In this document: piece by piece, positions 1 through 64,000 of the stretch
Numbering within the stretch: position 1 is the stretch's first letter
Layout of the letters: each line of letters begins with the position of its first letter
Assembly: GCA_903825645.1 (NCBI GenBank)
Contig: CAIKBL010000038.1
Coordinates: forward strand, 22,837-86,836
Source: an uncultured Pseudomonadota bacterium
Lineage (GTDB): Bacteria; Pseudomonadota; Gammaproteobacteria; Ga0077536
DNA length: 64,000 bases
Direction: 5' to 3'
Translations under genes and position numbers: made by a program
The notes under the pieces: model-generated
Databases searched by the model: none
The model's input: only the letters and a program-made list of their open reading frames with translations
Told to the model about the DNA's origin: nothing

Positions 1-352
1 CAACGGCCAACTGAAAACTCGTCGTACGATCTGCCGTGATTACCACCATCGGATCTTTGTTTTTTGGTTTCGCTGCCACGAGTGCCCGTCTCAATATGTC
101 GAACTGACTACTTATCAACGCTTCACCGTTCACAAAATATCGCCCGTGTTTGTCGATGACCACCTCGATGACATCAGGCTCGACACCCTGCGGATGTTCG
201 GTGGCAGAGGGGAGTTGAAGGTCGATTTTTGATTCATCCACAAATCGAGTGGAGACCATAAAAAAAATCAGCAGGAGGAGTACGACATCGATGAGTGAGG
301 TGACATTGATATCGATATCGTCCTGAGGGCGACGGCGGGTACGGAAATTCAT
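1..352 (-). CDS. exbD: ExbD/TolR-family biopolymer transport protein, partial (C-terminus beyond window)
   Basis: This gene is not in the ORF track because it runs off the left edge. Translating the minus strand from the ATG at 352 gives MNFRTRRRPQDDIDINVTSL, followed by a single hydrophobic segment (about residues 18-35) and a periplasmic part. The Asp in SLIDVVLLLL is the conserved membrane Asp of ExbD/TolR, thought to carry protons. The family works with ExbB in the inner membrane to energise outer-membrane processes through TonB-like proteins. About 117 of the usual 135-145 residues are visible. The gene lies 121 bases after exbB on the same strand. In many proteobacteria exbBD precede msbA and lpxK, so those may lie beyond the edge; that is inference. 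Confidence 0.93.
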   Translation of the reverse strand, partial: MNFRTRRRPQDDIDINVTSLIDVVLLLLIFFMVSTRFVDESKIDLQLPSATEHPQGVEPDVIEVVIDKHGRYFVNGEALISSQFDILRRALVAAKPKNKDPMVVITADRTTSFQLAV

Positions 353-473
353 GTCGAGTTTCTGTTTCTTGTGTGGCCAGTCGGACTGGCACCCGTGCAC
401 CCGCTAACAACACGAATATGCCGACCTTTGATCAATGGCGGCATGTCCAACCTAACCTTTGAACACGAAATCG

Positions 474-1124
474 TCATGGCGAGGGATCCTGCTCCCGTTG
501 ACCATTCAGGACCTCCACTAATTTCAGCGCTTCCTGCTCCATGTTCACCACCAACATCTCGACCCGACCCCGAAAAAACCGAAAAAAATACATCGCGGGG
601 ATCGCGACGGTGAGTCCAGCAGCCGTGGTGATTAAGGCCTCGGCAATGCCGCCCGACAGCGCCGTCGGGTTGCCCACGCCGTTCAATTTCAGTGCGCCGA
701 ACATTCGGATCATGCCGAATACCGTGCCGAGTAACCCCATTAAAGGCGAAATCGCGGCAATAGTACCCAACGTATTAAGATGTCGCTCGAGTTCATAGGC
801 GACCACGCGACCCGCCTCCTCAATACTCTCTTTAATCACAGCCCGTTCATGCGCCCGGTTGACGAGCCCCGCGGCTAGCACCCGCCCGAGTGGCGAGCCT
901 ATGCGCAGCGCATGGATTTTTTTTTCATCCAGACTGCCCGCCCGAAGCCATTGCCAGGCCTGTGCCACTAGGTTCTCGGGTAAGACTCGTTTGGGTTGCA
1001 GGGTCCAGAAGCGTTCAACCGCGATGGCGCTCGCCACGACAGACGCCAGCAAGATCGGGACCATGACCCAACCACCCGCTTTGATGATTTCGAACACTTT
1101 TGAGCCTGTCCTTTGAGTTGCCAT
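474..1124 (-). CDS. exbB: ExbB/TolQ/MotA-family proton channel protein
   Basis: A 216-residue inner-membrane protein of ExbB length. There is an N-terminal membrane segment around residues 15-33 (WVMVPILLASVVASAIAVER), a long cytoplasmic stretch, and two further membrane segments around 120-140 and 160-185. The family-typical sequence GLLGTVFGMIRMF and the later ALITTAAGLTVAIPA are both present; these line the channel in the MotA/TolQ/ExbB fold. With ExbD it should form a proton-driven motor. ATG at 1124. No tonB is visible nearby, so the partner is unknown; this could also serve a lipid or lipopolysaccharide-linked role, as in other exbBD-lolCD clusters. Confidence 0.93.
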   Translation of the reverse strand: MATQRTGSKVFEIIKAGGWVMVPILLASVVASAIAVERFWTLQPKRVLPENLVAQAWQWLRAGSLDEKKIHALRIGSPLGRVLAAGLVNRAHERAVIKESIEEAGRVVAYELERHLNTLGTIAAISPLMGLLGTVFGMIRMFGALKLNGVGNPTALSGGIAEALITTAAGLTVAIPAMYFFRFFRGRVEMLVVNMEQEALKLVEVLNGQREQDPSP

Positions 1125-1291
1125 GGTTGCGCCCGCGGCGGCGGGCCAGAAAGTTAACAGAGCCGGTCAGCGGCGGGAAGTCTGCTCCGTCATTCCACAC
1201 CGGTCGCTTGCTATTCCAGGACGTCCCGCTCCAAGCAGATGCCATTCCGTCGCGAAAGAACATCCCAAGGCCGGATACTCCCCAAGAAGCT

Positions 1292-1999
1292 TCATGTCAC
1301 TGTCACACGTGAAGATGCGTCGACAATTTGTCCATTACGCAACTCCACAACACGGTCGAGGCGCGCCGCTATCCGGCGGTCATGGGTCACGACAATGAGT
1401 GCTGTTCCCCAGTCGCGCTTCAGCCCGAGCATCGTCGAAAGCACGGCCTCCGCAGTCGATTCATCAAGGTTGCCGGTCGGTTCGTCTGCGAGAACGCAGC
1501 GGGGCACCATGACGAGTGCGCGTGCGATCGCGACGCGCTGCCGTTCTCCACCCGACAGTTCGCCGGGTCGGTGGCGCCCGCGATGCGCAAGACCGACCTG
1601 ACCAAGCAACGTATGCGCCCGGGCATTCGCCTCACACACGCTTCCGCCCCCTATCAGCACCGGCATGGCGACATTTTCCAGTGCGCTGAACTCGGGCAAC
1701 AGGTGATGAAACTGATATACAAATCCAAGAGACTGATTGCGCAGACGGCCGAGGGCTCGCTCACCCAGCGTACCCAGCGTCTCACCACCGCAGCGAATTT
1801 CCCCGGAAGTTGGCGAGTCCAGCCCACCCAATAGATGGAGCAACGTACTCTTGCCAGAGCCGGAAGCACCCAAAATAGCGACACTTTCGCCTGCCCTAAC
1901 CGCGAAATTTACCTGCCGAAGCACTGGCACATCGAGATCGCCGTCGCTATAGCGCTTGCTGACATCCCGTGCCTCGATAACCACTGCTTGTTCGGACAT
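1292..1999 (-). CDS. lolD: Lipoprotein-releasing ABC transporter, ATP-binding subunit LolD
   Basis: ABC ATPase of about 235 residues. Visible motifs are Walker [10 protein letters not shown], the Q-loop region, signature [15 protein letters not shown], Walker [13 protein letters not shown] and the switch His in VVTHD. The TGNLD sequence after Walker B is typical of the LolD/MacB/FtsE group. It powers release of lipoproteins from the inner membrane to LolA. The ORF track starts at a GTG at 2002; I prefer the ATG at 1999 ([10 protein letters not shown]). It lies 48 bases downstream of the lolC-like permease gene on the same strand, which supports the assignment over other members of this ABC group. 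Confidence 0.93.
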
Positions 2000-2047
2000 C
2001 ACGTGTTTCCCCGACCTTCTGATCGCGTATAACCGTCGGCGCCTGCT

Positions 2048-3298
2048 TCATTCATGGCGCAAGACTTCCGCGGGACGGGTGCGACTCGCCAACCAAGCGG
2101 GATAAAGGGGTGCCGCCAGACAGAGGAGCAAAGAAAACCCCAAGGTCAGCCACACATCAGCGGCTTCCAGTCGCGCAGGGATGTGACTGATGTAGTACAC
2201 ATCCGGCGCGAGAATTTTAAATCCGAACGTCGTTTCCAGCACGGCGATAATCCGCTCGATATTCGACGCCAGTGCCACCCCGAGCACCGTGCCTACAGTG
2301 ACGCCCGCTGCGCCAATCAGAGCCCCCTGCGTGAAAAACACGCGCAAAACCCGCTGGGAGGTAAGTCCCAACGTCTGCAGAATCGCTATTTCTGATGCTT
2401 TTTCGGTCACGCCCATCACGAGCGTAGAGACGAGATTGAACGCCGCGACCCCGACGCTTAACAGCAAAATCACAAACATCACAATTTTTTCGGTTTCGAG
2501 GGCCCGAAAAAGATTCGCGTGGGTAGACGTCCAAGGCATCAACACTAATGGCTCTGCGAACAGCTCAACCGGAAAAATCGTCGAAAAGGCGGTAACCCCA
2601 AACGGATCATGGAGCCTTAAGTGCAGACCATCGACCCCTTCGTAACGGCGAAAAATCCTTTGCGCATCATCTAGATGCACGAACACCGTCGCAGAATCGA
2701 ATTCCTGAACTCCTGCCTCAAAAATACCCGCTACCGTAAACCGCTTGAGCCGAGGCAGCATACCCGAGGCCGTTCGTAAAGGCTCGGCCAGCACCAACAT
2801 GATTTGATCGCCAACCTCGAGCCGTAAGGCATCCGCTATGCCGCGCCCGACGACGATTCGAAATCGTCCGGCCTGCAGCGCATTGAGCGAACCGGCGCGC
2901 ATGCGCTCTCCAAGCACGCTGACACTGGCTTCTCTCCGGGGATCGATTCCGCGGACCTGCGCGCCCTGAACGACATTGAATCGCGTGAGTAATGCTTGTC
3001 CTTCGACATAGGGTGCCCAGCCCCTGACTTCCGGTCTCGTCGCGACTCGTTCTCCTTCTGTTTTCCACTCGCGCAGCACACCATCGCGGGCGTGGATGTC
3101 CAGATGTGCGGTCATACCGAGCAGTCGTTCGCGCATTTCACCGCCAAAACCGTTCATGATGGACAGAATGGTGAGCAATGCGGCGATGCCAAGGGCCACG
3201 CCCGAAATCGAAATGGCGGAGATGAGCGAAACCAACTGAGTTCGGCGTTGCGCTCTGGTATAACGCCACGCGATGAAGGTTTCGACAGGAATAAACAT
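2048..3298 (-). CDS. lolC: Lipoprotein-releasing ABC transporter permease LolC/LolE
   Basis: A permease of about 416 residues that pairs with LolD to extract outer-membrane-directed lipoproteins. It begins MFIPVETFIAWRYTRAQRR, matching the usual LolC/LolE start; the ORF track adds ten upstream residues that lack family similarity, so I place the start at 3298. It has one membrane segment near residues 25-45, a large periplasmic domain, and three C-terminal membrane segments (about 270-400) in the FtsX-like domain, ending PAEVLRHE as is typical. Only one LolC/E gene is present here, so the transporter may use a homodimer (LolF type) or a second permease elsewhere. It is divergent from tsaB with 78 bases between starts. 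Confidence 0.92.
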   Translation of the reverse strand: MFIPVETFIAWRYTRAQRRTQLVSLISAISISGVALGIAALLTILSIMNGFGGEMRERLLGMTAHLDIHARDGVLREWKTEGERVATRPEVRGWAPYVEGQALLTRFNVVQGAQVRGIDPRREASVSVLGERMRAGSLNALQAGRFRIVVGRGIADALRLEVGDQIMLVLAEPLRTASGMLPRLKRFTVAGIFEAGVQEFDSATVFVHLDDAQRIFRRYEGVDGLHLRLHDPFGVTAFSTIFPVELFAEPLVLMPWTSTHANLFRALETEKIVMFVILLLSVGVAAFNLVSTLVMGVTEKASEIAILQTLGLTSQRVLRVFFTQGALIGAAGVTVGTVLGVALASNIERIIAVLETTFGFKILAPDVYYISHIPARLEAADVWLTLGFSLLLCLAAPLYPAWLASRTRPAEVLRHE

Positions 3299-3376
3299 GA
3301 TACGACAGTATAACGGGGTCTTGAGCACACGCCGAATCCAGGCGGCGCAATTGTCGTGTCATCTGCGGGCGATTTC

Positions 3377-4051
3377 ATGATCCTCCTCGCCCTTGAGACT
3401 TGCGGCGAATACACCTCGGTTGCCCTCTGGCAGGACGATGAGAGTTTGGAGCGCCACATCGAGAGCCCTGCACGCCATACCGAAGTGCTGTTGCCTCTGT
3501 GTGAGGAGTTACGCGCCCTCGGGGGGATCCGTCTCGCCCAACTGGATGGGGTTGCCTTCGGCGCGGGCCCCGGCGCATTTACCGGCGTGCGGGTCGCCGC
3601 AAGCGCGGCGCAGGGTATCGCGCTTGCCCACGACTTACCGCTGCTTCCTATTTCGAGTCTCGCCGCGCTCGCTTACGGGGGGTGGCGAACCACCGGGCTA
3701 CGGCATCAGCTCGCATTACTCGATGCCCGACGCAACGAAGTGTATTGGGGTTTTTATGCGAAATGCGACAACACGGCCGGACTGATCGCCCTCACGGCCG
3801 ACCAGTTGACCTCCTCGTCGGGGGTAATTCCTCCCGTGCAGACACCCTTTGGCGCCGTTGGACGCGGTTGCGAAGTACTCACCCCGGAAGATCGGTCCCG
3901 CCTCGCACCCGCGGTGATGGCACCCGCCGAATATTTTTTTCCGCACGCGAGAGACGTCGCCGCACTCGCCGCGCTGGAACTCCGTGCAGGTCGTGGGCGT
4001 ACAGCCGAAGAGGCCCAGCCGGTGTACCTCCGGGCCGCTCTCCAGCCCTAA
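3377..4051 (+). CDS. tsaB: tRNA threonylcarbamoyladenosine biosynthesis protein TsaB
   Basis: About 224 residues, the usual TsaB length. It begins MILLALETCGEYTSVALW, the ASKHA-fold N-terminus of the family, and has the GPGAFTGVRVAASAAQGIA segment that is diagnostic for TsaB (YeaZ). The ORF track starts 21 bases upstream, but family members start at the MILL methionine. TsaB is the non-catalytic partner of TsaD in making t6A37 on ANN-decoding tRNAs. It stands alone on the plus strand, divergent from lolC. No terminator is evident directly after the stop. Confidence 0.93.
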   Translation: MILLALETCGEYTSVALWQDDESLERHIESPARHTEVLLPLCEELRALGGIRLAQLDGVAFGAGPGAFTGVRVAASAAQGIALAHDLPLLPISSLAALAYGGWRTTGLRHQLALLDARRNEVYWGFYAKCDNTAGLIALTADQLTSSSGVIPPVQTPFGAVGRGCEVLTPEDRSRLAPAVMAPAEYFFPHARDVAALAALELRAGRGRTAEEAQPVYLRAALQP

Positions 4052-4260
4052 ACCGGCGCCACGAACACGCGCGAATCCCTTACCGCCCAACGGTCGAAAG
4101 GGCCGGTGTCCGACCTCGCGAAATCTGCCCGGTGCGCCCTCGCCAATAAGCGGCTCGAACCAAAATTATTTCGAAATCAGATAACCGTCTGATCTCTCTC
4201 GGCTTCATCCCGATCGCACGGTCCAAAGCCTGCATTCGCCGCTGCGCAACACAAGACAGG
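4052..4260. other. Intergenic region between tsaB and the nrdA regulatory region
   Basis: No gene is recognised. The ORF-track entries here are in frames without family similarity. There is a small inverted repeat ATCAGA/TCTGAT near 4176-4193 without a T-run. The regulatory elements of nrdA follow from 4261. Confidence 0.5.
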
Positions 4261-4276
4261 ACACACGATGTTGTGG
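4261..4276 (+). promoter_or_regulatory. NrdR-box-like sequence 1 (distal)
   Basis: The 16-mer acacacgatgttgtgg matches the NrdR-box pattern ACACWATATATWGTGT at about 12 of 16 positions. It starts exactly 32 bases before a second, similar 16-mer, the spacing of about three helical turns that is usual for paired NrdR boxes upstream of ribonucleotide reductase genes. The match was made by eye from the known consensus. Confidence 0.65.
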
Positions 4277-4288
4277 TTCAATTGCCTC

Positions 4289-4317
4289 TTGACCACATTG
4301 TATTGTGGCGTTATACA
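4289..4317 (+). promoter_or_regulatory. Sigma-70 type promoter of nrdA
   Basis: TTGACC at 4289-4294, a 17-base spacer, then TATACA at 4312-4317. These differ from TTGACA and TATAAT by one and two bases. The predicted start of transcription is near 4324, leaving a leader of about 78 bases before the nrdA ATG. The NrdR-like box 2 lies in the spacer. Confidence 0.65.
4293..4308 (+). promoter_or_regulatory. NrdR-box-like sequence 2 (proximal), inside promoter spacer
   Basis: The 16-mer ccacattgtattgtgg matches the NrdR consensus at about 12 of 16 positions and is an imperfect palindrome (CCACA/TGTGG). It overlaps the -35 to -10 spacer of the promoter called at 4289-4317, which is where a repressor would block RNA polymerase. 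NrdR senses ATP and dATP through its own ATP-cone and represses nrd genes; its role here is inferred from the site and the gene downstream. Confidence 0.75.
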
Positions 4318-4401
4318 ATTGCTTACACGTCGTTCATCGAAAATCCCGAAGGCTTGGTCACAAGTTCGTCATCAACCTCTTAGTCGGCACAGAGGAGCAC
4401 C

Positions 4402-7305
4402 ATGGAGTTGGAAAAATCCCCCGCTAGTCGCGGCCCCACGCGAAGCTTTTGGTCGCCAGACCCGACCACGGCTGCCACGCAGCCAGAACTCGCCGCGACC
4501 GCCCCCGGCGAATTTAAAGTCATCCGCCGAAACGGCAAGCTGACGGTGTTCGATGGCGACAAAATCAAAATCGCCATGACCAAAGCCTTCTTGGCCGTAG
4601 AAGGCGGCAACGCCGCCGCGTCGACTCGGGTTCATGAGACAGTCGATGAACTGGCTAAATCCGTAGTGCGCGCGATTACCCGTCGCATGCCTTCGGGCGG
4701 TGCCGTTCATATCGAAGATATCCAGGATCAGGTAGAACTGGCGTTAATGCGCGGCGGCCAACAGAAAGTGGCGCGCGCCTACGTCCTTTACCGCGAAGAC
4801 CGTGCCCGAGAAAGGGCCCGCCGACTCGAACAAGCCGAAAACACACCGGAGCAACCCCGCGACCAGCTGACCGTTACCCGCAAGGATGGTATCCGCGTGG
4901 CGCTCGACGAAGCACGCTTGCAGCGCATCGTCACCGAAGCCTGCCAGGATATTCCCAACACAGATCCGTCGCTCATTCTCGTAGAAACCATGCGCTCCCT
5001 TTTTGATGGAGTCGCTGAGGCTGACGTCTCCAAGGCGTTGGTAATGAGCGCGCGGACCTTCATCGAACGAGAGCCCAACTATTCGACAGTGGCGGCCCGG
5101 ATGTTGCTGGATGCGCTGCGCAACGAGGCCCTGACCTACGTTGGAAATCGTATCGACAACGCAACTCAGCAGGAAATGGGCGAGCGCTACGGCCATTATT
5201 TTGAAAGTTATGTGAAGCGCGCGATTGATCTCGAACTGATGGATCCGCGGCTAGGCAACTTTGACCTCAAGCGACTCGGCCACGCGATCAAAGCGGACCG
5301 GGACTTCCGGTTCAGTTATCTAGGCCTGCAAACTCTTTATGATCGCTACTTCCTGCAGTACGACGATAACCGCTTTGAGCTGCCGCAAGCCTTTTTCATG
5401 CGAGTAGCCATGGGTCTTGCGATCAACGAGGTAGAGCCAGAAGAGTGGGCGATCAAATTTTACGATCTCCTCTCCACCTTCGATTTCATGAGCAGTACGC
5501 CTACGCTTTTCAACTCAGGTACGCTGCGTCCCCAATTGTCCTCGTGCTACTTGACCTCAGTACCCGATGATCTCGACGGTATTTTTGGTGCTATCAAGGA
5601 CAACGCCCTGCTCTCTAAGTTCGCTGGCGGCCTTGGTAACGACTGGACGCCGGTGAGAGGCATGGGTGCGCGCATCAAAGGTACCAATGGGAAGTCTCAG
5701 GGTGTGGTCCCCTTCCTCAAGGTTGCCAACGATACCGCCGTCGCGGTGAATCAGGGTGGCAAGCGCAAAGGTGCCGTTTGCGCATACCTCGAAACCTGGC
5801 ACATGGATATCGAGGAATTTGTCGACCTGCGTAAAAACACCGGAGATGATCGCCGCCGAACCCATGACATGAACACTGCGAACTGGGTGCCAGACCTGTT
5901 CATGAAGCGCGTTTGTGAGGATGGTGACTGGACGCTCTTTTCGCCCGATGACGTCCCCGAGCTTCACGATCTATACGGCAACGAATTTGCGCGGCGCTAC
6001 CAGTTTTACGAAGAAAAAGCCGCGCGTGGCGAGATCCGGAATTCAAAGAAAATCCGTGCCGTCGATTTATGGCGACGGATGCTCGGCATGCTGTATGAAA
6101 CCGGTCATCCTTGGATAACGTTCAAAGATCCCGCCAACCTGCGCTCGCCGCAGCAACATATCGGCGTCGTCCATAGTTCGAACCTCTGCACCGAGATCAC
6201 GCTGAATACGTCCCCAGGCCAAGAAATCGCGGTCTGCAATCTCGGATCGGTCAACTTGGCACAGCACGTCACTGACGACGGGCTTGATATGCGCAAGCTG
6301 GAGCAGACGATTTCGGTGGCCATGCGCATGCTGGACAACGTAATCGATTACAACTTCTACAGCGTGCCTACCGCACGCGCCTCGAATTTGCGGCACCGCC
6401 CGGTAGGACTGGGGATCATGGGTTTCCAGGACTGTCTTTATCAGTTGCGGATCCCGTACGCCACCGCTGAGGCGGTAGAGTTTGCCGACCAGTCCATGGA
6501 AGCTGTGAGTTATTTTGCGATCCGCGCATCAACCAATCTTGCCGCCGAGCGCGGAACCTACCCGAGCTTCGAGGGATCACTCTGGAGCCGGGGGATACTG
6601 CCACTCGACTCGATCGATCTCGTTGAGCAGGGGCGGGGTGGCTATCTCGATATGGACCGCAGCGCCTCACTCGACTGGGATGCGCTACGGCAAAGAGTGA
6701 CCAAAGTCGGCATGCGGAATTCCAACTGCATGGCGATCGCCCCGACCGCGACGATTTCCAATATTTGTGGTGTCGGACAATCGATCGAACCCACCTATCA
6801 GAACCTGTTCGTGAAATCGAACCTGTCTGGTGAATTCACCGTCATCAACATGTTCCTGGTGCAAGATCTGAAGCAGCGCGGCCTGTGGGACGAGGTGATG
6901 GTTAACGACATGAAGTACTACGACGGCAGTGTCGCGCAGATTGATCGTATTCCGCTTGATCTGAAGGCACTATACGCGACCGCGTTCGAGGTCGATCCGC
7001 GTTGGTTGGTGGAGGCTGGATCACGTCGCCAGAAGTGGCTCGATCAAGCGCAATCGCTCAACCTTTATATGGCAGAGCCGAACGGCACCAAGCTCGATAA
7101 TCTGTATAAGCTTGCCTGGGTGAAGGGATTAAAGACGACCTACTATCTGCGCACGATGGGCGCTACCCATGTGGAGAAAAGCACCTTAAGTGACGGCAAA
7201 CTGAACGCGGTGCAGCAGGTCACGAAAACACCGTCTATGGTGGCGGTAACCGAAGGGCCTAAAGTCTGTTCGATCCTCGATCCGGACTGCGAAGCCTGCC
7301 AGTAG
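4402..7305 (+). CDS. nrdA: Class Ia ribonucleoside-diphosphate reductase, alpha subunit, with two ATP-cones
   Basis: A 967-residue catalytic subunit that reduces ribonucleoside diphosphates to deoxyribonucleotides. Two ATP-cone-like regions lie at about residues 35-130 (FKVIRRNGKLTVFDGDKI) and 153-245 (LTVTRKDGIRVALDEARL), as in the long NrdA of Pseudomonas, against one in E. coli. In the catalytic barrel I see SSCYLTSVPDD (redox Cys), SSNLCTEITLN (thiyl-radical Cys and its Glu) and EIAVCNLGSVNL (second redox Cys). The C-terminus has cysteines in CSILDPDCEACQ for re-reduction by thioredoxin or glutaredoxin. A strong ribosome site, gaggag, lies 5 bases before the ATG. It is followed 59 bases later by nrdB, and probably controlled by NrdR. 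Confidence 0.96.
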   Translation: MELEKSPASRGPTRSFWSPDPTTAATQPELAATAPGEFKVIRRNGKLTVFDGDKIKIAMTKAFLAVEGGNAAASTRVHETVDELAKSVVRAITRRMPSGGAVHIEDIQDQVELALMRGGQQKVARAYVLYREDRARERARRLEQAENTPEQPRDQLTVTRKDGIRVALDEARLQRIVTEACQDIPNTDPSLILVETMRSLFDGVAEADVSKALVMSARTFIEREPNYSTVAARMLLDALRNEALTYVGNRIDNATQQEMGERYGHYFESYVKRAIDLELMDPRLGNFDLKRLGHAIKADRDFRFSYLGLQTLYDRYFLQYDDNRFELPQAFFMRVAMGLAINEVEPEEWAIKFYDLLSTFDFMSSTPTLFNSGTLRPQLSSCYLTSVPDDLDGIFGAIKDNALLSKFAGGLGNDWTPVRGMGARIKGTNGKSQGVVPFLKVANDTAVAVNQGGKRKGAVCAYLETWHMDIEEFVDLRKNTGDDRRRTHDMNTANWVPDLFMKRVCEDGDWTLFSPDDVPELHDLYGNEFARRYQFYEEKAARGEIRNSKKIRAVDLWRRMLGMLYETGHPWITFKDPANLRSPQQHIGVVHSSNLCTEITLNTSPGQEIAVCNLGSVNLAQHVTDDGLDMRKLEQTISVAMRMLDNVIDYNFYSVPTARASNLRHRPVGLGIMGFQDCLYQLRIPYATAEAVEFADQSMEAVSYFAIRASTNLAAERGTYPSFEGSLWSRGILPLDSIDLVEQGRGGYLDMDRSASLDWDALRQRVTKVGMRNSNCMAIAPTATISNICGVGQSIEPTYQNLFVKSNLSGEFTVINMFLVQDLKQRGLWDEVMVNDMKYYDGSVAQIDRIPLDLKALYATAFEVDPRWLVEAGSRRQKWLDQAQSLNLYMAEPNGTKLDNLYKLAWVKGLKTTYYLRTMGATHVEKSTLSDGKLNAVQQVTKTPSMVAVTEGPKVCSILDPDCEACQ

Positions 7306-7364
7306 TGACGCGCGCCAATCGGCAACACTACACGGCGATAATGACGATTGTTTAGGGGGAATGC

Positions 7365-8588
7365 ATGTTGAATTGGGATGATCCACTCGCGAAATTTAAG
7401 CAAACGCCTGCTGTAGGGTATACCCGGGCCATGCTGGCGAGTGAGGCGTTGGCAACGCTGCAGCAAGTAGAAGAGGACCGGGGGACAACCGTCGCCGAAA
7501 TAAATACGGCGCCGGTCGCCGTGGACGCACTTTCCGGCGTCACCGGCCTTGAGCAGGTCGAATTCGGTGCACGTCGACTCGCGGTTGATGACAAACAGAT
7601 GATCAACTGCCGGGCGGATTTGAACCAACTCGTGCCGTTCAAATACAAATGGGCTTGGCAAAAATATCTGAATGCCTGCGCAAATCACTGGATGCCGCAG
7701 GAGATCAACATGACAGCGGACATTGCGCTCTGGAAAAGTCGCGATGGACTCACGGATGATGAAAGAACCATCATCAAGCGTAATCTGGGATTCTTCTCAA
7801 CGGCCGATTCGCTTGTCGCCAATAACTTGGTGCTTGCGGTCTATCGCCACATCACCAATCCGGAGTGCCGGCAATATCTGCTGCGACAGGCCTTTGAAGA
7901 AGCATTGCATACGCACGCTTACCAGTACTGTGTTGAAAGCCTGGGGCTTGATGAAGCCGAAATTTTCAACATGTACCGTGAAATCCCCGCCATACACGAC
8001 AAGGCTGCTTGGGCGATGCGGTTCACCGAGAGTTTGGGCGATCCCTTGTTTCGGACCGGTACGCCGGCCGCCGATCAGCGGTTGCTGCGAGATCTGATCG
8101 CTTTCTATGTGGTATTCGAAGGCATTTTCTTCTATGTCGGTTTCGTCCAGGTCCTGTCTATGGGACGACGCAACAAAATGACCGGCGTCGCGGAGCAGTT
8201 TCAGTACATTCTTCGCGATGAATCGATGCACATGAATTTCGGCATTGACGTTATTAACCAAATCAAAGTTGAGAACCCCCATCTCTGGACGGAAGATTTC
8301 CAGCGCGAAATCGCCAAACTCATCGATGATGCGATTTTGTTCGAAATCAGTTATGCCCAAGACTCGATGCCGCGGGGAATTCTGGGCTTAAATGCCAACA
8401 TGTTCGAAGAATATCTGCACTACATCGCCAACCGCCGATGCTCGCAGATTGGATTGTCGGAGCAATATCCCGGGGCTACCAACCCCTTTCCGTGGATGAG
8501 CGAACTCATTGATTTGAAAAAAGAGAAAAACTTCTTTGAGACACGCGTCACGGAATATCAGACTGGCGGCGCGCTCAGCTGGGACTAA
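7365..8588 (+). CDS. nrdB: Class Ia ribonucleoside-diphosphate reductase, beta subunit
   Basis: A 407-residue radical-carrying subunit. The diiron and tyrosyl-radical motif [11 protein letters not shown] contains Glu, His four residues before Tyr, matching Glu115, His118 and Tyr122 of E. coli NrdB; that places it in class Ia rather than the Tyr-less subclasses. Later ligands are seen in [10 protein letters not shown] and [10 protein letters not shown] (Glu and His). It supplies the radical to NrdA. An aggggga ribosome site lies just before the ATG. It is likely co-transcribed with nrdA, ending at the terminator at 8638-8674. The roughly 90-residue N-terminus before the conserved core is longer than in E. 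coli but is seen in related bacteria. Confidence 0.96.
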
Positions 8589-8637
8589 TTGGGCATTAGA
8601 CCAGACCTCCGTGAATGGAGCTGAGAGCGCTGCATTG

Positions 8638-8674
8638 GCCGTTGGCCGGTAACCCCGGTCCAACGGCTTTTTTT
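8638..8674 (+). terminator. Rho-independent terminator after nrdB
   Basis: Perfect 8-base stem GCCGTTGG/CCAACGGC, with an inner CCGG/CCGG extension around a short loop, followed directly by seven T residues. It lies about 50 bases after the nrdB stop and has the classic form for ending the nrdAB transcript. Confidence 0.88.
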
Positions 8675-8718
8675 ATTCAGGAGATTGGCTGCGCGTGGGA
8701 TGCAGCCGGCGCGGTGAC

Positions 8719-9912
8719 TCAGGCGATCTGAAAGTGGATTGACTGCTGCTGATTGGTGGCCAGATTCGTCAAACTTTGGCTGGCTTCCGTAATCTGAAGT
8801 GCCGCACGAGCGGCCTCCTCTGTGATCTCCCCAATGCTTTCGAGATTACGCGTAATGTCGGTGCCGGTCGAGCGCTGGCGGGCCGCGAGCTCGGCTATCT
8901 GAGCGTTCATTTCCCGAATCGTATCGACCATGCCCGTAATGGACTCAAGCGATCTCCCGGCACTCTCGGCCTGTAGAACACTAGCTTCGGCCCGACACAA
9001 CCCTTCCTTCATCGTTTCGGCGGCATAGTTCGCACCATTTTGCAGCCGCTCAATCATGGTCTGAATTTCTCGCGTGGACTGTTGCGTTCGACTCGCCAGA
9101 CTACGGACTTCGTCCGCGACAACCGCGAATCCGCGTCCTTGCTCCCCTGCCCGGGCCGCTTCTATGGCCGCATTGAGCGCGAGTAGGTTGGTCTGCTCGG
9201 CGATGTTCCGAATCACGTCGAGCACGGTACCAATATTCATGCTGTCGGCCTTGAGTGTCTCAATGGCCTCGCCAGTCTGGTTCACCGCGCGTGCAAGCTC
9301 CTCAATCGCGACATGGGTCTCCCGAACTACGGTATAACCCGCCTTAGATTCCAGATCGGCGGCATTAGCCGCTTCTGCGGCACATTGTGCCTTCTGTGCA
9401 ACCACATCGATCGACTCAGTGAGTTCTGAAACAGCACTCGCGACCCGCTGGGTCTCGAGCTGCTGCTTGTTGATGCCCTTTTGGCTACGTGCCGTGACCG
9501 ACAATAATTCTTCTGCGGCGGAGGCGAGTGTGCCGCAGTTGGACATAAATCCACCTATCGTATGGGCGAAATTTTTCTGGCCATGACTGAACTCTCGCGC
9601 CAGTAAAGCGAATTCGTCTGCACCGCCCAGACTCACACGGTGAGTCAAATCGCCGGATGCCATCATCCTGACTGAGTCGACGAGGTGAGCGCACCGTGCC
9701 GCGGTCGCCGCCCCCAAAAATAGCGCGACGAGACAAGGAGTCACAACGGCAATCAAGATCGAGCCCCAAAAAATATAGGGGTGAGTCGTGCGCTCAACAC
9801 TCCCGAAAAAAATCACATAGAATTCGCGGATAAGCCACGGAGACACTGATATGACAGCAATCAGAATCATCTGTGTACGCAACCGAAATTGCCGAGATAT
9901 CACTTCTATCAA
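8719..9912 (-). CDS. Methyl-accepting chemotaxis protein with a minimal periplasmic loop
   Basis: A 397-residue chemoreceptor. Two membrane segments lie at about residues 15-34 and 44-68, with only about ten residues between them, so there is no periplasmic ligand domain. A HAMP-like segment follows (DLTHRVSLGGADEFALLAREF), then the signalling hairpin with the highly conserved tip EQTNLLALNAAIEAARAGEQ and GRGFAVVADEVRSLA. It should pass signals to CheW/CheA. The C-terminus (QQSIHFQIA) has no NWETF-type CheR/CheB tether. No che genes are nearby. With so small an external part it may sense membrane state, energy or an internal cue, or relay from another protein; the ligand cannot be told from sequence. 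Confidence 0.93.
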   Translation of the reverse strand: MIEVISRQFRLRTQMILIAVISVSPWLIREFYVIFFGSVERTTHPYIFWGSILIAVVTPCLVALFLGAATAARCAHLVDSVRMMASGDLTHRVSLGGADEFALLAREFSHGQKNFAHTIGGFMSNCGTLASAAEELLSVTARSQKGINKQQLETQRVASAVSELTESIDVVAQKAQCAAEAANAADLESKAGYTVVRETHVAIEELARAVNQTGEAIETLKADSMNIGTVLDVIRNIAEQTNLLALNAAIEAARAGEQGRGFAVVADEVRSLASRTQQSTREIQTMIERLQNGANYAAETMKEGLCRAEASVLQAESAGRSLESITGMVDTIREMNAQIAELAARQRSTGTDITRNLESIGEITEEAARAALQITEASQSLTNLATNQQQSIHFQIA

Positions 9913-10229
9913 GACCGCTCTCCTGCAGTTCGAAAAAGACCATTACAGAGGAGTGAGTCCCCAGTCAGGTTAGTCACGGCTCGCCCTAACGCTGCTATCG
10001 GCCTAGTCAGCAGCCAACTTTAGACGTCTAACCAAAAACGCGGCGCTCAGAAGACGCGAGCGAGAACGCTAGGTTTGTCGCCGGTATTATCGATCTGAGC
10101 GTCCTTCCTGCACGACGGACGCCCGCCCCGGGACGCCTTTCCGAATCATCGATAAAGGGGTTCGGCCGCGCGTGCATAGGTGCGTAGTTCAACTGTCGGT
10201 AACCGCAGCAGCGTGATACGCTGATCAAA
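9913..10229. other. Intergenic region between divergent genes
   Basis: 317 bases between the divergent chemoreceptor and beta-propeller genes. It must hold promoters for both, but I see no convincing -35/-10 pair, RNA gene or repeat. Confidence 0.4.
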
Positions 10230-11528
10230 GTGAAGCCTCGCATCACCAAATTGCGATTTTCTATTACCGCCTTGGCTGCCGCCTGTGCGCTGGCAGCGGT
10301 TCTCACCCTGGTGATCCACGAACGCGGCCAGCTCCCCGAAACCATGCCGCTCAACCTCACCTATGAGGAACTCACCGGAAGCGTGTTCACGCCACCTAGG
10401 GGCGATCCATTACGTGCTCCGAAGGTTCGCGTTCTAAAAGTACCCGACTTCCCGGGTGCTATGGCGATATGGGGGTCTACGGGCCGTGACAGTCGCGGCC
10501 ATATCTGGTTCGGCATTTCGGCGTGTTGTGACGGTGGGAGCGCGCGCCTTTACGAATTCGTCCCGGAAAGCGACATCTGGCTTGACCATGGAGCAGTTAC
10601 TGATCAGCTCAAAGCCGCTGGCGCTTATCACCCGGGTGAGGGGCAAATCAAGATCCATTCCCGCATTGTGCTGGCGGGAGATGGGCAACTGTACTTCGTG
10701 TCAACCGATGAGGAAGGCGAGAAGGCGGATGGCTCAGTGCTGCCGCACTGGGGCAGTCACTTATGGAAAATCGATCCAGAAAGCGGCAAATGGCAGCATC
10801 TCTTGCACGTTCCCGAGGGGTTAATTGCCGTTGCGGGTGTCGGACGTTACGTTTACGCACTCGGCTACTGGAACCATATTTTGTACCAATACGACACCCA
10901 AACTAGCGCCATCCAGCGGCGCGAGATCGGGTCGGCGGGCGGCCACATTTCACGCAACCTCATCTCCGACGCTCGGGGCCACGTATTCGTGCCACGCGTC
11001 CGCCGCGCTGCCGATGGATCCCTTTCGGCGGCGTTGGTCGAGCTGGATAATGACCTCAACGAACGCGCCACTACCCCGCTGGACGGCTATCTCGGCAAGG
11101 GAACCCTAGAAGGCAATGAGGGTATTACTGGATTGGCCTATCTCCGCAACGGTCGGATCGTGTTCCTGACCTCGCGCGGATTTCTGTATGCGCTGGACTC
11201 AATTGATCCCTCAGCGCCAGACCAGCCGCGTACCGTACAACGCCTGGGCTGGATGCATCCTGAAGGCGAGGGACGCGTCGCATCTCTGTTCTCGCTGGGC
11301 GATAATGCTAACATTGCGGCGATTTTCGACGGACAGCGTAGCTACGAATGGGTCGTGATGAATCTGCGCGTCGGAATGTCTGCGGCATTCCCGATGGACA
11401 TCTCCGACCTAAAGGATGTGCTTCTTTACGGCTCGATCACTCGCGACAACAGAGGACGCGCCTATGCCGTCGGCTGGCATTCGATTCCTCGGGGCAAGGG
11501 GCCCTTGGTATTACAGATAGAGCCTTAA
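10230..11528 (+). CDS. Membrane-anchored beta-propeller-like protein, function unknown
   Basis: A 432-residue protein starting at GTG. Residues 10-31 form a signal anchor (ITALAAACALAAVLTLVIH) and the rest should be periplasmic. The body contains repeated blades of the kind D-x-x-G-x-x-[WFY]-F: DSRGHIWFG, LAGDGQLYFVS, SDARGHVFVP, LRNGRIVFLTS and DNRGRAYAVG. This is the pattern of SMP-30/gluconolactonase-like or PQQ-like propellers. I see no clear set of catalytic metal ligands and cannot assign a substrate. A CC pair occurs in ISACCDGG. It stands alone between the chemoreceptor gene and the large VanZ/ligase gene. The fold call is moderate and the function is open. Confidence 0.75.
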   Translation: MKPRITKLRFSITALAAACALAAVLTLVIHERGQLPETMPLNLTYEELTGSVFTPPRGDPLRAPKVRVLKVPDFPGAMAIWGSTGRDSRGHIWFGISACCDGGSARLYEFVPESDIWLDHGAVTDQLKAAGAYHPGEGQIKIHSRIVLAGDGQLYFVSTDEEGEKADGSVLPHWGSHLWKIDPESGKWQHLLHVPEGLIAVAGVGRYVYALGYWNHILYQYDTQTSAIQRREIGSAGGHISRNLISDARGHVFVPRVRRAADGSLSAALVELDNDLNERATTPLDGYLGKGTLEGNEGITGLAYLRNGRIVFLTSRGFLYALDSIDPSAPDQPRTVQRLGWMHPEGEGRVASLFSLGDNANIAAIFDGQRSYEWVVMNLRVGMSAAFPMDISDLKDVLLYGSITRDNRGRAYAVGWHSIPRGKGPLVLQIEP

Positions 11529-11657
11529 GCCGATCGCTGCACTGCAGTCTCCCCCGGGCAAAGGCCGAGAATTAGTGTGCCACGCCGACCGCCTCGAGGC
11601 GCAGAGGGCTCTTATGCCTACGCGAAAATCAGTCCACCGAGACCAAGTAGTTCCTCG

Positions 11658-14600
11658 TTAAGTGCCTCGATAGTGTCGATTTCCTCTACCCGTGTTAGCC
11701 GATATTTTCAGCGGTCGGACCTGGATAGCCATAATGATGAGAAGACAAAACATAAACGCTATCTTAGGCGAGTCCAGTATGCTGTCAGTGATCCCAACCA
11801 CCAGACAACCCGCGAGAGAGGCCCGAAGAATGACGGACATCGGGTTATTTCGCGCTCTTCGAAGCCGATGAAACGCGTAGGCACACAACGCCATAAAGGT
11901 TAACAAGCACAACCAACCCTGTTCGACGAGGAGATGCACCCACAAGCTTTTAGCATGCCAGTGGACATGAAGGTCGTTGGTAAAAAACCACCTGTCATGG
12001 CCTGCAACGAAATTGCCATTTTCCAAAACCTCACGCCCATCGCGATCTCTCATCGACAACGTCCTCAAGAAAACAGGTCCGACGTTACCACTGTCGGACG
12101 CTATTGAGAAATAGAGCGGCTTTTGCACGGTCTTCAGCGTCGTCAAGTCAAGTTTATCCGTAATTTCCTGCCACTGGCCGGGTATCGGCCCGGAGTGGAA
12201 AGAAGCAGAGACACAGTCGATCGAATAAAGAATACTTTGCGTGCAGATGCTGATCGAACCCCCTTGGTCTACGTTCGGCGACATAAGGGCCAGTCGTAAT
12301 CGATAGGTGGCCGCGCGCATATTCGGCAAACGCTGCAGCAGAAATGTGGGTGTGCCCACACCAAACTGAAGCGCGCGCTCCCCATCCAAATCGACGACCT
12401 GATAGGTCGCGGGTGTCTTTCTAGGATCCTGATTGAGCAATCTTAACTTCGGATAGCTTCCTGTCCCGGCCCCAAATAGCGTGTTAGTAATACCTGGAGG
12501 GCGCAAGTGAAGGGAGTACTCCCACTGCGTAAGCCGATCCTGAAAATCGTTGCCCAATACTGCCCAGCGTGAGCGTGCAAACTCAGACGACCTCGTCACA
12601 GAGACCATGCCGGTTACGAGCGCCAACAACCCCAAAAAAAGAAATATACGGCGTCGTACCCCCCCGGCATGTTTGTCGAGAGCCAAAACGATAATAAGGA
12701 TCGAGACGGCGATGGCAGCCGCATCGATCCGAGAGAAGGTCAGAATTAAAACAAAAAATCCGCTGGCGAACAAACTCACCCCTAAAATTCCCGCACGCCA
12801 TCCTCGCCACACGAGGAACAAGCCCGTAATGAAGGGGAGACTCATCACAAGATAAGCGTCAATACTGCCACCGCCTACGTTCATCTCATTGAAGTTGGCC
12901 ATTGCCCTAAAATCCTTGGCCAAATCAAAAAGTCCGACAAAGTTATGTCGTTCCAGTATCGCCGCCAAGGTAGTCCCCGCGAGCCCTATCAATACCCCCG
13001 GCAACCACCATGTTGCGATCCGCCTTCGATCTGCGAATGCAGGCGCGAGTACCGGCGTCAAAATAAAGGCCCACAGCACCCCCTTGCCCACCCGAAGGGC
13101 GTTGTACGGACTGTAGAAGCTTGAAAAAGAATTCACTTCTAGGGAAGGGAAAGGCCAAGCGCCTCGTGCGATTCCAATACCGAAAAGAAAGACGAATCCA
13201 TACCAGAGATTACGGCCTGCCTTAGGAAGGGCTGTCCCGTCGCCTGTAAGTTCTGCGACAGCACCCGGTTTGATCAGTAGCACAGCGAGCGTCAGCGTCA
13301 GAAGCAAATCAAACTCCGTCCAAAAGAATCGCCCTGTGCGGTCTGCCAAATCGACCAGCGGCAAACAAATCGGGATCATCAAAAGGCACGCCGCTGGGCG
13401 CCACCAGAGGATGATGGCGTAAGCGATGAGCCCGACTCCAAGGAGGGGTTTGTAAATTGGGAAACTGGCAACGCTAACCAACGCCACCACCGACAATCCC
13501 AGCCCGAGAATAATCCGCAGTGGATTGGATGATGGGCGTGCCGCTGCCTCTACGGTTGCCAACACTTGCGTTTCGGGCAACGCTTCCGCAGCGTGAACAT
13601 TATCCCCCATGACCGCCAAGACGGCGGCGGCCAGATAGGCGCTGCCCGCCGCGAGAAAAACGTTGGTCGGATCCGGATTCTTGCCCACTACAAAAAGCTT
13701 GGCGGCCTCAAGGCACGCCGAGATCAGCAACGCAAGTAATGCCGGGTTCCACTCGGAGTATCTTGTGCTTCCTTGGACTTTCCGCCATAGCCAAAATCCA
13801 GCCCCTATTGGCGAAAACATGCCGAAAACGCTGAGAACGCTTGCAACAGCGTGTGTCTCAGTCGTGTAGTAATGATAATAAAATGGCATGAATCTGACCG
13901 AATCGAGCTTGACTAATGCCTCCGTCAGGCTCACCCAGTGGCTGATCAATCCGTTCAAATCGCTAATCACGATCAGGTAGGGGATGAAAACAACAAGCAG
14001 TCCCGTACTGGTCCAAGACGGCAGCTTGACCCCCTGCGTTAAGATGGCTCGGGTACTCCACCAGCCCAGTGCCATCCCGACCATTCGACTGAGCACGGAA
14101 GCCCCTTGACTCACACCGCTGGCGAGAAAAAGTTGGGTGATTTCGATGCTGATGCCAAGTAGCGCGCCGATAGCCACCGCCCCAAGCCAACCTTTGCGGC
14201 GCGGCCATCCCTGGAGCACCCACAGCCCCCCCAATGGGGCCGTCGAAAGACCTTCTCCGATGATCAGTGCCAATCTTCTGATTGGCTCTGACCAGAAACC
14301 TGGCGTGGTCAACCAACCAAAGTTTCCGCCCGCCAATTTTTCGGAGAATTCGGCGGTTGAGACCACAAAATCAAAGGGAAAAATGGCAAGCGTTAAATAT
14401 CCCGCTGCGTACAAGCCGAGACCCACAACGATCGCCTTCAGCCCCCTGTTCTTCAGCGCACTTTGCCAGTTGCCCATAAAGGGTTTGACCGACAACCACA
14501 TCGCAATACCGATTCCGGTTCCCAGCGTTTCCGCCACCAAGTCGTTAATCGAGACGGTTCTAGGAGGATCAAATTGCTGAAAATATTCCACCGCGAATGC

Positions 14601-14924
14601 AGTAAAAATCGAGATTGTGGCCGAGAACAAGACCGCCAATACAGACCGTAGCCCGATTTTATTAGTTCTGTCCAAAACGGAGCAAAGTCCCGCTGAGAGC
14701 GGTATGTAGAGCAGGATATTGGCGATCCAGTCTGCTCTGGACCCCATGCCCAGATCGAGGTTTTGAATGTGTTGAAAATTCGCCCACCCGGCCTCGAAGT
14801 CGATTGGCTTGAAATCGAAAGGAACCAGACTGCCGTAAATGACGAATGCCCAGTAAAACGCCGTGAGCGCCTCGCTTGACGGCAAAATATCGCGCGTAAC
14901 TACCGTATTTTGTTCACTTTTCAC
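11658..14924 (-). CDS. Multi-pass membrane protein: two VanZ-like regions fused to an O-antigen ligase-like region
   Basis: A 1088-residue integral membrane protein. The first VanZ-like region spans about residues 20-160 (YGSLVPFDF, then ADWIANILLYIPL), and a second follows around 175-310 (AIFPFDF near its start). Several membrane segments lead into a Wzy/O-antigen-ligase-like region from about 490, which has a long extracytoplasmic insert near 820-990 before the last membrane segments. O-antigen ligase-type proteins join or transfer glycan chains on the periplasmic side; VanZ has a poorly understood cell-wall role. The position in a polysaccharide-rich region fits polymerisation or ligation of the glycan. 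The second, cleaner O-ligase gene in the operon (41346-42599) suggests two distinct steps. The fusion is the notable point. Confidence 0.82.
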   Translation of the reverse strand: MKSEQNTVVTRDILPSSEALTAFYWAFVIYGSLVPFDFKPIDFEAGWANFQHIQNLDLGMGSRADWIANILLYIPLSAGLCSVLDRTNKIGLRSVLAVLFSATISIFTAFAVEYFQQFDPPRTVSINDLVAETLGTGIGIAMWLSVKPFMGNWQSALKNRGLKAIVVGLGLYAAGYLTLAIFPFDFVVSTAEFSEKLAGGNFGWLTTPGFWSEPIRRLALIIGEGLSTAPLGGLWVLQGWPRRKGWLGAVAIGALLGISIEITQLFLASGVSQGASVLSRMVGMALGWWSTRAILTQGVKLPSWTSTGLLVVFIPYLIVISDLNGLISHWVSLTEALVKLDSVRFMPFYYHYYTTETHAVASVLSVFGMFSPIGAGFWLWRKVQGSTRYSEWNPALLALLISACLEAAKLFVVGKNPDPTNVFLAAGSAYLAAAVLAVMGDNVHAAEALPETQVLATVEAAARPSSNPLRIILGLGLSVVALVSVASFPIYKPLLGVGLIAYAIILWWRPAACLLMIPICLPLVDLADRTGRFFWTEFDLLLTLTLAVLLIKPGAVAELTGDGTALPKAGRNLWYGFVFLFGIGIARGAWPFPSLEVNSFSSFYSPYNALRVGKGVLWAFILTPVLAPAFADRRRIATWWLPGVLIGLAGTTLAAILERHNFVGLFDLAKDFRAMANFNEMNVGGGSIDAYLVMSLPFITGLFLVWRGWRAGILGVSLFASGFFVLILTFSRIDAAAIAVSILIIVLALDKHAGGVRRRIFLFLGLLALVTGMVSVTRSSEFARSRWAVLGNDFQDRLTQWEYSLHLRPPGITNTLFGAGTGSYPKLRLLNQDPRKTPATYQVVDLDGERALQFGVGTPTFLLQRLPNMRAATYRLRLALMSPNVDQGGSISICTQSILYSIDCVSASFHSGPIPGQWQEITDKLDLTTLKTVQKPLYFSIASDSGNVGPVFLRTLSMRDRDGREVLENGNFVAGHDRWFFTNDLHVHWHAKSLWVHLLVEQGWLCLLTFMALCAYAFHRLRRARNNPMSVILRASLAGCLVVGITDSILDSPKIAFMFCLLIIMAIQVRPLKISANTGRGNRHYRGT

Positions 14925-15635
14925 TGTGCATCCGCTGTGCCTATCCGACTATCCGTGATGGGTTGAGTCTATTAAGTCTTCGCGCGATCACTTTCCGCTA
15001 TTCACCACAGCAACTGTCGGCATCATGGGAAAAGTCTGTAGACAAAGAACTCCAGAAACCATTTTAGTCGATGGCATTTGTACGGTATCCGTGTGGTGTG
15101 CGTTATTTCCCGGTAGGCAGCGAAATAAAAATTTCGCCCACCCTAAGTCAAGAAACTGCCGGTCAGAACCACGCGTCTAATGCGACATGAACGGCCGAAC
15201 TGGTACATGCCTGTCGACTACTCCGTTGCCGGGCTTGTTGCAAAAGCCGCTTTGCGACAATTTTCGTGTCTGCCGAAATTCCGGGTAAATCACCTCGCTT
15301 GAGATTTTTTTCGGAGATCTCACCACCCTCGCGGCCACGCAGTTTTGAACTTGTACCAGACCTACGGCCGGCGCTGCCAATCACGCTTGGACACCGCAAC
15401 CAAAAAAGCTAGCGTCAAACAGCCCTCCATCGACAACGGGCAGACCGTTACGCCGGCCGACCGCCTCCCGCCCAATTTTAAGCTTTTGCTCCGTCATGAA
15501 TAGCCGAGATTCGCAGCTCGGTAAGCGCCCCGAAAGCACCGACTGGACCAAGCTCAGCTCGCGCTTCAATCAGGTATCACGGGCGAGTGCGTCTACATGC
15601 CGTTCATTTCAGTCCAGCTAGCCGTAAGTTCTGGG
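14925..15635. other. 711-base stretch without a recognised gene
   Basis: Short ORFs of 60-90 codons exist on both strands but none has a recognisable domain, a good ribosome site or a clear neighbour relation. The minus-strand ORF at 15163-15399 was considered and rejected. It may hold the upstream region of the VanZ/ligase gene and remnants of a lost gene. Confidence 0.4.
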
Positions 15636-16103
15636 TTAAAATCCAACTGCGCTACCCGAGACGTGACCTGTGCTTTGCAGGTCTTCCGTCAGACTATGAA
15701 GCAGCCGACCCACTACACTCTTACCAAATGTCATGTTCGGCACTTCCTTTTCAAGCCCCGCGAGATTTTTGGGAGCCCCTTCACCAACAACGATTGCGCC
15801 CACCATTCCGGCAGTCATGTGCGGATTACATCGATAAAGGTAGACGCCCTCCTGAATAAGTCTCACGGTGAAACCGTCCTCACCCATTTGGGCTTTCCAT
15901 GGGGCTGCCCCCGCGGGTAGCATGCCGGGGATAGTTTCAGTGTCATGGCCGGCCATCTGCGCCCATTTCACGGTGTCTCCAGGCTGGACATAGAGGATCT
16001 GCGGCGCCCAACTGGTCACCACAGCGTTGATAGTGTATTCAGCTGCGCTCACGCTTGAGCCCACCAAGAGCAGGAGCGCCACCCATCCTCGACTCAACGT
16101 CAT
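15636..16103 (-). CDS. Secreted cupredoxin (pseudoazurin/plastocyanin-like)
   Basis: A 155-residue protein with a signal peptide (about residues 1-21, ending SSVSAA). The type 1 copper site can be read: His53 in GHDTETIP, then Cys92, His95 and Met100 in RCNPHMTAGM. The C-x2-H-x4-M spacing is that of pseudoazurin and related blue copper proteins. It should be a periplasmic one-electron carrier. About 30 residues follow the copper loop that are not part of the basic cupredoxin fold. The gene lies 128 bases downstream of the PQQ-dehydrogenase-like gene on the same strand, which suggests it takes electrons from, or works beside, that protein. Confidence 0.9.
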   Translation of the reverse strand: MTLSRGWVALLLLVGSSVSAAEYTINAVVTSWAPQILYVQPGDTVKWAQMAGHDTETIPGMLPAGAAPWKAQMGEDGFTVRLIQEGVYLYRCNPHMTAGMVGAIVVGEGAPKNLAGLEKEVPNMTFGKSVVGRLLHSLTEDLQSTGHVSGSAVGF

Positions 16104-16231
16104 CTTTATCTCTCTACACTTTTCGTAAAAATCATGCGCAGGTCGACGAGTAACCGCCTCGATAGCTTTTCATCAACGCGCCTGAGATCCGGCTCACCTC
16201 GTCGCTCTGCGTATCGCAGCAGGCGTGGTGC

Positions 16232-18073
16232 CTACGGCAGACTGAATACGCTCAGCACGCCACCCGCCCGGGTGAATCGTCCCAAATTCTTGTAGACCTC
16301 TCCGGCCCCAATCCGATCCGAACCATGCGCCGAGTCGGGACCAACCAAGGGGTCACCAAGTCCCGACAAAACGCCCACATATTGCTTGCCTCTGTGGCCC
16401 CAAGTATTCACCGTCCCAACGATACCGGAGGGTGTCTTGAACTGCCACAGTAACTTGCCGGTATTGGCATCGATAGCTTTAAGATATCCCTCAAGTGTTC
16501 CGTAAAACACGAGATCTCCTGCCGTAGCCAGTGCGCCGCTCGCAATAGGGAAACGTTCTGGGAGAGACCACTTAATTTTCCCACGCGTGGGATCCCAAGC
16601 AATAAAATTGCCGAAATTGTCGTCCTCTGCGTTATTGGCGAACATCGTTCCGGGCGACACGCTTCCCGCTGGAAACAGGCTTGCTTTCATAAGCCGGTTC
16701 GCAGGCTGGTCGCCCAACGTTTCGGTTTGAAGTACAGCGCCTACATTCATGCAAGCGTGTACCGTCGGCACATAGAACAACCCGGTTTTCGGGCTGTACG
16801 AGGCAGGTCCGTTACCTTTCGCGCCCAGCGATGACGGGCAGACGTCACGGGCTCCCGTATTGTTACTTTTGTGTGTCACGCTATATCGCGACACGACCAG
16901 CGGTCGACCCGTTTTCACGTCAATATGGGTAGCCCAGTTGACGGTCGGATCAAATTTATCGGCAAGCAGAAGCGCGCCATCGGTGCGATCTAGCGTATAA
17001 CTAAACCCGTTCTTATCAAAATGGACCAGCGCTTTGCGCACGCTACCCTTTATATTGATATCCGCCAAGATCACTTCCCCCGAGGCGCCATAATGCCACG
17101 CGTCATTTGGCGTCACCTGATAGATCCATTTGGTAAGCCCAGTGTCGACGTCGCGGGCGAAAATGGCACTCGACCATTTCTTGTCACCCGACTTGGCAAG
17201 CGATTTGCCATCAGCGGGGCTCCCCGTCCCATAGAGCAGGAGATTCTCGGCCCGATCGAAGGAAAACCAAGTCGGGGGTGCACCGCCACCGGATCTCCCC
17301 TGCTCAGCCGTTCCGCTCTGCAACGAAGAATCCACGCCCACAGGCTCGCCGAGGGATAGTGTTTTCGCCGGATCGACGAGCAGGTCACTGTCAGGACCGG
17401 TATCGTAAGCGCGCCACGCCCGCTTGCCGTCCTTTAGATCGTAAGCATCGACCCAGCCCCGCCCGTCACTGTCCGTCCCAGTGGCGATGACTTTATCCTT
17501 TACGACGTGGGGCGTATTCGTACTGGCCTGCCACTTGCCATCCGCATCACGGACCGACCACACGATGGTGCCATCCCTAACGTTGAGTGCCACAAGCGCG
17601 GTATTGCTCTGCTGAAGCAGGATCTTGCCCGCACCGTAAGCGAGTCCTCGACTAGGCGCCCCACAGCAGATTGCTAATTTCTGAGCCTCCGGGTTCGGCG
17701 GGGGCGCGTATTCCCAGAGCACTTCTTGGGAGTCGAGATTGATCGCAAAAACACGATCGCCCACAGCGCGGATGAGAAGCGTGTCACCATTGAGTCCAGT
17801 GGCCGCAGCGGGGAGAACCAAAGATCCCCCCTCATGCTCACCTAATACGCCGGTCGCGAACGTCCAGGCGGTTTTAATTTTTTGCACGTTGGTGGCATTA
17901 ATCTGGTTAAGTTCAGAATAGCGCCAGTTCCAATAGTTACCGCCGGGATACGCCCATGCATTTGGATCCTGCATCAACCGCTCAAGTTCCATATCGGCGG
18001 TAGCGGTAGCTGACATCAGCATAACTGACGCCGCGGCAGCCCATGCAATCCCCCGGCACAACCACTTGTTCAT
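16232..18073 (-). CDS. PQQ-dependent methanol/ethanol dehydrogenase homologue with altered metal site
   Basis: A 613-residue protein with a signal peptide (residues 1-26) and the eight-bladed PQQ-dehydrogenase layout. The vicinal disulfide pair is present (Cys136-Cys137 in LAICCGAPSRGLAY), as are the later DVCPSS/HACMN cysteines and a C-terminus like XoxF/MxaF (FTRAGGVLSVFSLP). The metal and catalytic residues appear changed. The WDY(A/D)G catalytic Asp of MxaF/XoxF is His327 in NDAWHYGA, the metal Asn of GSGNP is Ser285 in YGTGSP, and the metal Glu of GAE lies in a rewritten segment, GTDSDGRGW. Family members oxidise alcohols with PQQ and calcium or a lanthanide; this one may bind PQQ without normal activity. 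Good ribosome site (gagg) before the ATG. Downstream partner: the cupredoxin gene. Confidence 0.88.
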   Translation of the reverse strand: MNKWLCRGIAWAAAASVMLMSATATADMELERLMQDPNAWAYPGGNYWNWRYSELNQINATNVQKIKTAWTFATGVLGEHEGGSLVLPAAATGLNGDTLLIRAVGDRVFAINLDSQEVLWEYAPPPNPEAQKLAICCGAPSRGLAYGAGKILLQQSNTALVALNVRDGTIVWSVRDADGKWQASTNTPHVVKDKVIATGTDSDGRGWVDAYDLKDGKRAWRAYDTGPDSDLLVDPAKTLSLGEPVGVDSSLQSGTAEQGRSGGGAPPTWFSFDRAENLLLYGTGSPADGKSLAKSGDKKWSSAIFARDVDTGLTKWIYQVTPNDAWHYGASGEVILADINIKGSVRKALVHFDKNGFSYTLDRTDGALLLADKFDPTVNWATHIDVKTGRPLVVSRYSVTHKSNNTGARDVCPSSLGAKGNGPASYSPKTGLFYVPTVHACMNVGAVLQTETLGDQPANRLMKASLFPAGSVSPGTMFANNAEDDNFGNFIAWDPTRGKIKWSLPERFPIASGALATAGDLVFYGTLEGYLKAIDANTGKLLWQFKTPSGIVGTVNTWGHRGKQYVGVLSGLGDPLVGPDSAHGSDRIGAGEVYKNLGRFTRAGGVLSVFSLP

Positions 18074-18561
18074 GATGGCTCCTCATTCCTGTGTAATCGA
18101 AGGTATTGGGCGTTTTGTCACGTCGGCAGGCCACCGACTCGGGATGTTGCCGTCCTCGTGGGAAAGCGAGTGAAAGGTGCCCTGATGGGGAAAACCACCA
18201 CACTTTTTCCGAAATAGCCGCTTCTTTGCAACCAGCTCCGTTGCGTGGCGCCGCAAGATTATAGGTGCTGGGACGCTTCGAGTAACGCCGCCCGGCAGAC
18301 CCTTTGCGAGAAAAATCACGCCAGATGACCGCCACCCAACTCGCACGCTAACATGCTTCTCAATTCAGGAAGTCTTGGTTTTAAAGGCCGCTTTTCGGTC
18401 GACAAATTGCATCGTTCGGAAAGCCTCTTGGATTTACCGGATTTCGCGTGGGGTTAGACGCTTTATTGTTGTGTGGTTCTGCCGCTACAGGTGCGCATGG
18501 GCACGCCTGCCGGCGAAGTTCTGGGCCGCGCCGCGCTTTAGTCAAGAATGGAAATGAAATA
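18074..18561. other. Divergent intergenic region, PQQ protein gene / galE
   Basis: 488 bases between the starts of the PQQ-dehydrogenase-like gene and galE. Promoters for both must lie here but I find no convincing pair. The ORF-track extension of galE to 18448 is not supported by family similarity. Confidence 0.4.
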
Positions 18562-19569
18562 ATGGCCAATGTTTTAGTGACGGGCGGTGCAGGCTACATC
18601 GGGAGTCATGTCGTCAAACGTCTGGGACGCGCCGGCCATCAGGTGGTGACACTCGACAACCTGTCGAAAGGCAATCGTAATGCCGTCGTGTACGGAAAAT
18701 TAATCATCGGCGACACCGGCGACGCCGAACTTGTGTCTCAAATCCTGCACGAGCATGAGATCGATACCGTTATGCACTTCGCAGCGTGGACTATTGTACC
18801 GGAATCGGTTAGTGAGCCGTTGAAATACTATAGGAACAATACCTGCAGCGCGCGCAACCTCATTGAATGTTGCGTCGAAAACCGTGTGAGCCGTTTCATT
18901 TTTTCATCAACCGCGGCTGTCTACGGTATTCCGGAAACATCGATATGTCGCGAAGACACACCGAAGGCTCCCATCAATCCCTATGGCGCGTCAAAACTGA
19001 TGGCTGAGCAGATTTTACGGGACGCTTGTGCTGCGAGCAGTATGCGATACGTTGTATTACGGTATTTCAATGTGGCCGGCTCCGATCCTGAAGCGGAAAT
19101 AGGCCAATCGACCCGTGACGCGACGTTACTGATTAAAGTCGCCTGCGAAGTCGCGACGGGAAAGCGCACCGTTCTTCAGGTTTTCGGAACGGACTATCCA
19201 ACCCGCGACGGCACCGGTATTCGCGATTACATCCACGTGTGTGATCTCGCTGATGCGCATTTAGGTGCGCTCGACTATCTGTCGCTTGACGGCCTCTCCA
19301 CTACCCTCAATTGTGGATATGGTCACGGTTATAGCGTCCGGGAAGTGATCAGTGCGGTGGAGCGTCTCACGGGGAAGGCACTACCAGTGATCTACGAGCC
19401 CCGTCGGGCCGGTGATCCCCCGGAGTTGATCGCGGATTCGGAAGCATTGCATGCTCGGTTCAATTGGCAGCCACAATTTGACGATTTAACCGAGATCGTT
19501 CGGTCTTCGCTCGAGTGGGAACGCAAAATTGCGGCAGGTGATGTGACAGAGGGTCGGGCCAACCGATGA
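18562..19569 (+). CDS. galE: UDP-glucose 4-epimerase
   Basis: A 335-residue SDR-type epimerase. It has the NAD-binding start MANVLVTGGAGYIGSHVVK, SSTAAVYG with the active-site Ser/Thr region, and the catalytic pair in NPYGASKL (Tyr-x3-Lys). The later segment TRDGTGIRDYIHVCDLADAH is typical of GalE. It interconverts UDP-glucose and UDP-galactose (or the GlcNAc/GalNAc forms) and so supplies sugar donors for the polysaccharide locus. I start it at the ATG at 18562, which aligns with other GalE proteins; the track begins 38 codons earlier. Its stop overlaps the next start as ATGA, so the two are co-translated. Confidence 0.95.
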   Translation: MANVLVTGGAGYIGSHVVKRLGRAGHQVVTLDNLSKGNRNAVVYGKLIIGDTGDAELVSQILHEHEIDTVMHFAAWTIVPESVSEPLKYYRNNTCSARNLIECCVENRVSRFIFSSTAAVYGIPETSICREDTPKAPINPYGASKLMAEQILRDACAASSMRYVVLRYFNVAGSDPEAEIGQSTRDATLLIKVACEVATGKRTVLQVFGTDYPTRDGTGIRDYIHVCDLADAHLGALDYLSLDGLSTTLNCGYGHGYSVREVISAVERLTGKALPVIYEPRRAGDPPELIADSEALHARFNWQPQFDDLTEIVRSSLEWERKIAAGDVTEGRANR

Positions 19570-20330
19570 TGTTGCTACTACTTCGCGGCCTGATCGTGGG
19601 TCTACTACTCGCCACCTCTTTTGCTCCCTTCGCCACTGAATTGCCCGATCTCGTCGCGACCGTCCGCCCCAGCGTTGTCGGCATAGGGACCTTTGTCGCG
19701 CTTCGTAGCCCCCAGCATCAATTGTCCGGCACGGGTTTTATTGTCGGCGATGGCCACCTCGTGATCACCAATTATCATGTCGTTGCGGGCTCTGAAATGT
19801 CGCCCGAAAAAAGCGGGGACCTCGTCGTGTTCATAGGACGCGGCAGGACTCCCGATGTCCGGCGTGCCACTGTCGCCGCTGAAGACCGATTCCATGATCT
19901 GGCCGTGTTAAAGATAACCGGCCCGGCAGGCCCTAGCTTGACATTGAATGCTGCACTGGAGGTGAGAGAAGGCGGCTCAGTAGCCATCATGGGCTTCCCG
20001 ATCGGCGCTGTTCTCGGCCTCTATCCCGCCACGAATTCAGGCATCGTATCAGCGGTCAGCCCCATCGCGATTCCCCAGGGTTCCCCTCAGGCATTAACCG
20101 CCGCACAGATCCGCCGTCTTAGAGATCCCTTCGAAGTTTACCAACTGGACATCATCGCCTATCCTGGCAACAGTGGTAGTCCCGTCTTTGATGTGCGTTC
20201 GGGAACCGTGATCGGGGTAGTAAACAGTGTCCTGGCCCGAAGTGGAAAGGAAGGCTTGCTTAAGGATCCGTCTGCGATTACTTATGCGATTCCGATCCAA
20301 CATGCGTTGAAGCTATTGGAGATCCGCTGA
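19566..20330 (+). CDS. Secreted trypsin-like serine protease (S1C, HtrA-like, no PDZ)
   Basis: A 254-residue protein with an N-terminal signal sequence (about residues 1-24). The catalytic triad is visible: His71 in TNYHVVAG, Asp111 in HDLAVLKI and Ser203 in YPGNSGSPVF. There is no PDZ domain, unlike DegP/DegS, so it is a protease domain alone. The start codon overlaps the galE stop (ATGA), which ties it to sugar-nucleotide or polysaccharide functions. It may trim or control envelope proteins linked to the polysaccharide system; the target is unknown. Confidence 0.9.
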   Translation: MMLLLLRGLIVGLLLATSFAPFATELPDLVATVRPSVVGIGTFVALRSPQHQLSGTGFIVGDGHLVITNYHVVAGSEMSPEKSGDLVVFIGRGRTPDVRRATVAAEDRFHDLAVLKITGPAGPSLTLNAALEVREGGSVAIMGFPIGAVLGLYPATNSGIVSAVSPIAIPQGSPQALTAAQIRRLRDPFEVYQLDIIAYPGNSGSPVFDVRSGTVIGVVNSVLARSGKEGLLKDPSAITYAIPIQHALKLLEIR

Positions 20331-20850
20331 ATTTTCCTGTCAACCAACACGTTGACCGCTTCAGACCTCGGTCAAGCTAAATACAGCGCTTCTTGGCGTC
20401 AAAAATATTCCTCAGCCAAAGGGCCCAAATTTGGGTGATACTGAATGCATCGTGCCGATGAGAATGGAGATATCACCCCTAGCAATTCGAAAAGAGCAAG
20501 ATAATCTTGAATCAAGTCCAAAGGATCTGGAAAGCCGATGCACGCTGATGTCTATCCGGCGATGGTGGAGGCGTGACCATCAGAGATAAGTGACTTCACG
20601 TAGACCCCGTATGAGGTCTGTCCTCATCCGGGTAACTAGCAGCATTCACGAGCCTTCTTCTCCTTCGCTTGGTCTCGTTGTTAGTGCCAAAAACTCGAAA
20701 AGCCGGTTGGCACCAACAGCGGTCCCTGCGAGGTAACGGGATAACTAGGTTATCGCTCAATCGGCGGCGAATATGCTACGGATTTCGACACTGTCGCCGC
20801 TAAGTTAGAATCAACCGGCGACCAGAGACGAGAGAACTACCCCTCTACCC
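20331..20850. other. 520-base stretch without a gene
   Basis: No ORF of note. It contains the inverted repeat GTGCCAA/TTGGCAC with a 16-base loop near 20682-20711, and a short AGACC/GGTCT repeat near 20601-20618. Neither is followed by a T-run. The promoter of the downstream cassette probably lies here. Confidence 0.4.
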
Positions 20851-22239
20851 ATGCTGCCTCTTTTTTCGCGCCAAGTTATCTATCCACTGCAGGAGATCGC
20901 CTGCAGGCGCCCGACCTTTCCTTGTCTGCGTGATCTGGAGCGATCCCAATGGCTAACGCGCGAAGAGCTCAGAGCCTTGCAACGTCGGCGACTAAACGAC
21001 CTATTAAAAGCGGCTATGGAACACAGTCCATGGCATGCGCGGCGCATACAAGCCGCTGGTTTGGCGGACGCCATAAAATTAGGCTCCCTCAAACTCCAAG
21101 ATCTGCGGCTTTTACCTACGATGACAAAGACCGATGCACGCGCCCATATCGATGAGCTAGTCTGGCATCAGGTTCCAGGAGGGGTTAAACGCTATAACAC
21201 AGGCGGATCCTCTGGGGAGCCCCTTATCTTTTTTTTCGGAAAAGCGCGTCAAGCGTCCGATGCAGCGGGGAGAATGCGAGCGCGGCGTTGGTGGGGGGTC
21301 GAGCCTGGGCAAAAGGAAGTTTACCTTTGGGGCGCCCCCGTCGAGCTTAACAAGACCGATCGGATGCGGACCATCCGCGATCGCCTACTCAATCAACTCG
21401 TTCTGAACGCTTTCGCGATGGGCACCCGGGAAATGGACGAGTACTTGGAGACCCTCCAAGCCTGGCAGCCCGTGTGCATTTATGGTTATGCATCTAGTCT
21501 GGCCCTTCTGGCAGCGCATGCACTCGCCAGTGGCAAGCCGCTAACGTTAAAACGCCTCAAAGTTGTCTGTACTACAGGTGAGACTCTCGATCCGCAGCAA
21601 CGGGCGTTAATATCAAAAACGTTTGGCGCTCCTGTTGCAAATGAGTTCGGGAGCCGCGATATCGGATTCATGGCACATGAGGCCCCTTCAGGGGAGATCT
21701 TGTTTCAGAGCGAATCCCACATCATAGAAATCCTTGATGAAAGCGGCAACGCAGTCCCGCAGGGTGAATTCGGGGAAGCCGTACTAACCGGATTAACTTC
21801 GGCTGCACAACCCTTTATTCGCTACCGAACAGGCGATGTGGTGAGAATGGGCAATCCGTCCGAGAATCAGCGACGCGGTCTTGACGTCATCCGCGAGATC
21901 GCGGGTCGCCAAACGGATTTCGTCGTCTCATCGGATGGGACTATCATTCACGCACTAGCAATTATTTATGTCTTGCGCGCGGTGCCTGGGATTTTTCGAT
22001 TTAAATGCATTCAACATTCTCGCAAATATTTCGAGGTTAAAATCCAACCCAGTCCAGATTGGCAGGATTCGTCTAAGCATCTCATCATGGCGGGGTTAAC
22101 CTCACGTTTGGGGGGCACGGTCCAGATTGAAATCATAGTCGTGGACGAGATCTCAGTTGAAAGTTCCGGTAAACATCGTCACGTCATTAGTCATGTTTCC
22201 CTTTCTGACAGCCTGCATTATGAACCATTAAGCGGATAG
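20851..22239 (+). CDS. CapK/PaaK-like adenylate-forming enzyme
   Basis: A 462-residue member of the phenylacetate-CoA ligase-like family. The phosphate-binding loop YNTGGSSGEPL lies at about residues 115-125, and later motifs include NEFGSRDIGFMAHE and IRYRTGDVVRMG, the adenylation-domain A8-like site. The family activates carboxylic acids as adenylates; CapK-type members occur in capsule and exopolysaccharide loci where they may activate acyl or amino-acyl groups. It starts a tight cassette: the next gene begins 12 bases after its stop. Substrate not determinable. Confidence 0.88.
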   Translation: MLPLFSRQVIYPLQEIACRRPTFPCLRDLERSQWLTREELRALQRRRLNDLLKAAMEHSPWHARRIQAAGLADAIKLGSLKLQDLRLLPTMTKTDARAHIDELVWHQVPGGVKRYNTGGSSGEPLIFFFGKARQASDAAGRMRARRWWGVEPGQKEVYLWGAPVELNKTDRMRTIRDRLLNQLVLNAFAMGTREMDEYLETLQAWQPVCIYGYASSLALLAAHALASGKPLTLKRLKVVCTTGETLDPQQRALISKTFGAPVANEFGSRDIGFMAHEAPSGEILFQSESHIIEILDESGNAVPQGEFGEAVLTGLTSAAQPFIRYRTGDVVRMGNPSENQRRGLDVIREIAGRQTDFVVSSDGTIIHALAIIYVLRAVPGIFRFKCIQHSRKYFEVKIQPSPDWQDSSKHLIMAGLTSRLGGTVQIEIIVVDEISVESSGKHRHVISHVSLSDSLHYEPLSG

Positions 22240-22251
22240 AGCAGGCAGACA

Positions 22252-23469
22252 ATGGGAGTCATCAAGTTAATCAGTTCCGGTTTCCGATACAAACCTTGGC
22301 GCGCCCTGCATTGGCAGTTGTTGTTATCCGATTTATTCCATCGAAAGGGATCCGGCGACGCTGATTTGCCAGGCCATCTGGACGAGGCAATCAATTGGTT
22401 ATGTCGCGCTCAGGATGCGCGAGACGGATTGCCCGATCAAGGTGGCGTTTCCGCGGGATGGAGCTTCGAAGACGGATGGCTGCCGAGTTATCCCGAAACT
22501 ACCGGCTACATTATCGAAACGTTTTTTGCAGCCGCAAGGGTGCTAGGGCGTGCAGATTTGATTCCTCGAGCCGTGAGAATGTTGGAATGGGAATTGACGC
22601 TGCAAGCTCCTGACGGTGCATTTCCTGGCCATTTTGGAGAAGCTGGGAGTCATCCGGTTATCTTCAATCAGGGCCAAATCCTACATGGGCTGCTGTCGGG
22701 CGAACAAGAGACTGGTCGAGATGATTTCCTCACGGCGGCTGTTCGTGCCGGCGAGTGGCTAATCAACCAACAGGATCATGACGGTTGTTTTCGTCGTTAC
22801 GAACATAACGACGTGCCACACGTCTACAACACAAGGGCGATTTGGCCGCTGGCCAAGCTCGGCCGCAGAGTTGGCCGCTCGGATTTCATTGATGCCGCGA
22901 AGCGAAATCTTGACTGGGCCTTAACTCAGCAGACGGACTCCGGCTGGTATCTTTCGAATGCGTTCGTGCCCTCTAAAGATCCATTCACCCATACGATTGC
23001 GTATGCCATTCGCGGTTTTCTTGAATCGGCGACGATACTGCAGGACGTTCGTTATCTGCGATCTGCTGAAATGGCCGCACAGCGTCTCGCCAAATGCCAG
23101 CGAGATGATGGTTGGCTTGCCGGAACCTACGCCGATGAGTGGATACCCAGTGCACGTTATGCCTGCCTCACAGGCATCGCGCAAATGGCCCTCTGCTGGC
23201 TGCGTCTAGAACAGATTACTGGAAACGCGGAATACCGACGTTCAGCCGACAAGGCAATCGGATACGTCCAACGCCACCAAAATCTGACACACCCGGTGCC
23301 GCAGATAAAGGGAGCGATCGCAGGTTCGTTTCCACTGTGGGGACACTACTCTCGTTTCGAATACCCGAATTGGGCTGCGAAATTTTTCGTGGACGCCATC
23401 TTGATGCGAACCTCAGACGAGATCATTCCCCCTATTTTTTCGTCAGCCAACGATCTGGAAATTCGGTGA
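22252..23469 (+). CDS. Alpha/alpha-toroid protein, possible glycan-active or epimerase-like enzyme
   Basis: A 405-residue protein built of repeated helical hairpins typical of six-hairpin glycosidase and terpenoid-cyclase toroids. Repeated Gly/Trp-rich turns are visible: AINWLCRAQDARDGLPDQGG, LEWELTLQAPDGAFPG, EWLINQQDHDGCFRR, LDWALTQQTDSGWYL and LAKCQRDDGWLAG. Acidic and aromatic residues in the turns could line a sugar pocket. No signal peptide, so it is probably cytoplasmic. It begins 12 bases after the CapK-like gene, and its stop overlaps the formyltransferase start (GTGA). Function not assigned; related genes are often annotated only as hypothetical. Confidence 0.8.
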   Translation: MGVIKLISSGFRYKPWRALHWQLLLSDLFHRKGSGDADLPGHLDEAINWLCRAQDARDGLPDQGGVSAGWSFEDGWLPSYPETTGYIIETFFAAARVLGRADLIPRAVRMLEWELTLQAPDGAFPGHFGEAGSHPVIFNQGQILHGLLSGEQETGRDDFLTAAVRAGEWLINQQDHDGCFRRYEHNDVPHVYNTRAIWPLAKLGRRVGRSDFIDAAKRNLDWALTQQTDSGWYLSNAFVPSKDPFTHTIAYAIRGFLESATILQDVRYLRSAEMAAQRLAKCQRDDGWLAGTYADEWIPSARYACLTGIAQMALCWLRLEQITGNAEYRRSADKAIGYVQRHQNLTHPVPQIKGAIAGSFPLWGHYSRFEYPNWAAKFFVDAILMRTSDEIIPPIFSSANDLEIR

Positions 23470-24290
23470 AAAAACTACGCATCATGATTCTTTGTGGCCA
23501 GAGTGCCAGACATCTATATGTTGCTAATGCACTAATCGAGTCCGCCGATGTTTGTGCAATCATCCACGAGTCCGGGACACAATTCAGCTTTAACCGCCTA
23601 AGAAAATATTTGAGCCCACGATTTGTCTTTTCAAAAATCTGGCGATGGATCCGCGATCGGCGTCGATATACGAACAATAATGAGACGCAATTTTTCTTCC
23701 CGCTAACGTCGCCACACCTCCTGCGCCCGGAACTTGTCCGATTCGTGAGTCATATCAATCACCCACAAGTCGTCACCTGGGCAAACGAACTAAATCCCGA
23801 TATGGTTTGTGTGTTTGGAACCTCTCTTATCCGAGGTCCCCTGCTTGAGGCTGGCCAACTCGGAATGGTCAATTTGCACGGCGGTCTGTCTCCAGAGTAT
23901 CGTGGCGCTGATTGCACATTCTGGGCGCTATTCAATGAAGAACCGGAGAAAATTGGCTGCACCTTGCACTTCATCAACGCGGGGATAGACACCGGCGCCA
24001 TCGTTGCTCATGTATGTCCTGAAATACGGGCATCCGACGATGAGTTGACTCTTTTCTGGCGCGCCGTGAAAGAGAGCGCAGCCGTATATGCCGACTTCCT
24101 GAAGAAATCTGCGGAGGGTGCGCGTTTTGGCCTGCCACAGACGGAGAAAGGCCGCCTCTATCAGGTCAAGGATCGTCAATTGCGTCACGAACGAAGTTTG
24201 TCTGCGCGGCTCTCAGCAGGCATGCTGCACGGGCGAGAACTTCCGGCCCGCGTACATTGGTTCATTCCTGAAACCTCCGGCACTCTCTAG
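23466..24290 (+). CDS. Formyltransferase-family protein (Fmt/ArnA-like domain)
   Basis: About 274 residues. The N-10-formyltetrahydrofolate transferase site is intact: Asn136 and His138 in MVNLHGGLSPEYRG, and Asp175 in NAGIDTGAIV. Such enzymes formylate amino groups; those in surface-polysaccharide loci act on amino sugars of nucleotide sugars. I place the start at the GTG at 23466, which overlaps the upstream stop as GTGA; the track extends it 109 codons into the previous gene, without similarity. Cytoplasmic. The context suggests N-formylation of a sugar or of an intermediate made by the neighbouring enzymes. Confidence 0.85.
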   Translation: MKKLRIMILCGQSARHLYVANALIESADVCAIIHESGTQFSFNRLRKYLSPRFVFSKIWRWIRDRRRYTNNNETQFFFPLTSPHLLRPELVRFVSHINHPQVVTWANELNPDMVCVFGTSLIRGPLLEAGQLGMVNLHGGLSPEYRGADCTFWALFNEEPEKIGCTLHFINAGIDTGAIVAHVCPEIRASDDELTLFWRAVKESAAVYADFLKKSAEGARFGLPQTEKGRLYQVKDRQLRHERSLSARLSAGMLHGRELPARVHWFIPETSGTL

Positions 24291-24385
24291 CCCTGACATC
24301 GGATAGCTGTAGAATGGAACTTACATCGAAACTCATCGAGTTTTCCTCGTTCAAAAAATGGCTCTATTGCTGATAGTTGCCCCGC

Positions 24386-26239
24386 ATGACTAGCACATTT
24401 TGCGGCTACTTGTCTGACATGCCCGAGTCTCTCGAGCACTGGTGTGGCTCGTTGCAAAGCAATCGATACACCCCCGTATCGTGGCGGCGTGGCAATGAAT
24501 CGATTACGCCGGCCAGAGCGTCGTTTTTTCTATCGAGATGTATGCCGGAAACAAGACTATGGCTACGCAGCGAAAGCGCTTTGGCGGTCATGATCGGGGC
24601 ACCTTATCGCCTTGCGGAAAACCCAGCATTACCGCGCAGTACTATTGACCTTGCCCGCATTGTCGAAATGGTTTCCAAAGAGGGCCCGGCCGCTCTGGGT
24701 AAGGTAGGGGGATCTTTCGCGATCGCGGTGAGTTTTCCTGATCGAGGTGAATTGCTGTTAGCTGTTGATCGATTTTCTATCGAAAATCTGTTTTACGCTC
24801 TGACTGCCCACGGTATCTCCTATGCGACGCGTGCCTTAGACCTCTTCAAGCACCCGTCGGTTACTGGCGAAATCACGCCTCAATCAGCTTACGATTACTT
24901 GTATTTTCACTGCATTCCGGGCCCTGAAACCGGCTTCCAAGGGATGAAACGACTCCTACCTGGCCACTACCTGCACTTGGTCGATGGTCAACATCGAATC
25001 CGTCCGTTCTGGGCGCCCCGTTACGTCGAGGACAGGCAGACACCTCTATCTGAGCTATCTGCAAAATTACCAGCGATCATCGATGCCGCTGTTGTACAAC
25101 GCTTACCGGACACCAAAACCGCGTGCTTTTTAAGCGGAGGCCTAGACAGTTCAACCCTAACAGGACTCTGCGCAAAAAGACGCCCCGGAGATGTCACAGC
25201 TTTTACGATTGGATTTGATGCCCCGGGCTATGACGAAGTTAAGTTTGCTGAATCCGCCGCAAAGCACTTCAAGGTGAAGCACGAGTGCTACTACGTAAAG
25301 CCGCGAGATATTGTTGAGGCCCTACCACGCATTGTGGACGCGATGGATGCCCCTTTTGGAAACGCCTCTGCAGTACCCACCTACTTTTGCGCCCGCCTTG
25401 CTGCTGAACACGGGTTCACCTCAATTATGGCTGGCGACGGTGGAGACGAGCTTTTTGGCGGAAATAGCCGCTACACAACCCAGCTCTTATTCGAAGCGTA
25501 TTCCTACCTGCCAGAAAAATTCCGCCGGTGGATAGTAGAACCGCTCGCCGATGGGGTACCCGTGTGGGCTCGCCGCGGCATTCCGGGAAAAGCAATCAGC
25601 TATGTGCAACAAGCGCGGATCCCGCTACCCGACCGCCTGATGACCTACAATTTGCTTAACCGGGTGCAACCTGAAAGCTTCTTGACCGAGGAGTTCCTGG
25701 GCCAAATAGATCGGCAGCGCCCAATGTCGTTATTCAGAGACATGTATGATATTTCACCCGACACTGCCGTCGCCAACAAGCTGATGCACCTCGAGTGGCG
25801 ATCGGTATTGGCCGATAGCGACTTGCCCAAAGTGTCACGGACGTGTGCACTAGCCGGAATCGCCGTTAGCTTCCCCATGCTTGACGAACAAGTATTCGAA
25901 TTTGCATCGACCTTGCCATCCAGAGCAAAAGTATCACGTCACACATTGCGCCCCCTGTTTCGGGATGCTTTCAGAGCGTTCTTGCCACAAGCCACCTTGA
26001 ACAAGAGCAAGCAAGGATTTGGCCTGCCTTTCGGCGTCTGGCTGCAAGAAAGTAGCGAATTAAAAGACTTCGCCAACACCTATCTGTTGGTGCTTGAATC
26101 GCGCGGCATTTTAAAGCCCGGCTTCCGAGACAAGTTTCTCTCCGGCACGCTCAACACACATCCCGCATATTTTGGCGTGTTGGCATGGATCCTCATGGTC
26201 TTGGGTATATGGTTTCGAAACCGAGAGACTAATTTTTAA
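24386..26239 (+). CDS. Asparagine-synthetase-like protein lacking the N-terminal nucleophile Cys
   Basis: About 617 residues with the two-domain AsnB layout. The C-terminal PP-loop synthetase has SGGLDSSTLTGL at about residues 250-261, MAGDGGDELFGG, and SKQGFGLPFGVW near the end. Active glutaminase domains of this family need Cys directly after the first Met. Here the protein begins MTSTFCGYLSDMPESLEHW, so position 2 is Thr and the nearest Cys is residue 6. The TTG alternative at 24377 (MPRM) does not help. It may use free ammonia or form another bond, as in beta-lactam synthetases. It follows the formyltransferase by about 95 bases. Confidence 0.87.
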   Translation: MTSTFCGYLSDMPESLEHWCGSLQSNRYTPVSWRRGNESITPARASFFLSRCMPETRLWLRSESALAVMIGAPYRLAENPALPRSTIDLARIVEMVSKEGPAALGKVGGSFAIAVSFPDRGELLLAVDRFSIENLFYALTAHGISYATRALDLFKHPSVTGEITPQSAYDYLYFHCIPGPETGFQGMKRLLPGHYLHLVDGQHRIRPFWAPRYVEDRQTPLSELSAKLPAIIDAAVVQRLPDTKTACFLSGGLDSSTLTGLCAKRRPGDVTAFTIGFDAPGYDEVKFAESAAKHFKVKHECYYVKPRDIVEALPRIVDAMDAPFGNASAVPTYFCARLAAEHGFTSIMAGDGGDELFGGNSRYTTQLLFEAYSYLPEKFRRWIVEPLADGVPVWARRGIPGKAISYVQQARIPLPDRLMTYNLLNRVQPESFLTEEFLGQIDRQRPMSLFRDMYDISPDTAVANKLMHLEWRSVLADSDLPKVSRTCALAGIAVSFPMLDEQVFEFASTLPSRAKVSRHTLRPLFRDAFRAFLPQATLNKSKQGFGLPFGVWLQESSELKDFANTYLLVLESRGILKPGFRDKFLSGTLNTHPAYFGVLAWILMVLGIWFRNRETNF

Positions 26240-26502
26240 ATCTCCTTTTAGCAGAGATTCCGGAACTTTCTGTGACATACGGTGAAAGATCAACAGCCGG
26301 CACGGATTAGGAATCAGGCCGAGACTCAAATGACTCTCTCGCCTTGAAGCGTGATCCCAACGAAGGCCGTGTAAGGACGATCCATAAGCCCTGCATAAGG
26401 CCGCGATGGACCGGATGCACGCCGTGATTACGAAGATCGCGGCGGAGAAGCCAGAGTTAAAAAAATCTGAAGCTGAACGACTTATCCCGAGTTAAAGCAG
26501 CG

Positions 26503-27387
26503 ATGGCAGTGGCGATTAAGCAGATGATGGATCAAAACAAAACGCGTTCAGGGTGGCCAGCGTACCGATCCCGGCGCGCACCGGGTGTGCCACCTAGCGT
26601 GTTCTACGCTGGGCACGACCAAGAACATGTCGGAGACCGTTTGGGCAGGCCCCGCCGTGTGTACGGGATTTCTGCAGAGAAAAAAACGGCTATCTGCGCG
26701 TTTTCCCTCCGCCATCTGAAGATCGACAGTCGGAAGCTGACGTGGATAATGATCGATGGGGGTGCCGCCTACGTCGGTGAAAGTACCGTTTGCCGGGTGC
26801 CCAGCGAGGCCGATCTCCTATCGGGTTGGAATCGTTCATCGGTATCGAACGGCGAATATAACCTTTGGCCTACTGGATCGAATTGGCATTGCCATAACGA
26901 GATGACGTGTGCCCGGGACCCTGCACGGATTTACCTCCTGCCGAGCTTTATGGAAGCGTGCAGTCGATACATCGTGTATCACAAGCTACTGATCAGCCTC
27001 GACGACGGATCGGCTAAGGAGGCAAGGCCCCGTATTGTCCATGATGACGGCGGTGAGTTCGTTAATCGCGATGATCGTTGCGGTAATCAAGACGCGCAAG
27101 CTGACGATGTAAAAACCGAACCCCGCTATCTCGAATCCCACGGCGTCGTTGAATGGTTCATTGGCACCGTTAGACACGAGACTGATGATGACTACGCCAG
27201 GCTCCTGCAGCACCAACACCAACACCAACACCAACAGCGATTAGATGCAGCTTTAGGTTACATGTCACCCATACGCTGGCATCGTGGAAAGTGGGACGAG
27301 GTTTGCGACGAGCGTGCGCGCCAAACAGCTGCGGCCCCTACGCAGCGAAGAATGACTAACCAACGGCGATTTACTGCGGCAGTTTAA
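26503..27387 (+). pseudogene. Decayed DDE (rve-type) transposase, IS remnant copy 1
   Basis: The 294-codon ORF has pieces of an integrase-core transposase: IVHDDGGEFVNRDDR (Asp motif), HGVVEWFIGTVRHETDDDYA (Glu motif, with EWF in place of ERF) and a C-terminus RLDAALGYMSPIRWHRGKWD. The N-terminal half does not read as an intact domain, and the ORF is interrupted before the C-terminal segment by a CACCAA hexamer repeat, so I call it a pseudogene. It looks most like IS3- or IS481-type transposases, judged by eye. A second remnant of the same 3' end lies at 28647-28860. Confidence 0.75.
27211..27235. repeat. Short tandem repeat (CACCAA)x4
   Basis: Four direct copies of CACCAA inside the transposase remnant, encoding alternating His-Gln. 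It lies where an intact transposase would have a helix before the YNEERL segment; slippage here probably accompanied decay of the gene. Confidence 0.85.
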
Positions 27388-27446
27388 GCAAAAAATTCCC
27401 GTTCTTTTGCTCGGGTGTTTTAACCGAGTTGACGCGAAGCGCGACA
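27237..27446 (+). repeat. IS 3' end, direct repeat copy 1
   Basis: Starts gcgattagatgcagctttag and ends in GACGCGAAGCGCGACA. It is clearly similar to 28658-28860 and in the same orientation. The shared terminal sequence TGACG[C/T]GAAGCGCGACA may be the right end of the element. The two copies frame the glycosyltransferase gene at 27545-28606. Confidence 0.8.
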
Positions 27447-27544
27447 CTCACCGTCCGCTTTCGGTTTTTTTATTGGCCGATGCTAAAGCACTGCTCATTA
27501 GGCGGCAATCGAGAATTTTTACTTGATAAACGTGAGGCGGGAAA

Positions 27545-28606
27545 ATGGTCATTAACAGAAAACCGTCGGTTACGATCGTGGTTTTAAACTGGAACAATTT
27601 CAGCGACACAGCGGTCTGCCTCGAGTCCCTAGGTGCGGTGACCTATCCTAATTTTAATGTCGTCGTCGTAGACAACGCGTCGACAGATGACTCCACCATT
27701 CGACTGCGCGGACTTTCGTTCTCCTATCCCTTCGTGTTGATAGAGAACGATTCAAATTTAGGTTATGCGGCAGGAAACAACGTTGGTATTCGCTACGCAT
27801 TAGAAATTGGCGCATCAAAAATCCTACTGCTCAATAACGATACGGTCGTTGCGCGTGATTTTTTGGATCGACTTTGCGACTGTGCCGAACGCTTTCCGTC
27901 TGCTGGAATTATAAGTGCTCGCCTCTTTTATCTTGGTGATCCTACCCGCGTTTGGTTTGATGGAGCCCGGTGGAGCGCCGAGCATATCCGACTCGAATGG
28001 CCCGGCCAAGGCATGTTAGAAAGCGAGCTCCCTAACGAAGATCACGAAACAGATTATGCAAGTGGCGCTGCTCTCCTTTTTAGAGCGGAGGTGGCTGAAA
28101 AGATTGGTCTTCTTGATGAGGCCTTTTTTTTAGTTTGGGAGGAAGTGGACTGGTGTTTTCGTGCACGAGCCGTTGGTTGGACTATCGTAGTAGCCACCGG
28201 CGCGAAGGTCTGGCACAAAATCGGCGCATCTTTTGGCGACGAGAGCTCGCCGCTTCGGACCTATTTTAGTGTCCGGAATGAGATGCTTTGGTTCCGAAGA
28301 CATGCGAGTTTGGACGCTCGCAGTAGACTTTTTGTGAAAAATATTAGGCGATTAGTGCCTAAATTCTCACTCGCCAACGGCAACGAATTTTTGGGAAAAC
28401 GATTGCTATGGGCGGTCATCGATGTCGTGAAATCCTTTGCGGGACAAGGTAGCCGATTAGAGTATCTCGCTGTACGTCAAGCAATCTTTGACTACGCTAA
28501 CGGACGCTTAGGCGATTGTCCGGACAAAGTTCGGCTCTGGAGCCAGACGTGGGCCGACGGAAAAAAAACGAGGAGCCGGTGCGAACCCGGCATAAAAAAA
28601 AAATAA
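27545..28606 (+). CDS. GT2-family glycosyltransferase (rhamnosyltransferase-like)
   Basis: A 353-residue GT-A fold enzyme. It has VTIVVLNWNNFSDTAVCLES at the start, VVVDNASTDDST, the donor-site variant LLNNDTVV in place of DxD, and ASGAALLFRAEVAEKIG with EEVDWCFRA, the usual pattern of the WcaA/RfbF rhamnosyltransferase group. It transfers a sugar from a nucleotide donor to a growing glycan on the cytoplasmic side. The gene is bracketed by two same-strand remnants of one insertion sequence, which suggests it was brought in or moved by that element. It ends in a lysine run coded by poly-A. Confidence 0.9.
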   Translation: MVINRKPSVTIVVLNWNNFSDTAVCLESLGAVTYPNFNVVVVDNASTDDSTIRLRGLSFSYPFVLIENDSNLGYAAGNNVGIRYALEIGASKILLLNNDTVVARDFLDRLCDCAERFPSAGIISARLFYLGDPTRVWFDGARWSAEHIRLEWPGQGMLESELPNEDHETDYASGAALLFRAEVAEKIGLLDEAFFLVWEEVDWCFRARAVGWTIVVATGAKVWHKIGASFGDESSPLRTYFSVRNEMLWFRRHASLDARSRLFVKNIRRLVPKFSLANGNEFLGKRLLWAVIDVVKSFAGQGSRLEYLAVRQAIFDYANGRLGDCPDKVRLWSQTWADGKKTRSRCEPGIKKK

Positions 28607-28646
28607 TCAAGGGATCTGCGGGCTCCCGGCTGCGTCTTCGAGTTAG

Positions 28647-28823
28647 TACAACGAAGAGCGATTAGATGCGGCTTTAGCTTACATATCGTCCGTAACCTGG
28701 AACCGTGGAAAGCCGGATGAGATACGTGGAGAGCGTTCATGCCAAATATCTGCGGTCCGTAGGCATCGAAGAACAACCAACCAGCAGCAATCTGCCGAGC
28801 AAGAAAAAAGTCTTTCTTTTTGA
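28647..28823 (+). pseudogene. Transposase C-terminal fragment, IS remnant copy 2
   Basis: Reading from 28647 gives YNEERLDAALAYISSVTWNR, then GKPDEIRGERS and HRRTTNQQ, ending at a TGA at 28821. This matches the C-terminus of copy 1 (RLDAALGYMSPIRWHRGKWD and RRMTNQ). Only the last 58 codons are present and there is no start. The flanking 3' sequence to 28860 also matches copy 1. Confidence 0.8.
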
Positions 28824-28860
28824 CTCAGGCATTTTGTCAGCGCTGACGTGAAGCGCGACA
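28658..28860 (+). repeat. IS 3' end, direct repeat copy 2
   Basis: Similar along its length to 27237-27446 and ending in GACGTGAAGCGCGACA. The copies have diverged at many positions, so the event that made them is old, or they derive from two related elements. Confidence 0.78.
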
Positions 28861-28885
28861 ATGAGTTCACCCTGGAAACCTATTA

Positions 28886-30763
28886 ATGGCTAGAAATTTA
28901 GTGAATACACTTGACTTGTCTTCTCTTTTTTCGACCGAGCACTCGGCAAAAGGCGCGACAAAGGAGCATATCTTAGAGATCGTCAATCAGGATTTTCTCG
29001 GCAAGCTGTTTTATCTAGGGACGGCGCAATGCTTATTCCTCCGAACATGGAAAAAGATTGGCTTAACGCTGCACGGCAGCTTTCGAATCGAAAATTGTCC
29101 GGCGGGAGGTTGGTTGTTACTATCTCTCGAAAAAGATGGGTGCAGTTACTGGTTGCCCGCCCCATTGATGCTGAGGAAATTCGATAAGGACGGCCATATC
29201 ACGGAGGAATCCAATGAGACCTTCAATGACCTCCGGATCGAGGTCGGCCAGATCAATGTTTCCTTACCCGATGTCAACCATGGATGGGACTTGGAATCAG
29301 TAATCTGGAAAATAAGCGAACTAGAACTTATTTCCGATCTTCAGACCCTTACCCGTGAGGAGTCACGCGGGTACTTTTTGCTTGGTTCTCATACCGTCTA
29401 TAAGAAACCGGCAGATATATATTGCCATATGGCCTATGGATTGGTGTACGAGAATAGATTTTCTTGGCCCTATAAATACCGAATTTTTTCTGAAAACGAC
29501 GCACACGCACTTCATCTTATTTTCTCAGGGCTACAACTCTCAACAGGTAAAAAAATCTATTCGCTGTTGAAGAAAAAGCTAGTTCTGTCCGTTTTGTCGC
29601 GACAAGGAACAGATGGCGCATATCGCCACGGTGAGTGGACCGATCTAATGGAATCTCACTTTCGGCTGCACTGCTCAGCGATGCACTTACTAATGGATTC
29701 GCTAAAGGATGCGGATGACCCTGACGTCCGATCCGCTCTTAAGAAAGGAATGTCGTTCATCTCCCGGATGCATGAGAAAATTGATCACGGAGTCTGGTTT
29801 TATCACGATCAACTGGAAACCGACTATACGTTAATGAATAAAAGTCCATTCATGTGGCATCCAAGCGTTGCGCTATCAAAGTCACCTCAGAACATGCTCG
29901 TGCTGAACACTCAATTAGATTCGCTGGTCGCACTCGAAAGGTACGCTAATCTTTCGGGAGAACGACGATTTTCAGTTTTGGTAGCGTGGGGTTACCGGGC
30001 GACACTACATTTACTGTCGCGTCAGCCAAAGAAATGGCTGTATAACGTTCTTTTTTCGGCAATAGCTCTCACGCTTTATCCGACCGATAGCGCAAAAAAA
30101 TTTCGAGTTTTTACACGCATATGGAAAAGGTTGGGTTGGAAATTCTTCATCCCCGTTCTGCCGTACATCAAGACTCGATACCCTCGCCTGACAATGCCGG
30201 GAGGGTACATAGATCGTGATTTAAGTGTCCAGACCTGGGCACCCGATTACTTGGCCGTCAATTTGATGGACCTCGTCCGGGCATCCCGCGGGTCATATGG
30301 AGAACCACTTCAAGTGTACATCGCCCAGATTTTGGACCTTTGCAGGCGGACTGATATTGGCAGAAGGTGGGGAGAGGAAAAAAATCGATGCTACGCTCTG
30401 GGATTTTTTGCAGAAGCATTGATACTGATCGCCGTCAATCAGCCGACTTTGGTCAATGATAAGATGCTAGCGGACGCTCTGCTGCTTTGTCATAAGTACA
30501 AAATCGGGATGCCGCCATCTATTAACAGTGGAAATTCTGAGGCCACGGTTACATTCAAATCAGTACCAAAATCCTCTTGTCGTGACGTGGTCGTCGCCAA
30601 TGTGACCGGCGACTCCAAACGAGCTTCATGCATAGTGGTCAATCTCTCATCCACTCCCGCTGACCTGCATACAGCGCTATTTGACGTACCAACCGGATGG
30701 ACGATCCCTGATCCCATTTTACCCGTTGGCGGGTGGCAGCGACTCCAGAAATGCGTTGATTAA
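28886..30763 (+). CDS. Large protein with probable alpha/alpha-toroid core, function unknown
   Basis: A 625-residue protein with no signal peptide. The N-terminal 170 residues look beta-rich (HGSFRIENCPAGGWLLLSLE). The middle and C-terminal parts have helix pairs with toroid-like features: LSRQGTDGAYRHGEWTDLME, MSFISRMHEKIDHGVWFYHD and LNTQLDSLVALERYANLSGE. This arrangement is seen in heparinase, glucuronyl-epimerase-like and glycosidase-like proteins, but I see no decisive motif. It is more AT-rich than the conserved operon genes. It stands alone after the IS remnants and converges on the next gene. It may act on the same glycan as the toroid protein at 22252-23469. Confidence 0.75.
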   Translation: MARNLVNTLDLSSLFSTEHSAKGATKEHILEIVNQDFLGKLFYLGTAQCLFLRTWKKIGLTLHGSFRIENCPAGGWLLLSLEKDGCSYWLPAPLMLRKFDKDGHITEESNETFNDLRIEVGQINVSLPDVNHGWDLESVIWKISELELISDLQTLTREESRGYFLLGSHTVYKKPADIYCHMAYGLVYENRFSWPYKYRIFSENDAHALHLIFSGLQLSTGKKIYSLLKKKLVLSVLSRQGTDGAYRHGEWTDLMESHFRLHCSAMHLLMDSLKDADDPDVRSALKKGMSFISRMHEKIDHGVWFYHDQLETDYTLMNKSPFMWHPSVALSKSPQNMLVLNTQLDSLVALERYANLSGERRFSVLVAWGYRATLHLLSRQPKKWLYNVLFSAIALTLYPTDSAKKFRVFTRIWKRLGWKFFIPVLPYIKTRYPRLTMPGGYIDRDLSVQTWAPDYLAVNLMDLVRASRGSYGEPLQVYIAQILDLCRRTDIGRRWGEEKNRCYALGFFAEALILIAVNQPTLVNDKMLADALLLCHKYKIGMPPSINSGNSEATVTFKSVPKSSCRDVVVANVTGDSKRASCIVVNLSSTPADLHTALFDVPTGWTIPDPILPVGGWQRLQKCVD

Positions 30764-31024
30764 ACCCGCATCTCTCGTTGGACTATTTTCCTAATAGAAG
30801 TAATTATGGCAACTGGCCTTGCTTATGAAAATAAAATTCTCTGCACATTTCCCAAGACTGACACTCGCATGGGGACCTCCTCTCAGTACTAAATGTACGT
30901 TGGAGAAATGAGAGTCGACTTATTGCATACAAGATTGCAACACTATATTGGTTAATTTTTGATTTCCAAGACCAAACAACTGACCGGAAATTGACGCTTG
31001 CCTTCAATACCAGCCTATCAATTC

Positions 31025-31948
31025 TCACCGTCTATTTTTTATCCAACCAATCACCATTCCCTTGAAGTAAGCCGCAGTCATCTCGAGGCGAAGAGAAAAA
31101 TCTGATCCGCTAAGGAGCCTTTTCATGTAAGCACGAAAGTAAGCTCGAAGAAGTTGCCGGTACAAGTAAATCGGCGGAAGGCGGGAGTTCTGCCCCCGCA
31201 GATGCTCTCCTTCCGTACGCCCTTGCTGGAAGTGCAAGTCGAGGAAATAACTACGGCGAAGCTTTGAGGCCTGGATTCGATGGTGAATGATTGCGGCCGG
31301 GTTCCATAGTACCCGACATCCCTGAGCAACCATCCGTCGGTAAAAGTCGGTATCTTCCCCTCCGACGTTTGAAGTTCCCGTTCGACCTAGTTTTTGATTA
31401 AAATCACCGACAATATCTGGGACGCACCGCTTGATGGCGAAATTCCCCCCGCAAATTCGCGTGCTTTCCTCTGTAAGCCAGCGCAATTCTCCATAGTCCA
31501 GTTTCCCGAGAAAGCCGAGCAACTCATCGAGCAACCAGCGAGGTCTATCCCCCTCCTCAAAAACAACAGATATTTTGCCACCTACCGCGTCCGGATTATG
31601 TTCTAAGAATGATTTTTCGTACTCACATATCCACGCCAGATCGGGTGTCTCATCATCATCCAAAAACAGAACGTAATCCCCACGTGCTTCCCGCACTGCT
31701 CTATTACGTGCATTGGATAACCCAAGCTTATCTTCCTTTATTATTCGAACATTAACATTAGACGGACGCCAAATCTCACTCGTCAAAAGTCTGGCAGTAC
31801 CATCTGTACTCGCGTTATCAATCACCAAAAATTCCCATTTCAATTTTGGCGCATGCAAAGAATTTATTTTTCCTAGTGTCGTCTCTAGTCTGTCCGCATG
31901 ATTGTGTGTGCACAAGGCAACCGTGATGAAAGGCGCTTCATTTTCCAT
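31025..31948 (-). CDS. GT2-family glycosyltransferase
   Basis: A 307-residue GT-A enzyme: ITVALCTHNHADRLETTLGK, FLVIDNASTDGTARLL, and the donor and metal site VLFLDDDETPD. A Cys/Gly-rich stretch ICGGNFAIKRCV and GGEDTDFYRRM complete the typical pattern. It adds a sugar to a lipid-linked or nascent chain. It is AT-rich compared with the XrtA operon and separated from it by a decayed transposase gene and three genes of the same strand, so it is probably an accessory member. Confidence 0.9.
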   Translation of the reverse strand: MENEAPFITVALCTHNHADRLETTLGKINSLHAPKLKWEFLVIDNASTDGTARLLTSEIWRPSNVNVRIIKEDKLGLSNARNRAVREARGDYVLFLDDDETPDLAWICEYEKSFLEHNPDAVGGKISVVFEEGDRPRWLLDELLGFLGKLDYGELRWLTEESTRICGGNFAIKRCVPDIVGDFNQKLGRTGTSNVGGEDTDFYRRMVAQGCRVLWNPAAIIHHRIQASKLRRSYFLDLHFQQGRTEGEHLRGQNSRLPPIYLYRQLLRAYFRAYMKRLLSGSDFSLRLEMTAAYFKGMVIGWIKNRR

Positions 31949-32385
31949 AATGATGGCTGGGACTCCTAGAGAATCGTGTCGAAATCTCTATTGATTAAAA
32001 TTCTTGTCAACGCATTATTTCCAAGATTAAATCTTCGAGCAGCATGTCACTCGGGCAGCTACCCTAGCGACAACATCTTGCTCATCAACAAGCAGGTTCC
32101 GCTACATCCCCATTCGTGCATTCACCCTCATGGACTAGGCTAGCTTTAAAAAAATAAGTGCGCGATTTATGACGCTGCGTTACTTGCTAATTATTGACGT
32201 CGCAAGAACATGTGGGATTTTTTTAAAACGCAGATCTGGCCTCATGCTTCAGTATAGGAATTTCTCCTGCCTGACTCGACAGAACCGACGAAATCTAATT
32301 TTTTTGAGTGTCGCCGGTCTGTCTATTTCGGTGTTTACTGGAGACATTACCTCCCTTCTCTAAGCAATCGGTTCTCGGGTTTATT
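31949..32385. other. AT-rich intergenic region
   Basis: 437 bases between two minus-strand genes. I see no gene; the plus-strand ORF at 32169-32363 has no supporting similarity. Probably contains the promoter of the downstream glycosyltransferase gene. Confidence 0.4.
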
Positions 32386-33171
32386 TTATGGATTTCTAAC
32401 TCGGTCCAAGATTCTATCTAGGCCATACCGAAGCAATTTCCCAAAGCTTCCATCGTTAGTGCCTAGCGCCATTTTTATCTTGAGGCTCGTCGCCGAATCC
32501 GTCCCGAAAACATCCAATCTCCTGATCCTGAAAAGGTCTGTGAATTGGCGGTTGAATCCAGGTTGGACAGAAAACGCGGCTTTGTAACCAGCGGAAACTG
32601 TGGCCTTTAACACCCGCTCATCATATCTGCCGTAGGGATATGCAAGGTATTCAACTTCGCTATCTAAACTATTACTCAGATCAACCCGGGCGCCAGAAAG
32701 CTCGGCTTCGAGCTCGCCATCTGAGAGCGTCGATAAATCCGGATGTGTTCGAGTGTGCGATTGAAAAGTGAATCCTTTTTTCTTGAGATCGCGAATACTA
32801 TTCCAATCCATTAGCGGGTAAGTATTTCCGCTGGGGTTCTCTCCGTGGCACCAATTATCGCGCTGTCCTATTAATTTACTGACGAGAAAAACGGTGGCTG
32901 GCCAACCAAGTTCGCTCAGTATCGGCGCCGCATACTGGTGAACTCCCGAGTACCCGTCGTCGAATGTGAGTAAAAACGAGCGGCTTTCCAACACTAAAAG
33001 ACCTTTCAACCAAGCGAAAAAATCGTCCAGCTCAATAGCGTGCCACCCAGCTTTTTTCAACATCAACATGTGCGACAAAAATTGACTCGGATGTACGCAA
33101 TATTTGCGTTCCCAACTGCTATTCGCCTCTCCCACGCGGTGGTACATTAAGACGGGTATGCGATTTTCCAT
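32386..33171 (-). CDS. Polysaccharide deacetylase (NodB/CE4 family)
   Basis: A 261-residue protein with the CE4 motifs: IPVLMYHRVGE at the start, LTFDDGYSGVH (motif 1, catalytic and metal Asp), FQSHTRTHPDLS (motif 2, two metal His) and YLAYPYGRYDE (motif 3). It removes N- or O-acetyl groups from a polysaccharide using a divalent metal. No signal peptide is seen, so it may act on a cytoplasmic or membrane-facing intermediate. A second deacetylase of another subfamily lies in the XrtA operon (50809-51672). It follows the GT2 gene at 33253-34251 on the same strand. Confidence 0.9.
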   Translation of the reverse strand: MENRIPVLMYHRVGEANSSWERKYCVHPSQFLSHMLMLKKAGWHAIELDDFFAWLKGLLVLESRSFLLTFDDGYSGVHQYAAPILSELGWPATVFLVSKLIGQRDNWCHGENPSGNTYPLMDWNSIRDLKKKGFTFQSHTRTHPDLSTLSDGELEAELSGARVDLSNSLDSEVEYLAYPYGRYDERVLKATVSAGYKAAFSVQPGFNRQFTDLFRIRRLDVFGTDSATSLKIKMALGTNDGSFGKLLRYGLDRILDRVRNP

Positions 33172-33252
33172 TTTTTCTAAATTTTTTTCTTTCAGGGTTT
33201 CTGTAAACCAAGTGACTAGGAGGCGGCTAAATTATCTTCAAGCAATGCTTCC

Positions 33253-34251
33253 TCATGATATTGCGAGCTTTATTTTGTCAGTCAACTCCACCCATTTTTT
33301 TATAATACATTCGGGTAAAATCGCGAGCGGCAGGTATTTTAGGTCTTCAAGACCCCCGATCCTATTTTTCAGGCAGTACCTGAAAAGATGGTGAGCATCT
33401 GTCAGGTTTCGGCGCCACAACGCCTGACGTGCTTCTCTGAGCAGCGAATCGTCGATGAGCGCCTTCAACTCATGGTTTGTTAGGTGCGCTGCGAGCGCGG
33501 GATTATTTTCCACGAAGTTCCGTCTCACATGCCACGCATTAATTACCTGTTTCCACTTGGTCGCTGAAATCTGTCCATTATCATGCCATCGATAAAATGC
33601 GAGGGCTTCGGGTACTCGAATAAAACGTTGCGTCTTCGCATAAAGTTTCAACCAGAGGTCGTAGTCCATCGCCGAAAAATATCTAATCGAAAAACCATTA
33701 ACCGCTTCTAAAATTTCCCGACTCACCAGCGCCGCATGGATCGGCCATGGACACGAGCACAAAAATGCAGCCGTCGTATCCATATCAAAATAATCAGGTG
33801 GAATAAATGGCTTCAGGCCTGGAGCACCATCGCCGAAATTTTGCCAACCGCAGTAGCTGACGTCGGCTCCGCTTTTATCCATTGCAGCAGATAATAGTTC
33901 GAGAGCTCTGGGCGCCCAAAAATCATCAGCATCGAGAAAAGCAATCCGACCGCCCGTCGCTTGGCTAATAGCAAAATTTCGGGCTGGAAAGGGGCCCTGA
34001 CGTGCCTGCTTATGTAAACGAATGCGGGGATAGTGGGAGGCTGTCAGACGCTCGAGTATCTGAAGGCTATCATCTGTCGAACCATCGTCCACCACGATCA
34101 GCTCTACGTCCGGATAGGTCTGATTCATCGCGCAATTGACTGCCTGCTCGACAAAAGGCCCGGCATTCAGACAGGGCATTATGACGCTGATTCGCCGCGG
34201 CGTTATCACCGAACCTTCCTGCCGAAGCGCACTGACGTGAGGCATGGACAT
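33253..34251 (-). CDS. GT2-family glycosyltransferase
   Basis: A 332-residue GT-A enzyme: RISVIMPCLNAGPFVEQAV, LIVVDDGSTDDSLQIL, AFLDADDFWAPRALELL (DxD site) and SAMDYDLWLKLYAK. This pattern fits chain-extending sugar transferases of surface polysaccharides. It starts 11 bases after the stop of the GT4 gene and is probably co-transcribed with it. The C-terminal helical part carries repeated Arg/Lys stretches that may contact the membrane. Confidence 0.91.
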   Translation of the reverse strand: MSMPHVSALRQEGSVITPRRISVIMPCLNAGPFVEQAVNCAMNQTYPDVELIVVDDGSTDDSLQILERLTASHYPRIRLHKQARQGPFPARNFAISQATGGRIAFLDADDFWAPRALELLSAAMDKSGADVSYCGWQNFGDGAPGLKPFIPPDYFDMDTTAAFLCSCPWPIHAALVSREILEAVNGFSIRYFSAMDYDLWLKLYAKTQRFIRVPEALAFYRWHDNGQISATKWKQVINAWHVRRNFVENNPALAAHLTNHELKALIDDSLLREARQALWRRNLTDAHHLFRYCLKNRIGGLEDLKYLPLAILPECIIKKWVELTDKIKLAIS

Positions 34252-34262
34252 TGAACGGGTGA

Positions 34263-35420
34263 CTAATTTGCCTGATGACTGCCGTGGTGGACGGCACGCT
34301 GGTAAGCATATTCATAGATATCTGCCACCTTTTCCCAACTAAAGCTCGACGCAAACTTTCGACATACGTGCGATTCGAAGGAAATTCGTCCGGTCAGAAA
34401 ATCGTCGAGCGCAAGTCTTATCTCATCAATCTCCGGAGATCCAACAAAAAAACCAGATTTTCCTTCGCTTATAGCCTCAACCGCGCCCGCAAGGCGTGCA
34501 GCGAGACTGGGGACTCCGCATGCGGCCGCTTCAAGATAGACTATTCCAAAACCTTCGTGGCTATTAGGCAGAACGGAGGCGGTCAACACGAAGAGATCTG
34601 CCCGAGCGTAGAGTGCTTTCAGCTCAGCGTCGCTTACCCAGCCTCTGAAACAGACACAATCCTGAAGATCTAAAGAAATCGCAAGGGCTTCAAGACCGCT
34701 GCGTAGCGCCCCATCGCCTACTATGGTGTACCGAAATTTGTGTCGCGCCTTAAGCCCGGCGAGAGCTCGTATCACCTGGTCAATATTTTTTCGTGGCTCG
34801 GAAAGTCGACACACCGAAAGGAGACTTGGAATTTGATTTGGATAGCTACGTTCGACACTGAAAAAACCGTGATCTACCCCTACCCACGCAATCTTCATGA
34901 GCGGCGCGCAATATGGGAATAGAGAAAGAAACGTCTCGGCCGTATATCGGCTGTTCGCCACTATTGCCCCGGCTTGAGGCAATGCTTGACGCAGCATCTT
35001 TCGGGTAGCCCGGTGCCAAAGTGGTCGTAGGCGAGTCCATACCCAAGGCCTCAATCGGATAGGGATGGACGCCGGGCGCATCGTCAACGGATACGGCGTC
35101 AGAAAATCATTTCCATGCACAGATACTACTGTCGAGTCGCTTTCCGCTGCCAGCCAGGCGTGCCCGGCTGATAGTGCATGCCAAACGTCTATGGGCTCCC
35201 GTTTAAGTTTTGGCCAGTCGATCGCTTTGCAACTCGCCAGAAATGGTTTTAATTCAACACCGGGTGGCGGGTCTATGTCGGCGGATTTGCGAGGCACATA
35301 AACCGTCACCGAAAGATTCGGTCGGCGCCCCAACGCGGTCGCTAGCTGCCAGGCATAGGTCTCCACCCCGCCGATGTCCGGGGGGAATTCTGAGGTAACC
35401 ATGCCAACACGCAAAGTCAT
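34263..35420 (-). CDS. GT4-family glycosyltransferase
   Basis: A 385-residue GT-B enzyme. The N-terminal domain starts MTLRVGMVTSEFPPDIGGVETYAW; the C-terminal domain has VCRLSEPRKNIDQVIRAL and the donor-binding E-x7-E region HEGFGIVYLEAAACGVPSLA. These enzymes transfer sugars with retention from nucleotide donors. It is the first gene of a two- or three-gene run (GT4, GT2, deacetylase) and lies next to a decayed transposase gene. Confidence 0.92.
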   Translation of the reverse strand: MTLRVGMVTSEFPPDIGGVETYAWQLATALGRRPNLSVTVYVPRKSADIDPPPGVELKPFLASCKAIDWPKLKREPIDVWHALSAGHAWLAAESDSTVVSVHGNDFLTPYPLTMRPASIPIRLRPWVWTRLRPLWHRATRKMLRQALPQAGAIVANSRYTAETFLSLFPYCAPLMKIAWVGVDHGFFSVERSYPNQIPSLLSVCRLSEPRKNIDQVIRALAGLKARHKFRYTIVGDGALRSGLEALAISLDLQDCVCFRGWVSDAELKALYARADLFVLTASVLPNSHEGFGIVYLEAAACGVPSLAARLAGAVEAISEGKSGFFVGSPEIDEIRLALDDFLTGRISFESHVCRKFASSFSWEKVADIYEYAYQRAVHHGSHQAN

Positions 35421-35539
35421 TTTCTATGTTTGCTCGAGTCCTAGCCAACAATAATCGGCTAATGCATGCATTCCTTTAGAACCAAGTTCAACTCCGGCGT
35501 CGCCTTTACAGATCTTGGGCATTTCACGCAGGGGAACCG

Positions 35540-36080
35540 CATTCATGCGGCCACACCAGCAACAAACGGTTCACGGAAAGCGCCGCTGAAGCCAGCCCGG
35601 TTCGATTTTTGCGTACGGTTCGTTTCGGCGTACCCTGCCTCAGAAAATACCGATAAGTTGTCGAGATGGCAAAGTGTTGAGCAATTTCTCCGCCACGTCC
35701 CCTCGACGGCTCCGACTATCGTCTCCGCAGAAGGTCGTGTTCTATTACCCGACGAAGAAACGGCGTTCCACGCGGTACTTTTCTCCACATGACGTGGACT
35801 TTCGATCATCGCGACGCTCCGTAGATCCGCCCAGTCTTCACGATGCGTAAAGCTATCAAGGCGACATAACTTCCGCAGCACGGCGATCCGGCGATCGGTG
35901 AGCCCTCTTGCCGTCAATGACCATTACTTCGCCCCCAACCATCTCGCACAGCGACTGCGTCCACGTCACCAGCCCGGCCTATAACGTTCTCAGCGAGACC
36001 CACGACAGCACTCGCGCAAACGAAAAAAATACCGAGATCCAATCATTCCACCACGCAACTCGCTGTATTTCATCCGCTTT
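35540..36080 (-). pseudogene. Decayed ISAs1-family transposase
   Basis: On the minus strand around 35990-35890 I read AGLVTWTQSLCEMVGGEVMV followed by VIDGKRAHRSPDRR, the first-Asp region of ISAs1-type transposases (usually VIDGKTLRRSxDR). Further on, DWADLRSVAMIESPRHVEKS (near 35830) and SAETIVGAVEG (near 35730) match the later, conserved part. The pieces are in different frames with stops between them, so the gene is dead. The limits are approximate. It separates the XrtA operon from the accessory glycosyltransferase genes. Confidence 0.75.
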
Positions 36081-36453
36081 CGGTACCGCAAATTCCACGG
36101 CGTCCGGCCAGACTGCTGCTAGCGCGGCCTTTTCCCATACAGTCGGCGGCCCAGATGTCCGATGTCGGTTGACACGTGCGTGAATCTTTGATCCCGCACC
36201 ACCCAGATCCAGCCTGCTGCACCATTTATCAAATCCGGTCGGAGACCGGAGGGCATTCCGCGCGGCACCCAACGAAGCCGCTCGCCGGATTTAGTACGGC
36301 TTACCGAACAACCCCGAACGGCTCCCACCTCACTCATCGGACAGTTAGGCACAGGCCGCGCCACGTCGAGCCCCGTACCGGGCAGCTACCCAGTTCGGTC
36401 CAGGGAAATAAGCGGAGGAAATGGCCCTGCAACCCGTCTTCGCTCGAGTCGTC
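36081..36453. other. Stretch between the ISAs1 remnant and the TPR gene
   Basis: No gene with recognisable similarity. It may include more of the decayed insertion element and the end of the long XrtA operon transcript. No hairpin with a T-run was seen. Confidence 0.35.
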
Positions 36454-37026
36454 TTATTTATTGCCTTGCAGCGAATTAAAGCGAGTTCTCAGGTATTTGT
36501 TATCCGGGTGTCGACGCAGACCTTCCTCAAACATTTTTCTGGCGTCCGCTTTATTTCCATTTTTTTCAAAAAAATTTCCCAGTGCAGCGTAAGCCATGCT
36601 GAAATTTGGATCTGTCTTTACTGCCTCATTGTAAGACAGCAGGGCTTCTGCCACCCGACCGCCGAGTTCGAGAGAACGGCCACGCATAACCAACACTTCA
36701 GGCCGCATGGTCGAATTTTTGGATACGCGGTTTAACACATACTGGCAGTTCGATTCCGACGACAGAATGTCGAATTTAAACGCCTCCGTATCCCTCTTTG
36801 TTTCTGCCGAACGCGCCCGGTCATAGAATCTGAGGCAGTCACAATAATGGTGCATATGAGCCCAATCATTCCCCTTGGCATTTAACGGCATCCGAGCGTA
36901 TATCCGCTCCTGACACATTTTTTCTTCTTGTGGAGTCTTGCCAAAGCTTGTCGAGAAGTCTTCCGCTTGAGCAAAGCCTAATATCGCAAACCAAGACAAT
37001 AATATTAAGATTTTCACTTGTTTCAC
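36454..37026 (-). CDS. Small secreted TPR protein, last gene of the XrtA operon
   Basis: A 190-residue protein. It starts at GTG (37026), overlapping the upstream stop as GTGA, and has a signal peptide (about residues 1-22, ending GFAQAED). The first half has several Cys (MCQERIY, HHYCDCLRFYDRAR). The C-terminal half holds two to three tetratricopeptide repeats: ALLSYNEAVKTDPNFSMAYA and ARKMFEEGLRRHPDNKYL. TPR proteins scaffold other proteins; this one may hold envelope parts of the export machinery together. The motif HMHHYC/DC looks like a small-protein family seen in other exosortase loci, but I cannot name it. Confidence 0.85.
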   Translation of the reverse strand: MKQVKILILLSWFAILGFAQAEDFSTSFGKTPQEEKMCQERIYARMPLNAKGNDWAHMHHYCDCLRFYDRARSAETKRDTEAFKFDILSSESNCQYVLNRVSKNSTMRPEVLVMRGRSLELGGRVAEALLSYNEAVKTDPNFSMAYAALGNFFEKNGNKADARKMFEEGLRRHPDNKYLRTRFNSLQGNK

Positions 37027-38183
37027 CTAATCTTTCGCCGAACCCTACCTAACGCATCAATCCGCGCGGCCACCGCAGACCATGAAAAATCTGCTCGTGC
37101 TCGCTCGCAGCCTGCTAGACCTAGGGTCTTTGCGAGCTCCGGCTCCGTCAGGACCCGCGTAATGCCCCCCGCGATATCCTTTACGGACTCTCCGTCAACT
37201 CTTAAACCCGTCTTATCATGAACCACAGCATCAGCGGTGCCGCCAGCCTCTCCAGAGATGGCTGGCTTTCCGCACGCGGCAGCCTCGAGAAACACTAAAC
37301 CAAAGCCTTCTGTATCTCCAGCAACGTCTCTGTTTGGCATTACAAACACGTCACATGCGTTGTACCAACGCGCAAGATCCTGAGTCTCTACATGCCCAAG
37401 CAGATGAACGTGACCTTCCAAGCCAAGATTCTGCGCGAGAGTCATTAGGTATTCATGGTCTTCGCCGATCCCAATCAGTACATATTTGACATTCAATCCA
37501 CTGTTAGCAACAAGCGGCAAGGATTTAATGACCGAGTCAAAACCCTTTCGACGCGATAGTCTGCCGGTCGAAAGTAAAAGGCACTGTTCGCTCTCTAGTC
37601 CGATCTGCGCCACGAGATCCTTGAAGGCTAGCCCGGGCCTAAATCGCTCGACATCAACTCCCGGATGGATCACGACAATCCGGGCGAGCGAGACACCCAG
37701 ATTGAGTAATTCCTGACGCGTAAAATTACTGTTCGAAATGACCAAGTCTGCATGGCGAAGCACGAACTTCATCATTGCAAATTTCAGTTTCGCTTTCCAC
37801 GTCGTCAGCTCCTCACCGTGCGCGTAAACCACTACCGAATGGAACGTCAAGCGTCCCACCAGCCAGGCTATCAGACCCTCAGGTAGCGCACGCCCCGCAT
37901 GTATGGCGGTAAAGCGATTGAAAGTCGCAAGCCTCAACGTGTTAAAAAGGAACTTAAGATAAATAACCAATGATTCTGGCTTCATCCATCCAAATCGCCT
38001 TAACTCAAGTCGGTGAATAGTATTCGGATGATCCTCATCGTGTGCCTCAGCACCCGGAACGTAGGCTGTAACGATGTGAGAACTTCGATTTCCGATTCTT
38101 CGGTAAACCTCGTCAAACCATACCGCGGTGCCACCTTTGGTCGGCAAAAATAGCTCAGTGATAACAAGATAGCGTTGCTTCAT
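37023..38183 (-). CDS. GT4-family glycosyltransferase
   Basis: A 386-residue GT-B enzyme: MKQRYLVITELFLPTKGGTA, VIHPGVDVERFRPGL, STGRLSRRKGFDSVIKSLPL and the E-x7-E site TEGFGLVFLEAAACGKPAIS. It overlaps the genes on either side by four bases (ATGA/GTGA), so it is translated as part of one operon. It adds a sugar to the exopolysaccharide repeat unit; donor and acceptor are unknown. Confidence 0.93.
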   Translation of the reverse strand: MKQRYLVITELFLPTKGGTAVWFDEVYRRIGNRSSHIVTAYVPGAEAHDEDHPNTIHRLELRRFGWMKPESLVIYLKFLFNTLRLATFNRFTAIHAGRALPEGLIAWLVGRLTFHSVVVYAHGEELTTWKAKLKFAMMKFVLRHADLVISNSNFTRQELLNLGVSLARIVVIHPGVDVERFRPGLAFKDLVAQIGLESEQCLLLSTGRLSRRKGFDSVIKSLPLVANSGLNVKYVLIGIGEDHEYLMTLAQNLGLEGHVHLLGHVETQDLARWYNACDVFVMPNRDVAGDTEGFGLVFLEAAACGKPAISGEAGGTADAVVHDKTGLRVDGESVKDIAGGITRVLTEPELAKTLGLAGCERARADFSWSAVAARIDALGRVRRKIR

Positions 38184-39133
38184 GATTGCGCGCCTCGCAA
38201 CATGCTCATTACGCGACGAATCGAATCAACACTAGGTTTATCTATCAGCAGGGGAAAAGCCGTCACGAAAGCGACCATCCGACGCCCTGATTTTGACAAC
38301 GCATAGGCCAAATTCAAACGCGCGGCTCGAAAACGTCTGATGACGCCTCGTCGCACAGGAAGGGGGAACTCAACCGATGCGCCTAATAGGGCACGCAACG
38401 TCCGGAGATTTTCGAATTGAGCGCTCACGTGATTTTTTCTGGTTGCGCTACCATGATGCACGACGTAGACCCCTAATTTTTTTCGGCACACACCAACCCG
38501 CTTACTAACTGCAACTAAGCGGGCGAGAAAATGGACGTCTTCGCAAACCTGAAAACCGCCAGGATATCCGCCCAACGTCAAGAAGGTCGTGCGGCGAACA
38601 CTTAACGTATGGGTGTCGCCAAAGTGGTCAGCTACAAATTCTTCGAAGTCGCCGCTTTCCATAACAAAGCGTTCAAACGCTCCGGCTTTCTTCGCAATAA
38701 TCCGCCCCGAAATGTGCGATGCCATCGACGAACCCAGATACTCGCCGTCCGGTCCCTGATAGTCATAGTCCCCAGTCAAGAAATCGAGATCCGGGTCTTC
38801 GGCGATCCATGTCGCATGCGATCGAATGCGGTCTGGATAATAGAAATCATCAGCATCCAGAAAGGCTATCCAATCACTCGTCGCGATATCTACGCCTTTG
38901 TTGCGGGCTCTTGAGACACCCCGATTTTCTTCAAAACGATGGTATCTAACGCGCTTGCGGTACCGTTCCACGATTTCCCGCGTATTGTCGGAAGATGCAT
39001 CATCGACGACGACGATCTCAACTTCCGGGCCATGTTGAGCAAGAACAGAATCGATTGCTCGCGATAACCACTCACCCGAATTGTACGTCGGAATAACTAC
39101 CGAGAATGTGGGCAAAACTCCGAGCTTCTTCAT
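38180..39133 (-). CDS. GT2-family glycosyltransferase
   Basis: About 317 residues. The track starts at 39196, but the ATG at 39133 (MKKLGVLPTFSVVIPTYN) overlaps the upstream stop as ATGA and matches the family start better. Motifs: VVVDDASSDNTREIV, AFLDADDFYYPDRIRSH (DxD) and VCEDVHFLARL, the acceptor-side ED motif. Cytoplasmic sugar transferase of the polysaccharide pathway. Confidence 0.92.
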   Translation of the reverse strand: MKKLGVLPTFSVVIPTYNSGEWLSRAIDSVLAQHGPEVEIVVVDDASSDNTREIVERYRKRVRYHRFEENRGVSRARNKGVDIATSDWIAFLDADDFYYPDRIRSHATWIAEDPDLDFLTGDYDYQGPDGEYLGSSMASHISGRIIAKKAGAFERFVMESGDFEEFVADHFGDTHTLSVRRTTFLTLGGYPGGFQVCEDVHFLARLVAVSKRVGVCRKKLGVYVVHHGSATRKNHVSAQFENLRTLRALLGASVEFPLPVRRGVIRRFRAARLNLAYALSKSGRRMVAFVTAFPLLIDKPSVDSIRRVMSMLRGAQS

Positions 39134-40323
39134 GCTAGCAAGTACTCTAAAAGGAGTATCGGAACCGCCAAGCCGGTAAGTTTCGCTATTCGCCAAAACT
39201 GACGGACATCTTTCAGCCTAGCAAGCATAGCGCGACAGCGTATCCCTATCGAATTAGAAATCCAGTCAGGATCACGAGACACCAATAAATCTGCGAGTTC
39301 CACGGTGGACAAGAACCGAACACTTGGCACCGCCGACAGAATTGTTTCAATGGCGGTATCCAGCTGATTGAACGCCTCGGCATCGGCCCTTGGGCCCACA
39401 TAATTGAAACGATGCGTTTCAATCAGCGCCGGTCGAGATAAATACATACGACATTTTATCTCGGTCACTAATCGTTCAATCGAATGCCCAAGCGCCGGCT
39501 CAAAGTAGATATCCCGCACGACATAAATCACATTCGACTCTCCCCTCTGCCCATTGAGAACATCTCTATCGGGTCGATCGGGCTGACCACCGGAATCTCT
39601 ACCCCGATAACGACAACCGGGGGTTACCACGACTCTTACGCCGATTTCAGCCCATGCTGCCTCTACACGAGAGTCCCAGATGAAGGTCGTGGGCACCGCC
39701 ACTTTGGGGGTCTCGTGAAAAATACAATTCCAGAGATCTCGCTCTTGGGCAATTACCGCAGTGATCTCCGGGAGAGGTAAATCTTTGCTTGGTAACACCG
39801 ATCCATTGACCCAAGAAGATTGAAGCGCATTAGGTAGAGATTCCGTCCAAAGGCCACCTTCACTCTCCTGAAACGCCATGGAATTGCCTCGGTCCGAACT
39901 CTGTTTCAACACCGACAGACTGAAATGAAAAAGTCCATGCAACTGAAAAGAGAATATTTTTTCCTTTGCGCCTTTCTCCATCACCGCTCGGAGACTGTTA
40001 TTCTGCGGGTCGCCGAGATAAGAAAGTGCGGGCATCCCTTGTTCTTCGTGATTTTTTTTTGACTCGGAGAAATTACCCAAAATAATTCCCAGCGTCATTA
40101 CCGGCTTTTCACCGAATTTATTTTGGTGCCGACACAAGACTTGGGAAACCGCTTCCAATCCATGAACTTGCTCGATCGGACCCGCCCCCCAATCGTCGCT
40201 TTCGAAAATGACAACGGGCTGCAGCAAGACAGGTTCACGCCATCGAGCCGCTAATTCGCGGCCATAGATAATGAGCACCGAACCCCATAGAAAAATAACA
40301 AGAATAGAACTCAAAGAAACCAA
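39130..40323 (-). CDS. Membrane-anchored deacetylase-superfamily-like protein
   Basis: A 397-residue protein with an N-terminal membrane anchor (about residues 5-22) and possibly a C-terminal one (LTGLAVPILLLEYLLA). The segment VVIFESDDWGAGP resembles the first Asp motif of the glycoside hydrolase/deacetylase barrel, and FQLHGLFHFS and ALIETHRFNYVG could supply further metal ligands. These are the positions expected for a CE4-like barrel, but the motifs are not canonical. A role in trimming or deacetylating the glycan is likely but not proven. Start 10 bases after the sulfotransferase stop; stop overlaps the next start. Confidence 0.72.
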   Translation of the reverse strand: MVSLSSILVIFLWGSVLIIYGRELAARWREPVLLQPVVIFESDDWGAGPIEQVHGLEAVSQVLCRHQNKFGEKPVMTLGIILGNFSESKKNHEEQGMPALSYLGDPQNNSLRAVMEKGAKEKIFSFQLHGLFHFSLSVLKQSSDRGNSMAFQESEGGLWTESLPNALQSSWVNGSVLPSKDLPLPEITAVIAQERDLWNCIFHETPKVAVPTTFIWDSRVEAAWAEIGVRVVVTPGCRYRGRDSGGQPDRPDRDVLNGQRGESNVIYVVRDIYFEPALGHSIERLVTEIKCRMYLSRPALIETHRFNYVGPRADAEAFNQLDTAIETILSAVPSVRFLSTVELADLLVSRDPDWISNSIGIRCRAMLARLKDVRQFWRIAKLTGLAVPILLLEYLLA

Positions 40324-40333
40324 CGATCTGTCC

Positions 40334-41248
40334 TCAGTAACCTAACTGAGCCGCAATATCTGCGACCATTGGCAGCGCCCGCTCTACTTTTACTGCATGC
40401 TTTCCTTCCCGCCATTTATCCGCTTTTATTTCCGAAAATGCGTTATACGGAATTTCCAGCACACCCTCGCAATGTTTCTCAATCCTTGTTCCAAAAGACA
40501 GGTCACACCTCGCGAAGATATCCCTAAAAGCGTTAACCGGGTTATGCAAGATTGTCTCGTAATGAATTTCTATCCAGCGAGCCGGCTCTATAGATGATTT
40601 AGCCGCCAGAAGCGCCGAATTCATGGCGCGATATTGGAAAGCACAAATTTCTTCTATAGGTCTTGTGACATAATCGCGCCAGCCATCAGCGACAAAAAAA
40701 CACCATCGCTTGTAGACGCCATCAATATCTACTTTCTCAGGTAGACTTTCCGACCAGGTCGCGAACTCGCCGGGCCGACCCCACCCTTCGATGAGCGAGC
40801 TTATATTATCTGCAGGCGATCGTTTGACAAAAACATAAACAGCGTCTGGAAAGAGCGCGTTCAGATAGGGGACGCAGAGACCATTCTGATTATTTTTATC
40901 GACCCACCGGTCAAATCCGGTACGCGAAAAAAAATATTCACTCACGAAATCCCGCTCATTTATCGATGCGTCCGCAGAAGTTAACGCGTGCGAGTCCCAT
41001 TCTTTGTTTTTTAACGGATGCAGGTCAGTCCAAAAATCGTGGGTTTCTCGATTGAGGCTACCTATCTCCGACGATTCCGATATGGTCTTGTAGACGAGGG
41101 TCGTTCCCGCTCGTGAACAGCCCACGACAAAAATTGGTTTTTTAGCCGAGGTTCGGTTTAACTTCCAATGAAGGCGTCTGATACCGATCGCTAGTTCTCT
41201 CGCTTCATGGTCCAACGTTTTGGAAATTTTTTTTAAAATTTCGCTCAT
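40334..41248 (-). CDS. Sulfotransferase family protein
   Basis: A 304-residue protein with the PAPS-binding P-loop KPIFVVGCSRAGTTLVYKT (residues about 36-54) and the 3'-phosphate-binding segment VFVKRSPADNISSLIEGW. Such enzymes move sulfate from PAPS to hydroxyl or amino groups; in polysaccharide loci they make sulfated glycans. No signal peptide or membrane segment is seen. It sits 97 bases after the O-ligase gene in the same direction. PAPS synthesis genes are not in the window. Confidence 0.88.
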   Translation of the reverse strand: MSEILKKISKTLDHEARELAIGIRRLHWKLNRTSAKKPIFVVGCSRAGTTLVYKTISESSEIGSLNRETHDFWTDLHPLKNKEWDSHALTSADASINERDFVSEYFFSRTGFDRWVDKNNQNGLCVPYLNALFPDAVYVFVKRSPADNISSLIEGWGRPGEFATWSESLPEKVDIDGVYKRWCFFVADGWRDYVTRPIEEICAFQYRAMNSALLAAKSSIEPARWIEIHYETILHNPVNAFRDIFARCDLSFGTRIEKHCEGVLEIPYNAFSEIKADKWREGKHAVKVERALPMVADIAAQLGY

Positions 41249-41345
41249 GTAATTTTTCCCGAGAAACGAAAGCTCATTGTGCTTAAATTGGCCTGCGTGA
41301 CATTTTTCGTTTTAATATCCGCTTTGTGTCTTCTGATCTCCTGAA

Positions 41346-42599
41346 TTACGTCGTCGCCCGCAACGCCGATATCCCGCCGACTTGTTTAGCGAACAACGCC
41401 TGAGGAGCACGGATTGTTCTTTCCAAAACCACGACGAGCGCGACCAAGAGATAAAAAAAATCGAAATATCCGAGCCCGAGGAAGGCCCCGCAAGTGGCAT
41501 AACCGACTAGACTCACTTGAATCATGAGCGCCAGATCCTGCGCCCACTTCAACTCGGGATCAGACCCTGCTTTTTTTTGCACATATTTTGCTTTTGAATA
41601 AGCCATCCCGCCTAACAGAAGAAAAATCCCAAGGCCCGGGTACCCTTGCTCGCCGAGTATTTGAAAATAAATGCTGTGGGCGTCAGTACCATTGACGAAA
41701 ATAACAGCTCCAAAGCCCCCGCCATGGAATCTTTTGTTGGCAAGGACATAGGCCGCCTGCCATGCATCGAGGCGCTCCATAGCTGACTGGTCTTGTTCGT
41801 ATGTGTTTATAGTGCTCATGCGATCGAACCAAGATTGAGGCATCAATACAGGCATCGCGCAAACGAGCGCAACTGCTATCAGGAGGGGTATCAGTCGCTT
41901 CCGGGATTTCAATAAAAACACCATCCCCATTGCGACCAGACCCACCATCGCGCCGCGAGAATGGGTCCCTATAATGGCAATTGGCGTAAAAATCATGGCG
42001 CCATACAGCCCCAATCGCGGCCACCGCTGCTTCGTGCTCATAACCAGATACCAAATCAAGGGGACAGTCATGACAAGGGCGAGGCCCAGTTCATTATTGC
42101 CGCCAATGAAGGTACCATCTGGTCCGTAGACTCGGTTAGCGCCCCCGCTTAATACAGTCCAAATTCCTCCCTTATAACCGTAGAATCCCAAAGAAATAGC
42201 TATCGTCCAGACGAGAATCTCAATTCGCTTCCTGTCGGATGTCAGCATTAATGTCAAAAGGATGCCGAGCTGGATACGCCAAATTTTGTCCCACTGCAGC
42301 CAAGCATAGTCAGGTGACAAGGAAAATACGGTGGTGATAAACATCCAAAGGACAAACACGATGAGCACTACTACCTCACGACTGAAGGGTATTTTTTTTG
42401 TATCCTGTGACATGACATAAGAGAGAACAGTCGTAATAAAAACGATTTCGGCGAACGGGAAACGAAGTGAAAAACCCCAGGCCAAGCGATGAGGATTCAT
42501 GAGACTGAGCCACGTCCACATCACGAGCCCGGTGAACGGGCGCTTTAGGATGAACGGCAGAGAGCCGAAAACTATCAACGTAATTACAATGTCACGCAT
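41346..42599 (-). CDS. Probable O-glycosylation ligase, exosortase A-associated
   Basis: A 417-residue multi-pass membrane protein of the Wzy/O-antigen-ligase type. The start RDIVITLIVFGSLPFILKRP with WTWLSLMNPHRLAWGF is characteristic of the family found beside exosortase A genes (TIGR03097 type, from memory). There are about ten membrane segments and a large periplasmic loop containing the RLDAWQAAYVLANKRFHGGG and DAHSIYFQILGEQGYPGL segments typical of the catalytic loop. It is thought to attach glycan to protein or to polymerise it outside the inner membrane. It lies 45 bases after a GT4 gene in the operon. Confidence 0.9.
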   Translation of the reverse strand: MRDIVITLIVFGSLPFILKRPFTGLVMWTWLSLMNPHRLAWGFSLRFPFAEIVFITTVLSYVMSQDTKKIPFSREVVVLIVFVLWMFITTVFSLSPDYAWLQWDKIWRIQLGILLTLMLTSDRKRIEILVWTIAISLGFYGYKGGIWTVLSGGANRVYGPDGTFIGGNNELGLALVMTVPLIWYLVMSTKQRWPRLGLYGAMIFTPIAIIGTHSRGAMVGLVAMGMVFLLKSRKRLIPLLIAVALVCAMPVLMPQSWFDRMSTINTYEQDQSAMERLDAWQAAYVLANKRFHGGGFGAVIFVNGTDAHSIYFQILGEQGYPGLGIFLLLGGMAYSKAKYVQKKAGSDPELKWAQDLALMIQVSLVGYATCGAFLGLGYFDFFYLLVALVVVLERTIRAPQALFAKQVGGISALRATT

Positions 42600-42644
42600 A
42601 GCGCCTGAAGCTCTCGTGCTGAATATATAGAAGAACTGCCATTT

Positions 42645-43844
42645 TCAACCTATCAGCTGAAAGGCAAGCAGAAGTTGTGTAATTCTTTTTTCCCAAACGT
42701 TTTCTTTGGCATACGCCAGTATTTTCGCCCGATCCCAGTCTTTCGCGAGCGATGCGTGGAGTATTTCGAAAAGCGCGTTGTCGTTATTAAACGGATATGT
42801 TTTCCCAATATCCTCGTCACGAATCACCTCCGCGTTGCCGCCTACATCACTGGCCACGACCGGAACACCACAAGCCATTGATTCAAGAATGACATTAGCC
42901 CAGCCTTCATTACTGGACGCTAAAACTGACACGTTAGCGGCTGATAGTGGTATGCGCAATTTACTAGGTTCAAGTGGACCCAGAAATCGGACGTGATTTT
43001 CCAAAGCGAGTTCTGAAACCTGACTTTTAAGCTTTTGGGACCAGTCTCCCTCCGGAGAAGGGCCGCCGACGATCAAATAGACTAAATTTTTGTAGGTCCG
43101 AATCAGTCTCGGTAGTTGAGCAATAACACGGTGAAACCCTTTTCGCTCCACGAGGGCTCCGACCGTTATCAGGACCTTAGCGTCGAGCGGTATGTTGAGT
43201 TTAATACGGGCGTCTTCCTGCTTGCTCGGATAAAAAATGCTCGTATCAACCCCATTCCCTACAACCTCGACTTTCTCAGCAGAGATCCCCTGTGCCAGGA
43301 CTAGCTGCCGCAAGGACTCGGAAACTGTAAAAATCCGGTGAGCGTCTTGAAGGCAGCGAAGAATTTTCCGACGAAGTGCCGGCACCATCAGATGCCGACT
43401 CTCCGTTCCGCGCAAGGTGACAAAGAATGGAATCTTGAGCCGGGCACTCAGTAAGCTCGCAGCGTATCCATCTGGATAGGCAAAATGGGCATCGATGAAT
43501 TCACATCTACCCTGCTGCCGGAGGCGCCTGATGATGGGTAGCGCTGATAACGCCATGGAAAGGGCGTCGTGGCGCCGACCTAGGAAGGGGACTGAGAACG
43601 CACGTGGCCGGTAGACTTCAATATCCGATTGGCGTTCGAAGCGGCTCCCCAAGATCCGGTAAGATGGCCTAATCGCCCGCAAGACGGATTGTCCGGGGAA
43701 CCACGCCTGCGGACTAATGACAGTGACGGGATGGTGTTGTGCGACCCTAAACATTCGTTCGCGAATAAATAGTCCGGCACCGGGCTGCGCTGCGCTCGGG
43801 AAGAGGTGACTTAAGACAACCAATGGCTTGCGGTGACTCATCAC
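42645..43844 (-). CDS. GT4-family glycosyltransferase
   Basis: A 399-residue GT-B enzyme: VVLSHLFPSAAQPGAGLFIR at the N-terminus, VVGNGVDTSIFYPSKQEDAR, VGALVERKGFHRVIAQLPRL and the donor site NEGWANVILESMACGVPVVA. Start and previous stop overlap (ATGATGA). It probably adds one sugar of the repeat unit. It resembles the sugar transferases that recur in exosortase A loci. Confidence 0.92.
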   Translation of the reverse strand: MMSHRKPLVVLSHLFPSAAQPGAGLFIRERMFRVAQHHPVTVISPQAWFPGQSVLRAIRPSYRILGSRFERQSDIEVYRPRAFSVPFLGRRHDALSMALSALPIIRRLRQQGRCEFIDAHFAYPDGYAASLLSARLKIPFFVTLRGTESRHLMVPALRRKILRCLQDAHRIFTVSESLRQLVLAQGISAEKVEVVGNGVDTSIFYPSKQEDARIKLNIPLDAKVLITVGALVERKGFHRVIAQLPRLIRTYKNLVYLIVGGPSPEGDWSQKLKSQVSELALENHVRFLGPLEPSKLRIPLSAANVSVLASSNEGWANVILESMACGVPVVASDVGGNAEVIRDEDIGKTYPFNNDNALFEILHASLAKDWDRAKILAYAKENVWEKRITQLLLAFQLIG

Positions 43845-45040
43845 ACCAAACCTTGGTAAAGGGCGGTGTAGCGCGCAATACTCGCCCGCCAGGTGCGCTC
43901 TTTCTCGATAAATGCCCGCCCCGCCGTCTTTAATCGTTTCCAGGAATCGGCGCTTCTTAGCAACATCAGGACAGCGTCCTTGAGGGCATCCACGTTTCCG
44001 GCAGGAAAAAGGATGCCGGTTTCATTGTGTCTAATCAGTTCACGGTGGCCGCCGACATCCGACGCCACGAAAAGCTTCCCCTGCGCCATAGCCTCTAGCG
44101 GTTTTAAGGGCGTGACGAGCTCTGTGAGTCGCATAGAATGCCGGGGATAAACCAGAATATCGGTCAGGCTGTAGTAACGATTGATGTCGCTATGCGGGAT
44201 CCTGCCCACAAAAATGACGTGACGAGACAAGCCCAATCGCTCAGTGTCCGCCCTCAAACGAGACTCCTGCGGTCCTCCGCCTACGAGGAGTAAACGCACA
44301 TGACGATCAGCGGCGAGAATTGAGGGCATCGCTTTCACCAACAGATCCAGACCCTCATACGCGTAAAACGAGCCGATGAAGCCTAAGACGTGCAACCCTT
44401 CTAATCCCAGCGTTTTCGCCAGACCGAGATCGGGCGGGACGTCAAACACAAATTTCTCGGGGTCAACCGCATTGGGGATCACCGTCAGCTTCTTCTCATC
44501 TATGCCTCGTGCAACAATGTCTTGCCGAAGTCCCTCGCAAATGCAGGTCACGGCGTCCGCCCGACGCAGCGCTGCCGTCTCAAAAAGTCTAGTCGCTTGA
44601 TATCGGAGACTTCCTTCTCGCGTGCTGCCGTGATCGACCGCCGCATCCTCCCAGAAGGCCCTTATTTCGTAGACCACGGGGATCCCATAGCGACGTCCTA
44701 CGCGCAGTGCCGGCCAGGCGTTTAGAACCGGAGAATGCGCATGCAGGATATCTGGCCTAAGGTGTCGTACCACTTCCTCCAAGCGTTTCTCAAGCTGTCG
44801 CATGTCGGCGATTTGTGCCGCGAGGGGTATCGCGGCCAGCCCACTCGAAACGACCGGGGTTCTGTAAAATTGCAGCCCCTCGACGGTTTCTAGCGGCTCG
44901 CGGCCGGGTCCTTGTCGGGGACTCGTGAGATGAAAGGTCTCAAGACCCATTTCCCGCTGACCATTCAAGATGGCAGCAGAACGAAAAGTGTAACCGCTGT
45001 GGAGCGGTATCGAATGATCGAAAATATGCAGAATTTTCAC
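43841..45040 (-). CDS. Exosortase A-associated GT4 glycosyltransferase
   Basis: A 399-residue GT-B enzyme beginning MKILHIFDHSIPLHSGYTFR, the start that I associate with the PEP-CTERM/exosortase A glycosyltransferase family (TIGR04063 type). Further motifs: VIPNAVDPEKFVFDVPPDLG, GFIGSFYAYEGLDLLVKAMP and LVTPLKPLEAMAQGKLFVA. Part of the core operon, 27 bases after the amidotransferase gene. Confidence 0.93.
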   Translation of the reverse strand: MKILHIFDHSIPLHSGYTFRSAAILNGQREMGLETFHLTSPRQGPGREPLETVEGLQFYRTPVVSSGLAAIPLAAQIADMRQLEKRLEEVVRHLRPDILHAHSPVLNAWPALRVGRRYGIPVVYEIRAFWEDAAVDHGSTREGSLRYQATRLFETAALRRADAVTCICEGLRQDIVARGIDEKKLTVIPNAVDPEKFVFDVPPDLGLAKTLGLEGLHVLGFIGSFYAYEGLDLLVKAMPSILAADRHVRLLLVGGGPQESRLRADTERLGLSRHVIFVGRIPHSDINRYYSLTDILVYPRHSMRLTELVTPLKPLEAMAQGKLFVASDVGGHRELIRHNETGILFPAGNVDALKDAVLMLLRSADSWKRLKTAGRAFIEKERTWRASIARYTALYQGLV

Positions 45041-45067
45041 GGGACGTCTCTGCCCGTTTGGTGCGAT

Positions 45068-46963
45068 TCACCGTTCATTCTGGCGCCTCAGAAAGGACTC
45101 AAACATCAGCACCGACCAGATGGGGACACTGAAATCCCGCACTCCGGCAACGTGCTGCCGCATCATCTGCTTGAGATAGGCGAGATCGAACATCCCGGTG
45201 TCCGATAACACCGGACTTTCCAGCGCATTGTCCACACGTTTTCTTAAAGGGCCCCGGAACCATTGCGCGAGTGGCACAGAAAACCCCATTTTTGGCCGAT
45301 ACAGTATTTCGTTAGGGAGGTAAGGTTCAAACCCCTTTTTAAGCACGAATTTCCCCTCACGTCCGTTGAGCTTGAGATGTGTGGGTAATGTCGCCGCCCA
45401 TTCGGTCAGCCTATGATCCAGAAGCGGCTCGCGTACCTCCAAGCTGTTGGCCATACTCGCGCGGTCGACTTTTGTTAAAATATCACCAGCAAGATATGTT
45501 TTTAAATCGAGATACTGCACACGCGCCAATGGATCTTCACTCTGGCAGTTGGCCCCGTGCCTCCTCAGTACCTCCACTGCATGATAGCCGGCGAGCGTTT
45601 GACGCATCGGCCTGCTAAAGATCCGGCTTCGCACGTTGTCGCCCAACAGGGATACGCTCGAGAAATACCCAGCGACCGAGTCTTTGGCGAGCGCCTCCAA
45701 CGTCGATTTCGCGCGGAATATCTTGGGTGCCCAGTCGGCCTTCGGATAGCATCGTCCGAGTGCACCAAACACGGTGGCGCGCAGGGACAATGGCGCCAAC
45801 GCGCGGAGACGCTCTTCATAGACATGCCAGCGGTATCGCCGGTATCCACCGAAATTCTCGTCACCACCATCGCCGGAGAGCGCAACGGTCACGGTTTTAC
45901 GCGCCAGCTCGCAAACTCGAAATGTCGGCAAGGCGGAGGAGTCCGCGTAAGGCTCGTCGTAGATGGCTGATAACTTGTCGATGAGATCAAAATCCCCTGC
46001 ATCGACGATTCCGACGGTATGACGGGTATGGTATTGGGCAGCGACGCGGCTCGCGTAGGCTGATTCGTCGAACGCCTGCTCACCAAACCCTATCGAGCAG
46101 GTATTAACCGGCGTATCACTCAACCCTGCCATCATGGCGACGACGGCACTGGAATCCACCCCACCAGACAAGAACGCGCCGAGCGGCACTTCGGACACAA
46201 GACGGATTTTAACCGCCTCCCGCACCCGCCGCACACATTCTTCCGCCGCCTCCGGTGCGCTAATTTTTTGCACCTTGTCAAAGTGGACATCCCAATATCT
46301 CGTGGGCAAGGCCAACGGTTGGCCCACACAAAGTGATAGCGAATACCCCGGTTCAAGCTTTAATGCGGCGCGGTATATCGTGCGTGGCTCGGGGATGTAA
46401 CCGTACGCAAAATAATCTTCCACGGCATACGGATCTATATCGCGGGAAAGGCCAGGGTGCGCCATGATGCCTTTTAATTCCGAACTAAAAACCAAAAAAT
46501 CGTCTGGCAGAATCGCATAATAGAGTGGCTTCACCCCAAGGCGATCACGCGCCATAAATAACGTTTGCCGATTTCGGTCCCAGACAGCAAAAGCAAACAT
46601 GCCGCGAAATCGCTCGACACAGCGAGGACCCCATGTCTCCCAGGCGTGCACGATGACTTCCGTGTCGGAACGCGTCCGAAAGACATGACCGGCTGCCTGC
46701 AGTTCTGGTACGAGATCTTGAAAATTATAAATTTCGCCATTAAACACGACGATGACCGACCCATCTTCATTACCCAGTGGTTGTTGTCCAGAAGACAGAT
46801 CGATAATTGAAAGGCGCTTGTGCCCCAATCCAACCCCGGGCTCTAGGTGAAGACCCGTTTCATCAGGACCCCGATGATGCTGTGTCTGATTCATACGGGC
46901 GAGTAACGCTCGGTCAATCGCGCGCGAGGCTCTTAGATCGAATATCCCGACGATTCCACACAT
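45068..46963 (-). CDS. XrtA/PEP-CTERM system amidotransferase (AsnB-like)
   Basis: A 631-residue protein with an intact glutaminase start, MCGIVGIFDLRAS (Cys2 nucleophile), RGPDETGLHLEPGVGLGHKR and FNGEIYNF, and the synthetase PP-loop LGAFLSGGVDSSAVVAMM. This is the amidotransferase that recurs next to exosortase A (TIGR03108 type). It probably transfers glutamine-derived nitrogen to a carboxyl group, perhaps of a uronic acid or of an amino-acid decoration. In contrast with the AsnB-like gene at 24386, all catalytic parts are here. It starts 3 bases after the xrtA stop. Confidence 0.95.
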   Translation of the reverse strand: MCGIVGIFDLRASRAIDRALLARMNQTQHHRGPDETGLHLEPGVGLGHKRLSIIDLSSGQQPLGNEDGSVIVVFNGEIYNFQDLVPELQAAGHVFRTRSDTEVIVHAWETWGPRCVERFRGMFAFAVWDRNRQTLFMARDRLGVKPLYYAILPDDFLVFSSELKGIMAHPGLSRDIDPYAVEDYFAYGYIPEPRTIYRAALKLEPGYSLSLCVGQPLALPTRYWDVHFDKVQKISAPEAAEECVRRVREAVKIRLVSEVPLGAFLSGGVDSSAVVAMMAGLSDTPVNTCSIGFGEQAFDESAYASRVAAQYHTRHTVGIVDAGDFDLIDKLSAIYDEPYADSSALPTFRVCELARKTVTVALSGDGGDENFGGYRRYRWHVYEERLRALAPLSLRATVFGALGRCYPKADWAPKIFRAKSTLEALAKDSVAGYFSSVSLLGDNVRSRIFSRPMRQTLAGYHAVEVLRRHGANCQSEDPLARVQYLDLKTYLAGDILTKVDRASMANSLEVREPLLDHRLTEWAATLPTHLKLNGREGKFVLKKGFEPYLPNEILYRPKMGFSVPLAQWFRGPLRKRVDNALESPVLSDTGMFDLAYLKQMMRQHVAGVRDFSVPIWSVLMFESFLRRQNER

Positions 46964-46966
46964 GCG

Positions 46967-48550
46967 TCAAGGATCTCCGACTGGATTTTTTCGCGAAGCT
47001 TGCACAAAACCGCGCGTCACGCCCGGCTCACTGCCCTCCAGTAAGCTCTGGAGGCGCCGTCTGACGTCATCCTCATGCCCGTCCTGTTCGACCAACGCGT
47101 ACAGCAGCATAATGCCGCCCGCACTGCCGTGTCCCAACAGACGACTTTCAGCTTCATAGAGCTTGGCGAGTAACTTGCTCGACGTGAAATGGCCGTCTAC
47201 CCAATAGATCTGCCACACCAACATCTCGCGTCCGTCGGACCGACGCTTCAATATTGTCTCGGAGACGGCGTGTATTTCTTTCAAGGTCAACGGATATGTA
47301 GTCGCCGATAAGGATCTCCACGGCTCGTTTTTCTCCCATACAAGCTCGTTGGCGGCGTGGACGATCTCAGCTGTTTGAGACTGTTCCGGATACCACGCGA
47401 TGAGGAGTCCAGCCATGTCCGCGTCTTGGACAAAGGCCTTGCTGAAATAAAGCGGCGTCCCAACGAAATGAGGCTGCCACTGATAATCCGGCGGAGAAAC
47501 CGCTCGCCAAGGACTACTGGGAGATATTAACTGCGCGTCGAAGGCAAGCGCGGGGTGCGCAACGGGTGCGCTTGCATAGCCCCCTAATAATGGCCAGACG
47601 TTAACCGCCAGCAGCGTAACTAGTACGGCACCTAAGGACGAGACCAGCGGGATCTCTTTAGCGGACCGCGATTTCACGGCGGGATCTGCCGGCAATACGG
47701 CGAGCACGGGCTCGCTCCAGATCATCCCGACCGTCATGAGGAGGAAAATAACGATCCCAAAAAACACCCAACCATAGATGTAATGATCTATCCCGAGCGC
47801 AAGCTTCATCCCGCTCAAATGCGCAATCATGACGATTCCATAGGCTCGCAACCAATTCGCAAAGACCGCGACAAGAACGGCCACGCCCATGAAAGTGACG
47901 CGGCGCCAGATTGAACGGTAATTAAGATAGGCGAACAAGATCCCAACCGTAACGGTGGCGATCAGATAACGCATCCCGCTGCAGCCACTCACCACCGACC
48001 ACGTGCCGCTCGGGATGATGAACAGACTACCCTCACGATAAACAGGCATGCCCGTTACCCGTAGCGCATAAACCACAAAATCCGCCGTCATGTCGACCAT
48101 GTAAGGGGTCAAGCCATCGCCCATCGGCACGGCAAGGAAAAGAAACCCGAGCGGGAACGCGATGGTCTCGCACCATTCCCATCCCATGATGAAGAGGATG
48201 GCACTGAGAATCATCGCCACCAGCATCAGCTCTTGCACAACATGGACGTCCGCCAATAAGGCCAGCGTCCAGATAGCGCCGAAAACACCCAGCGGGCCGA
48301 GCGCCCACCAAGCCGGCGGCGCGTGAATCGCCGAAAGCTCTTGTTTTTTCTGATAGATAAGGTAGAGGGAGATCAGCGGCACTAGCCAACCATGCGCATA
48401 CGTCTCGGAGGTGTTCCAGACATGCACCATCGCGTCGAGGGTATGGCGGTAGGCCAACAGCATAAAGAAAACCACGACGAGCGTCAGGTGCCATCGCTGG
48501 AACGACAGCGTAGACGTCCCAGACCTCCTACTTCGATTTGTCAGGGACAT
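46967..48550 (-). CDS. xrtA: Exosortase A with C-terminal EpsI-like domain
   Basis: A 527-residue protein. The N-terminal 300 residues form the polytopic exosortase. The three catalytic residues can be read: Cys190 in VVSGCSGMRYL, Arg235 in FANWLRAYGIV and His256 in LGIDHYIYGW. The remaining 220 residues after the last membrane segment are a periplasmic EpsI-like domain (ISPSSPWRAVSPPDYQWQPH and VQIYWVDGHF regions). Exosortase cleaves PEP-CTERM tails at the outer face of the inner membrane and releases or transfers the protein. In this window the probable substrate is the PEP-CTERM protein at 62903-63799. The gene abuts the preceding glycosyltransferase gene without a gap. Confidence 0.96.
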   Translation of the reverse strand: MSLTNRSRRSGTSTLSFQRWHLTLVVVFFMLLAYRHTLDAMVHVWNTSETYAHGWLVPLISLYLIYQKKQELSAIHAPPAWWALGPLGVFGAIWTLALLADVHVVQELMLVAMILSAILFIMGWEWCETIAFPLGFLFLAVPMGDGLTPYMVDMTADFVVYALRVTGMPVYREGSLFIIPSGTWSVVSGCSGMRYLIATVTVGILFAYLNYRSIWRRVTFMGVAVLVAVFANWLRAYGIVMIAHLSGMKLALGIDHYIYGWVFFGIVIFLLMTVGMIWSEPVLAVLPADPAVKSRSAKEIPLVSSLGAVLVTLLAVNVWPLLGGYASAPVAHPALAFDAQLISPSSPWRAVSPPDYQWQPHFVGTPLYFSKAFVQDADMAGLLIAWYPEQSQTAEIVHAANELVWEKNEPWRSLSATTYPLTLKEIHAVSETILKRRSDGREMLVWQIYWVDGHFTSSKLLAKLYEAESRLLGHGSAGGIMLLYALVEQDGHEDDVRRRLQSLLEGSEPGVTRGFVQASRKNPVGDP

Positions 48551-49747
48551 TTAGGCTTCCAGAACTTCCTGCAGCTTTTGCAAATTTCGGTTCCAATCGT
48601 GTGCCTTCTGCACATAAGCACGACCCGCATTGCCCGTCGCGTGAATGCCCTCTTCTAACAAGGCAACACAGAGGGTGGCGAAATGGGCCGCATCGTCGGC
48701 GTGATACAGTGCGGCGCTTTCTGCGGCCTCAATCCCCTCAAACGCTTCTGGAGTGCCCACCACGTGTTTCTCCATCGCCATGGCCTCCAGCACTTTATTC
48801 TGAACCCCACGCGCGATGCGTAGCGGAGCTACCACCCCCCTGGCGTACTGCAGGAATGGTCTCACGTCAGGGACCGAGCCGGTCACATAGACACCCGCAC
48901 GCCTCGCTAAAACCTGGACTTCAGCGGTGGGGCGGGAACCCACTATCCAGAACTCTGCGTCCGGGCAGCGCTGTCGAACCTGCGGGAAGATGGTGTGCGC
49001 AAACCAACTGACCGCATCCACATTGGCCCAGTAATCCATCGCGCCCGTGAAGACCAGGACGGGGTTCCGGGTTGGGTAAGGATTGGCGCGTCCCGGGGTG
49101 CGGGCAAAATAGTCGAGGTCAACCCCGTTATCCACATGCGATACCGAAGTCAGCGGCTCATCGAGTAAAAAGTTGAAGAGTCGCGCTTCTGCCGCCGAGA
49201 CAAACAAGCTGGCTTGCGCCCGTTTTGCAAGTCGCTGTTCATAGGCGAAAAGTTTCTTAGCCTCCCGGCGATAGAGCGCGCGGATGGGCCAGGGCTTGGC
49301 GGCGGCGTAGGCTCGCCATTTTTCTGAATCCACGTCGACGAAATCGACGACCAAGCGCATTGCGTCAAATTTCGGTCCCATCACGTATTGGGCCATCGTC
49401 GAGGAGAAAATCAATACACGCGAGAAGGTATGCGCCTGCACCGTGCGCGCAAGCCACTGGGCTAGACGCGTGTCCCGGTAATAGGGTAACCCGAGCGCTT
49501 CCCCGGTCAACAAGCCCCGCAAGCTCTCGAGGCGACGCCAAACCGGCTGGATCGGTACCGCGCACAAATCGGTACAGTACTGACCGACCTTGTCTTGGTA
49601 TTTCAAATCCGCGGGATCGTCAATAAAAGTGCCGAGATGAATTTTGTAATGGCGTGCCAGGAACTGGAGGATATGAAAAGAGCGAATCTTGTCACCTTTA
49701 TCTGGCGGATAAGGCAGCCGATGACAAAGGAACAAAAGATTTTCCAT
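48551..49747 (-). CDS. Exosortase A-associated sugar transferase (GT4)
   Basis: A 398-residue GT-B enzyme beginning MENLLFLCHRLPYPPDKGDK with IRSFHILQFLARHYKIHLGT, the start I associate with the PEP-CTERM/EpsH1 sugar transferase family (TIGR03087 type). The C-terminal domain has VFTGAMDYWANVDAVSWFAH and KVLEAMAMEKHVVGTPEAFE. It is one of the core genes that accompany xrtA. Separated by 3 bases from the FemAB-like gene upstream and directly abutting xrtA downstream. Confidence 0.94.
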   Translation of the reverse strand: MENLLFLCHRLPYPPDKGDKIRSFHILQFLARHYKIHLGTFIDDPADLKYQDKVGQYCTDLCAVPIQPVWRRLESLRGLLTGEALGLPYYRDTRLAQWLARTVQAHTFSRVLIFSSTMAQYVMGPKFDAMRLVVDFVDVDSEKWRAYAAAKPWPIRALYRREAKKLFAYEQRLAKRAQASLFVSAAEARLFNFLLDEPLTSVSHVDNGVDLDYFARTPGRANPYPTRNPVLVFTGAMDYWANVDAVSWFAHTIFPQVRQRCPDAEFWIVGSRPTAEVQVLARRAGVYVTGSVPDVRPFLQYARGVVAPLRIARGVQNKVLEAMAMEKHVVGTPEAFEGIEAAESAALYHADDAAHFATLCVALLEEGIHATGNAGRAYVQKAHDWNRNLQKLQEVLEA

Positions 49748-49750
49748 ACG

Positions 49751-50812
49751 TCAGGCGAGATAAGGGGAAATCAGCGGTCCCAAAAAATTAGCGAGCGGGA
49801 GGGGAAGTCGTTTCCAGACATCAATAGCCAGAGAGTATTGGGGATTATTGGGGCTCCGATTCGGGAATTCTTCGGCCGTCACCAGATGATATTCGTACGC
49901 TAGCGGGGTGGGCTCGAAGCCCCAGTTTTTCTTGAAGGCAAAAGAGCCGGAACCCGTCTTGCTTCGACCGTAATCAAAGCGCGTCAGACCCGATTCCGTT
50001 GCCCGTCGCATCACTTCCCAATACATGAAGTCGTACGCCTTCAGGTTCCGTGCCAGCGGCAAGCCACCGCCGTAATACGGCATGATGGTGTTTTTGTATT
50101 TGAAGGAAAAAACAGACGCTACCGGCGTTTTCCCATGATAGACCGTCGTGATTTCGGCGCGAGTCGCAAACAGCTCGTGCAGCGTCTGAAAATATCGTCG
50201 GGGAAACACCGGTGTCCCCAGATTACGCACACTGGTCGCATAAATTTTAAAAAACACGTCCAGATCAGGTGCCTCGCGACTGATAAGTCCTGCCTCAATG
50301 CCTTTACGGACGACTGCGCGTTGCTTGCGGGGGATAGCCTTCATATTCCCTTCCACGTCTGGCGCGAGAGTCCGACTGAAGTTGACGTAGACCGCATCTT
50401 TGCAAGGGAGATGGTCGAACGCTCGTCTGGAATGACGCAATTCAAGATAACCGACGCGGGCGCGTTCAGCTCGCTGGACGGCTTCGTCAATCAAAGCAGT
50501 CCCGGCTGCACTGTCCTGCGCGAGGATCCCGGCCTCAACGCAAAAGGGCAGAGACACCATGGCATCGCCGAAAATGCGGCTACTGAGACGCATGATCGGC
50601 AGCACCCCGACAATCTGCCCGTGCCGCCGGGCAACAAGGTAGTGCGCTTCAAAACCCACACTGCGCGTCAGGACGTCACGCCATTGAAACAGATGGAAAA
50701 AACTGCCCGAGGGGTGCTCGTCGACGAATTTATTCCAAGCCATTTCATCCGCGGGCTGCGCTTCCGAAACCCGCACCACGGACAGGTCTTCCGCGGATAA
50801 CGTCGGACTCAC
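49751..50812 (-). CDS. FemAB-related protein, XrtA/PEP-CTERM system-associated
   Basis: About 353 residues of the FemAB/GNAT-like superfamily. Motifs: SGSFFHLFQWRDVLTRSVGF near the N-terminus, AIPRKQRAVVRKGIEAGL, YYGGGLPLARNLKAYDFMYW and RFDYGRSKTGSGSFAFKKNW. FemAB proteins transfer aminoacyl groups from tRNA; the exosortase-linked group (TIGR03019 type) may add amino acids to the glycan. The track starts at 50854, inside the previous gene; I use the GTG at 50812, which overlaps its stop as GTGA. Confidence 0.93.
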   Translation of the reverse strand: MSPTLSAEDLSVVRVSEAQPADEMAWNKFVDEHPSGSFFHLFQWRDVLTRSVGFEAHYLVARRHGQIVGVLPIMRLSSRIFGDAMVSLPFCVEAGILAQDSAAGTALIDEAVQRAERARVGYLELRHSRRAFDHLPCKDAVYVNFSRTLAPDVEGNMKAIPRKQRAVVRKGIEAGLISREAPDLDVFFKIYATSVRNLGTPVFPRRYFQTLHELFATRAEITTVYHGKTPVASVFSFKYKNTIMPYYGGGLPLARNLKAYDFMYWEVMRRATESGLTRFDYGRSKTGSGSFAFKKNWGFEPTPLAYEYHLVTAEEFPNRSPNNPQYSLAIDVWKRLPLPLANFLGPLISPYLA

Positions 50813-51672
50813 AAACGTTCCCCTGATAGAAAAACCTGATCCATCCGACCCCATGAAAAATCGCTCAGCAAGCGCTCCAGACGCGCTTTAACCCGTCGCA
50901 GATTAAGGTAATGCCGAAAGCGGGTCCGCAGCGGGAGAGCCGATTGCCGGGGTTGCTCTGGGTCGAGCTCCCACGGATGCATATAGAAATTGCAGGCTTG
51001 CGCCTCACGACGGTTGACCCGATTGATGCACCAACGTGTAATCGGATACGGGTAGAGCCGGAAAAAACCGCCCCCGCCGCAAGGCACATTGATACCGCCG
51101 ATCCTGACCGTTGATAGCGGAATTTCGATGATCCCCGAGCGGTGTCGGTACGCGTGCCGAGGCGCATCCGGGATCCCATAGAGATCATGCCGAATAGGTG
51201 CCACGCTCGAGCTGTAATGATGTTCGCTCTCGGCTAGCACGTCGTATACCCAATGGTTATCTCGGGTGAAGGAAAACGTGGGCGCGCGATAACCCCGAAT
51301 CGCTTTGCCCGCGATATCTTCTAGTAAATGCTTAGTCCTGATGACGTCGGCGCGAAATTGATGCGGTTGCATTTCCGTGACGCGTGTATGGTCGTAACCA
51401 TGACTTGCGAGCTCATGTCCCGCGTCGACAATGCGTCTGATGAGCTGTGGATTTCGTTCGGCGACCCAGCCGAGTGTGAAGAAAGTGCCACAGATCTGGA
51501 AGCGTTCGAGCAGATCAAGCAGACGAGACGTGCTGCCTGCCACGCGCTGAGGCTGTGTGGCCCACGCCGCTTTGGGAATATGGTGCTCAAACGCCGAGAC
51601 CTGGAAATAATCTTCCACATCAACGGTAAAAGCGTTCATCTGCTTAAGATTTTGTGCGCCGATCTGACTCAT
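50809..51672 (-). CDS. XrtA-associated polysaccharide deacetylase (DUF3473 type)
   Basis: About 287 residues. CE4-type motifs: NAFTVDVEDYFQVSAFE (first Asp motif in the form VDVEDYF), LASHGYDHTRVTEMQ (two metal His) and GYRAPTFSFT. The C-terminal part with FYMHPWELDPEQPR is typical of the DUF3473 tail in exosortase loci (TIGR03006 type). The track starts at 51714. The ATG at 51672 (MSQIGAQNL) has a ggag ribosome site 4 bases upstream, so I use it; the ATG at 51639 (MNAFTV) is a close alternative. Likely deacetylates the exopolysaccharide. Confidence 0.93.
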   Translation of the reverse strand: MSQIGAQNLKQMNAFTVDVEDYFQVSAFEHHIPKAAWATQPQRVAGSTSRLLDLLERFQICGTFFTLGWVAERNPQLIRRIVDAGHELASHGYDHTRVTEMQPHQFRADVIRTKHLLEDIAGKAIRGYRAPTFSFTRDNHWVYDVLAESEHHYSSSVAPIRHDLYGIPDAPRHAYRHRSGIIEIPLSTVRIGGINVPCGGGGFFRLYPYPITRWCINRVNRREAQACNFYMHPWELDPEQPRQSALPLRTRFRHYLNLRRVKARLERLLSDFSWGRMDQVFLSGERL

Positions 51673-51786
51673 GCTGCTCCGAACCAACGGGTGGGTGACA
51701 GCGAGAACTATCACTAAACGCTGCGCGCCAGTAATTCCAGCATGCTAGGAAACTATCGGTCTAATAGGGGAGAGCTTGAGCCTCTG

Positions 51787-52935
51787 CTATTTTCGCGAAA
51801 CCGCAAAACCGACCAAAGCAAAAACGACCAACAACGCAGCGACTCCAATTGCGCGCCATCGAATACGCGTCGGTGCTGACTGCGGACGAAAACCCGGGGC
51901 CTCTGCGGCGAAGCTTTCCATCCCGCGCCGCGCCACTTCTCCCGATAGGTTGTCAAACGCGCGTTGCATCGTCGCGAGCTTCGCTTCTAGCTTCTTAATT
52001 TCCGTGGCTTGGTTACCTACTGGGTTCGCGATACCCTGAGCTCCAGACGCGAGCCCGCTGCGTCCCGTCTGAGCGGGTGGGGTAAGGCGCACTTCGGCAG
52101 ATTCGTCCTCCTCCCTACCCGCTTCTTGCTCCGTCGCGATTTCGCTCGTGATGTCGCGTAGATCTTGGAAAGTGATCCGAGTAGATTCCTCGAGACTCGC
52201 ATTGAGGAGTAGGCGGTCCATCAGCGTATTAATTCGCCTCGGGACGCCCGAAGTAAACTGGTACACGCCCAGAAACACGTCGGTCTCGATCTCGGGGCTC
52301 ACAGACCAACCGACTTTCGCGAGACGATGTTTAATATAGGTCTCGGTCTCCGGCGGCGAAAGAGGCTTTAAGTGATAGGCCGCAAGTACACGCTGACGAA
52401 GTTGCTCGAGCCCCGGGGAGCGCATCATCGCTCGGAATTCGCGCTGCCCCAGCAGGAAACTTTGAACCACCGGGATCCCCTCGTGGTCGAAGTTAGAGAG
52501 CATGCGCAGCTCTTCCAGCGAGCTGCGCGGCAAATTCTGAACCTCATCGACGACCAGCAGAACGCGTTTGCCCTCGGCTACACAGCTCTTGAAGAACGCT
52601 TCAAGCTGTTTCAATAGTGCCGCCTTCGAGAGACGCTCATACGGCAGATCGAATTCTGCGCAGACCAGCCTGATTAAGTCACTCTCATTAAGATTCGTCG
52701 ATACTATCTTCGCGGCGATGATGTCTTGTGAATGGATTTCTTTAAACAGATTATTCACCAACATCGTTTTGCCGGTACCGACGTCGCCGGTGACGATGAT
52801 GAAACCCTGACCCTGCTGAATTCCATAGCGAAGATACGCCATCGCCCGCTGGTGGCCAGCACTCTGGAAATAGAAGGCGGGGTCAGGGTTTAGCTGAAAC
52901 GGCTTGCCCGAGAGACGATAGAACGCTTCATACAC
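51787..52935 (-). CDS. XrtA-associated ExeA-like ATPase
   Basis: A 382-residue AAA-type ATPase beginning MYEAFYRLSGKPFQLNPDPA, as in ExeA/GspA and MSHA-type ATPases. Walker A is VTGDVGTGKTMLVNNLF (about residues 47-63); Walker B is VLLVVDEVQNLP. A C-terminal membrane segment (IGVAALLVVFALVGFAVSRK) ends the protein, with a charged and a coiled-coil-like part before it. This is the secretion ATPase family linked to PEP-CTERM loci (TIGR03015 type). It may energise assembly of the export complex through the cell wall. Confidence 0.94.
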   Translation of the reverse strand: MYEAFYRLSGKPFQLNPDPAFYFQSAGHQRAMAYLRYGIQQGQGFIIVTGDVGTGKTMLVNNLFKEIHSQDIIAAKIVSTNLNESDLIRLVCAEFDLPYERLSKAALLKQLEAFFKSCVAEGKRVLLVVDEVQNLPRSSLEELRMLSNFDHEGIPVVQSFLLGQREFRAMMRSPGLEQLRQRVLAAYHLKPLSPPETETYIKHRLAKVGWSVSPEIETDVFLGVYQFTSGVPRRINTLMDRLLLNASLEESTRITFQDLRDITSEIATEQEAGREEDESAEVRLTPPAQTGRSGLASGAQGIANPVGNQATEIKKLEAKLATMQRAFDNLSGEVARRGMESFAAEAPGFRPQSAPTRIRWRAIGVAALLVVFALVGFAVSRK

Positions 52936-52953
52936 GATGAGGGCTCCTACGCG

Positions 52954-54642
52954 TTAGTACGCGTAGCTAATACTGCCAACCACCATATTTTCCTGATAGC
53001 TGTTGCTGCTCAGACTGGACTGGTTCTCGGCATAGGAGTAGCTGAGGCGACCCGAGACATGTCGACCAAAGGCGTAACTCAGGCTAGGCGTGACGAAAAG
53101 CACGAGATTCGTGCCCTGGTTGCCATTGGTGGGGCCAGCGGTAAACCCCTGCTGATTCCCGGTTCGATTCTGGATCTGTACGCTCAGGTTGCCGGTCAGT
53201 TTTTTGCCCATGGTGCGGGACCAAGTGAAGTCGGTTCCGGTCATCTTCTCGGCATTTCCGTTGGGCGTCCCTAAGGTGCCGTCTTGCTCGTCGCGATAGA
53301 CACTCATGGTGTAGCTATTGGCGCGATATTGATAGTTGATCTCCGCCCGGAGTGTCCGCGACAGAAAAACCTGATTGGTGAGCAGCAGGTTCGAATTTGA
53401 AAGCGCCGGGTTGATTAGGCTAAGCGGATTGAATGGCGTATTGCCGGCATTCCCCAATCCCCCCGTGTTCTGGAATAGCTGCTGCTGTTGCTGCTGAAGA
53501 AGCTCCGAGGTCGTCTGCAAGCTTTCCTGGTACGAGCCGTTGACGGACAGCCTGTGAAAACGATGCGTGAAGTTGAAATTCTTGGTCGCGCCGAACGGGC
53601 GATGGCCATAAGTGCCCGTCAGACTGGTCCGCGGTGAAAGCGAATACGTCGCGCCCGCGCTCCAAGTCTGACCGTTCTGCTGCTGCCCTTGGTTGACCTG
53701 GTACTGATCGTTTTCATAGCCGATAGACCCGATAAGACGAAGGTGTCGCGTCGCCTGGTATCCCAAGTTCAACATGGTCTGCTCAATCGTGGATTGGGTC
53801 TGATTGGCTGATTGGAAAGTACCTGGAAGCACACTATTACCCGAGTTATAACTTTGCGCGGAATAATCCAGGCTCCAGGTGAATCGCGCGAACTGTCGGC
53901 CACTCGCAAGACTCACGTTAACATTGTTATTGCTCCCGCTGCCCGCCAGATTTTGTTGATTCCCGGTTTGATTGTTAATGCTACTTTCACTGAAAGTTGT
54001 TGACGCGTTCAGCGTCGCAAAATTACCAAACTGATGAACAAGACGGGGCGTAACCCCATAGTTCATCGAATCCGCATTATTCCCACCATAGTTCGTGAAG
54101 TTATTGAGCGTGATTCGCCCTAAGTTGTTCTGCACCGTTGGTGCCATGGACGCGAACGCATCGACATAGAAGGTGCGGGGTACTAATTCCGTCTTCAGCG
54201 AACTGTTCAAATATTGGGTGAGGTTGCTCTGGTTCGAATTTTCTGCGTAAACATAGTCCTCGAGGACATAGTTGGCAGACAACGTGGCCCGGGCTGTTCT
54301 GCCAACGAGAGAAACGCCTGGCGAAAGCGTCGTCACAAAATCACCTTTCTCTTGGCCGGCCGGCGCTGCATTGACGTTATCGCTGTAGGTTTCCGACGTG
54401 CCAAAAATCGGCGTAATGAACCATCCGCCCAAGGGCGCGGCCGCCGGATTGCCTCCGCCTCCGCCTCCGCCTCCGGCGCCGCCACCGCCGAAGCCGCCAC
54501 CGAAGCCGCCACCGAAGCCGCCACCGAAGCCGCCGCGCGCCCCACCGAAAGGCGCGATCTGCGCGTGCGCGTTACCGATGAGTACCGCGGCTGCGGCGAC
54601 AACAATCCATCGCGCTGATAGGACTTTGGCCCGGAATGTCAT
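52954..54642 (-). CDS. PEP-CTERM system-associated outer-membrane beta-barrel protein with Gly-rich N-terminus
   Basis: A 562-residue protein with a signal peptide ending GNAHA (residue about 27). A low-complexity Gly/Phe stretch follows (repeats of GGFG, then a run of Gly), and then about 500 residues of alternating polar/hydrophobic strands with many Asn, Gln, Tyr and Ser, ending MVVGSISYAY. The last strand ends in an aromatic residue, as in outer-membrane barrels. It matches the uncharacterised family found in exosortase A loci (TIGR03016 type). It probably forms the outer-membrane exit or a surface anchor for the polysaccharide. Gap of 14 bases to the kinase gene and 18 to the ATPase gene. 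Confidence 0.9.
   Translation of the reverse strand: MTFRAKVLSARWIVVAAAAVLIGNAHAQIAPFGGARGGFGGGFGGGFGGGFGGGGAGGGGGGGGNPAAAPLGGWFITPIFGTSETYSDNVNAAPAGQEKGDFVTTLSPGVSLVGRTARATLSANYVLEDYVYAENSNQSNLTQYLNSSLKTELVPRTFYVDAFASMAPTVQNNLGRITLNNFTNYGGNNADSMNYGVTPRLVHQFGNFATLNASTTFSESSINNQTGNQQNLAGSGSNNNVNVSLASGRQFARFTWSLDYSAQSYNSGNSVLPGTFQSANQTQSTIEQTMLNLGYQATRHLRLIGSIGYENDQYQVNQGQQQNGQTWSAGATYSLSPRTSLTGTYGHRPFGATKNFNFTHRFHRLSVNGSYQESLQTTSELLQQQQQQLFQNTGGLGNAGNTPFNPLSLINPALSNSNLLLTNQVFLSRTLRAEINYQYRANSYTMSVYRDEQDGTLGTPNGNAEKMTGTDFTWSRTMGKKLTGNLSVQIQNRTGNQQGFTAGPTNGNQGTNLVLFVTPSLSYAFGRHVSGRLSYSYAENQSSLSSNSYQENMVVGSISYAY
54484..54535 (-). repeat. 12-base tandem repeat coding GGGF
   Basis: About four copies of GGTGGCGGCTTC on the coding strand inside the outer-membrane barrel gene, giving GGFGGGFGGGFGGGFGGGG. 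A second, 6-base repeat (CCTCCG on the plus strand) at about 54452-54476 codes the following Gly run. Copy number could vary by slippage in frame. Confidence 0.9.
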
Positions 54643-54656
54643 GGATTCAAAATTCG

Positions 54657-55682
54657 CTACTTAACCGTCGGTTGATTGGACTGACGCTTGTCGAGTTCAT
54701 TACCGTAGCCATAGCCGTACCCATAGCCGTAGCCATACCCGTAAGAGCGTCCGATAGCCCGGTGGCGGACTTTATTCAACACCACACCTGCAATCGGCAC
54801 GTGCTCTAAGGCGTTAAGGGCGTGCTTCAATGCTTCCTGTGTGGTTTTGTAGGCTTCCACCACCAAGACTACCTGTCCGATCATGGGTGCTAGCGCCGCC
54901 GCACCCGACGTCGCTAAAACCGGCGGCGCATCAAAAATGATGATGCGATCGGGATAGCGCTCCGCGAGCTCGCGTGTCAAATCGAACATCGCCTGACTGG
55001 CGAGGCGCTCCGTAATGCCCGCGCGCACCGTTCCCGCCGGCAGAAAACTCAACGAAGGGACATTAGTGCGCAGAATGAGATCGGCCAAATCCAGCTCCGG
55101 ATGTGTCAAATAGTCGTACATTCCCGTGCGGCTATAGGCACCGAATAATTTGCTCAGGTCGGATTTTAAGATGTCGATATCCACGGCAAGCACGGTCCGG
55201 TCGATTTCCATCGCCAGACTCAATGCCAGATTCATCGAGGTGTACGTTTTGCCCTCCCCCGGGGCAGAGCTCGTCACCATAATCAAGTTCGAGGGCGCCC
55301 GAGATGGATTCACGCCCGGCACCATATTGGCAATCAATTTCCGTTTAATTTCCTGGAACTCCTCCGATAACCGCATGGCCGGGTTGTTCGGGACGAGAAA
55401 GCCGAGTTTCCCGAGCAGCTCAAAGTCTATTTCTACTAGACCGGTCCGGCGGACCGCGGTCGCCGCGAGTGCTTCCAGATCACCATTTTTTCTTGGTTCA
55501 TCCTGCGGACGGGACGTCGATTTGCGCTCCAGATCTGCGTGAAGGGGGTTCTCCGCGTCAGACACTGGACGGGAGGCCGCGTCCGTTGCCAGGGGTTGCT
55601 CATCGCCCAAGACGACTTCTTTATCGCCTACAGATTCCGTTGTTCCGTCCAATTTGCGCATTGCTTTTTCGATGGTGCTCAT
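54657..55682 (-). CDS. XrtA-associated tyrosine autokinase (BY-kinase)
   Basis: A 341-residue cytoplasmic BY-kinase. Walker A is VTSSAPGEGKTYTSMNLAL, the A' segment is VLAVDIDILKSDLSKLFG (an unusual form, usually DxDxRxP), and Walker B is IIIFDAPPVL. The C-terminus has seven Tyr alternating with Gly (SYGYGYGYGYGYGYGN), the autophosphorylation cluster. These kinases pair with a chain-length protein and control polymer length and export through their phosphorylation state. The start overlaps the stop of the chain-length gene (ATGA). TIGR03018 type. Confidence 0.94.
   Translation of the reverse strand: MSTIEKAMRKLDGTTESVGDKEVVLGDEQPLATDAASRPVSDAENPLHADLERKSTSRPQDEPRKNGDLEALAATAVRRTGLVEIDFELLGKLGFLVPNNPAMRLSEEFQEIKRKLIANMVPGVNPSRAPSNLIMVTSSAPGEGKTYTSMNLALSLAMEIDRTVLAVDIDILKSDLSKLFGAYSRTGMYDYLTHPELDLADLILRTNVPSLSFLPAGTVRAGITERLASQAMFDLTRELAERYPDRIIIFDAPPVLATSGAAALAPMIGQVVLVVEAYKTTQEALKHALNALEHVPIAGVVLNKVRHRAIGRSYGYGYGYGYGYGYGNELDKRQSNQPTVK
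54703..54744 (-). repeat. Tyr-Gly codon repeat in the kinase tail
   Basis: The coding strand reads TAC GGx TAT GGx alternating three and a half times, so the tail behaves as a 12-base repeat (TACGGNTATGGN). Tyr codons alternate strictly between TAC and TAT. Confidence 0.88.
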
Positions 55683-57328
55683 GAGATTGCTCCCAAAACC
55701 GCCGTGAGTTTGGCGTGAATATTGAAACCGAGCACAAAAAAGCCAATCTGGATGATATAGATGCTTATCAAGCCAGTCAGCACCAAAAAGAATCCCGTCA
55801 TCTCGACCTTCCGCTGCTGCCGATGCAGCGGGTTAGAGGTCATACTGATGACCCCGAGAATATTTAAGCCGGTTAAGGCCTTCAAATCGGGAGCATCAAT
55901 AATCCGCGGACTGAGCTGGGAAAGGACGACCGCAAGTCCGGCGCCCGCGGCCAGCCCGACCAACAAGACACCCGAGGCATATAGAATACGGTTAGGACCC
56001 GTGGGTTGTAACGGAACACGAGTGGGTTCGATGATTTTGACTTTAACCTCGTCTTCCGATCGATCCGCCTCCCGGCCCATATTCATCTGCTCGCGCCGCT
56101 TAAGCAGCTCGTCATACTGGCTCTTCGTGACCGAGTAATCTCGATTAAGGCGGGTCAGCTCCGCTTCTATCTCCGGCACGACGTCCACGCGTTGCTTCAG
56201 CGCATCTACTCTCGCCGAATATTCTTTGACACGCTCGCGAAGCGCGGCGACCGTCGCATCCGCCTGGACCGCCTGTAATTTAAGTTGTTGCTTGTAGGGC
56301 GATTCCAGCGCTACAGCCGTGTCGTTAGCCGATCCCGTATTGCCCTGAGCGGCGAGCTCTTTTGCTTTTTTGGCCTTGCGCGTTTTGTAGTCGGCGATAA
56401 GTTGCCGCATGCTGACAACATCCGGATATTTCTCGGTATAAGTCAGCAATTTTTCATCAATACGGTTCTGCAGATCCGCAATCTTTGTATCGAACACCGC
56501 CAACTCTGGGAATTTTTTGGTGAGATCATCGCTAGCACCGCCGCTCTCGCCTTTATCCTGATCAAGTGCTTCCAGCAGATCGTCACGTGCCACCCCGGCA
56601 CCCGAGGTGCCGTCTTTCTTCAACTCGTCGCGACGTTGCTCCGCCTCGCGCAGTTCGAGATTGGCGCCTTTCAACTGCGATTGTGTCTCTTCAAGATGTG
56701 CAAAAAACCCACCCTGAGAGCCCGGCATTATCCCGACATTGCGCTGTTTAAATTGTTTTAAGCGATCTTCAGCCTCTATCAGGCGTTTCTCATAGGCAGC
56801 GATTTGTTGTTCCAGAAAGTTCTGTGTAGTCACCGTATCGCGGCGGGCGTCTCCGAGGGATTGCTCCATAAAGATATTGAGAAGCTCATCCACCACGACC
56901 TTCGCCACCTTAGGATTCTCGTTGACATAGGAGACATCGTAGATGTTGTCGCCGCGACTCGTGGTGATTGACACTCTAGCCGATAGCTTTTTGATGAGCG
57001 CGTCAAAATCTTCGGGGCTCTTTGCTTTCAAATCCAAATCTGCCCGGCGCGCCACCTCCTCAAGATTAGGACGCGTCAGCAGCGTCCGGCTCAGCAGCAG
57101 CGCCGAATCGGATAACGCCCCTGAGCTGAACGCGATACCGGACAGCAACGGCCGGAGCATGGAACGGGTATCTAAGAAGACCTTGGCCCCGACCTGGTAG
57201 GTATCGGGCAACCACTGAACGAGCCCCCATCCCGCTATGCAGAGGATACTCGCGAGCACCATGCCGGCCCAACGATAGAGCCACGCCATTCTCGCGAAGG
57301 TCCTAAGGACCTGAACTTGTTCAAACAT
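55679..57328 (-). CDS. XrtA-associated chain-length determinant protein (Wzz/GumC-like)
   Basis: A 549-residue inner-membrane protein. Membrane segments at about residues 18-38 and near the C-terminus (about 455-475 and 515-545) enclose a large periplasmic domain with long coiled coils (EKRLIEAEDRLKQFKQRNVG and VKEYSARVDALKQRVDVVPE). The proline-containing segment before the C-terminal membrane part (KIIEPTRVPLQPTGPNRILY) is typical of Wzz proteins. It sets polymer length together with the tyrosine kinase downstream. TIGR03007 type. Confidence 0.94.
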   Translation of the reverse strand: MFEQVQVLRTFARMAWLYRWAGMVLASILCIAGWGLVQWLPDTYQVGAKVFLDTRSMLRPLLSGIAFSSGALSDSALLLSRTLLTRPNLEEVARRADLDLKAKSPEDFDALIKKLSARVSITTSRGDNIYDVSYVNENPKVAKVVVDELLNIFMEQSLGDARRDTVTTQNFLEQQIAAYEKRLIEAEDRLKQFKQRNVGIMPGSQGGFFAHLEETQSQLKGANLELREAEQRRDELKKDGTSGAGVARDDLLEALDQDKGESGGASDDLTKKFPELAVFDTKIADLQNRIDEKLLTYTEKYPDVVSMRQLIADYKTRKAKKAKELAAQGNTGSANDTAVALESPYKQQLKLQAVQADATVAALRERVKEYSARVDALKQRVDVVPEIEAELTRLNRDYSVTKSQYDELLKRREQMNMGREADRSEDEVKVKIIEPTRVPLQPTGPNRILYASGVLLVGLAAGAGLAVVLSQLSPRIIDAPDLKALTGLNILGVISMTSNPLHRQQRKVEMTGFFLVLTGLISIYIIQIGFFVLGFNIHAKLTAVLGAIS

Positions 57329-57379
57329 GACGAGATAAACCCTTCCATCCCAAGGAAATGCCCCACAAATCGGTCACGG

Positions 57380-58033
57380 TCAGAACCAAGCTTGCGGGAC
57401 AATCAAAATATCGCCAGGTTGGAGATCTATGTTGGCGGAGAAATCTCCATCCCGAATCAAATCGTCCAAGCGGATGCGATATTCCGTTTCCTTACCCCCC
57501 ATATACCGAACAAGCACTGTCCGGTTACCCGCCGCATAATCTGTCAGACCGCCGACCTGGATCATCAGATCCAGCGCCGTCATATGCTTCTTGTAGGGAA
57601 TAGCCGTGGGTTTGCTTGCCTCCCCCACCACGCGCACCTGATCGACGTACTGCCCGACAAAACCCGAAGGAATTACCGTCACCAACGGATCTCTTACGTA
57701 CTCGCCAAGCTCCTTTTCAAGTTCGATGGAGAGCTGAGGCGGCGTCTTGCCGGCGGCCAAAAATTCCTTGATGAGCGGTGTGGAAAACTTGCCGTCAGGG
57801 CGGACCGCCACCGTCGTCGATAATTCCGGGTTCCGCCAGACAAAGATGTTCAGCGAGTCACCCGGCCCGACGCGATAGGTCCAGTCCTTCGTCGAATCCG
57901 ACGTCGTCGGGGCGAGCTCCCGAGAGGTCCAAAACATCTCTTTCAGATTGTGGCGGGCGTGGTTCGTGCAAGCACCGAGACCGAGTGTCAGCACCATAAG
58001 TCCGGCCGCGAAGGCCCGTTGGCGGAGAATCAT
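57380..58033 (-). CDS. XrtA-associated polysaccharide export lipoprotein (Wza-like)
   Basis: About 217 residues. The signal peptide ends in a lipobox GLGAC (Cys about residue 21), so it is a lipoprotein. The polysaccharide export domain has YRVGPGDSLNIFVWRNPELS, VRPDGKFSTPLI and a SLBB-like part (VRVVGEASKPTAIPYKKHMT), ending QPGDILIVPQAWF. It forms the outer-membrane end of the export channel. I choose the ATG at 58033 (MILRQRAFAAG); the ATG at 58051 (MRDNTI) is possible. It is the first gene of the long operon. TIGR03027 type. Confidence 0.93.
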   Translation of the reverse strand: MILRQRAFAAGLMVLTLGLGACTNHARHNLKEMFWTSRELAPTTSDSTKDWTYRVGPGDSLNIFVWRNPELSTTVAVRPDGKFSTPLIKEFLAAGKTPPQLSIELEKELGEYVRDPLVTVIPSGFVGQYVDQVRVVGEASKPTAIPYKKHMTALDLMIQVGGLTDYAAGNRTVLVRYMGGKETEYRIRLDDLIRDGDFSANIDLQPGDILIVPQAWF

Positions 58034-58051
58034 GATTGTATTGTCCCTCAT

Positions 58052-58376
58052 ATAAAAAGACTGCTCTCGTGAATTCTGATGCGACAGGCCATTGAACGAG
58101 CCGCAAGGCGTGACCTGCGCGTCTGCTCGTATGACTGGCATGCACCCATGCACCCCGACTACAGTCTATTTTTCAATTATTTACTGGCGAAGTCTAGTGT
58201 AATTTAAGATTTTCGACCTACGCCGAAAATAGCGCACGTCCCGGGGCATAGGAGCCTCCCTCATCGGGAGACCTGAGCGGCCAGCGCGCGCCAGACTTTA
58301 GCGGCAAAGCGCGCGGCACACCCGCCACCAATCGCGCACCAAGCGCATGGATACTTCCCAACGCCGACACGGGCGC
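58052..58376. other. Upstream region of the XrtA operon
   Basis: About 325 bases between the acyltransferase stop and the export lipoprotein gene. It is AT-rich around 58160-58230 and holds the inverted repeat at 58209-58230. I see no GG-N10-GC sigma-54 pattern for the minus strand here and no strong sigma-70 pair. Confidence 0.5.
58209..58230. promoter_or_regulatory. Inverted repeat upstream of the XrtA operon, possible operator
   Basis: Perfect 7-base arms ATTTTCG/CGAAAAT with an 8-base centre, about 160-180 bases upstream of the export lipoprotein start. It could bind a dimeric regulator; there is no T-run that would make it a terminator. Confidence 0.35.
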
Positions 58377-59546
58377 TCATTTGAACACAATCTGACGTGC
58401 CGAAAACTGGAGTGTCCCCGTCTCCGCCGCGGCCCGCAGAAAATCGCTCGCAGCGGATTCGTCGACCGCGGCAAGCAGGGCGAGCTCGAGCGGGCCTCCC
58501 CGAAACACCCCCCCCGTCGGGCTGTCGCGCTCGGGCAGCGCCTGTTGGCGGGCAACCTCCAGGGCAAATTCCAAGCGCTGGGTGGCCGGCGCGAACGCGA
58601 GCACCATCGCGAGCTCATCCATCGAACGCATGCGGCTGGAAAGAATCTTGAACAACCGCCGGCAACGGTCCGGATTGACCTGCAGCTGAGATTGGAAAGT
58701 GCCCCGATCGAGTGTCATCAATTCCGTATCAGTCACCGCCACGGCGGAGGCCGAGCGGGTCTGATCATCAATTAAGGCGAGCTCGCCGAAGAGTTCGCCC
58801 CGTTTCAGTTGTGCGAGTGTCAGCTCCTCACCGCTCGTTCGTTTCCGCGAGATACGAATTTCTCCCGAATCAATGACATAGGCGTGCTCCCCGACGTCGC
58901 CTTCCAGAAATACATGCTCCCCGGCCCGAAACACCATCCGTTCGAAACTGTCCTGAAACGCGCTCAAGGCCGTGTCAGGCAAGTCGCCGAATGCCCAACC
59001 CAGAAATTGCGCGGTCGTGCCCGCCAAGGGAATGACCTCGCTGCCGATCTCTTCATTCCAGATTTTTGCGCTTAACTCGGTAAATCCGAGGCGTCGATAC
59101 ATGCTGGCCGTGTCATGGTTGACCACCACGAGCACATGCGTGGTGTCGTAACGATGACAAACCGTGGCCGCCATGCGGAACATCGCGCGAATGACGTCGC
59201 GTCGCCGGCGCCAGCGGCCCCGAACGGCCAACATCCCCGCACTCCCAAATTGAGCTACCGCGCCTCCCGCGGCCTGGCCTCGGTAAGGCTTGAAATCAAA
59301 CAACTCGTCCACCGGCATCCCGGCTTCACTGTCTTTGACCAGCCGCATACTCGCCACCGGCTCCGAGCCCTCATAGGCGACCACATGATAGACGCTGGGG
59401 AAAGCATCGAACCGGTCAACCAGACGAGCCCCGTGCAGCGGTTTGCCACCGAACTTGCCATCTTCGAGGACAAACACTTCATGACGCAGCCACAGGGCAT
59501 CATCGATTTCTCGGGCATTCTGGGCGACTTTTATCCTAATGGGCAT
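58377..59546 (-). CDS. GNAT-like acyltransferase fused to a cyclic-nucleotide-binding domain
   Basis: A 389-residue protein. The N-terminal about 190 residues are GNAT/autoinducer-synthase-like: ALWLRHEVFVLEDGKFGG, VYHVVAYEGSEPVASMRLVK, FGSAGMLAVRGRWRRRRDVI and YRRLGFTELSA. Residues about 215-320 are a CRP-type cyclic-nucleotide domain: FRAGEHVFLEGDVGEHAYVI, SGEIRISRK and KRGELFGELALIDDQTRSAS (the phosphate-binding cassette). There is no DNA-binding HTH after it. Exosortase-linked acyltransferases of a related type are known; here activity may be gated by cAMP or c-di-GMP. It lies upstream of the operon, same strand, 325 bases away. Confidence 0.85.
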   Translation of the reverse strand: MPIRIKVAQNAREIDDALWLRHEVFVLEDGKFGGKPLHGARLVDRFDAFPSVYHVVAYEGSEPVASMRLVKDSEAGMPVDELFDFKPYRGQAAGGAVAQFGSAGMLAVRGRWRRRRDVIRAMFRMAATVCHRYDTTHVLVVVNHDTASMYRRLGFTELSAKIWNEEIGSEVIPLAGTTAQFLGWAFGDLPDTALSAFQDSFERMVFRAGEHVFLEGDVGEHAYVIDSGEIRISRKRTSGEELTLAQLKRGELFGELALIDDQTRSASAVAVTDTELMTLDRGTFQSQLQVNPDRCRRLFKILSSRMRSMDELAMVLAFAPATQRLEFALEVARQQALPERDSPTGGVFRGGPLELALLAAVDESAASDFLRAAAETGTLQFSARQIVFK

Positions 59547-59784
59547 AAATCGCGAGGTTCCACTGATAAGGGTTGAGCGGGGTTCGAAACCATTTTTTTG
59601 CCTGCCGCGGGACGTTCGCTAGGGCATTGAATGGAGATCCGAAGGCGAAGCGTGCGCCGAAGTCGCGGCTCAGGCAAGGCGTTCGGGTGCTCCTGGCCTG
59701 CGTCATTATTCTCAGCTTATCGGTAAGATGGTCCGCTAAATCGAGACCTCTGAGGCCACTTCAACCCGATGATTCAGTTTGTCC

Positions 59785-61314
59785 CTAGAAGCTGTAACGC
59801 AACTCGTAGTACACGCGATTACTTTGCGTGAACTCGCCGAAGAGATGGTCCCGGGCCCCACCGAAAATATCGGCGCCCACGGTCCCGCGCCAGTCCTTCG
59901 CAAACTCCCACGCGATTTTACTCTCGAGCATCCAGTCATCCCGATTAAGGCTTCGGATCCACAACACTTCAGGCGTGATGTGGGGATGCCAACCGGTCGT
60001 CGACAGCAGGATACTAGCCCCCGACTCGACCTCCCGGACCCCCATCGCAGCTTGTTGTTGCTGGTACCAGGTCTGGAAAAACTGCAGGTTCGCATGCGCC
60101 CCCTGCTCACCCGTCCAATCGGTGCCGACGATATACCGCAGATCGTCGGTACGGGCAATCCCGTTCGGATTGCTCCCGGGCGTCACACTCATGGCCTGGT
60201 TGAAGGTCTGAATGACTTCTGACTTAAGCACAAAACTGCCCAGATCTTTGGCCACCGTGGCGCCCAGTTGATGAATTCGATCGTGATAAGGCGTGCATTG
60301 GAGCATCGCGGCGTTGCTCGAATTCTGCGCACAGCCAAAAGTCGCCGTCTTATCGGGTGCACTATAATAGAACCCGGAGGTATCCCAACCGTTGACCAGA
60401 TAGGACAGCCTCGACCCCACGCCAAATTGCCGACCGGGATCTCCCAAATTCTTGTCTTCCAGGAAGTTACTACTCAGGCCCGGGGGCAGGACTAATGGAT
60501 TAGGCCGGTAGTCACCACCGACCTCACCAAGATTGTCCTTGGTCACGACCGGGAGGTAGATGAATTCGGCGTGAAAGTTGTCCTTAAAATACTCAGCCCG
60601 CGCTGCCCACTGCGGAATGCGTATGGTGTCGAAATCGGGCAGGACGAACTGACGAAAATCGAGCGCGGAGACGACATCCGCAAAGAAAAGCCCCACCATC
60701 TCGCCCCAGATGATGTTTTGTCGCCCAATCCGGAAGTCCCAGTTATTAGCGTCGATGTCGAGGAACGACTCATCGATCCAGCCGTCAACGCGCTGATCTC
60801 GTTTGACGCGGTCAGGATAGAAATTCGGCGTGATGTCATAAATGGCGTCATAGAAAAATGTGCCACTCATTTGCCATTTAACTCGGTCACTGAGCGTGTC
60901 ACTCAGTTTCAGGCGTGCGTACGTCCGGAATTTCGAAAAGTGCGCCGGATCGGCATAGGTATACGCAAGCTCGTTCTGCACGAATCCGCTGATCTTGGGC
61001 CCGGAAGTTGATTTGCGATCTGCTGAAGGCGTCTCCGCGACGTCAGCTACCGGCGGCTTCTTGTCAACTATGGCGCTCGCCGCGTCTGTAGGGGGCGGCG
61101 CCGCGGCTGTCGTATCGGGGATATTTTGTGGCTTTGAAACCGGCGCATCCGCCGGGGTATCAATGAAGAGATCTGCACCGGACTCGGCCATGCGAAACGA
61201 TTCGGCGAGCGGTGTGCTGCTCATCGCGGACGTCAACTGTGCGCCCTGTCCTGCACTGGGTATGAGGATGGCGCCAAACAGGATGAGGCTTGAGAGACGT
61301 ATTTCTGTTCGCAT
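59785..61314 (-). CDS. DUF1302-like outer-membrane beta-barrel protein
   Basis: About 509 residues. It has a signal peptide (about residues 1-24, ending SAGQGA), a low-complexity Pro/Ala/Asp linker of about 80 residues (DTTAAAPPPTDAASA), then a beta-barrel domain starting ISGFVQNELAYTYADPAHFS. WDFRIGRQNIIWGEMVGLFF is a typical porin-like strand pair and the last strand ends VYYELRYSF with the terminal Phe expected for BAM recognition. DUF1302 family proteins are uncharacterised outer-membrane proteins. I prefer the ATG at 61314 (MRTEIR) to the GTG at 61329. Divergent from the GT1-like gene. Confidence 0.87.
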   Translation of the reverse strand: MRTEIRLSSLILFGAILIPSAGQGAQLTSAMSSTPLAESFRMAESGADLFIDTPADAPVSKPQNIPDTTAAAPPPTDAASAIVDKKPPVADVAETPSADRKSTSGPKISGFVQNELAYTYADPAHFSKFRTYARLKLSDTLSDRVKWQMSGTFFYDAIYDITPNFYPDRVKRDQRVDGWIDESFLDIDANNWDFRIGRQNIIWGEMVGLFFADVVSALDFRQFVLPDFDTIRIPQWAARAEYFKDNFHAEFIYLPVVTKDNLGEVGGDYRPNPLVLPPGLSSNFLEDKNLGDPGRQFGVGSRLSYLVNGWDTSGFYYSAPDKTATFGCAQNSSNAAMLQCTPYHDRIHQLGATVAKDLGSFVLKSEVIQTFNQAMSVTPGSNPNGIARTDDLRYIVGTDWTGEQGAHANLQFFQTWYQQQQAAMGVREVESGASILLSTTGWHPHITPEVLWIRSLNRDDWMLESKIAWEFAKDWRGTVGADIFGGARDHLFGEFTQSNRVYYELRYSF

Positions 61315-61382
61315 AATTGACGCAACCACCTCATGCGCGACATCCGAAAGTCACCTGCCACCGGCAGTGGGAATCGTGCCAA

Positions 61383-61412
61383 ACTGAGAGTAACTTATCA
61401 TAAGTTCTCAGT
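61383..61412. promoter_or_regulatory. Inverted repeat in the divergent region, possible operator
   Basis: ACTGAG...AACTTAT-C-ATAAGTT CTCAGT: two pairs of arms with a 3-base bulge (AGT) on the left side. It lies between the starts of the DUF1302 gene and the GT1-like gene, where it could bind a regulator of both. Confidence 0.4.
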
Positions 61413-61521
61413 AACTGCATGGGGGTGAAGTGATTTTTGTGCGCTAGAATCAGGAAAGCGTCCGACAGATACGCTTCATGCGAACGTGATGGAAAATCCT
61501 CGTCAAAGAGATTTCACCCCA

Positions 61522-62727
61522 ATGCGCCGGAAAATTGTCTTTTTTGCGGAGAGCGTGACCTTGGCGCACATCGCGCGGCCGTTCACCTTGGCCAGCGGTC
61601 TCGATCCCGCGGAATTTGAGGTGACTTTCGCCTGGCACCCTCGCTACCGCAACCTCTTTCCGGTATTCCCGTTTACGGAGCGTAAAATCCAGTCAATTGA
61701 ATCGGCAGAATTTTTAAAGACATTGGACACTGGTGGCCCAAGCTATGACGTGAAAACACTGATTAAGTACGTGGAAGAAGATTTAGTCGTTCTGGACGAG
61801 GTGCGGCCCGATATCGTGGTGGGAGATTTCAGGCTCTCGTTGTCGGTAAGCGCGAGACTACGGAAAATTCCGTATGTGAATATCACGAATGCCTATTGGA
61901 GTCCGTATGCGGATATCCGGATCCCCGCGCCAGACCTCTGGCCTTTCCGCGCACTGCCGACGGCCGTGGCTCAGGGTCTCTTCGACCTCATCCGGCCACT
62001 GGCTTTCGCCCGCAATGCCGGCCCGATGCGGGCTTTGCATCGACATTTTGGTCTCCGCCCTCCGCCACCGGACGTCCGCGCCGCCTACACATTGGCGGAT
62101 TTTGTGGCTTACGCGGATGTGTCCGATCTCGTGCCGGTCAGAGGTCTACCAGGCTCGCACAAATTTATTGGACCCATCTTATGGGCGCCCCGGGTCAGCA
62201 AACCGGACTGGTGGGCCGAGGTTTCAGCCCGGCCCGGTCTCAAAGCGTACGTCACGTTGGGCAGCTCGGGTGCCTCCGTCATCCTACCCAAAGTGATTGC
62301 AGCGTTGTCGGAGACGTCATTCACCAGTTTAATCGCCACCGCGGGACATCGCGTGCCACCAACTGTCGGGTCAAAAAACATCTTTTATGCGGATTACCTG
62401 CCCGGTGACGAAGCGGCAGCAGCCTCGTCAATCGTTATTTGTAATGGAGGAAGTCCAAGTTCCTATCAGGCCCTAAGCCAGGGAACTCCAATCCTCGGCC
62501 TCTGCACGAACTTCGACCAACAGCTTAATATGACCACGGTAGCGTCACGCGGGGCGGGGATTTCGGTCATACGTTCAGACTGCACCGCCGATAAAATCAG
62601 TAACCGGGTACATCGAATATTGGATGGATCGGGTTTTAAATCGCAGGCCGAAAAATGCAAAACCGAGCTGGCTGCTTTTCCTCCAGCGCCGAAAAATTTC
62701 GTCCACTGGCTATCAGATATTCTTTGA
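61522..62727 (+). CDS. GT1-like glycosyltransferase
   Basis: About 401 residues of the UDP-glycosyltransferase/MGT type. The N-terminal domain starts MRRKIVFFAESVTLAHIARP, with the His after VTLAH in the usual base position. The donor-binding region is CNGGSPSSYQALSQGTPILG followed by FDQQLN, corresponding to the HGGxxT...GxP...DQ pattern, although the His is replaced by Asn. Such enzymes glycosylate lipids or small molecules. The track begins at a GTG at 61486; ATGs at 61489 and 61522 are possible and I use 61522 because it opens the family domain. It converges on the PEP-CTERM gene. Confidence 0.85.
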   Translation: MRRKIVFFAESVTLAHIARPFTLASGLDPAEFEVTFAWHPRYRNLFPVFPFTERKIQSIESAEFLKTLDTGGPSYDVKTLIKYVEEDLVVLDEVRPDIVVGDFRLSLSVSARLRKIPYVNITNAYWSPYADIRIPAPDLWPFRALPTAVAQGLFDLIRPLAFARNAGPMRALHRHFGLRPPPPDVRAAYTLADFVAYADVSDLVPVRGLPGSHKFIGPILWAPRVSKPDWWAEVSARPGLKAYVTLGSSGASVILPKVIAALSETSFTSLIATAGHRVPPTVGSKNIFYADYLPGDEAAAASSIVICNGGSPSSYQALSQGTPILGLCTNFDQQLNMTTVASRGAGISVIRSDCTADKISNRVHRILDGSGFKSQAEKCKTELAAFPPAPKNFVHWLSDIL

Positions 62728-62800
62728 CGTCGGGATGCCTCACTAGGCACCCGACAGAATCGCAACGGCAGCATTAGTCGGTGCTGCTGGTTATCCCACA

Positions 62801-62832
62801 CGTGTTTCTAACCAGACTGGGTTAGAAACACG
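62801..62832. repeat. Perfect 13-base inverted repeat between convergent genes
   Basis: CGTGTTTCTAACC, a 6-base loop, then GGTTAGAAACACG. It lies between the stops of the GT1-like gene and the PEP-CTERM gene. The hairpin would be strong on either strand but neither side has a T-run, so it could be a bidirectional terminator of the hairpin-only type, or a stability element. Confidence 0.85.
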
Positions 62833-62902
62833 CGAGGAACTTCTCAACCCTCTTCTTTAAGTCGCTCGTCCTTAGCAAGGGTACTACTGTCTTTGTGCCA
62901 GG

Positions 62903-63799
62903 TTATCCCTTGATAAGACGTCGCCGAGCGACGCCGCCGGCCGCTAACATCCCAATCCCCATGAGCGCTAAGCTTGTCGGCTCAGGAACCGTATGCACGT
63001 CGGCGATCTCTAAGTCAACCGCTGATGTACCCGAAAGATTCGTGAAATTCGCCTGAAGGGCCCAGATGTTAGAGAAGTCGGCTCCGCCACCAGTTCCGCA
63101 CTGGATTGCTGTTTGTAAGCCCCCTGGACCTATTGGGCCGACGAGCCCACAAGCTCCACCCGTCATGTTCGCGAACAAATAGTCCTTTACGCCGGCTATG
63201 TCGTCGGCATCCGCAGTAACCATCGACCAATGGGTCGCATCCGTCCAAGCCACTATCTGGAATTTGAACCCCTGATCACTTATGAGCGACTTCAGCTCAA
63301 ACCCATTCTTTCCTCCAGCCTTCAGATCCTGGCTAGTGGCAAACGCGCCAAAGGTGCCTAGTGTCGAGCACGAAGCACTAGTGTTGCAGAGTGTGCCGGC
63401 AGTACCGGCATTCGCTCCATCCCAAGTGACAGAAGCTGTCGAATGAACACCCGGGCCGTTGCTCCAAGCTAAGGCATAAGTGCTAAAAGTGGTATCGTAG
63501 AACACGCCAAGTCCTGCTGTCTTGTTGGCATTATTTTGAGAATCTGCGCTAGTTAGCCAGAGCGACCGCGCGCCCCCGGTTACGGACGAACCGAGCCCTG
63601 TTTCCAATGCCGACGATGTATGGAAGCTGCCATTTACCGTCAATTGAACGCCGCCTGTGGAGGTGTTCGCGTCATATGAATAGAGCCCCGTACCAGTTGG
63701 TGATGTACTCCAGTCCGAAAACAAATCGATAGGAGCCGCATTCGCCGTTCCGCCGACGCAAAACACCATCGGTGCGATAATTTTCACTAATCTCTTCAT
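62903..63799 (-). CDS. PEP-CTERM sorting-domain protein
   Basis: A 298-residue exported protein. The signal peptide is residues 1-21 (ending GGTANA). The body is rich in Gly, Ser, Thr, Ala and Asn (TSTGGVQLTVNGSFHTSS). The C-terminus is a full PEP-CTERM tail from residue 271: VPEPTS, a hydrophobic stretch LALMGIGMLAAGGVA, and basic RRRLIKG. Exosortase A should cut this tail and release the protein, probably to the cell surface or matrix. A strong ribosome site (aggggaga) precedes the ATG. Expression is probably RpoN-dependent (see promoter at 63898-63915). Confidence 0.93.
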   Translation of the reverse strand: MKRLVKIIAPMVFCVGGTANAAPIDLFSDWSTSPTGTGLYSYDANTSTGGVQLTVNGSFHTSSALETGLGSSVTGGARSLWLTSADSQNNANKTAGLGVFYDTTFSTYALAWSNGPGVHSTASVTWDGANAGTAGTLCNTSASCSTLGTFGAFATSQDLKAGGKNGFELKSLISDQGFKFQIVAWTDATHWSMVTADADDIAGVKDYLFANMTGGACGLVGPIGPGGLQTAIQCGTGGGADFSNIWALQANFTNLSGTSAVDLEIADVHTVPEPTSLALMGIGMLAAGGVARRRLIKG

Positions 63800-63897
63800 T
63801 ACGTTCTCCCCTTAACTTTACGTTGGTCGATCTTGACTCTTACCAAATAAACCGAGTTTGTGTTTTAGTGCCTTAAGCATCTCGATATATTCTCAAT

Positions 63898-63915
63898 ATG
63901 CTATTTTCATGCCAA
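63898..63915 (-). promoter_or_regulatory. Sigma-54 (-24/-12) promoter of the PEP-CTERM gene
   Basis: The minus strand reads TTGGCATGAAAATAGCAT, against the sigma-54 consensus TTGGCACGnnnnTTGCW. The invariant GG and GC are separated by exactly ten bases, as required. Transcription would start near 63888, giving a leader of about 88 bases to the ATG at 63799. The upstream activator site would lie to the right, partly beyond the window. Confidence 0.78.
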
Positions 63916-64000
63916 TTTCTTATTCATATGTTTTTATTGATTTTTTTTAATTTCGTTTTGAGAAACGACAGGTAAGGAAAGATTTTGTAAAATCTATTGA

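Follow-up and report, generated by a model that had tools for sequence, protein, structure and literature searches.

A degenerate XoxF ortholog, probably non-catalytic, in a gammaproteobacterium lacking the C1 oxidation genes of its congeners

An ORF on the minus strand (16232..18073) of the window, as we term the whole 64,000-nucleotide stretch of DNA analysed, encodes a 613-aa protein that has the signal peptide and the overall sequence of a XoxF-type methanol dehydrogenase, but with replacements at the positions of the metal and catalytic ligands. This raises the question of where such a gene came from and what its product might still do. The initial annotation had recognized a XoxF/MxaF-like protein with a rewritten metal and catalytic site, leaving the strand unstated, and that observation is confirmed. 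We consider it probable that the gene is what remains of xoxF now that the C1 pathway has gone, its product being catalytically dead and most likely retained in a non-catalytic role.

A full-length XoxF-like protein

The reading frame of 613 codons is intact, with an ATG start, an upstream AGGAG ribosome site and zero internal stops, and its N-terminus reads as a signal peptide. XoxF-like similarity spans the entire protein. The top match in the PDB, the XoxF5-type lanthanide methanol dehydrogenase of Methylomicrobium buryatense (6DAM), aligns end to end and is also the top Foldseek match (TM 0.77 by query, 0.84 by target) of a structure model that is itself shallow (20 sequences, pLDDT 66.6; a canonical control reached 71.2 and was poor at the active site too) and is read here for the fold only. 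The protein scores 495 bits with the NCBIfam model for methanol/ethanol PQQ dehydrogenases (TIGR03075), barely above the cut-off of 480, versus 681 bits for the XoxF of a congener. The vicinal pair Cys136-Cys137 (codons 17663..17668, minus strand) is present, as had been annotated, and is shared with 6DAM, together with C412 and C441, and with the calcium-dependent methanol dehydrogenase MxaF (1H4I), which has the same fold. No mxaI-like ORF was seen beside the window gene.

The idea of a cofactor-free quinoprotein fold is conveyed by the name of the acido-empty-quinoprotein group A (TIGR04528), but the window protein scores 231.9 bits with this model, against a cut-off of 650, and canonical XoxF scores higher, at 271; on these scores the window protein is independent of that group. 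With BamB and YxaL it has in common a PQQ-repeat-type propeller, but the fold likeness is only distant (TM about 0.41-0.46). As BamB exemplifies, a propeller fold can exist without catalysis, and by analogy a binding or scaffolding role would fit the fold of the window protein.

Replacement of active-site residues

The metal and catalytic ligands of 6DAM are Glu197, Asn285, Asp327 and Asp329, and the extra lanthanide-binding Asp is described as present in every XoxF protein (PMC11845868). At the last three of these positions, where the numbering of the two proteins is identical, the window protein has Ser285 (17219..17221, minus strand) in place of the metal-binding Asn, His327 (17093..17095, minus strand) where the DYD motif has the catalytic Asp and, two residues further on, Gly329 (17087..17089, minus strand) in place of the lanthanide-specific Asp. 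The changes to Ser285 and His327 had been annotated from the outset and are seen in the alignments. The accompanying statement that the Glu segment is replaced holds in part: the Glu itself is gone and there is a two-residue deletion, but the segment is not simply absent, as in three alignments Asp201 (17471..17473, minus strand, coordinates computed from the residue number), a conservative change, aligns after the deletion with the metal-binding Glu197. With the two Asp ligands, catalytic and lanthanide-specific, and the Asn lost, the normal calcium or lanthanide mechanism is ruled out, as had been argued. By comparison with MxaF, there are no equivalents of Asn261, Asp303 and Trp243, and Glu177 is Asp.

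Gly329 adds to the changes first described, as do three replacements in the pocket, where the roles of residues beyond the four ligands are assigned by reference to MxaF structures. The PQQ-stacking Trp is Pro267 (17273..17275, minus strand) and the second pocket Trp, opposite the first, is Ala511 (16541..16543, minus strand), so that neither Trp of 6DAM is retained, and the equivalent of Arg331 (MxaF number) is Lys354. Glu81, Arg142, Thr185, Gly199 and Gly553 are kept, in addition to the Cys pair.

Locus and descent

On one side of the window gene are two conserved neighbours, encoding a GalE-type epimerase (18448..19569, plus strand), which marks the position of the xoxF slot and is our control for divergence, and a trypsin-like protease (19566..20330, plus strand); on the other side is a gene for a pseudoazurin-like cupredoxin (15636..16103, minus strand; likely copper ligands H53, C92, H95 and M100), the conserved partner of xoxF in the family. 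The order galE, xoxF, cupredoxin is common to the window, to the congeners G001, G002 and G004 and to the genome G030. Congeners with enough sequence, and G030, have galE, usually a gene for a small periplasmic protein, xoxF and the cupredoxin gene, followed in most such loci by genes for XoxJ and a second periplasmic protein. The window locus lacks the small periplasmic protein, XoxJ, the second periplasmic protein, formate dehydrogenase and the Fhc genes, and the place of the last four is occupied, after the cupredoxin gene, by a gene for a VanZ-domain membrane protein (11658..14924, minus strand). This 1088-aa protein is encoded beside polysaccharide genes and has 33-36% identity among congeners. 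A conserved protein of ~140 aa, encoded just upstream of canonical xoxF (L092:6963-7382, L090:8184-8603) and missing from the window, and a second conserved protein encoded after XoxJ (L092:11621-12454, L090:12809-13624) have no Pfam or NCBIfam match. No XoxF was found in G003 or G005, which may reflect assembly gaps; in G005, the contig breaks off immediately upstream of the cupredoxin gene.

The congeners' XoxF proteins in this slot have all of the ligands and are 91-92% identical among themselves; the window protein is 60-62% identical to them. GalE is 75-81% identical between window and congeners and 79-81% among congeners, and differences at four-fold silent sites are alike in xoxF (0.61-0.69) and galE (0.64-0.71). 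This xoxF has therefore been in its slot no longer than its neighbours have been in theirs and, as the divergence of GalE is ordinary, the acceleration is specific to xoxF. The cupredoxin is mildly accelerated, with 56-58% identity between window and congeners versus 69-77% among congeners. In a tree, the window protein pairs, on a long branch, with that of the congener L015; in an AU test, placement outside the family was rejected at p 0.045, a borderline value given the long branch, and placement within the genus was not rejected. The closest relatives and the locus of the gene are those of xoxF. The possibilities of an old paralog or a foreign gene are ruled out by the locus, the identity gradient and the silent divergence.

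A single divergent ortholog

A conserved clade of proteins with the AWHYG motif beside cupredoxin genes, as envisaged in the initial annotation, was not found; a cupredoxin neighbour is indeed conserved, but it goes with canonical XoxF. No AWHYG form was detected outside this genome in a peptide-pattern scan of 84,980 species genomes, made with six 8-residue patterns and so open to escape by relatives sharing none of the six, nor among 36 genomes of the family, an even sample of the class or plasmids (searched by identity). All of the homologues gathered from genome contigs, the family and the class sample that are readable at the position keep the catalytic Asp, and 27 of 27 XoxF-like homologues keep the Glu, the Asn, both Asp residues and the stacking Trp. 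The window protein differs at 84 of 277 columns that are invariant in 19 canonical XoxF proteins, versus 0-10 for canonical members left out in turn, and its divergence is therefore not due to chance. In these searches and comparisons, in which the form turned up in this genome alone, the window gene is a single rogue ortholog, and the idea that it belongs to an AWHYG clade is rejected. A search of the literature on inactive XoxF or empty quinoproteins returned no pertinent report.

Loss of the C1 pathway

The source genome is 99.5% complete. Fae, FhcD and Mch are absent from it, with only a 23-bit stretch under the cut-off for Mch, whereas each of the five congeners has all three and the formate dehydrogenase of the cluster. 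Also absent is XoxJ, which, like the C1 pathway, would be expected to accompany XoxF; all five congeners have it at least as a fragment (pieces only in G001 and G003). The cluster formate dehydrogenase is 81-84% identical among congeners, whereas the top match in the source genome is a 38% paralog; G004 has a similar paralog beside its own cluster copy. Within the genus, the loss of Fae, FhcD, Mch, XoxJ and the cluster formate dehydrogenase is unique to the source genome (G000).

PQQ synthesis is kept, as PqqE is present, and the nearest other PQQ dehydrogenases of the source genome have the Asp motif intact. The cofactor has thus been kept, and it is the pathway using the product that has been lost. 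Loss of the whole C1 pathway gives a simpler account of the altered site than either proposal of the initial annotation, namely a sensor or carrier of PQQ or redox chemistry with a different metal, and nothing found points to these.

Retention or decay

The gene is a xoxF ortholog by position and identity gradient, every metal and catalytic residue has been lost (the Glu being, at best, an Asp), the frame is intact, protein change is accelerated specifically in this gene and C1 pathway genes have been lost from the genome. On the reading that we favour, this would be the lineage's own xoxF, still in the ancestral slot but no longer encoding an active PQQ/lanthanide methanol dehydrogenase, H4MPT-linked C1 oxidation having been lost from the same lineage. 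Synthesis and export of the protein would continue, and it would fold into an eight-bladed propeller around an emptied funnel. It would not oxidize methanol, since the base, the metal and the stacking residues are gone, and selection would now maintain the propeller and not the catalytic funnel, most likely for a non-catalytic periplasmic role in scaffolding, binding or signalling. The reading rests on one genome, with no close ortholog having the same changes.

Plain decay, in which the gene is on its way to becoming a pseudogene, now lacks a function and owes its intact frame to luck and to constraint that predates inactivation, is unlikely but deserves serious consideration. It would be consistent with the loss of the C1 pathway, with change at 29-30% of otherwise invariant positions and with the related genomes G016 and G022, from which xoxF is gone and in which the cupredoxin gene is still there. 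A neutral course would, however, have left its mark on the frame: the gene has accumulated ~150-180 replacements beyond those in other XoxF proteins of the family with zero stops or frameshifts where ~8 stops are expected, and in neutral simulations with 180 replacements there was a mean of 8.4 stops and none of 200 runs was stop-free. The 613 codons have no stop, so that the broken frame of a plain pseudogene is not seen, and the start codon and ribosome site are intact.

The changes also avoid conserved positions and blade segments, affecting 29% of fully conserved positions versus 54% of variable ones (p 6e-5), and they are unevenly distributed along the gene (p 6e-9). The invariant residues on the catalytic side are changed in 8 of 8 cases, versus 76 of 269 other invariant columns (p 6e-5), a set picked after the sequence had been seen; for the four published ligands alone, p is 0.008. 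An omega of 1 on the window branch is rejected by 173 log units, with silent sites saturated and so no value for omega. Part of the observed constraint may predate inactivation. These comparisons indicate that the gene is evolving fast but not neutrally, without stops and with changes concentrated on the catalytic side, and they make retention in a non-catalytic role more likely than plain decay.

Possible roles and the cupredoxin

A more specific proposal, that within one genus a methanol dehydrogenase has become a periplasmic protein maintained without catalysis, with a new ligand or metal bound in its emptied funnel and the adjoining cupredoxin as its partner, is quite doubtful. In the family, canonical xoxF is followed by genes for the pseudoazurin-like cupredoxin and a XoxJ-type protein (L090, L094, L096 and L098), and no cytochrome cL above the MoxG cut-off was found in 36 family genomes; in this family, XoxF may pass its electrons to the cupredoxin. 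As the same cupredoxin persists in G016, G022, G007 and G009 (L087, L088, L089 and L100), where no XoxF was detected, it probably has another client. For the same reason, its presence was rejected as proof of a working redox partner.

In Methylobacterium, XoxF is reported to act in regulation as well as in catalysis (PMC3507691, PMC9291206), and a sensor or carrier that binds PQQ or another ligand without catalysis had been suggested in the initial annotation. The source genome makes PQQ, the motifs of its other PQQ dehydrogenases are intact, and the side of the pocket that holds the PQQ carboxylates is partly kept, but only at background level; with the stacking Trp lost and no regulator gene beside the window xoxF, such a role appears improbable.

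A new redox or metal chemistry, in which a site newly formed by Asp201, Ser285 and His327 might bind a transition metal and electrons would pass to the cupredoxin, is very improbable. An acid, a hydroxyl and a His do occupy the old ligand positions, the cupredoxin retains its likely copper ligands, and Glu81, Arg142, Thr185 and the Cys pair are kept. The anchor residues, however, are kept in 6 of 7 cases, no more than background (p 0.68), the stacking Trp and the second Trp have given way to Pro and Ala, there is no conserved clade to show that a new site is under selection, and the cupredoxin persists elsewhere without any XoxF. A new non-catalytic periplasmic role is, from this sequence evidence, more likely than new redox chemistry. 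An assembly or sequencing artefact, conceivable as the source, inferred from its 90 contigs, is probably a metagenome-assembled genome, can be dismissed given ~213 replacements without a frameshift or stop, and GC by codon position and silent divergence like those of the neighbours.

Implications

An ortholog of xoxF by position and descent breaks the rule that all XoxF proteins have the extra Asp (PMC11845868), and has also lost the catalytic Asp. Family models name such genes methanol dehydrogenases, as the passing TIGR03075 score exemplifies, and surveys of lanthanide-dependent methylotrophy that depend on family models would therefore overcount. With canonical xoxF in the same slot in its congeners, the window gene lets the states before and after be compared in a single genus, to ask what role is left for a large secreted quinoprotein whose catalysis is no longer needed.

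Follow-up and report, generated by a model that had tools for sequence, protein, structure and literature searches.

The locus considered here raises the question of whether four neighbouring genes, encoding a CapK-like ligase, a toroid protein, a formyltransferase and an AsnB-like protein, belong to one functional set, and what such a set might make. Members of the CapK, formyltransferase and AsnB families are commonly found in polysaccharide loci. The genes lie in a 64,000 nt stretch of DNA (the window) from the 4.13 Mb, 99.5% complete genome of an uncultured gammaproteobacterium, and all four ORFs are intact and co-directional on the plus strand. They are CapK-1, a PaaK/CapK-like adenylate-forming ligase (20851..22239), and Tor, an (alpha/alpha)6 toroid protein of the AGE/UGL fold (22252..23469), both with ATG starts; Fmt, a formyltransferase of family PF00551 (23466..24290), with a GTG start within the Tor stop; and AsnB2, an asparagine-synthase-like amide synthetase (24386..26239, from an ATG, with an alternative TTG at 24377). 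In the ORF reading of the window, CapK-1 is separated from Tor by 12 bases, the Tor stop and Fmt start form a GTGA overlap, and AsnB2 follows Fmt after 95 bases, or 86 if the TTG is used. An earlier, sequence-only reading of this DNA had described the same arrangement (12-base gap, GTGA overlap and a spacing of about 95 bases) and the same four families, and both the coordinates and the family scans agree with it. Terminator-like sites were not found on the plus strand between the four genes, and promoter-like sites among them are no more frequent than in shuffled sequence; judged from these signals, one transcript for all four is possible. An ORF at 26503-27387 looks by eye like a transposase remnant but has no Pfam match, and that assignment was not kept.

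Three of these genes, CapK-1, Tor and Fmt, belong together as a conserved unit. A search for related loci, using Tor alone as bait, found Tor at 58–61% identity in three of 144 relatives, each with CapK-Tor-Fmt (the triad) intact and in the same order. A scan of GTDB species genomes with this bait then gave 80 named loci, from Thiobacillus, Candidatus Nitrotoga, Thauera, Aromatoleum, Sulfuricella, Marichromatium, Methylotuvimicrobium, Methylobacter, Desulfacinum and others. Fmt lies directly 3' of Tor in 76 of the 80, and the four not counted are three loci that stop shortly past Tor (L063, L075, L081) and one in which the ORF caller stretched the Fmt ORF across Tor (L090). The two genes overlap in 55 of the 76, with a median gap of -4 bases. 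CapK is found 5' of Tor in about 74 of the 80 loci (median gap 20), the exceptions being two with Tor-Fmt and no nearby CapK (L037, L101), two with a divergent CapK (L091, L103), one with the order Tor-Fmt-CapK (L092), and L081 together with short contigs. In a reciprocal test on 369 genomes of the class, this Fmt subfamily was present in nine, and high-scoring Tor in exactly those nine, adjacent in each (Fisher 1.6e-12); the CapK-1 subfamily was also present in all nine. Since CapK-Tor-Fmt is conserved across genomes, the grouping goes beyond chance for these three genes, and within the unit Tor and Fmt are a specific pair.

The customary home of the triad is typically the XrtA/PEP-CTERM exopolysaccharide locus (Haft 2006; TIGR03109, TIGR03097, TIGR03108, TIGR03006, TIGR03019), between a glycosyltransferase and the TIGR03097 ligase. 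The window carries a nearly full set of these genes on the minus strand, at about 37–58 kb, including Olig, the TIGR03097 O-glycosylation ligase (41346..42599), which is the gene next after Fmt in most other loci; GT4c, a glycosyltransferase (42645..43844) found 5' of CapK in many other loci; AsnB1, the XrtA system amidotransferase (45068..46963; TIGR03108, 1044.7 bits); XrtA itself, exosortase A with an EpsI domain (46967..48550); and PDA1, the XrtA system polysaccharide deacetylase (50809..51714; TIGR03006). The usual gene order elsewhere is AsnB1, stp3, GT4c, CapK, Tor, Fmt, Olig, AsnB2 (on the opposite strand), h304, h397, GT2d and GT4b. In the window, GT4c and Olig are adjacent at 41–44 kb, so that the customary slot is empty, and the triad lies about 15–18 kb from it, on the plus strand; it may have been relocated out of this slot or may never have been inserted there.

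The association with XrtA is usual and not strict. Among 50 well-flanked loci (at least 8 kb on each side), 36 carry an XrtA-system marker and 40 carry Olig, while the remaining 14 lack any such XrtA marker over about 10 kb. In the class sample, XrtA scores above cut-off in seven of the nine triad genomes against 65 of the 360 others (p 2e-4). The sequence-only reading had asked whether the gene set always sits beside xrtA; the remainders of 14 loci and two genomes answer in the negative, and the marker-free loci rule out a triad strictly bound to XrtA. Together with the lack of an above-cut-off XrtA in Methylotuvimicrobium buryatense (G282), they indicate that the module also serves other glycans. 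Conversely, the Tor-Fmt insert is found in only a minority of XrtA genomes, and the XrtA-system models of NCBIfam recognise neither Tor nor Fmt.

The fourth gene, AsnB2, stands apart. The four genes had been described as one cassette, and recurrence in other genomes bore this out for CapK-Tor-Fmt as a fixed, tight set; AsnB2, however, is present in only 14 of the 50 well-flanked loci, and in nearly all other carriers it lies on the opposite strand, 3' of the TIGR03097 ligase, which rules out a four-gene operon. It is also found in about nine of 16 CapK loci without Tor-Fmt and hence accompanies both locus types. Nor is it an ordinary amidotransferase. AsnB2 matches Asn_synthase (PF00733) at 217 bits and GATase_7 only weakly, and in this protein and 13 relatives the Cys2 nucleophile and the NGE motif are absent, the proteins starting with MTS, MDG, MTG, MAG, MSG, MNT or MQQ, unlike AsnB1 of the window, in which MCG and NGE are intact. 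The ATP-pyrophosphatase synthase domain (SGG.DSS) is retained. Loss of Cys2 with retention of this domain is also seen in other glutaminase-dead AsnB homologues, such as lasso peptide cyclases and beta-lactam synthetase, but AsnB2 scores nearer to the XrtA amidotransferase profile TIGR03108 (229 bits, under the cut-off of 816.9) than to the lasso cyclases (76 bits). Its motifs and distribution suggest a glutaminase-dead protein that is only loosely a companion of the triad. An optional companion is P625, a 625-aa protein of no family (28886..30763, plus strand), which lies directly 5' of CapK in one genome of the same genus (L014/L065) and close to the triad in three further loci (L030, L076, L089); its predicted structure is of low confidence (pLDDT 64) and gave no convincing PDB match.

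CapK was also found to have a wider role than the triad. The CapK-like protein scores 93 bits against the DVU1553 family and 50–64 bits against PaaK families, and meets no named NCBIfam equivalog (PaaK, DVU1553, FlxY), its best score of 93 bits comparing with a cut-off of 300. Its closest solved relatives are PaaK-type ligases. Of the four adenylation motifs (nucleotide-binding, RTGD and C-terminal lysine; in the window TGGSSGEP, EFGSRD, RYRTGD and SGKHR), all are intact in the window's protein, as they are in 64 of 73 copies, and the others have three. A sister subfamily, CapK-2, occupies the GT4c-Olig slot in XrtA loci that lack Tor and Fmt, and in the CapK tree the copies with and without Tor-Fmt are separated by two label changes, against 14 in shuffles. 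XrtA is present in 35 of 44 genomes with either kind of CapK and in 37 of the remaining 325 (p 8e-21). In Haft 2006 (PMC1569441), NE2015, a 'possible CapK protein', had ranked as the 15th best phylogenetic-profile hit for PEP-CTERM. CapK is not, then, specific to the set: because CapK-2 fills the identical slot without Tor-Fmt and the subfamilies split in the tree, CapK is a general XrtA-locus component and Tor-Fmt is the insertion.

Tor itself is predicted with high confidence to be a toroid protein. Its AlphaFold2 model (pLDDT 93) is an (alpha/alpha)6 barrel, nearest in structure to unsaturated glucuronyl hydrolases and 2-epimerases, with TM scores of 0.69 to unsaturated glucuronyl hydrolase (GH88) and 0.65 to cellobiose 2-epimerase, a member of the N-acylglucosamine/cellobiose 2-epimerase (AGE) group. 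Identity to structures of these folds is 9–16%, and profile alignment of Tor to AGE (PF07221) and GH88 (PF07470) sets built here was not significant, for which reasons Tor is treated as a separate family; the alignments gave no placement on Tor of the catalytic His pair of AGE or Asp pair of GH88. The Pfam match of Tor, to GH127, is barely above cut-off, and other members match squalene-cyclase repeats; these matches reflect the common toroid shape. By inspection Tor has no evident signal peptide, and it is probably cytosolic.

For Fmt, the claim of a formyl transfer enzyme with an intact site is well founded. It matches PF00551 (Formyl_trans_N) at 57.5 bits, against a Pfam cut-off of 26.1, and the formyl site (Asn136, His138 and Asp175 in the window), with motifs NLHGG..P.YRG and GID.G, is kept in 76 of 76 copies, which makes an N-formyl decoration the natural reading. 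The suggestion that the four genes build an acylated or N-formylated decoration is supported in part, as to the N-formyl group and with AsnB2 outside the set. The three-gene unit probably formylates an amine on a sugar of the surface polysaccharide whose synthesis accompanies exosortase A. The preferred reading, to which a probability of about 0.5 is given for the whole explanation with its steps, is that CapK-Tor-Fmt is a tailoring module of an XrtA-associated glycan, either the exopolysaccharide or the PEP-CTERM linking sugar. A polysaccharide deacetylase would expose an amine on a hexosamine, and Fmt, going by its family and intact site, would transfer to it a formyl group from N10-formyltetrahydrofolate. 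Tor, a putative sugar-binding barrel, may bind, present or remodel the acceptor, judged by its fold and gene coupling. CapK would separately convert a carboxylate to an acyl-adenylate, for another acyl substituent on the same glycan, and AsnB2, where present, could make an amide by coupling a carboxylate to some amine instead of to ammonia drawn from glutamine, as its lost nucleophile suggests.

The source of the amine bears directly on an alternative, in which the substrate of Fmt is a nucleotide-activated 3- or 4-amino sugar, as it is for ArnA, VioF and WbtJ; this sugar would be incorporated once formylated, and Tor and CapK would carry out unrelated glycan tailoring. The closest solved relatives of Fmt are indeed sugar N-formyltransferases, ArnA and the GDP-4-amino-4,6-dideoxymannose (GDP-perosamine-type) enzymes, and Fmt shares PF00551 and the Asn-His-Asp site with the ArnA N-terminal domain, GDP-perosamine formyltransferase and WbtJ; most other triad genomes have DegT-type aminotransferases, and the Nitrotoga loci include a UDP-sugar epimerase/decarboxylase-like gene. 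The N-terminal 90 residues of Fmt are distinct. However, this alternative would leave the overlap of the Fmt and toroid genes unexplained, and the 99.5% complete genome of the window contains no full-length DegT-type sugar aminotransferase, its matches to that family being partial and weak; another genome (G319) likewise has no DegT family protein at a stricter cut. Inspection by eye of the clusters that recur near the triad showed no aminotransferase-like gene. This alternative appears unlikely, and deacetylation is favoured as the amine source given the lack of a cognate aminotransferase in the window's genome. Two polysaccharide deacetylase genes are present in the window, PDA1 and PDA2 (32386..33171, minus strand); the latter has a PgaB/IcaB-like N-terminal region and an orthologue that adjoins the triad in L015/L076, and is a candidate for the source of the free amine. 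In Thauera MZ1T, EPS deacetylation is needed for flocculation (PMC4784049), and the triad is present in Thauera sp. 2A1 (L027).

Another conceivable scheme follows the F-A module of linear gramicidin synthetase: CapK would activate an amino acid as its adenylate, Fmt would formylate the amine of that amino acid, and the N-formyl-aminoacyl group would pass to the XrtA glycan, perhaps via a FemAB protein. CapK and Fmt are near neighbours, and XrtA loci encode a FemAB transferase that has been likened to VimA, which transfers serine or glycine (PMC7468200). Fmt does match LgrA formylation domains (46 bits), but scores higher against ArnA (about 65 bits), and the set has no carrier domain. Furthermore, Tor lies between CapK and Fmt, the invariant pair is Tor-Fmt rather than CapK-Fmt, two loci (L037, L101) have that pair without CapK, and the sister CapK operates without Fmt, all of which make this arrangement distinctly unlikely. 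A last possibility, that generic genes for surface polysaccharides came to be neighbours by chance and were moved jointly without functional coupling, would suit the distance of the window copy from its customary slot and the loose linkage of AsnB2, for whose place in the window it is the best view, but is very unlikely for CapK-Tor-Fmt, given an order and overlap fixed in about 74–76 of 80 loci from Beta- and Gammaproteobacteria to Desulfacinum, and reciprocal co-occurrence in nine of nine genomes.

With CapK-Tor-Fmt as a tailoring module of the XrtA glycan remaining the preferred reading, one described parallel is the Wbp/Vim pathway of type IX secretion. Veith 2020 (PMC7468200) noted that XrtA loci resemble this linking-sugar pathway, the link to XrtA being that paper's speculation. 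A deacetylase, a FemAB/VimA-like transferase and a WbpS-like AsnB1 are common to both, as is an amide-decorated amino sugar; unlike the triad, the Wbp/Vim pathway has neither a formyltransferase nor a toroid protein. Tor and Fmt are not mentioned in Haft 2006 (PMC1569441), the text of which was searched for formyl and toroid, and a paper on Nitrosococcus oceani names CapK alone of the set, as a gene within a glycosyltransferase operon. The literature search found no description of the CapK-Tor-Fmt set or of Tor-Fmt in XrtA loci, which is weak evidence since most subscription papers were beyond its reach; the unit is apparently undescribed. Tailoring of exosortase-associated polysaccharide is already known, and it is the Tor-Fmt module that would be new. 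Exosortase A/PEP-CTERM systems occur widely among bacteria that form flocs and biofilms, and neither their glycan nor the compound to which the sorted proteins become joined is yet known. A conserved pair predicting a formamido group in the XrtA glycan offers a handle detectable by mass and NMR. The idea is testable because one carrier of the triad, M. buryatense 5G, is genetically manipulable.

The pairing of a toroid with an acyltransferase could go further than this module. Among 16 distant Tor loci that were read, eight have an amine-acylating enzyme as the immediate, mostly overlapping neighbour of Tor: an AAC(3)-type N-acetyltransferase (L007/L126, L124/L175), an ATP-grasp ligase (L127, L009 and, weakly, L131), a FemAB/GNAT protein (L128) or a distant formyltransferase (L011, L133). 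In L018, an AAC(3)-type gene lies one gene away from the distant Tor. Such an immediate partner was recognised in none of the other half, nor in two haloarchaeal plasmid Tor loci. That Tor handles the acceptor for N-acylation, as these neighbours suggest, is a lead and not proof. A tentative and rather doubtful extension would make Tor the founding member of a family of intracellular (alpha/alpha)6 proteins that handle acceptors for amine-acylating enzymes, the latter spanning at least four unrelated folds. Together with Fmt, Tor would then place an N-formyl amino sugar in the XrtA glycan or in the compound that receives the proteins joined by exosortase A. That a toroid protein pairs with more than one kind of amine-acylating enzyme points to a step of polysaccharide N-acylation that has gone unrecognised.

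Among the conserved genes of the exosortase A (XrtA) locus, h304 (40334-41248) encodes a Sulfotransfer_3 protein, which suggests that the glycan of this locus may be sulfated, and h397 (39130-40323) gave no match of any kind in the family search. Near the locus lies a gene (62903-63799) for a protein with a C-terminal PEP-CTERM motif, likely to be an exosortase substrate. The same genome carries, outside the window, a second exosortase-like gene (G000:C51:250914-251681), which scores 168.5 bits, under the XrtA cut-off. In other loci (L168, L170, L171, L176, L178 and L180) the XrtA slot usual for the CapK-Tor-Fmt triad is occupied by the sister subfamily CapK-2 without Tor-Fmt, usually with a homologue of the amide synthetase AsnB2 close by.

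The 625-aa protein P625 (28886-30763) has zero family matches in Pfam and NCBIfam, and its relatives (34-41% identity) adjoin or lie close to the triad in four other genomes. A low-confidence model predicts a beta domain plus an alpha toroid. Of the 80 loci with the triad, 16 also encode an unnamed secreted protein with PPYC...HTHHYC motifs (e.g., L036:19628-20425). The ORF at 26503-27387, which by eye resembles a degraded integrase-type transposase and has no match in Pfam, may be connected with relocation of the cassette.

Distant homologues of the toroid protein Tor are abutted or overlapped by genes for ATP-grasp ligases, or FemAB/GNAT or AAC(3)-type N-acetyltransferases (L127, L009, L131, L128, L124 and L007). 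Haloarchaeal megaplasmids also encode Tor homologues (38-41%; L204:7923-9083 and L205:8007-9050). In each case a small hypothetical gene, about 70 codons long, follows the Tor homologue, and a sulfatase gene lies close by.
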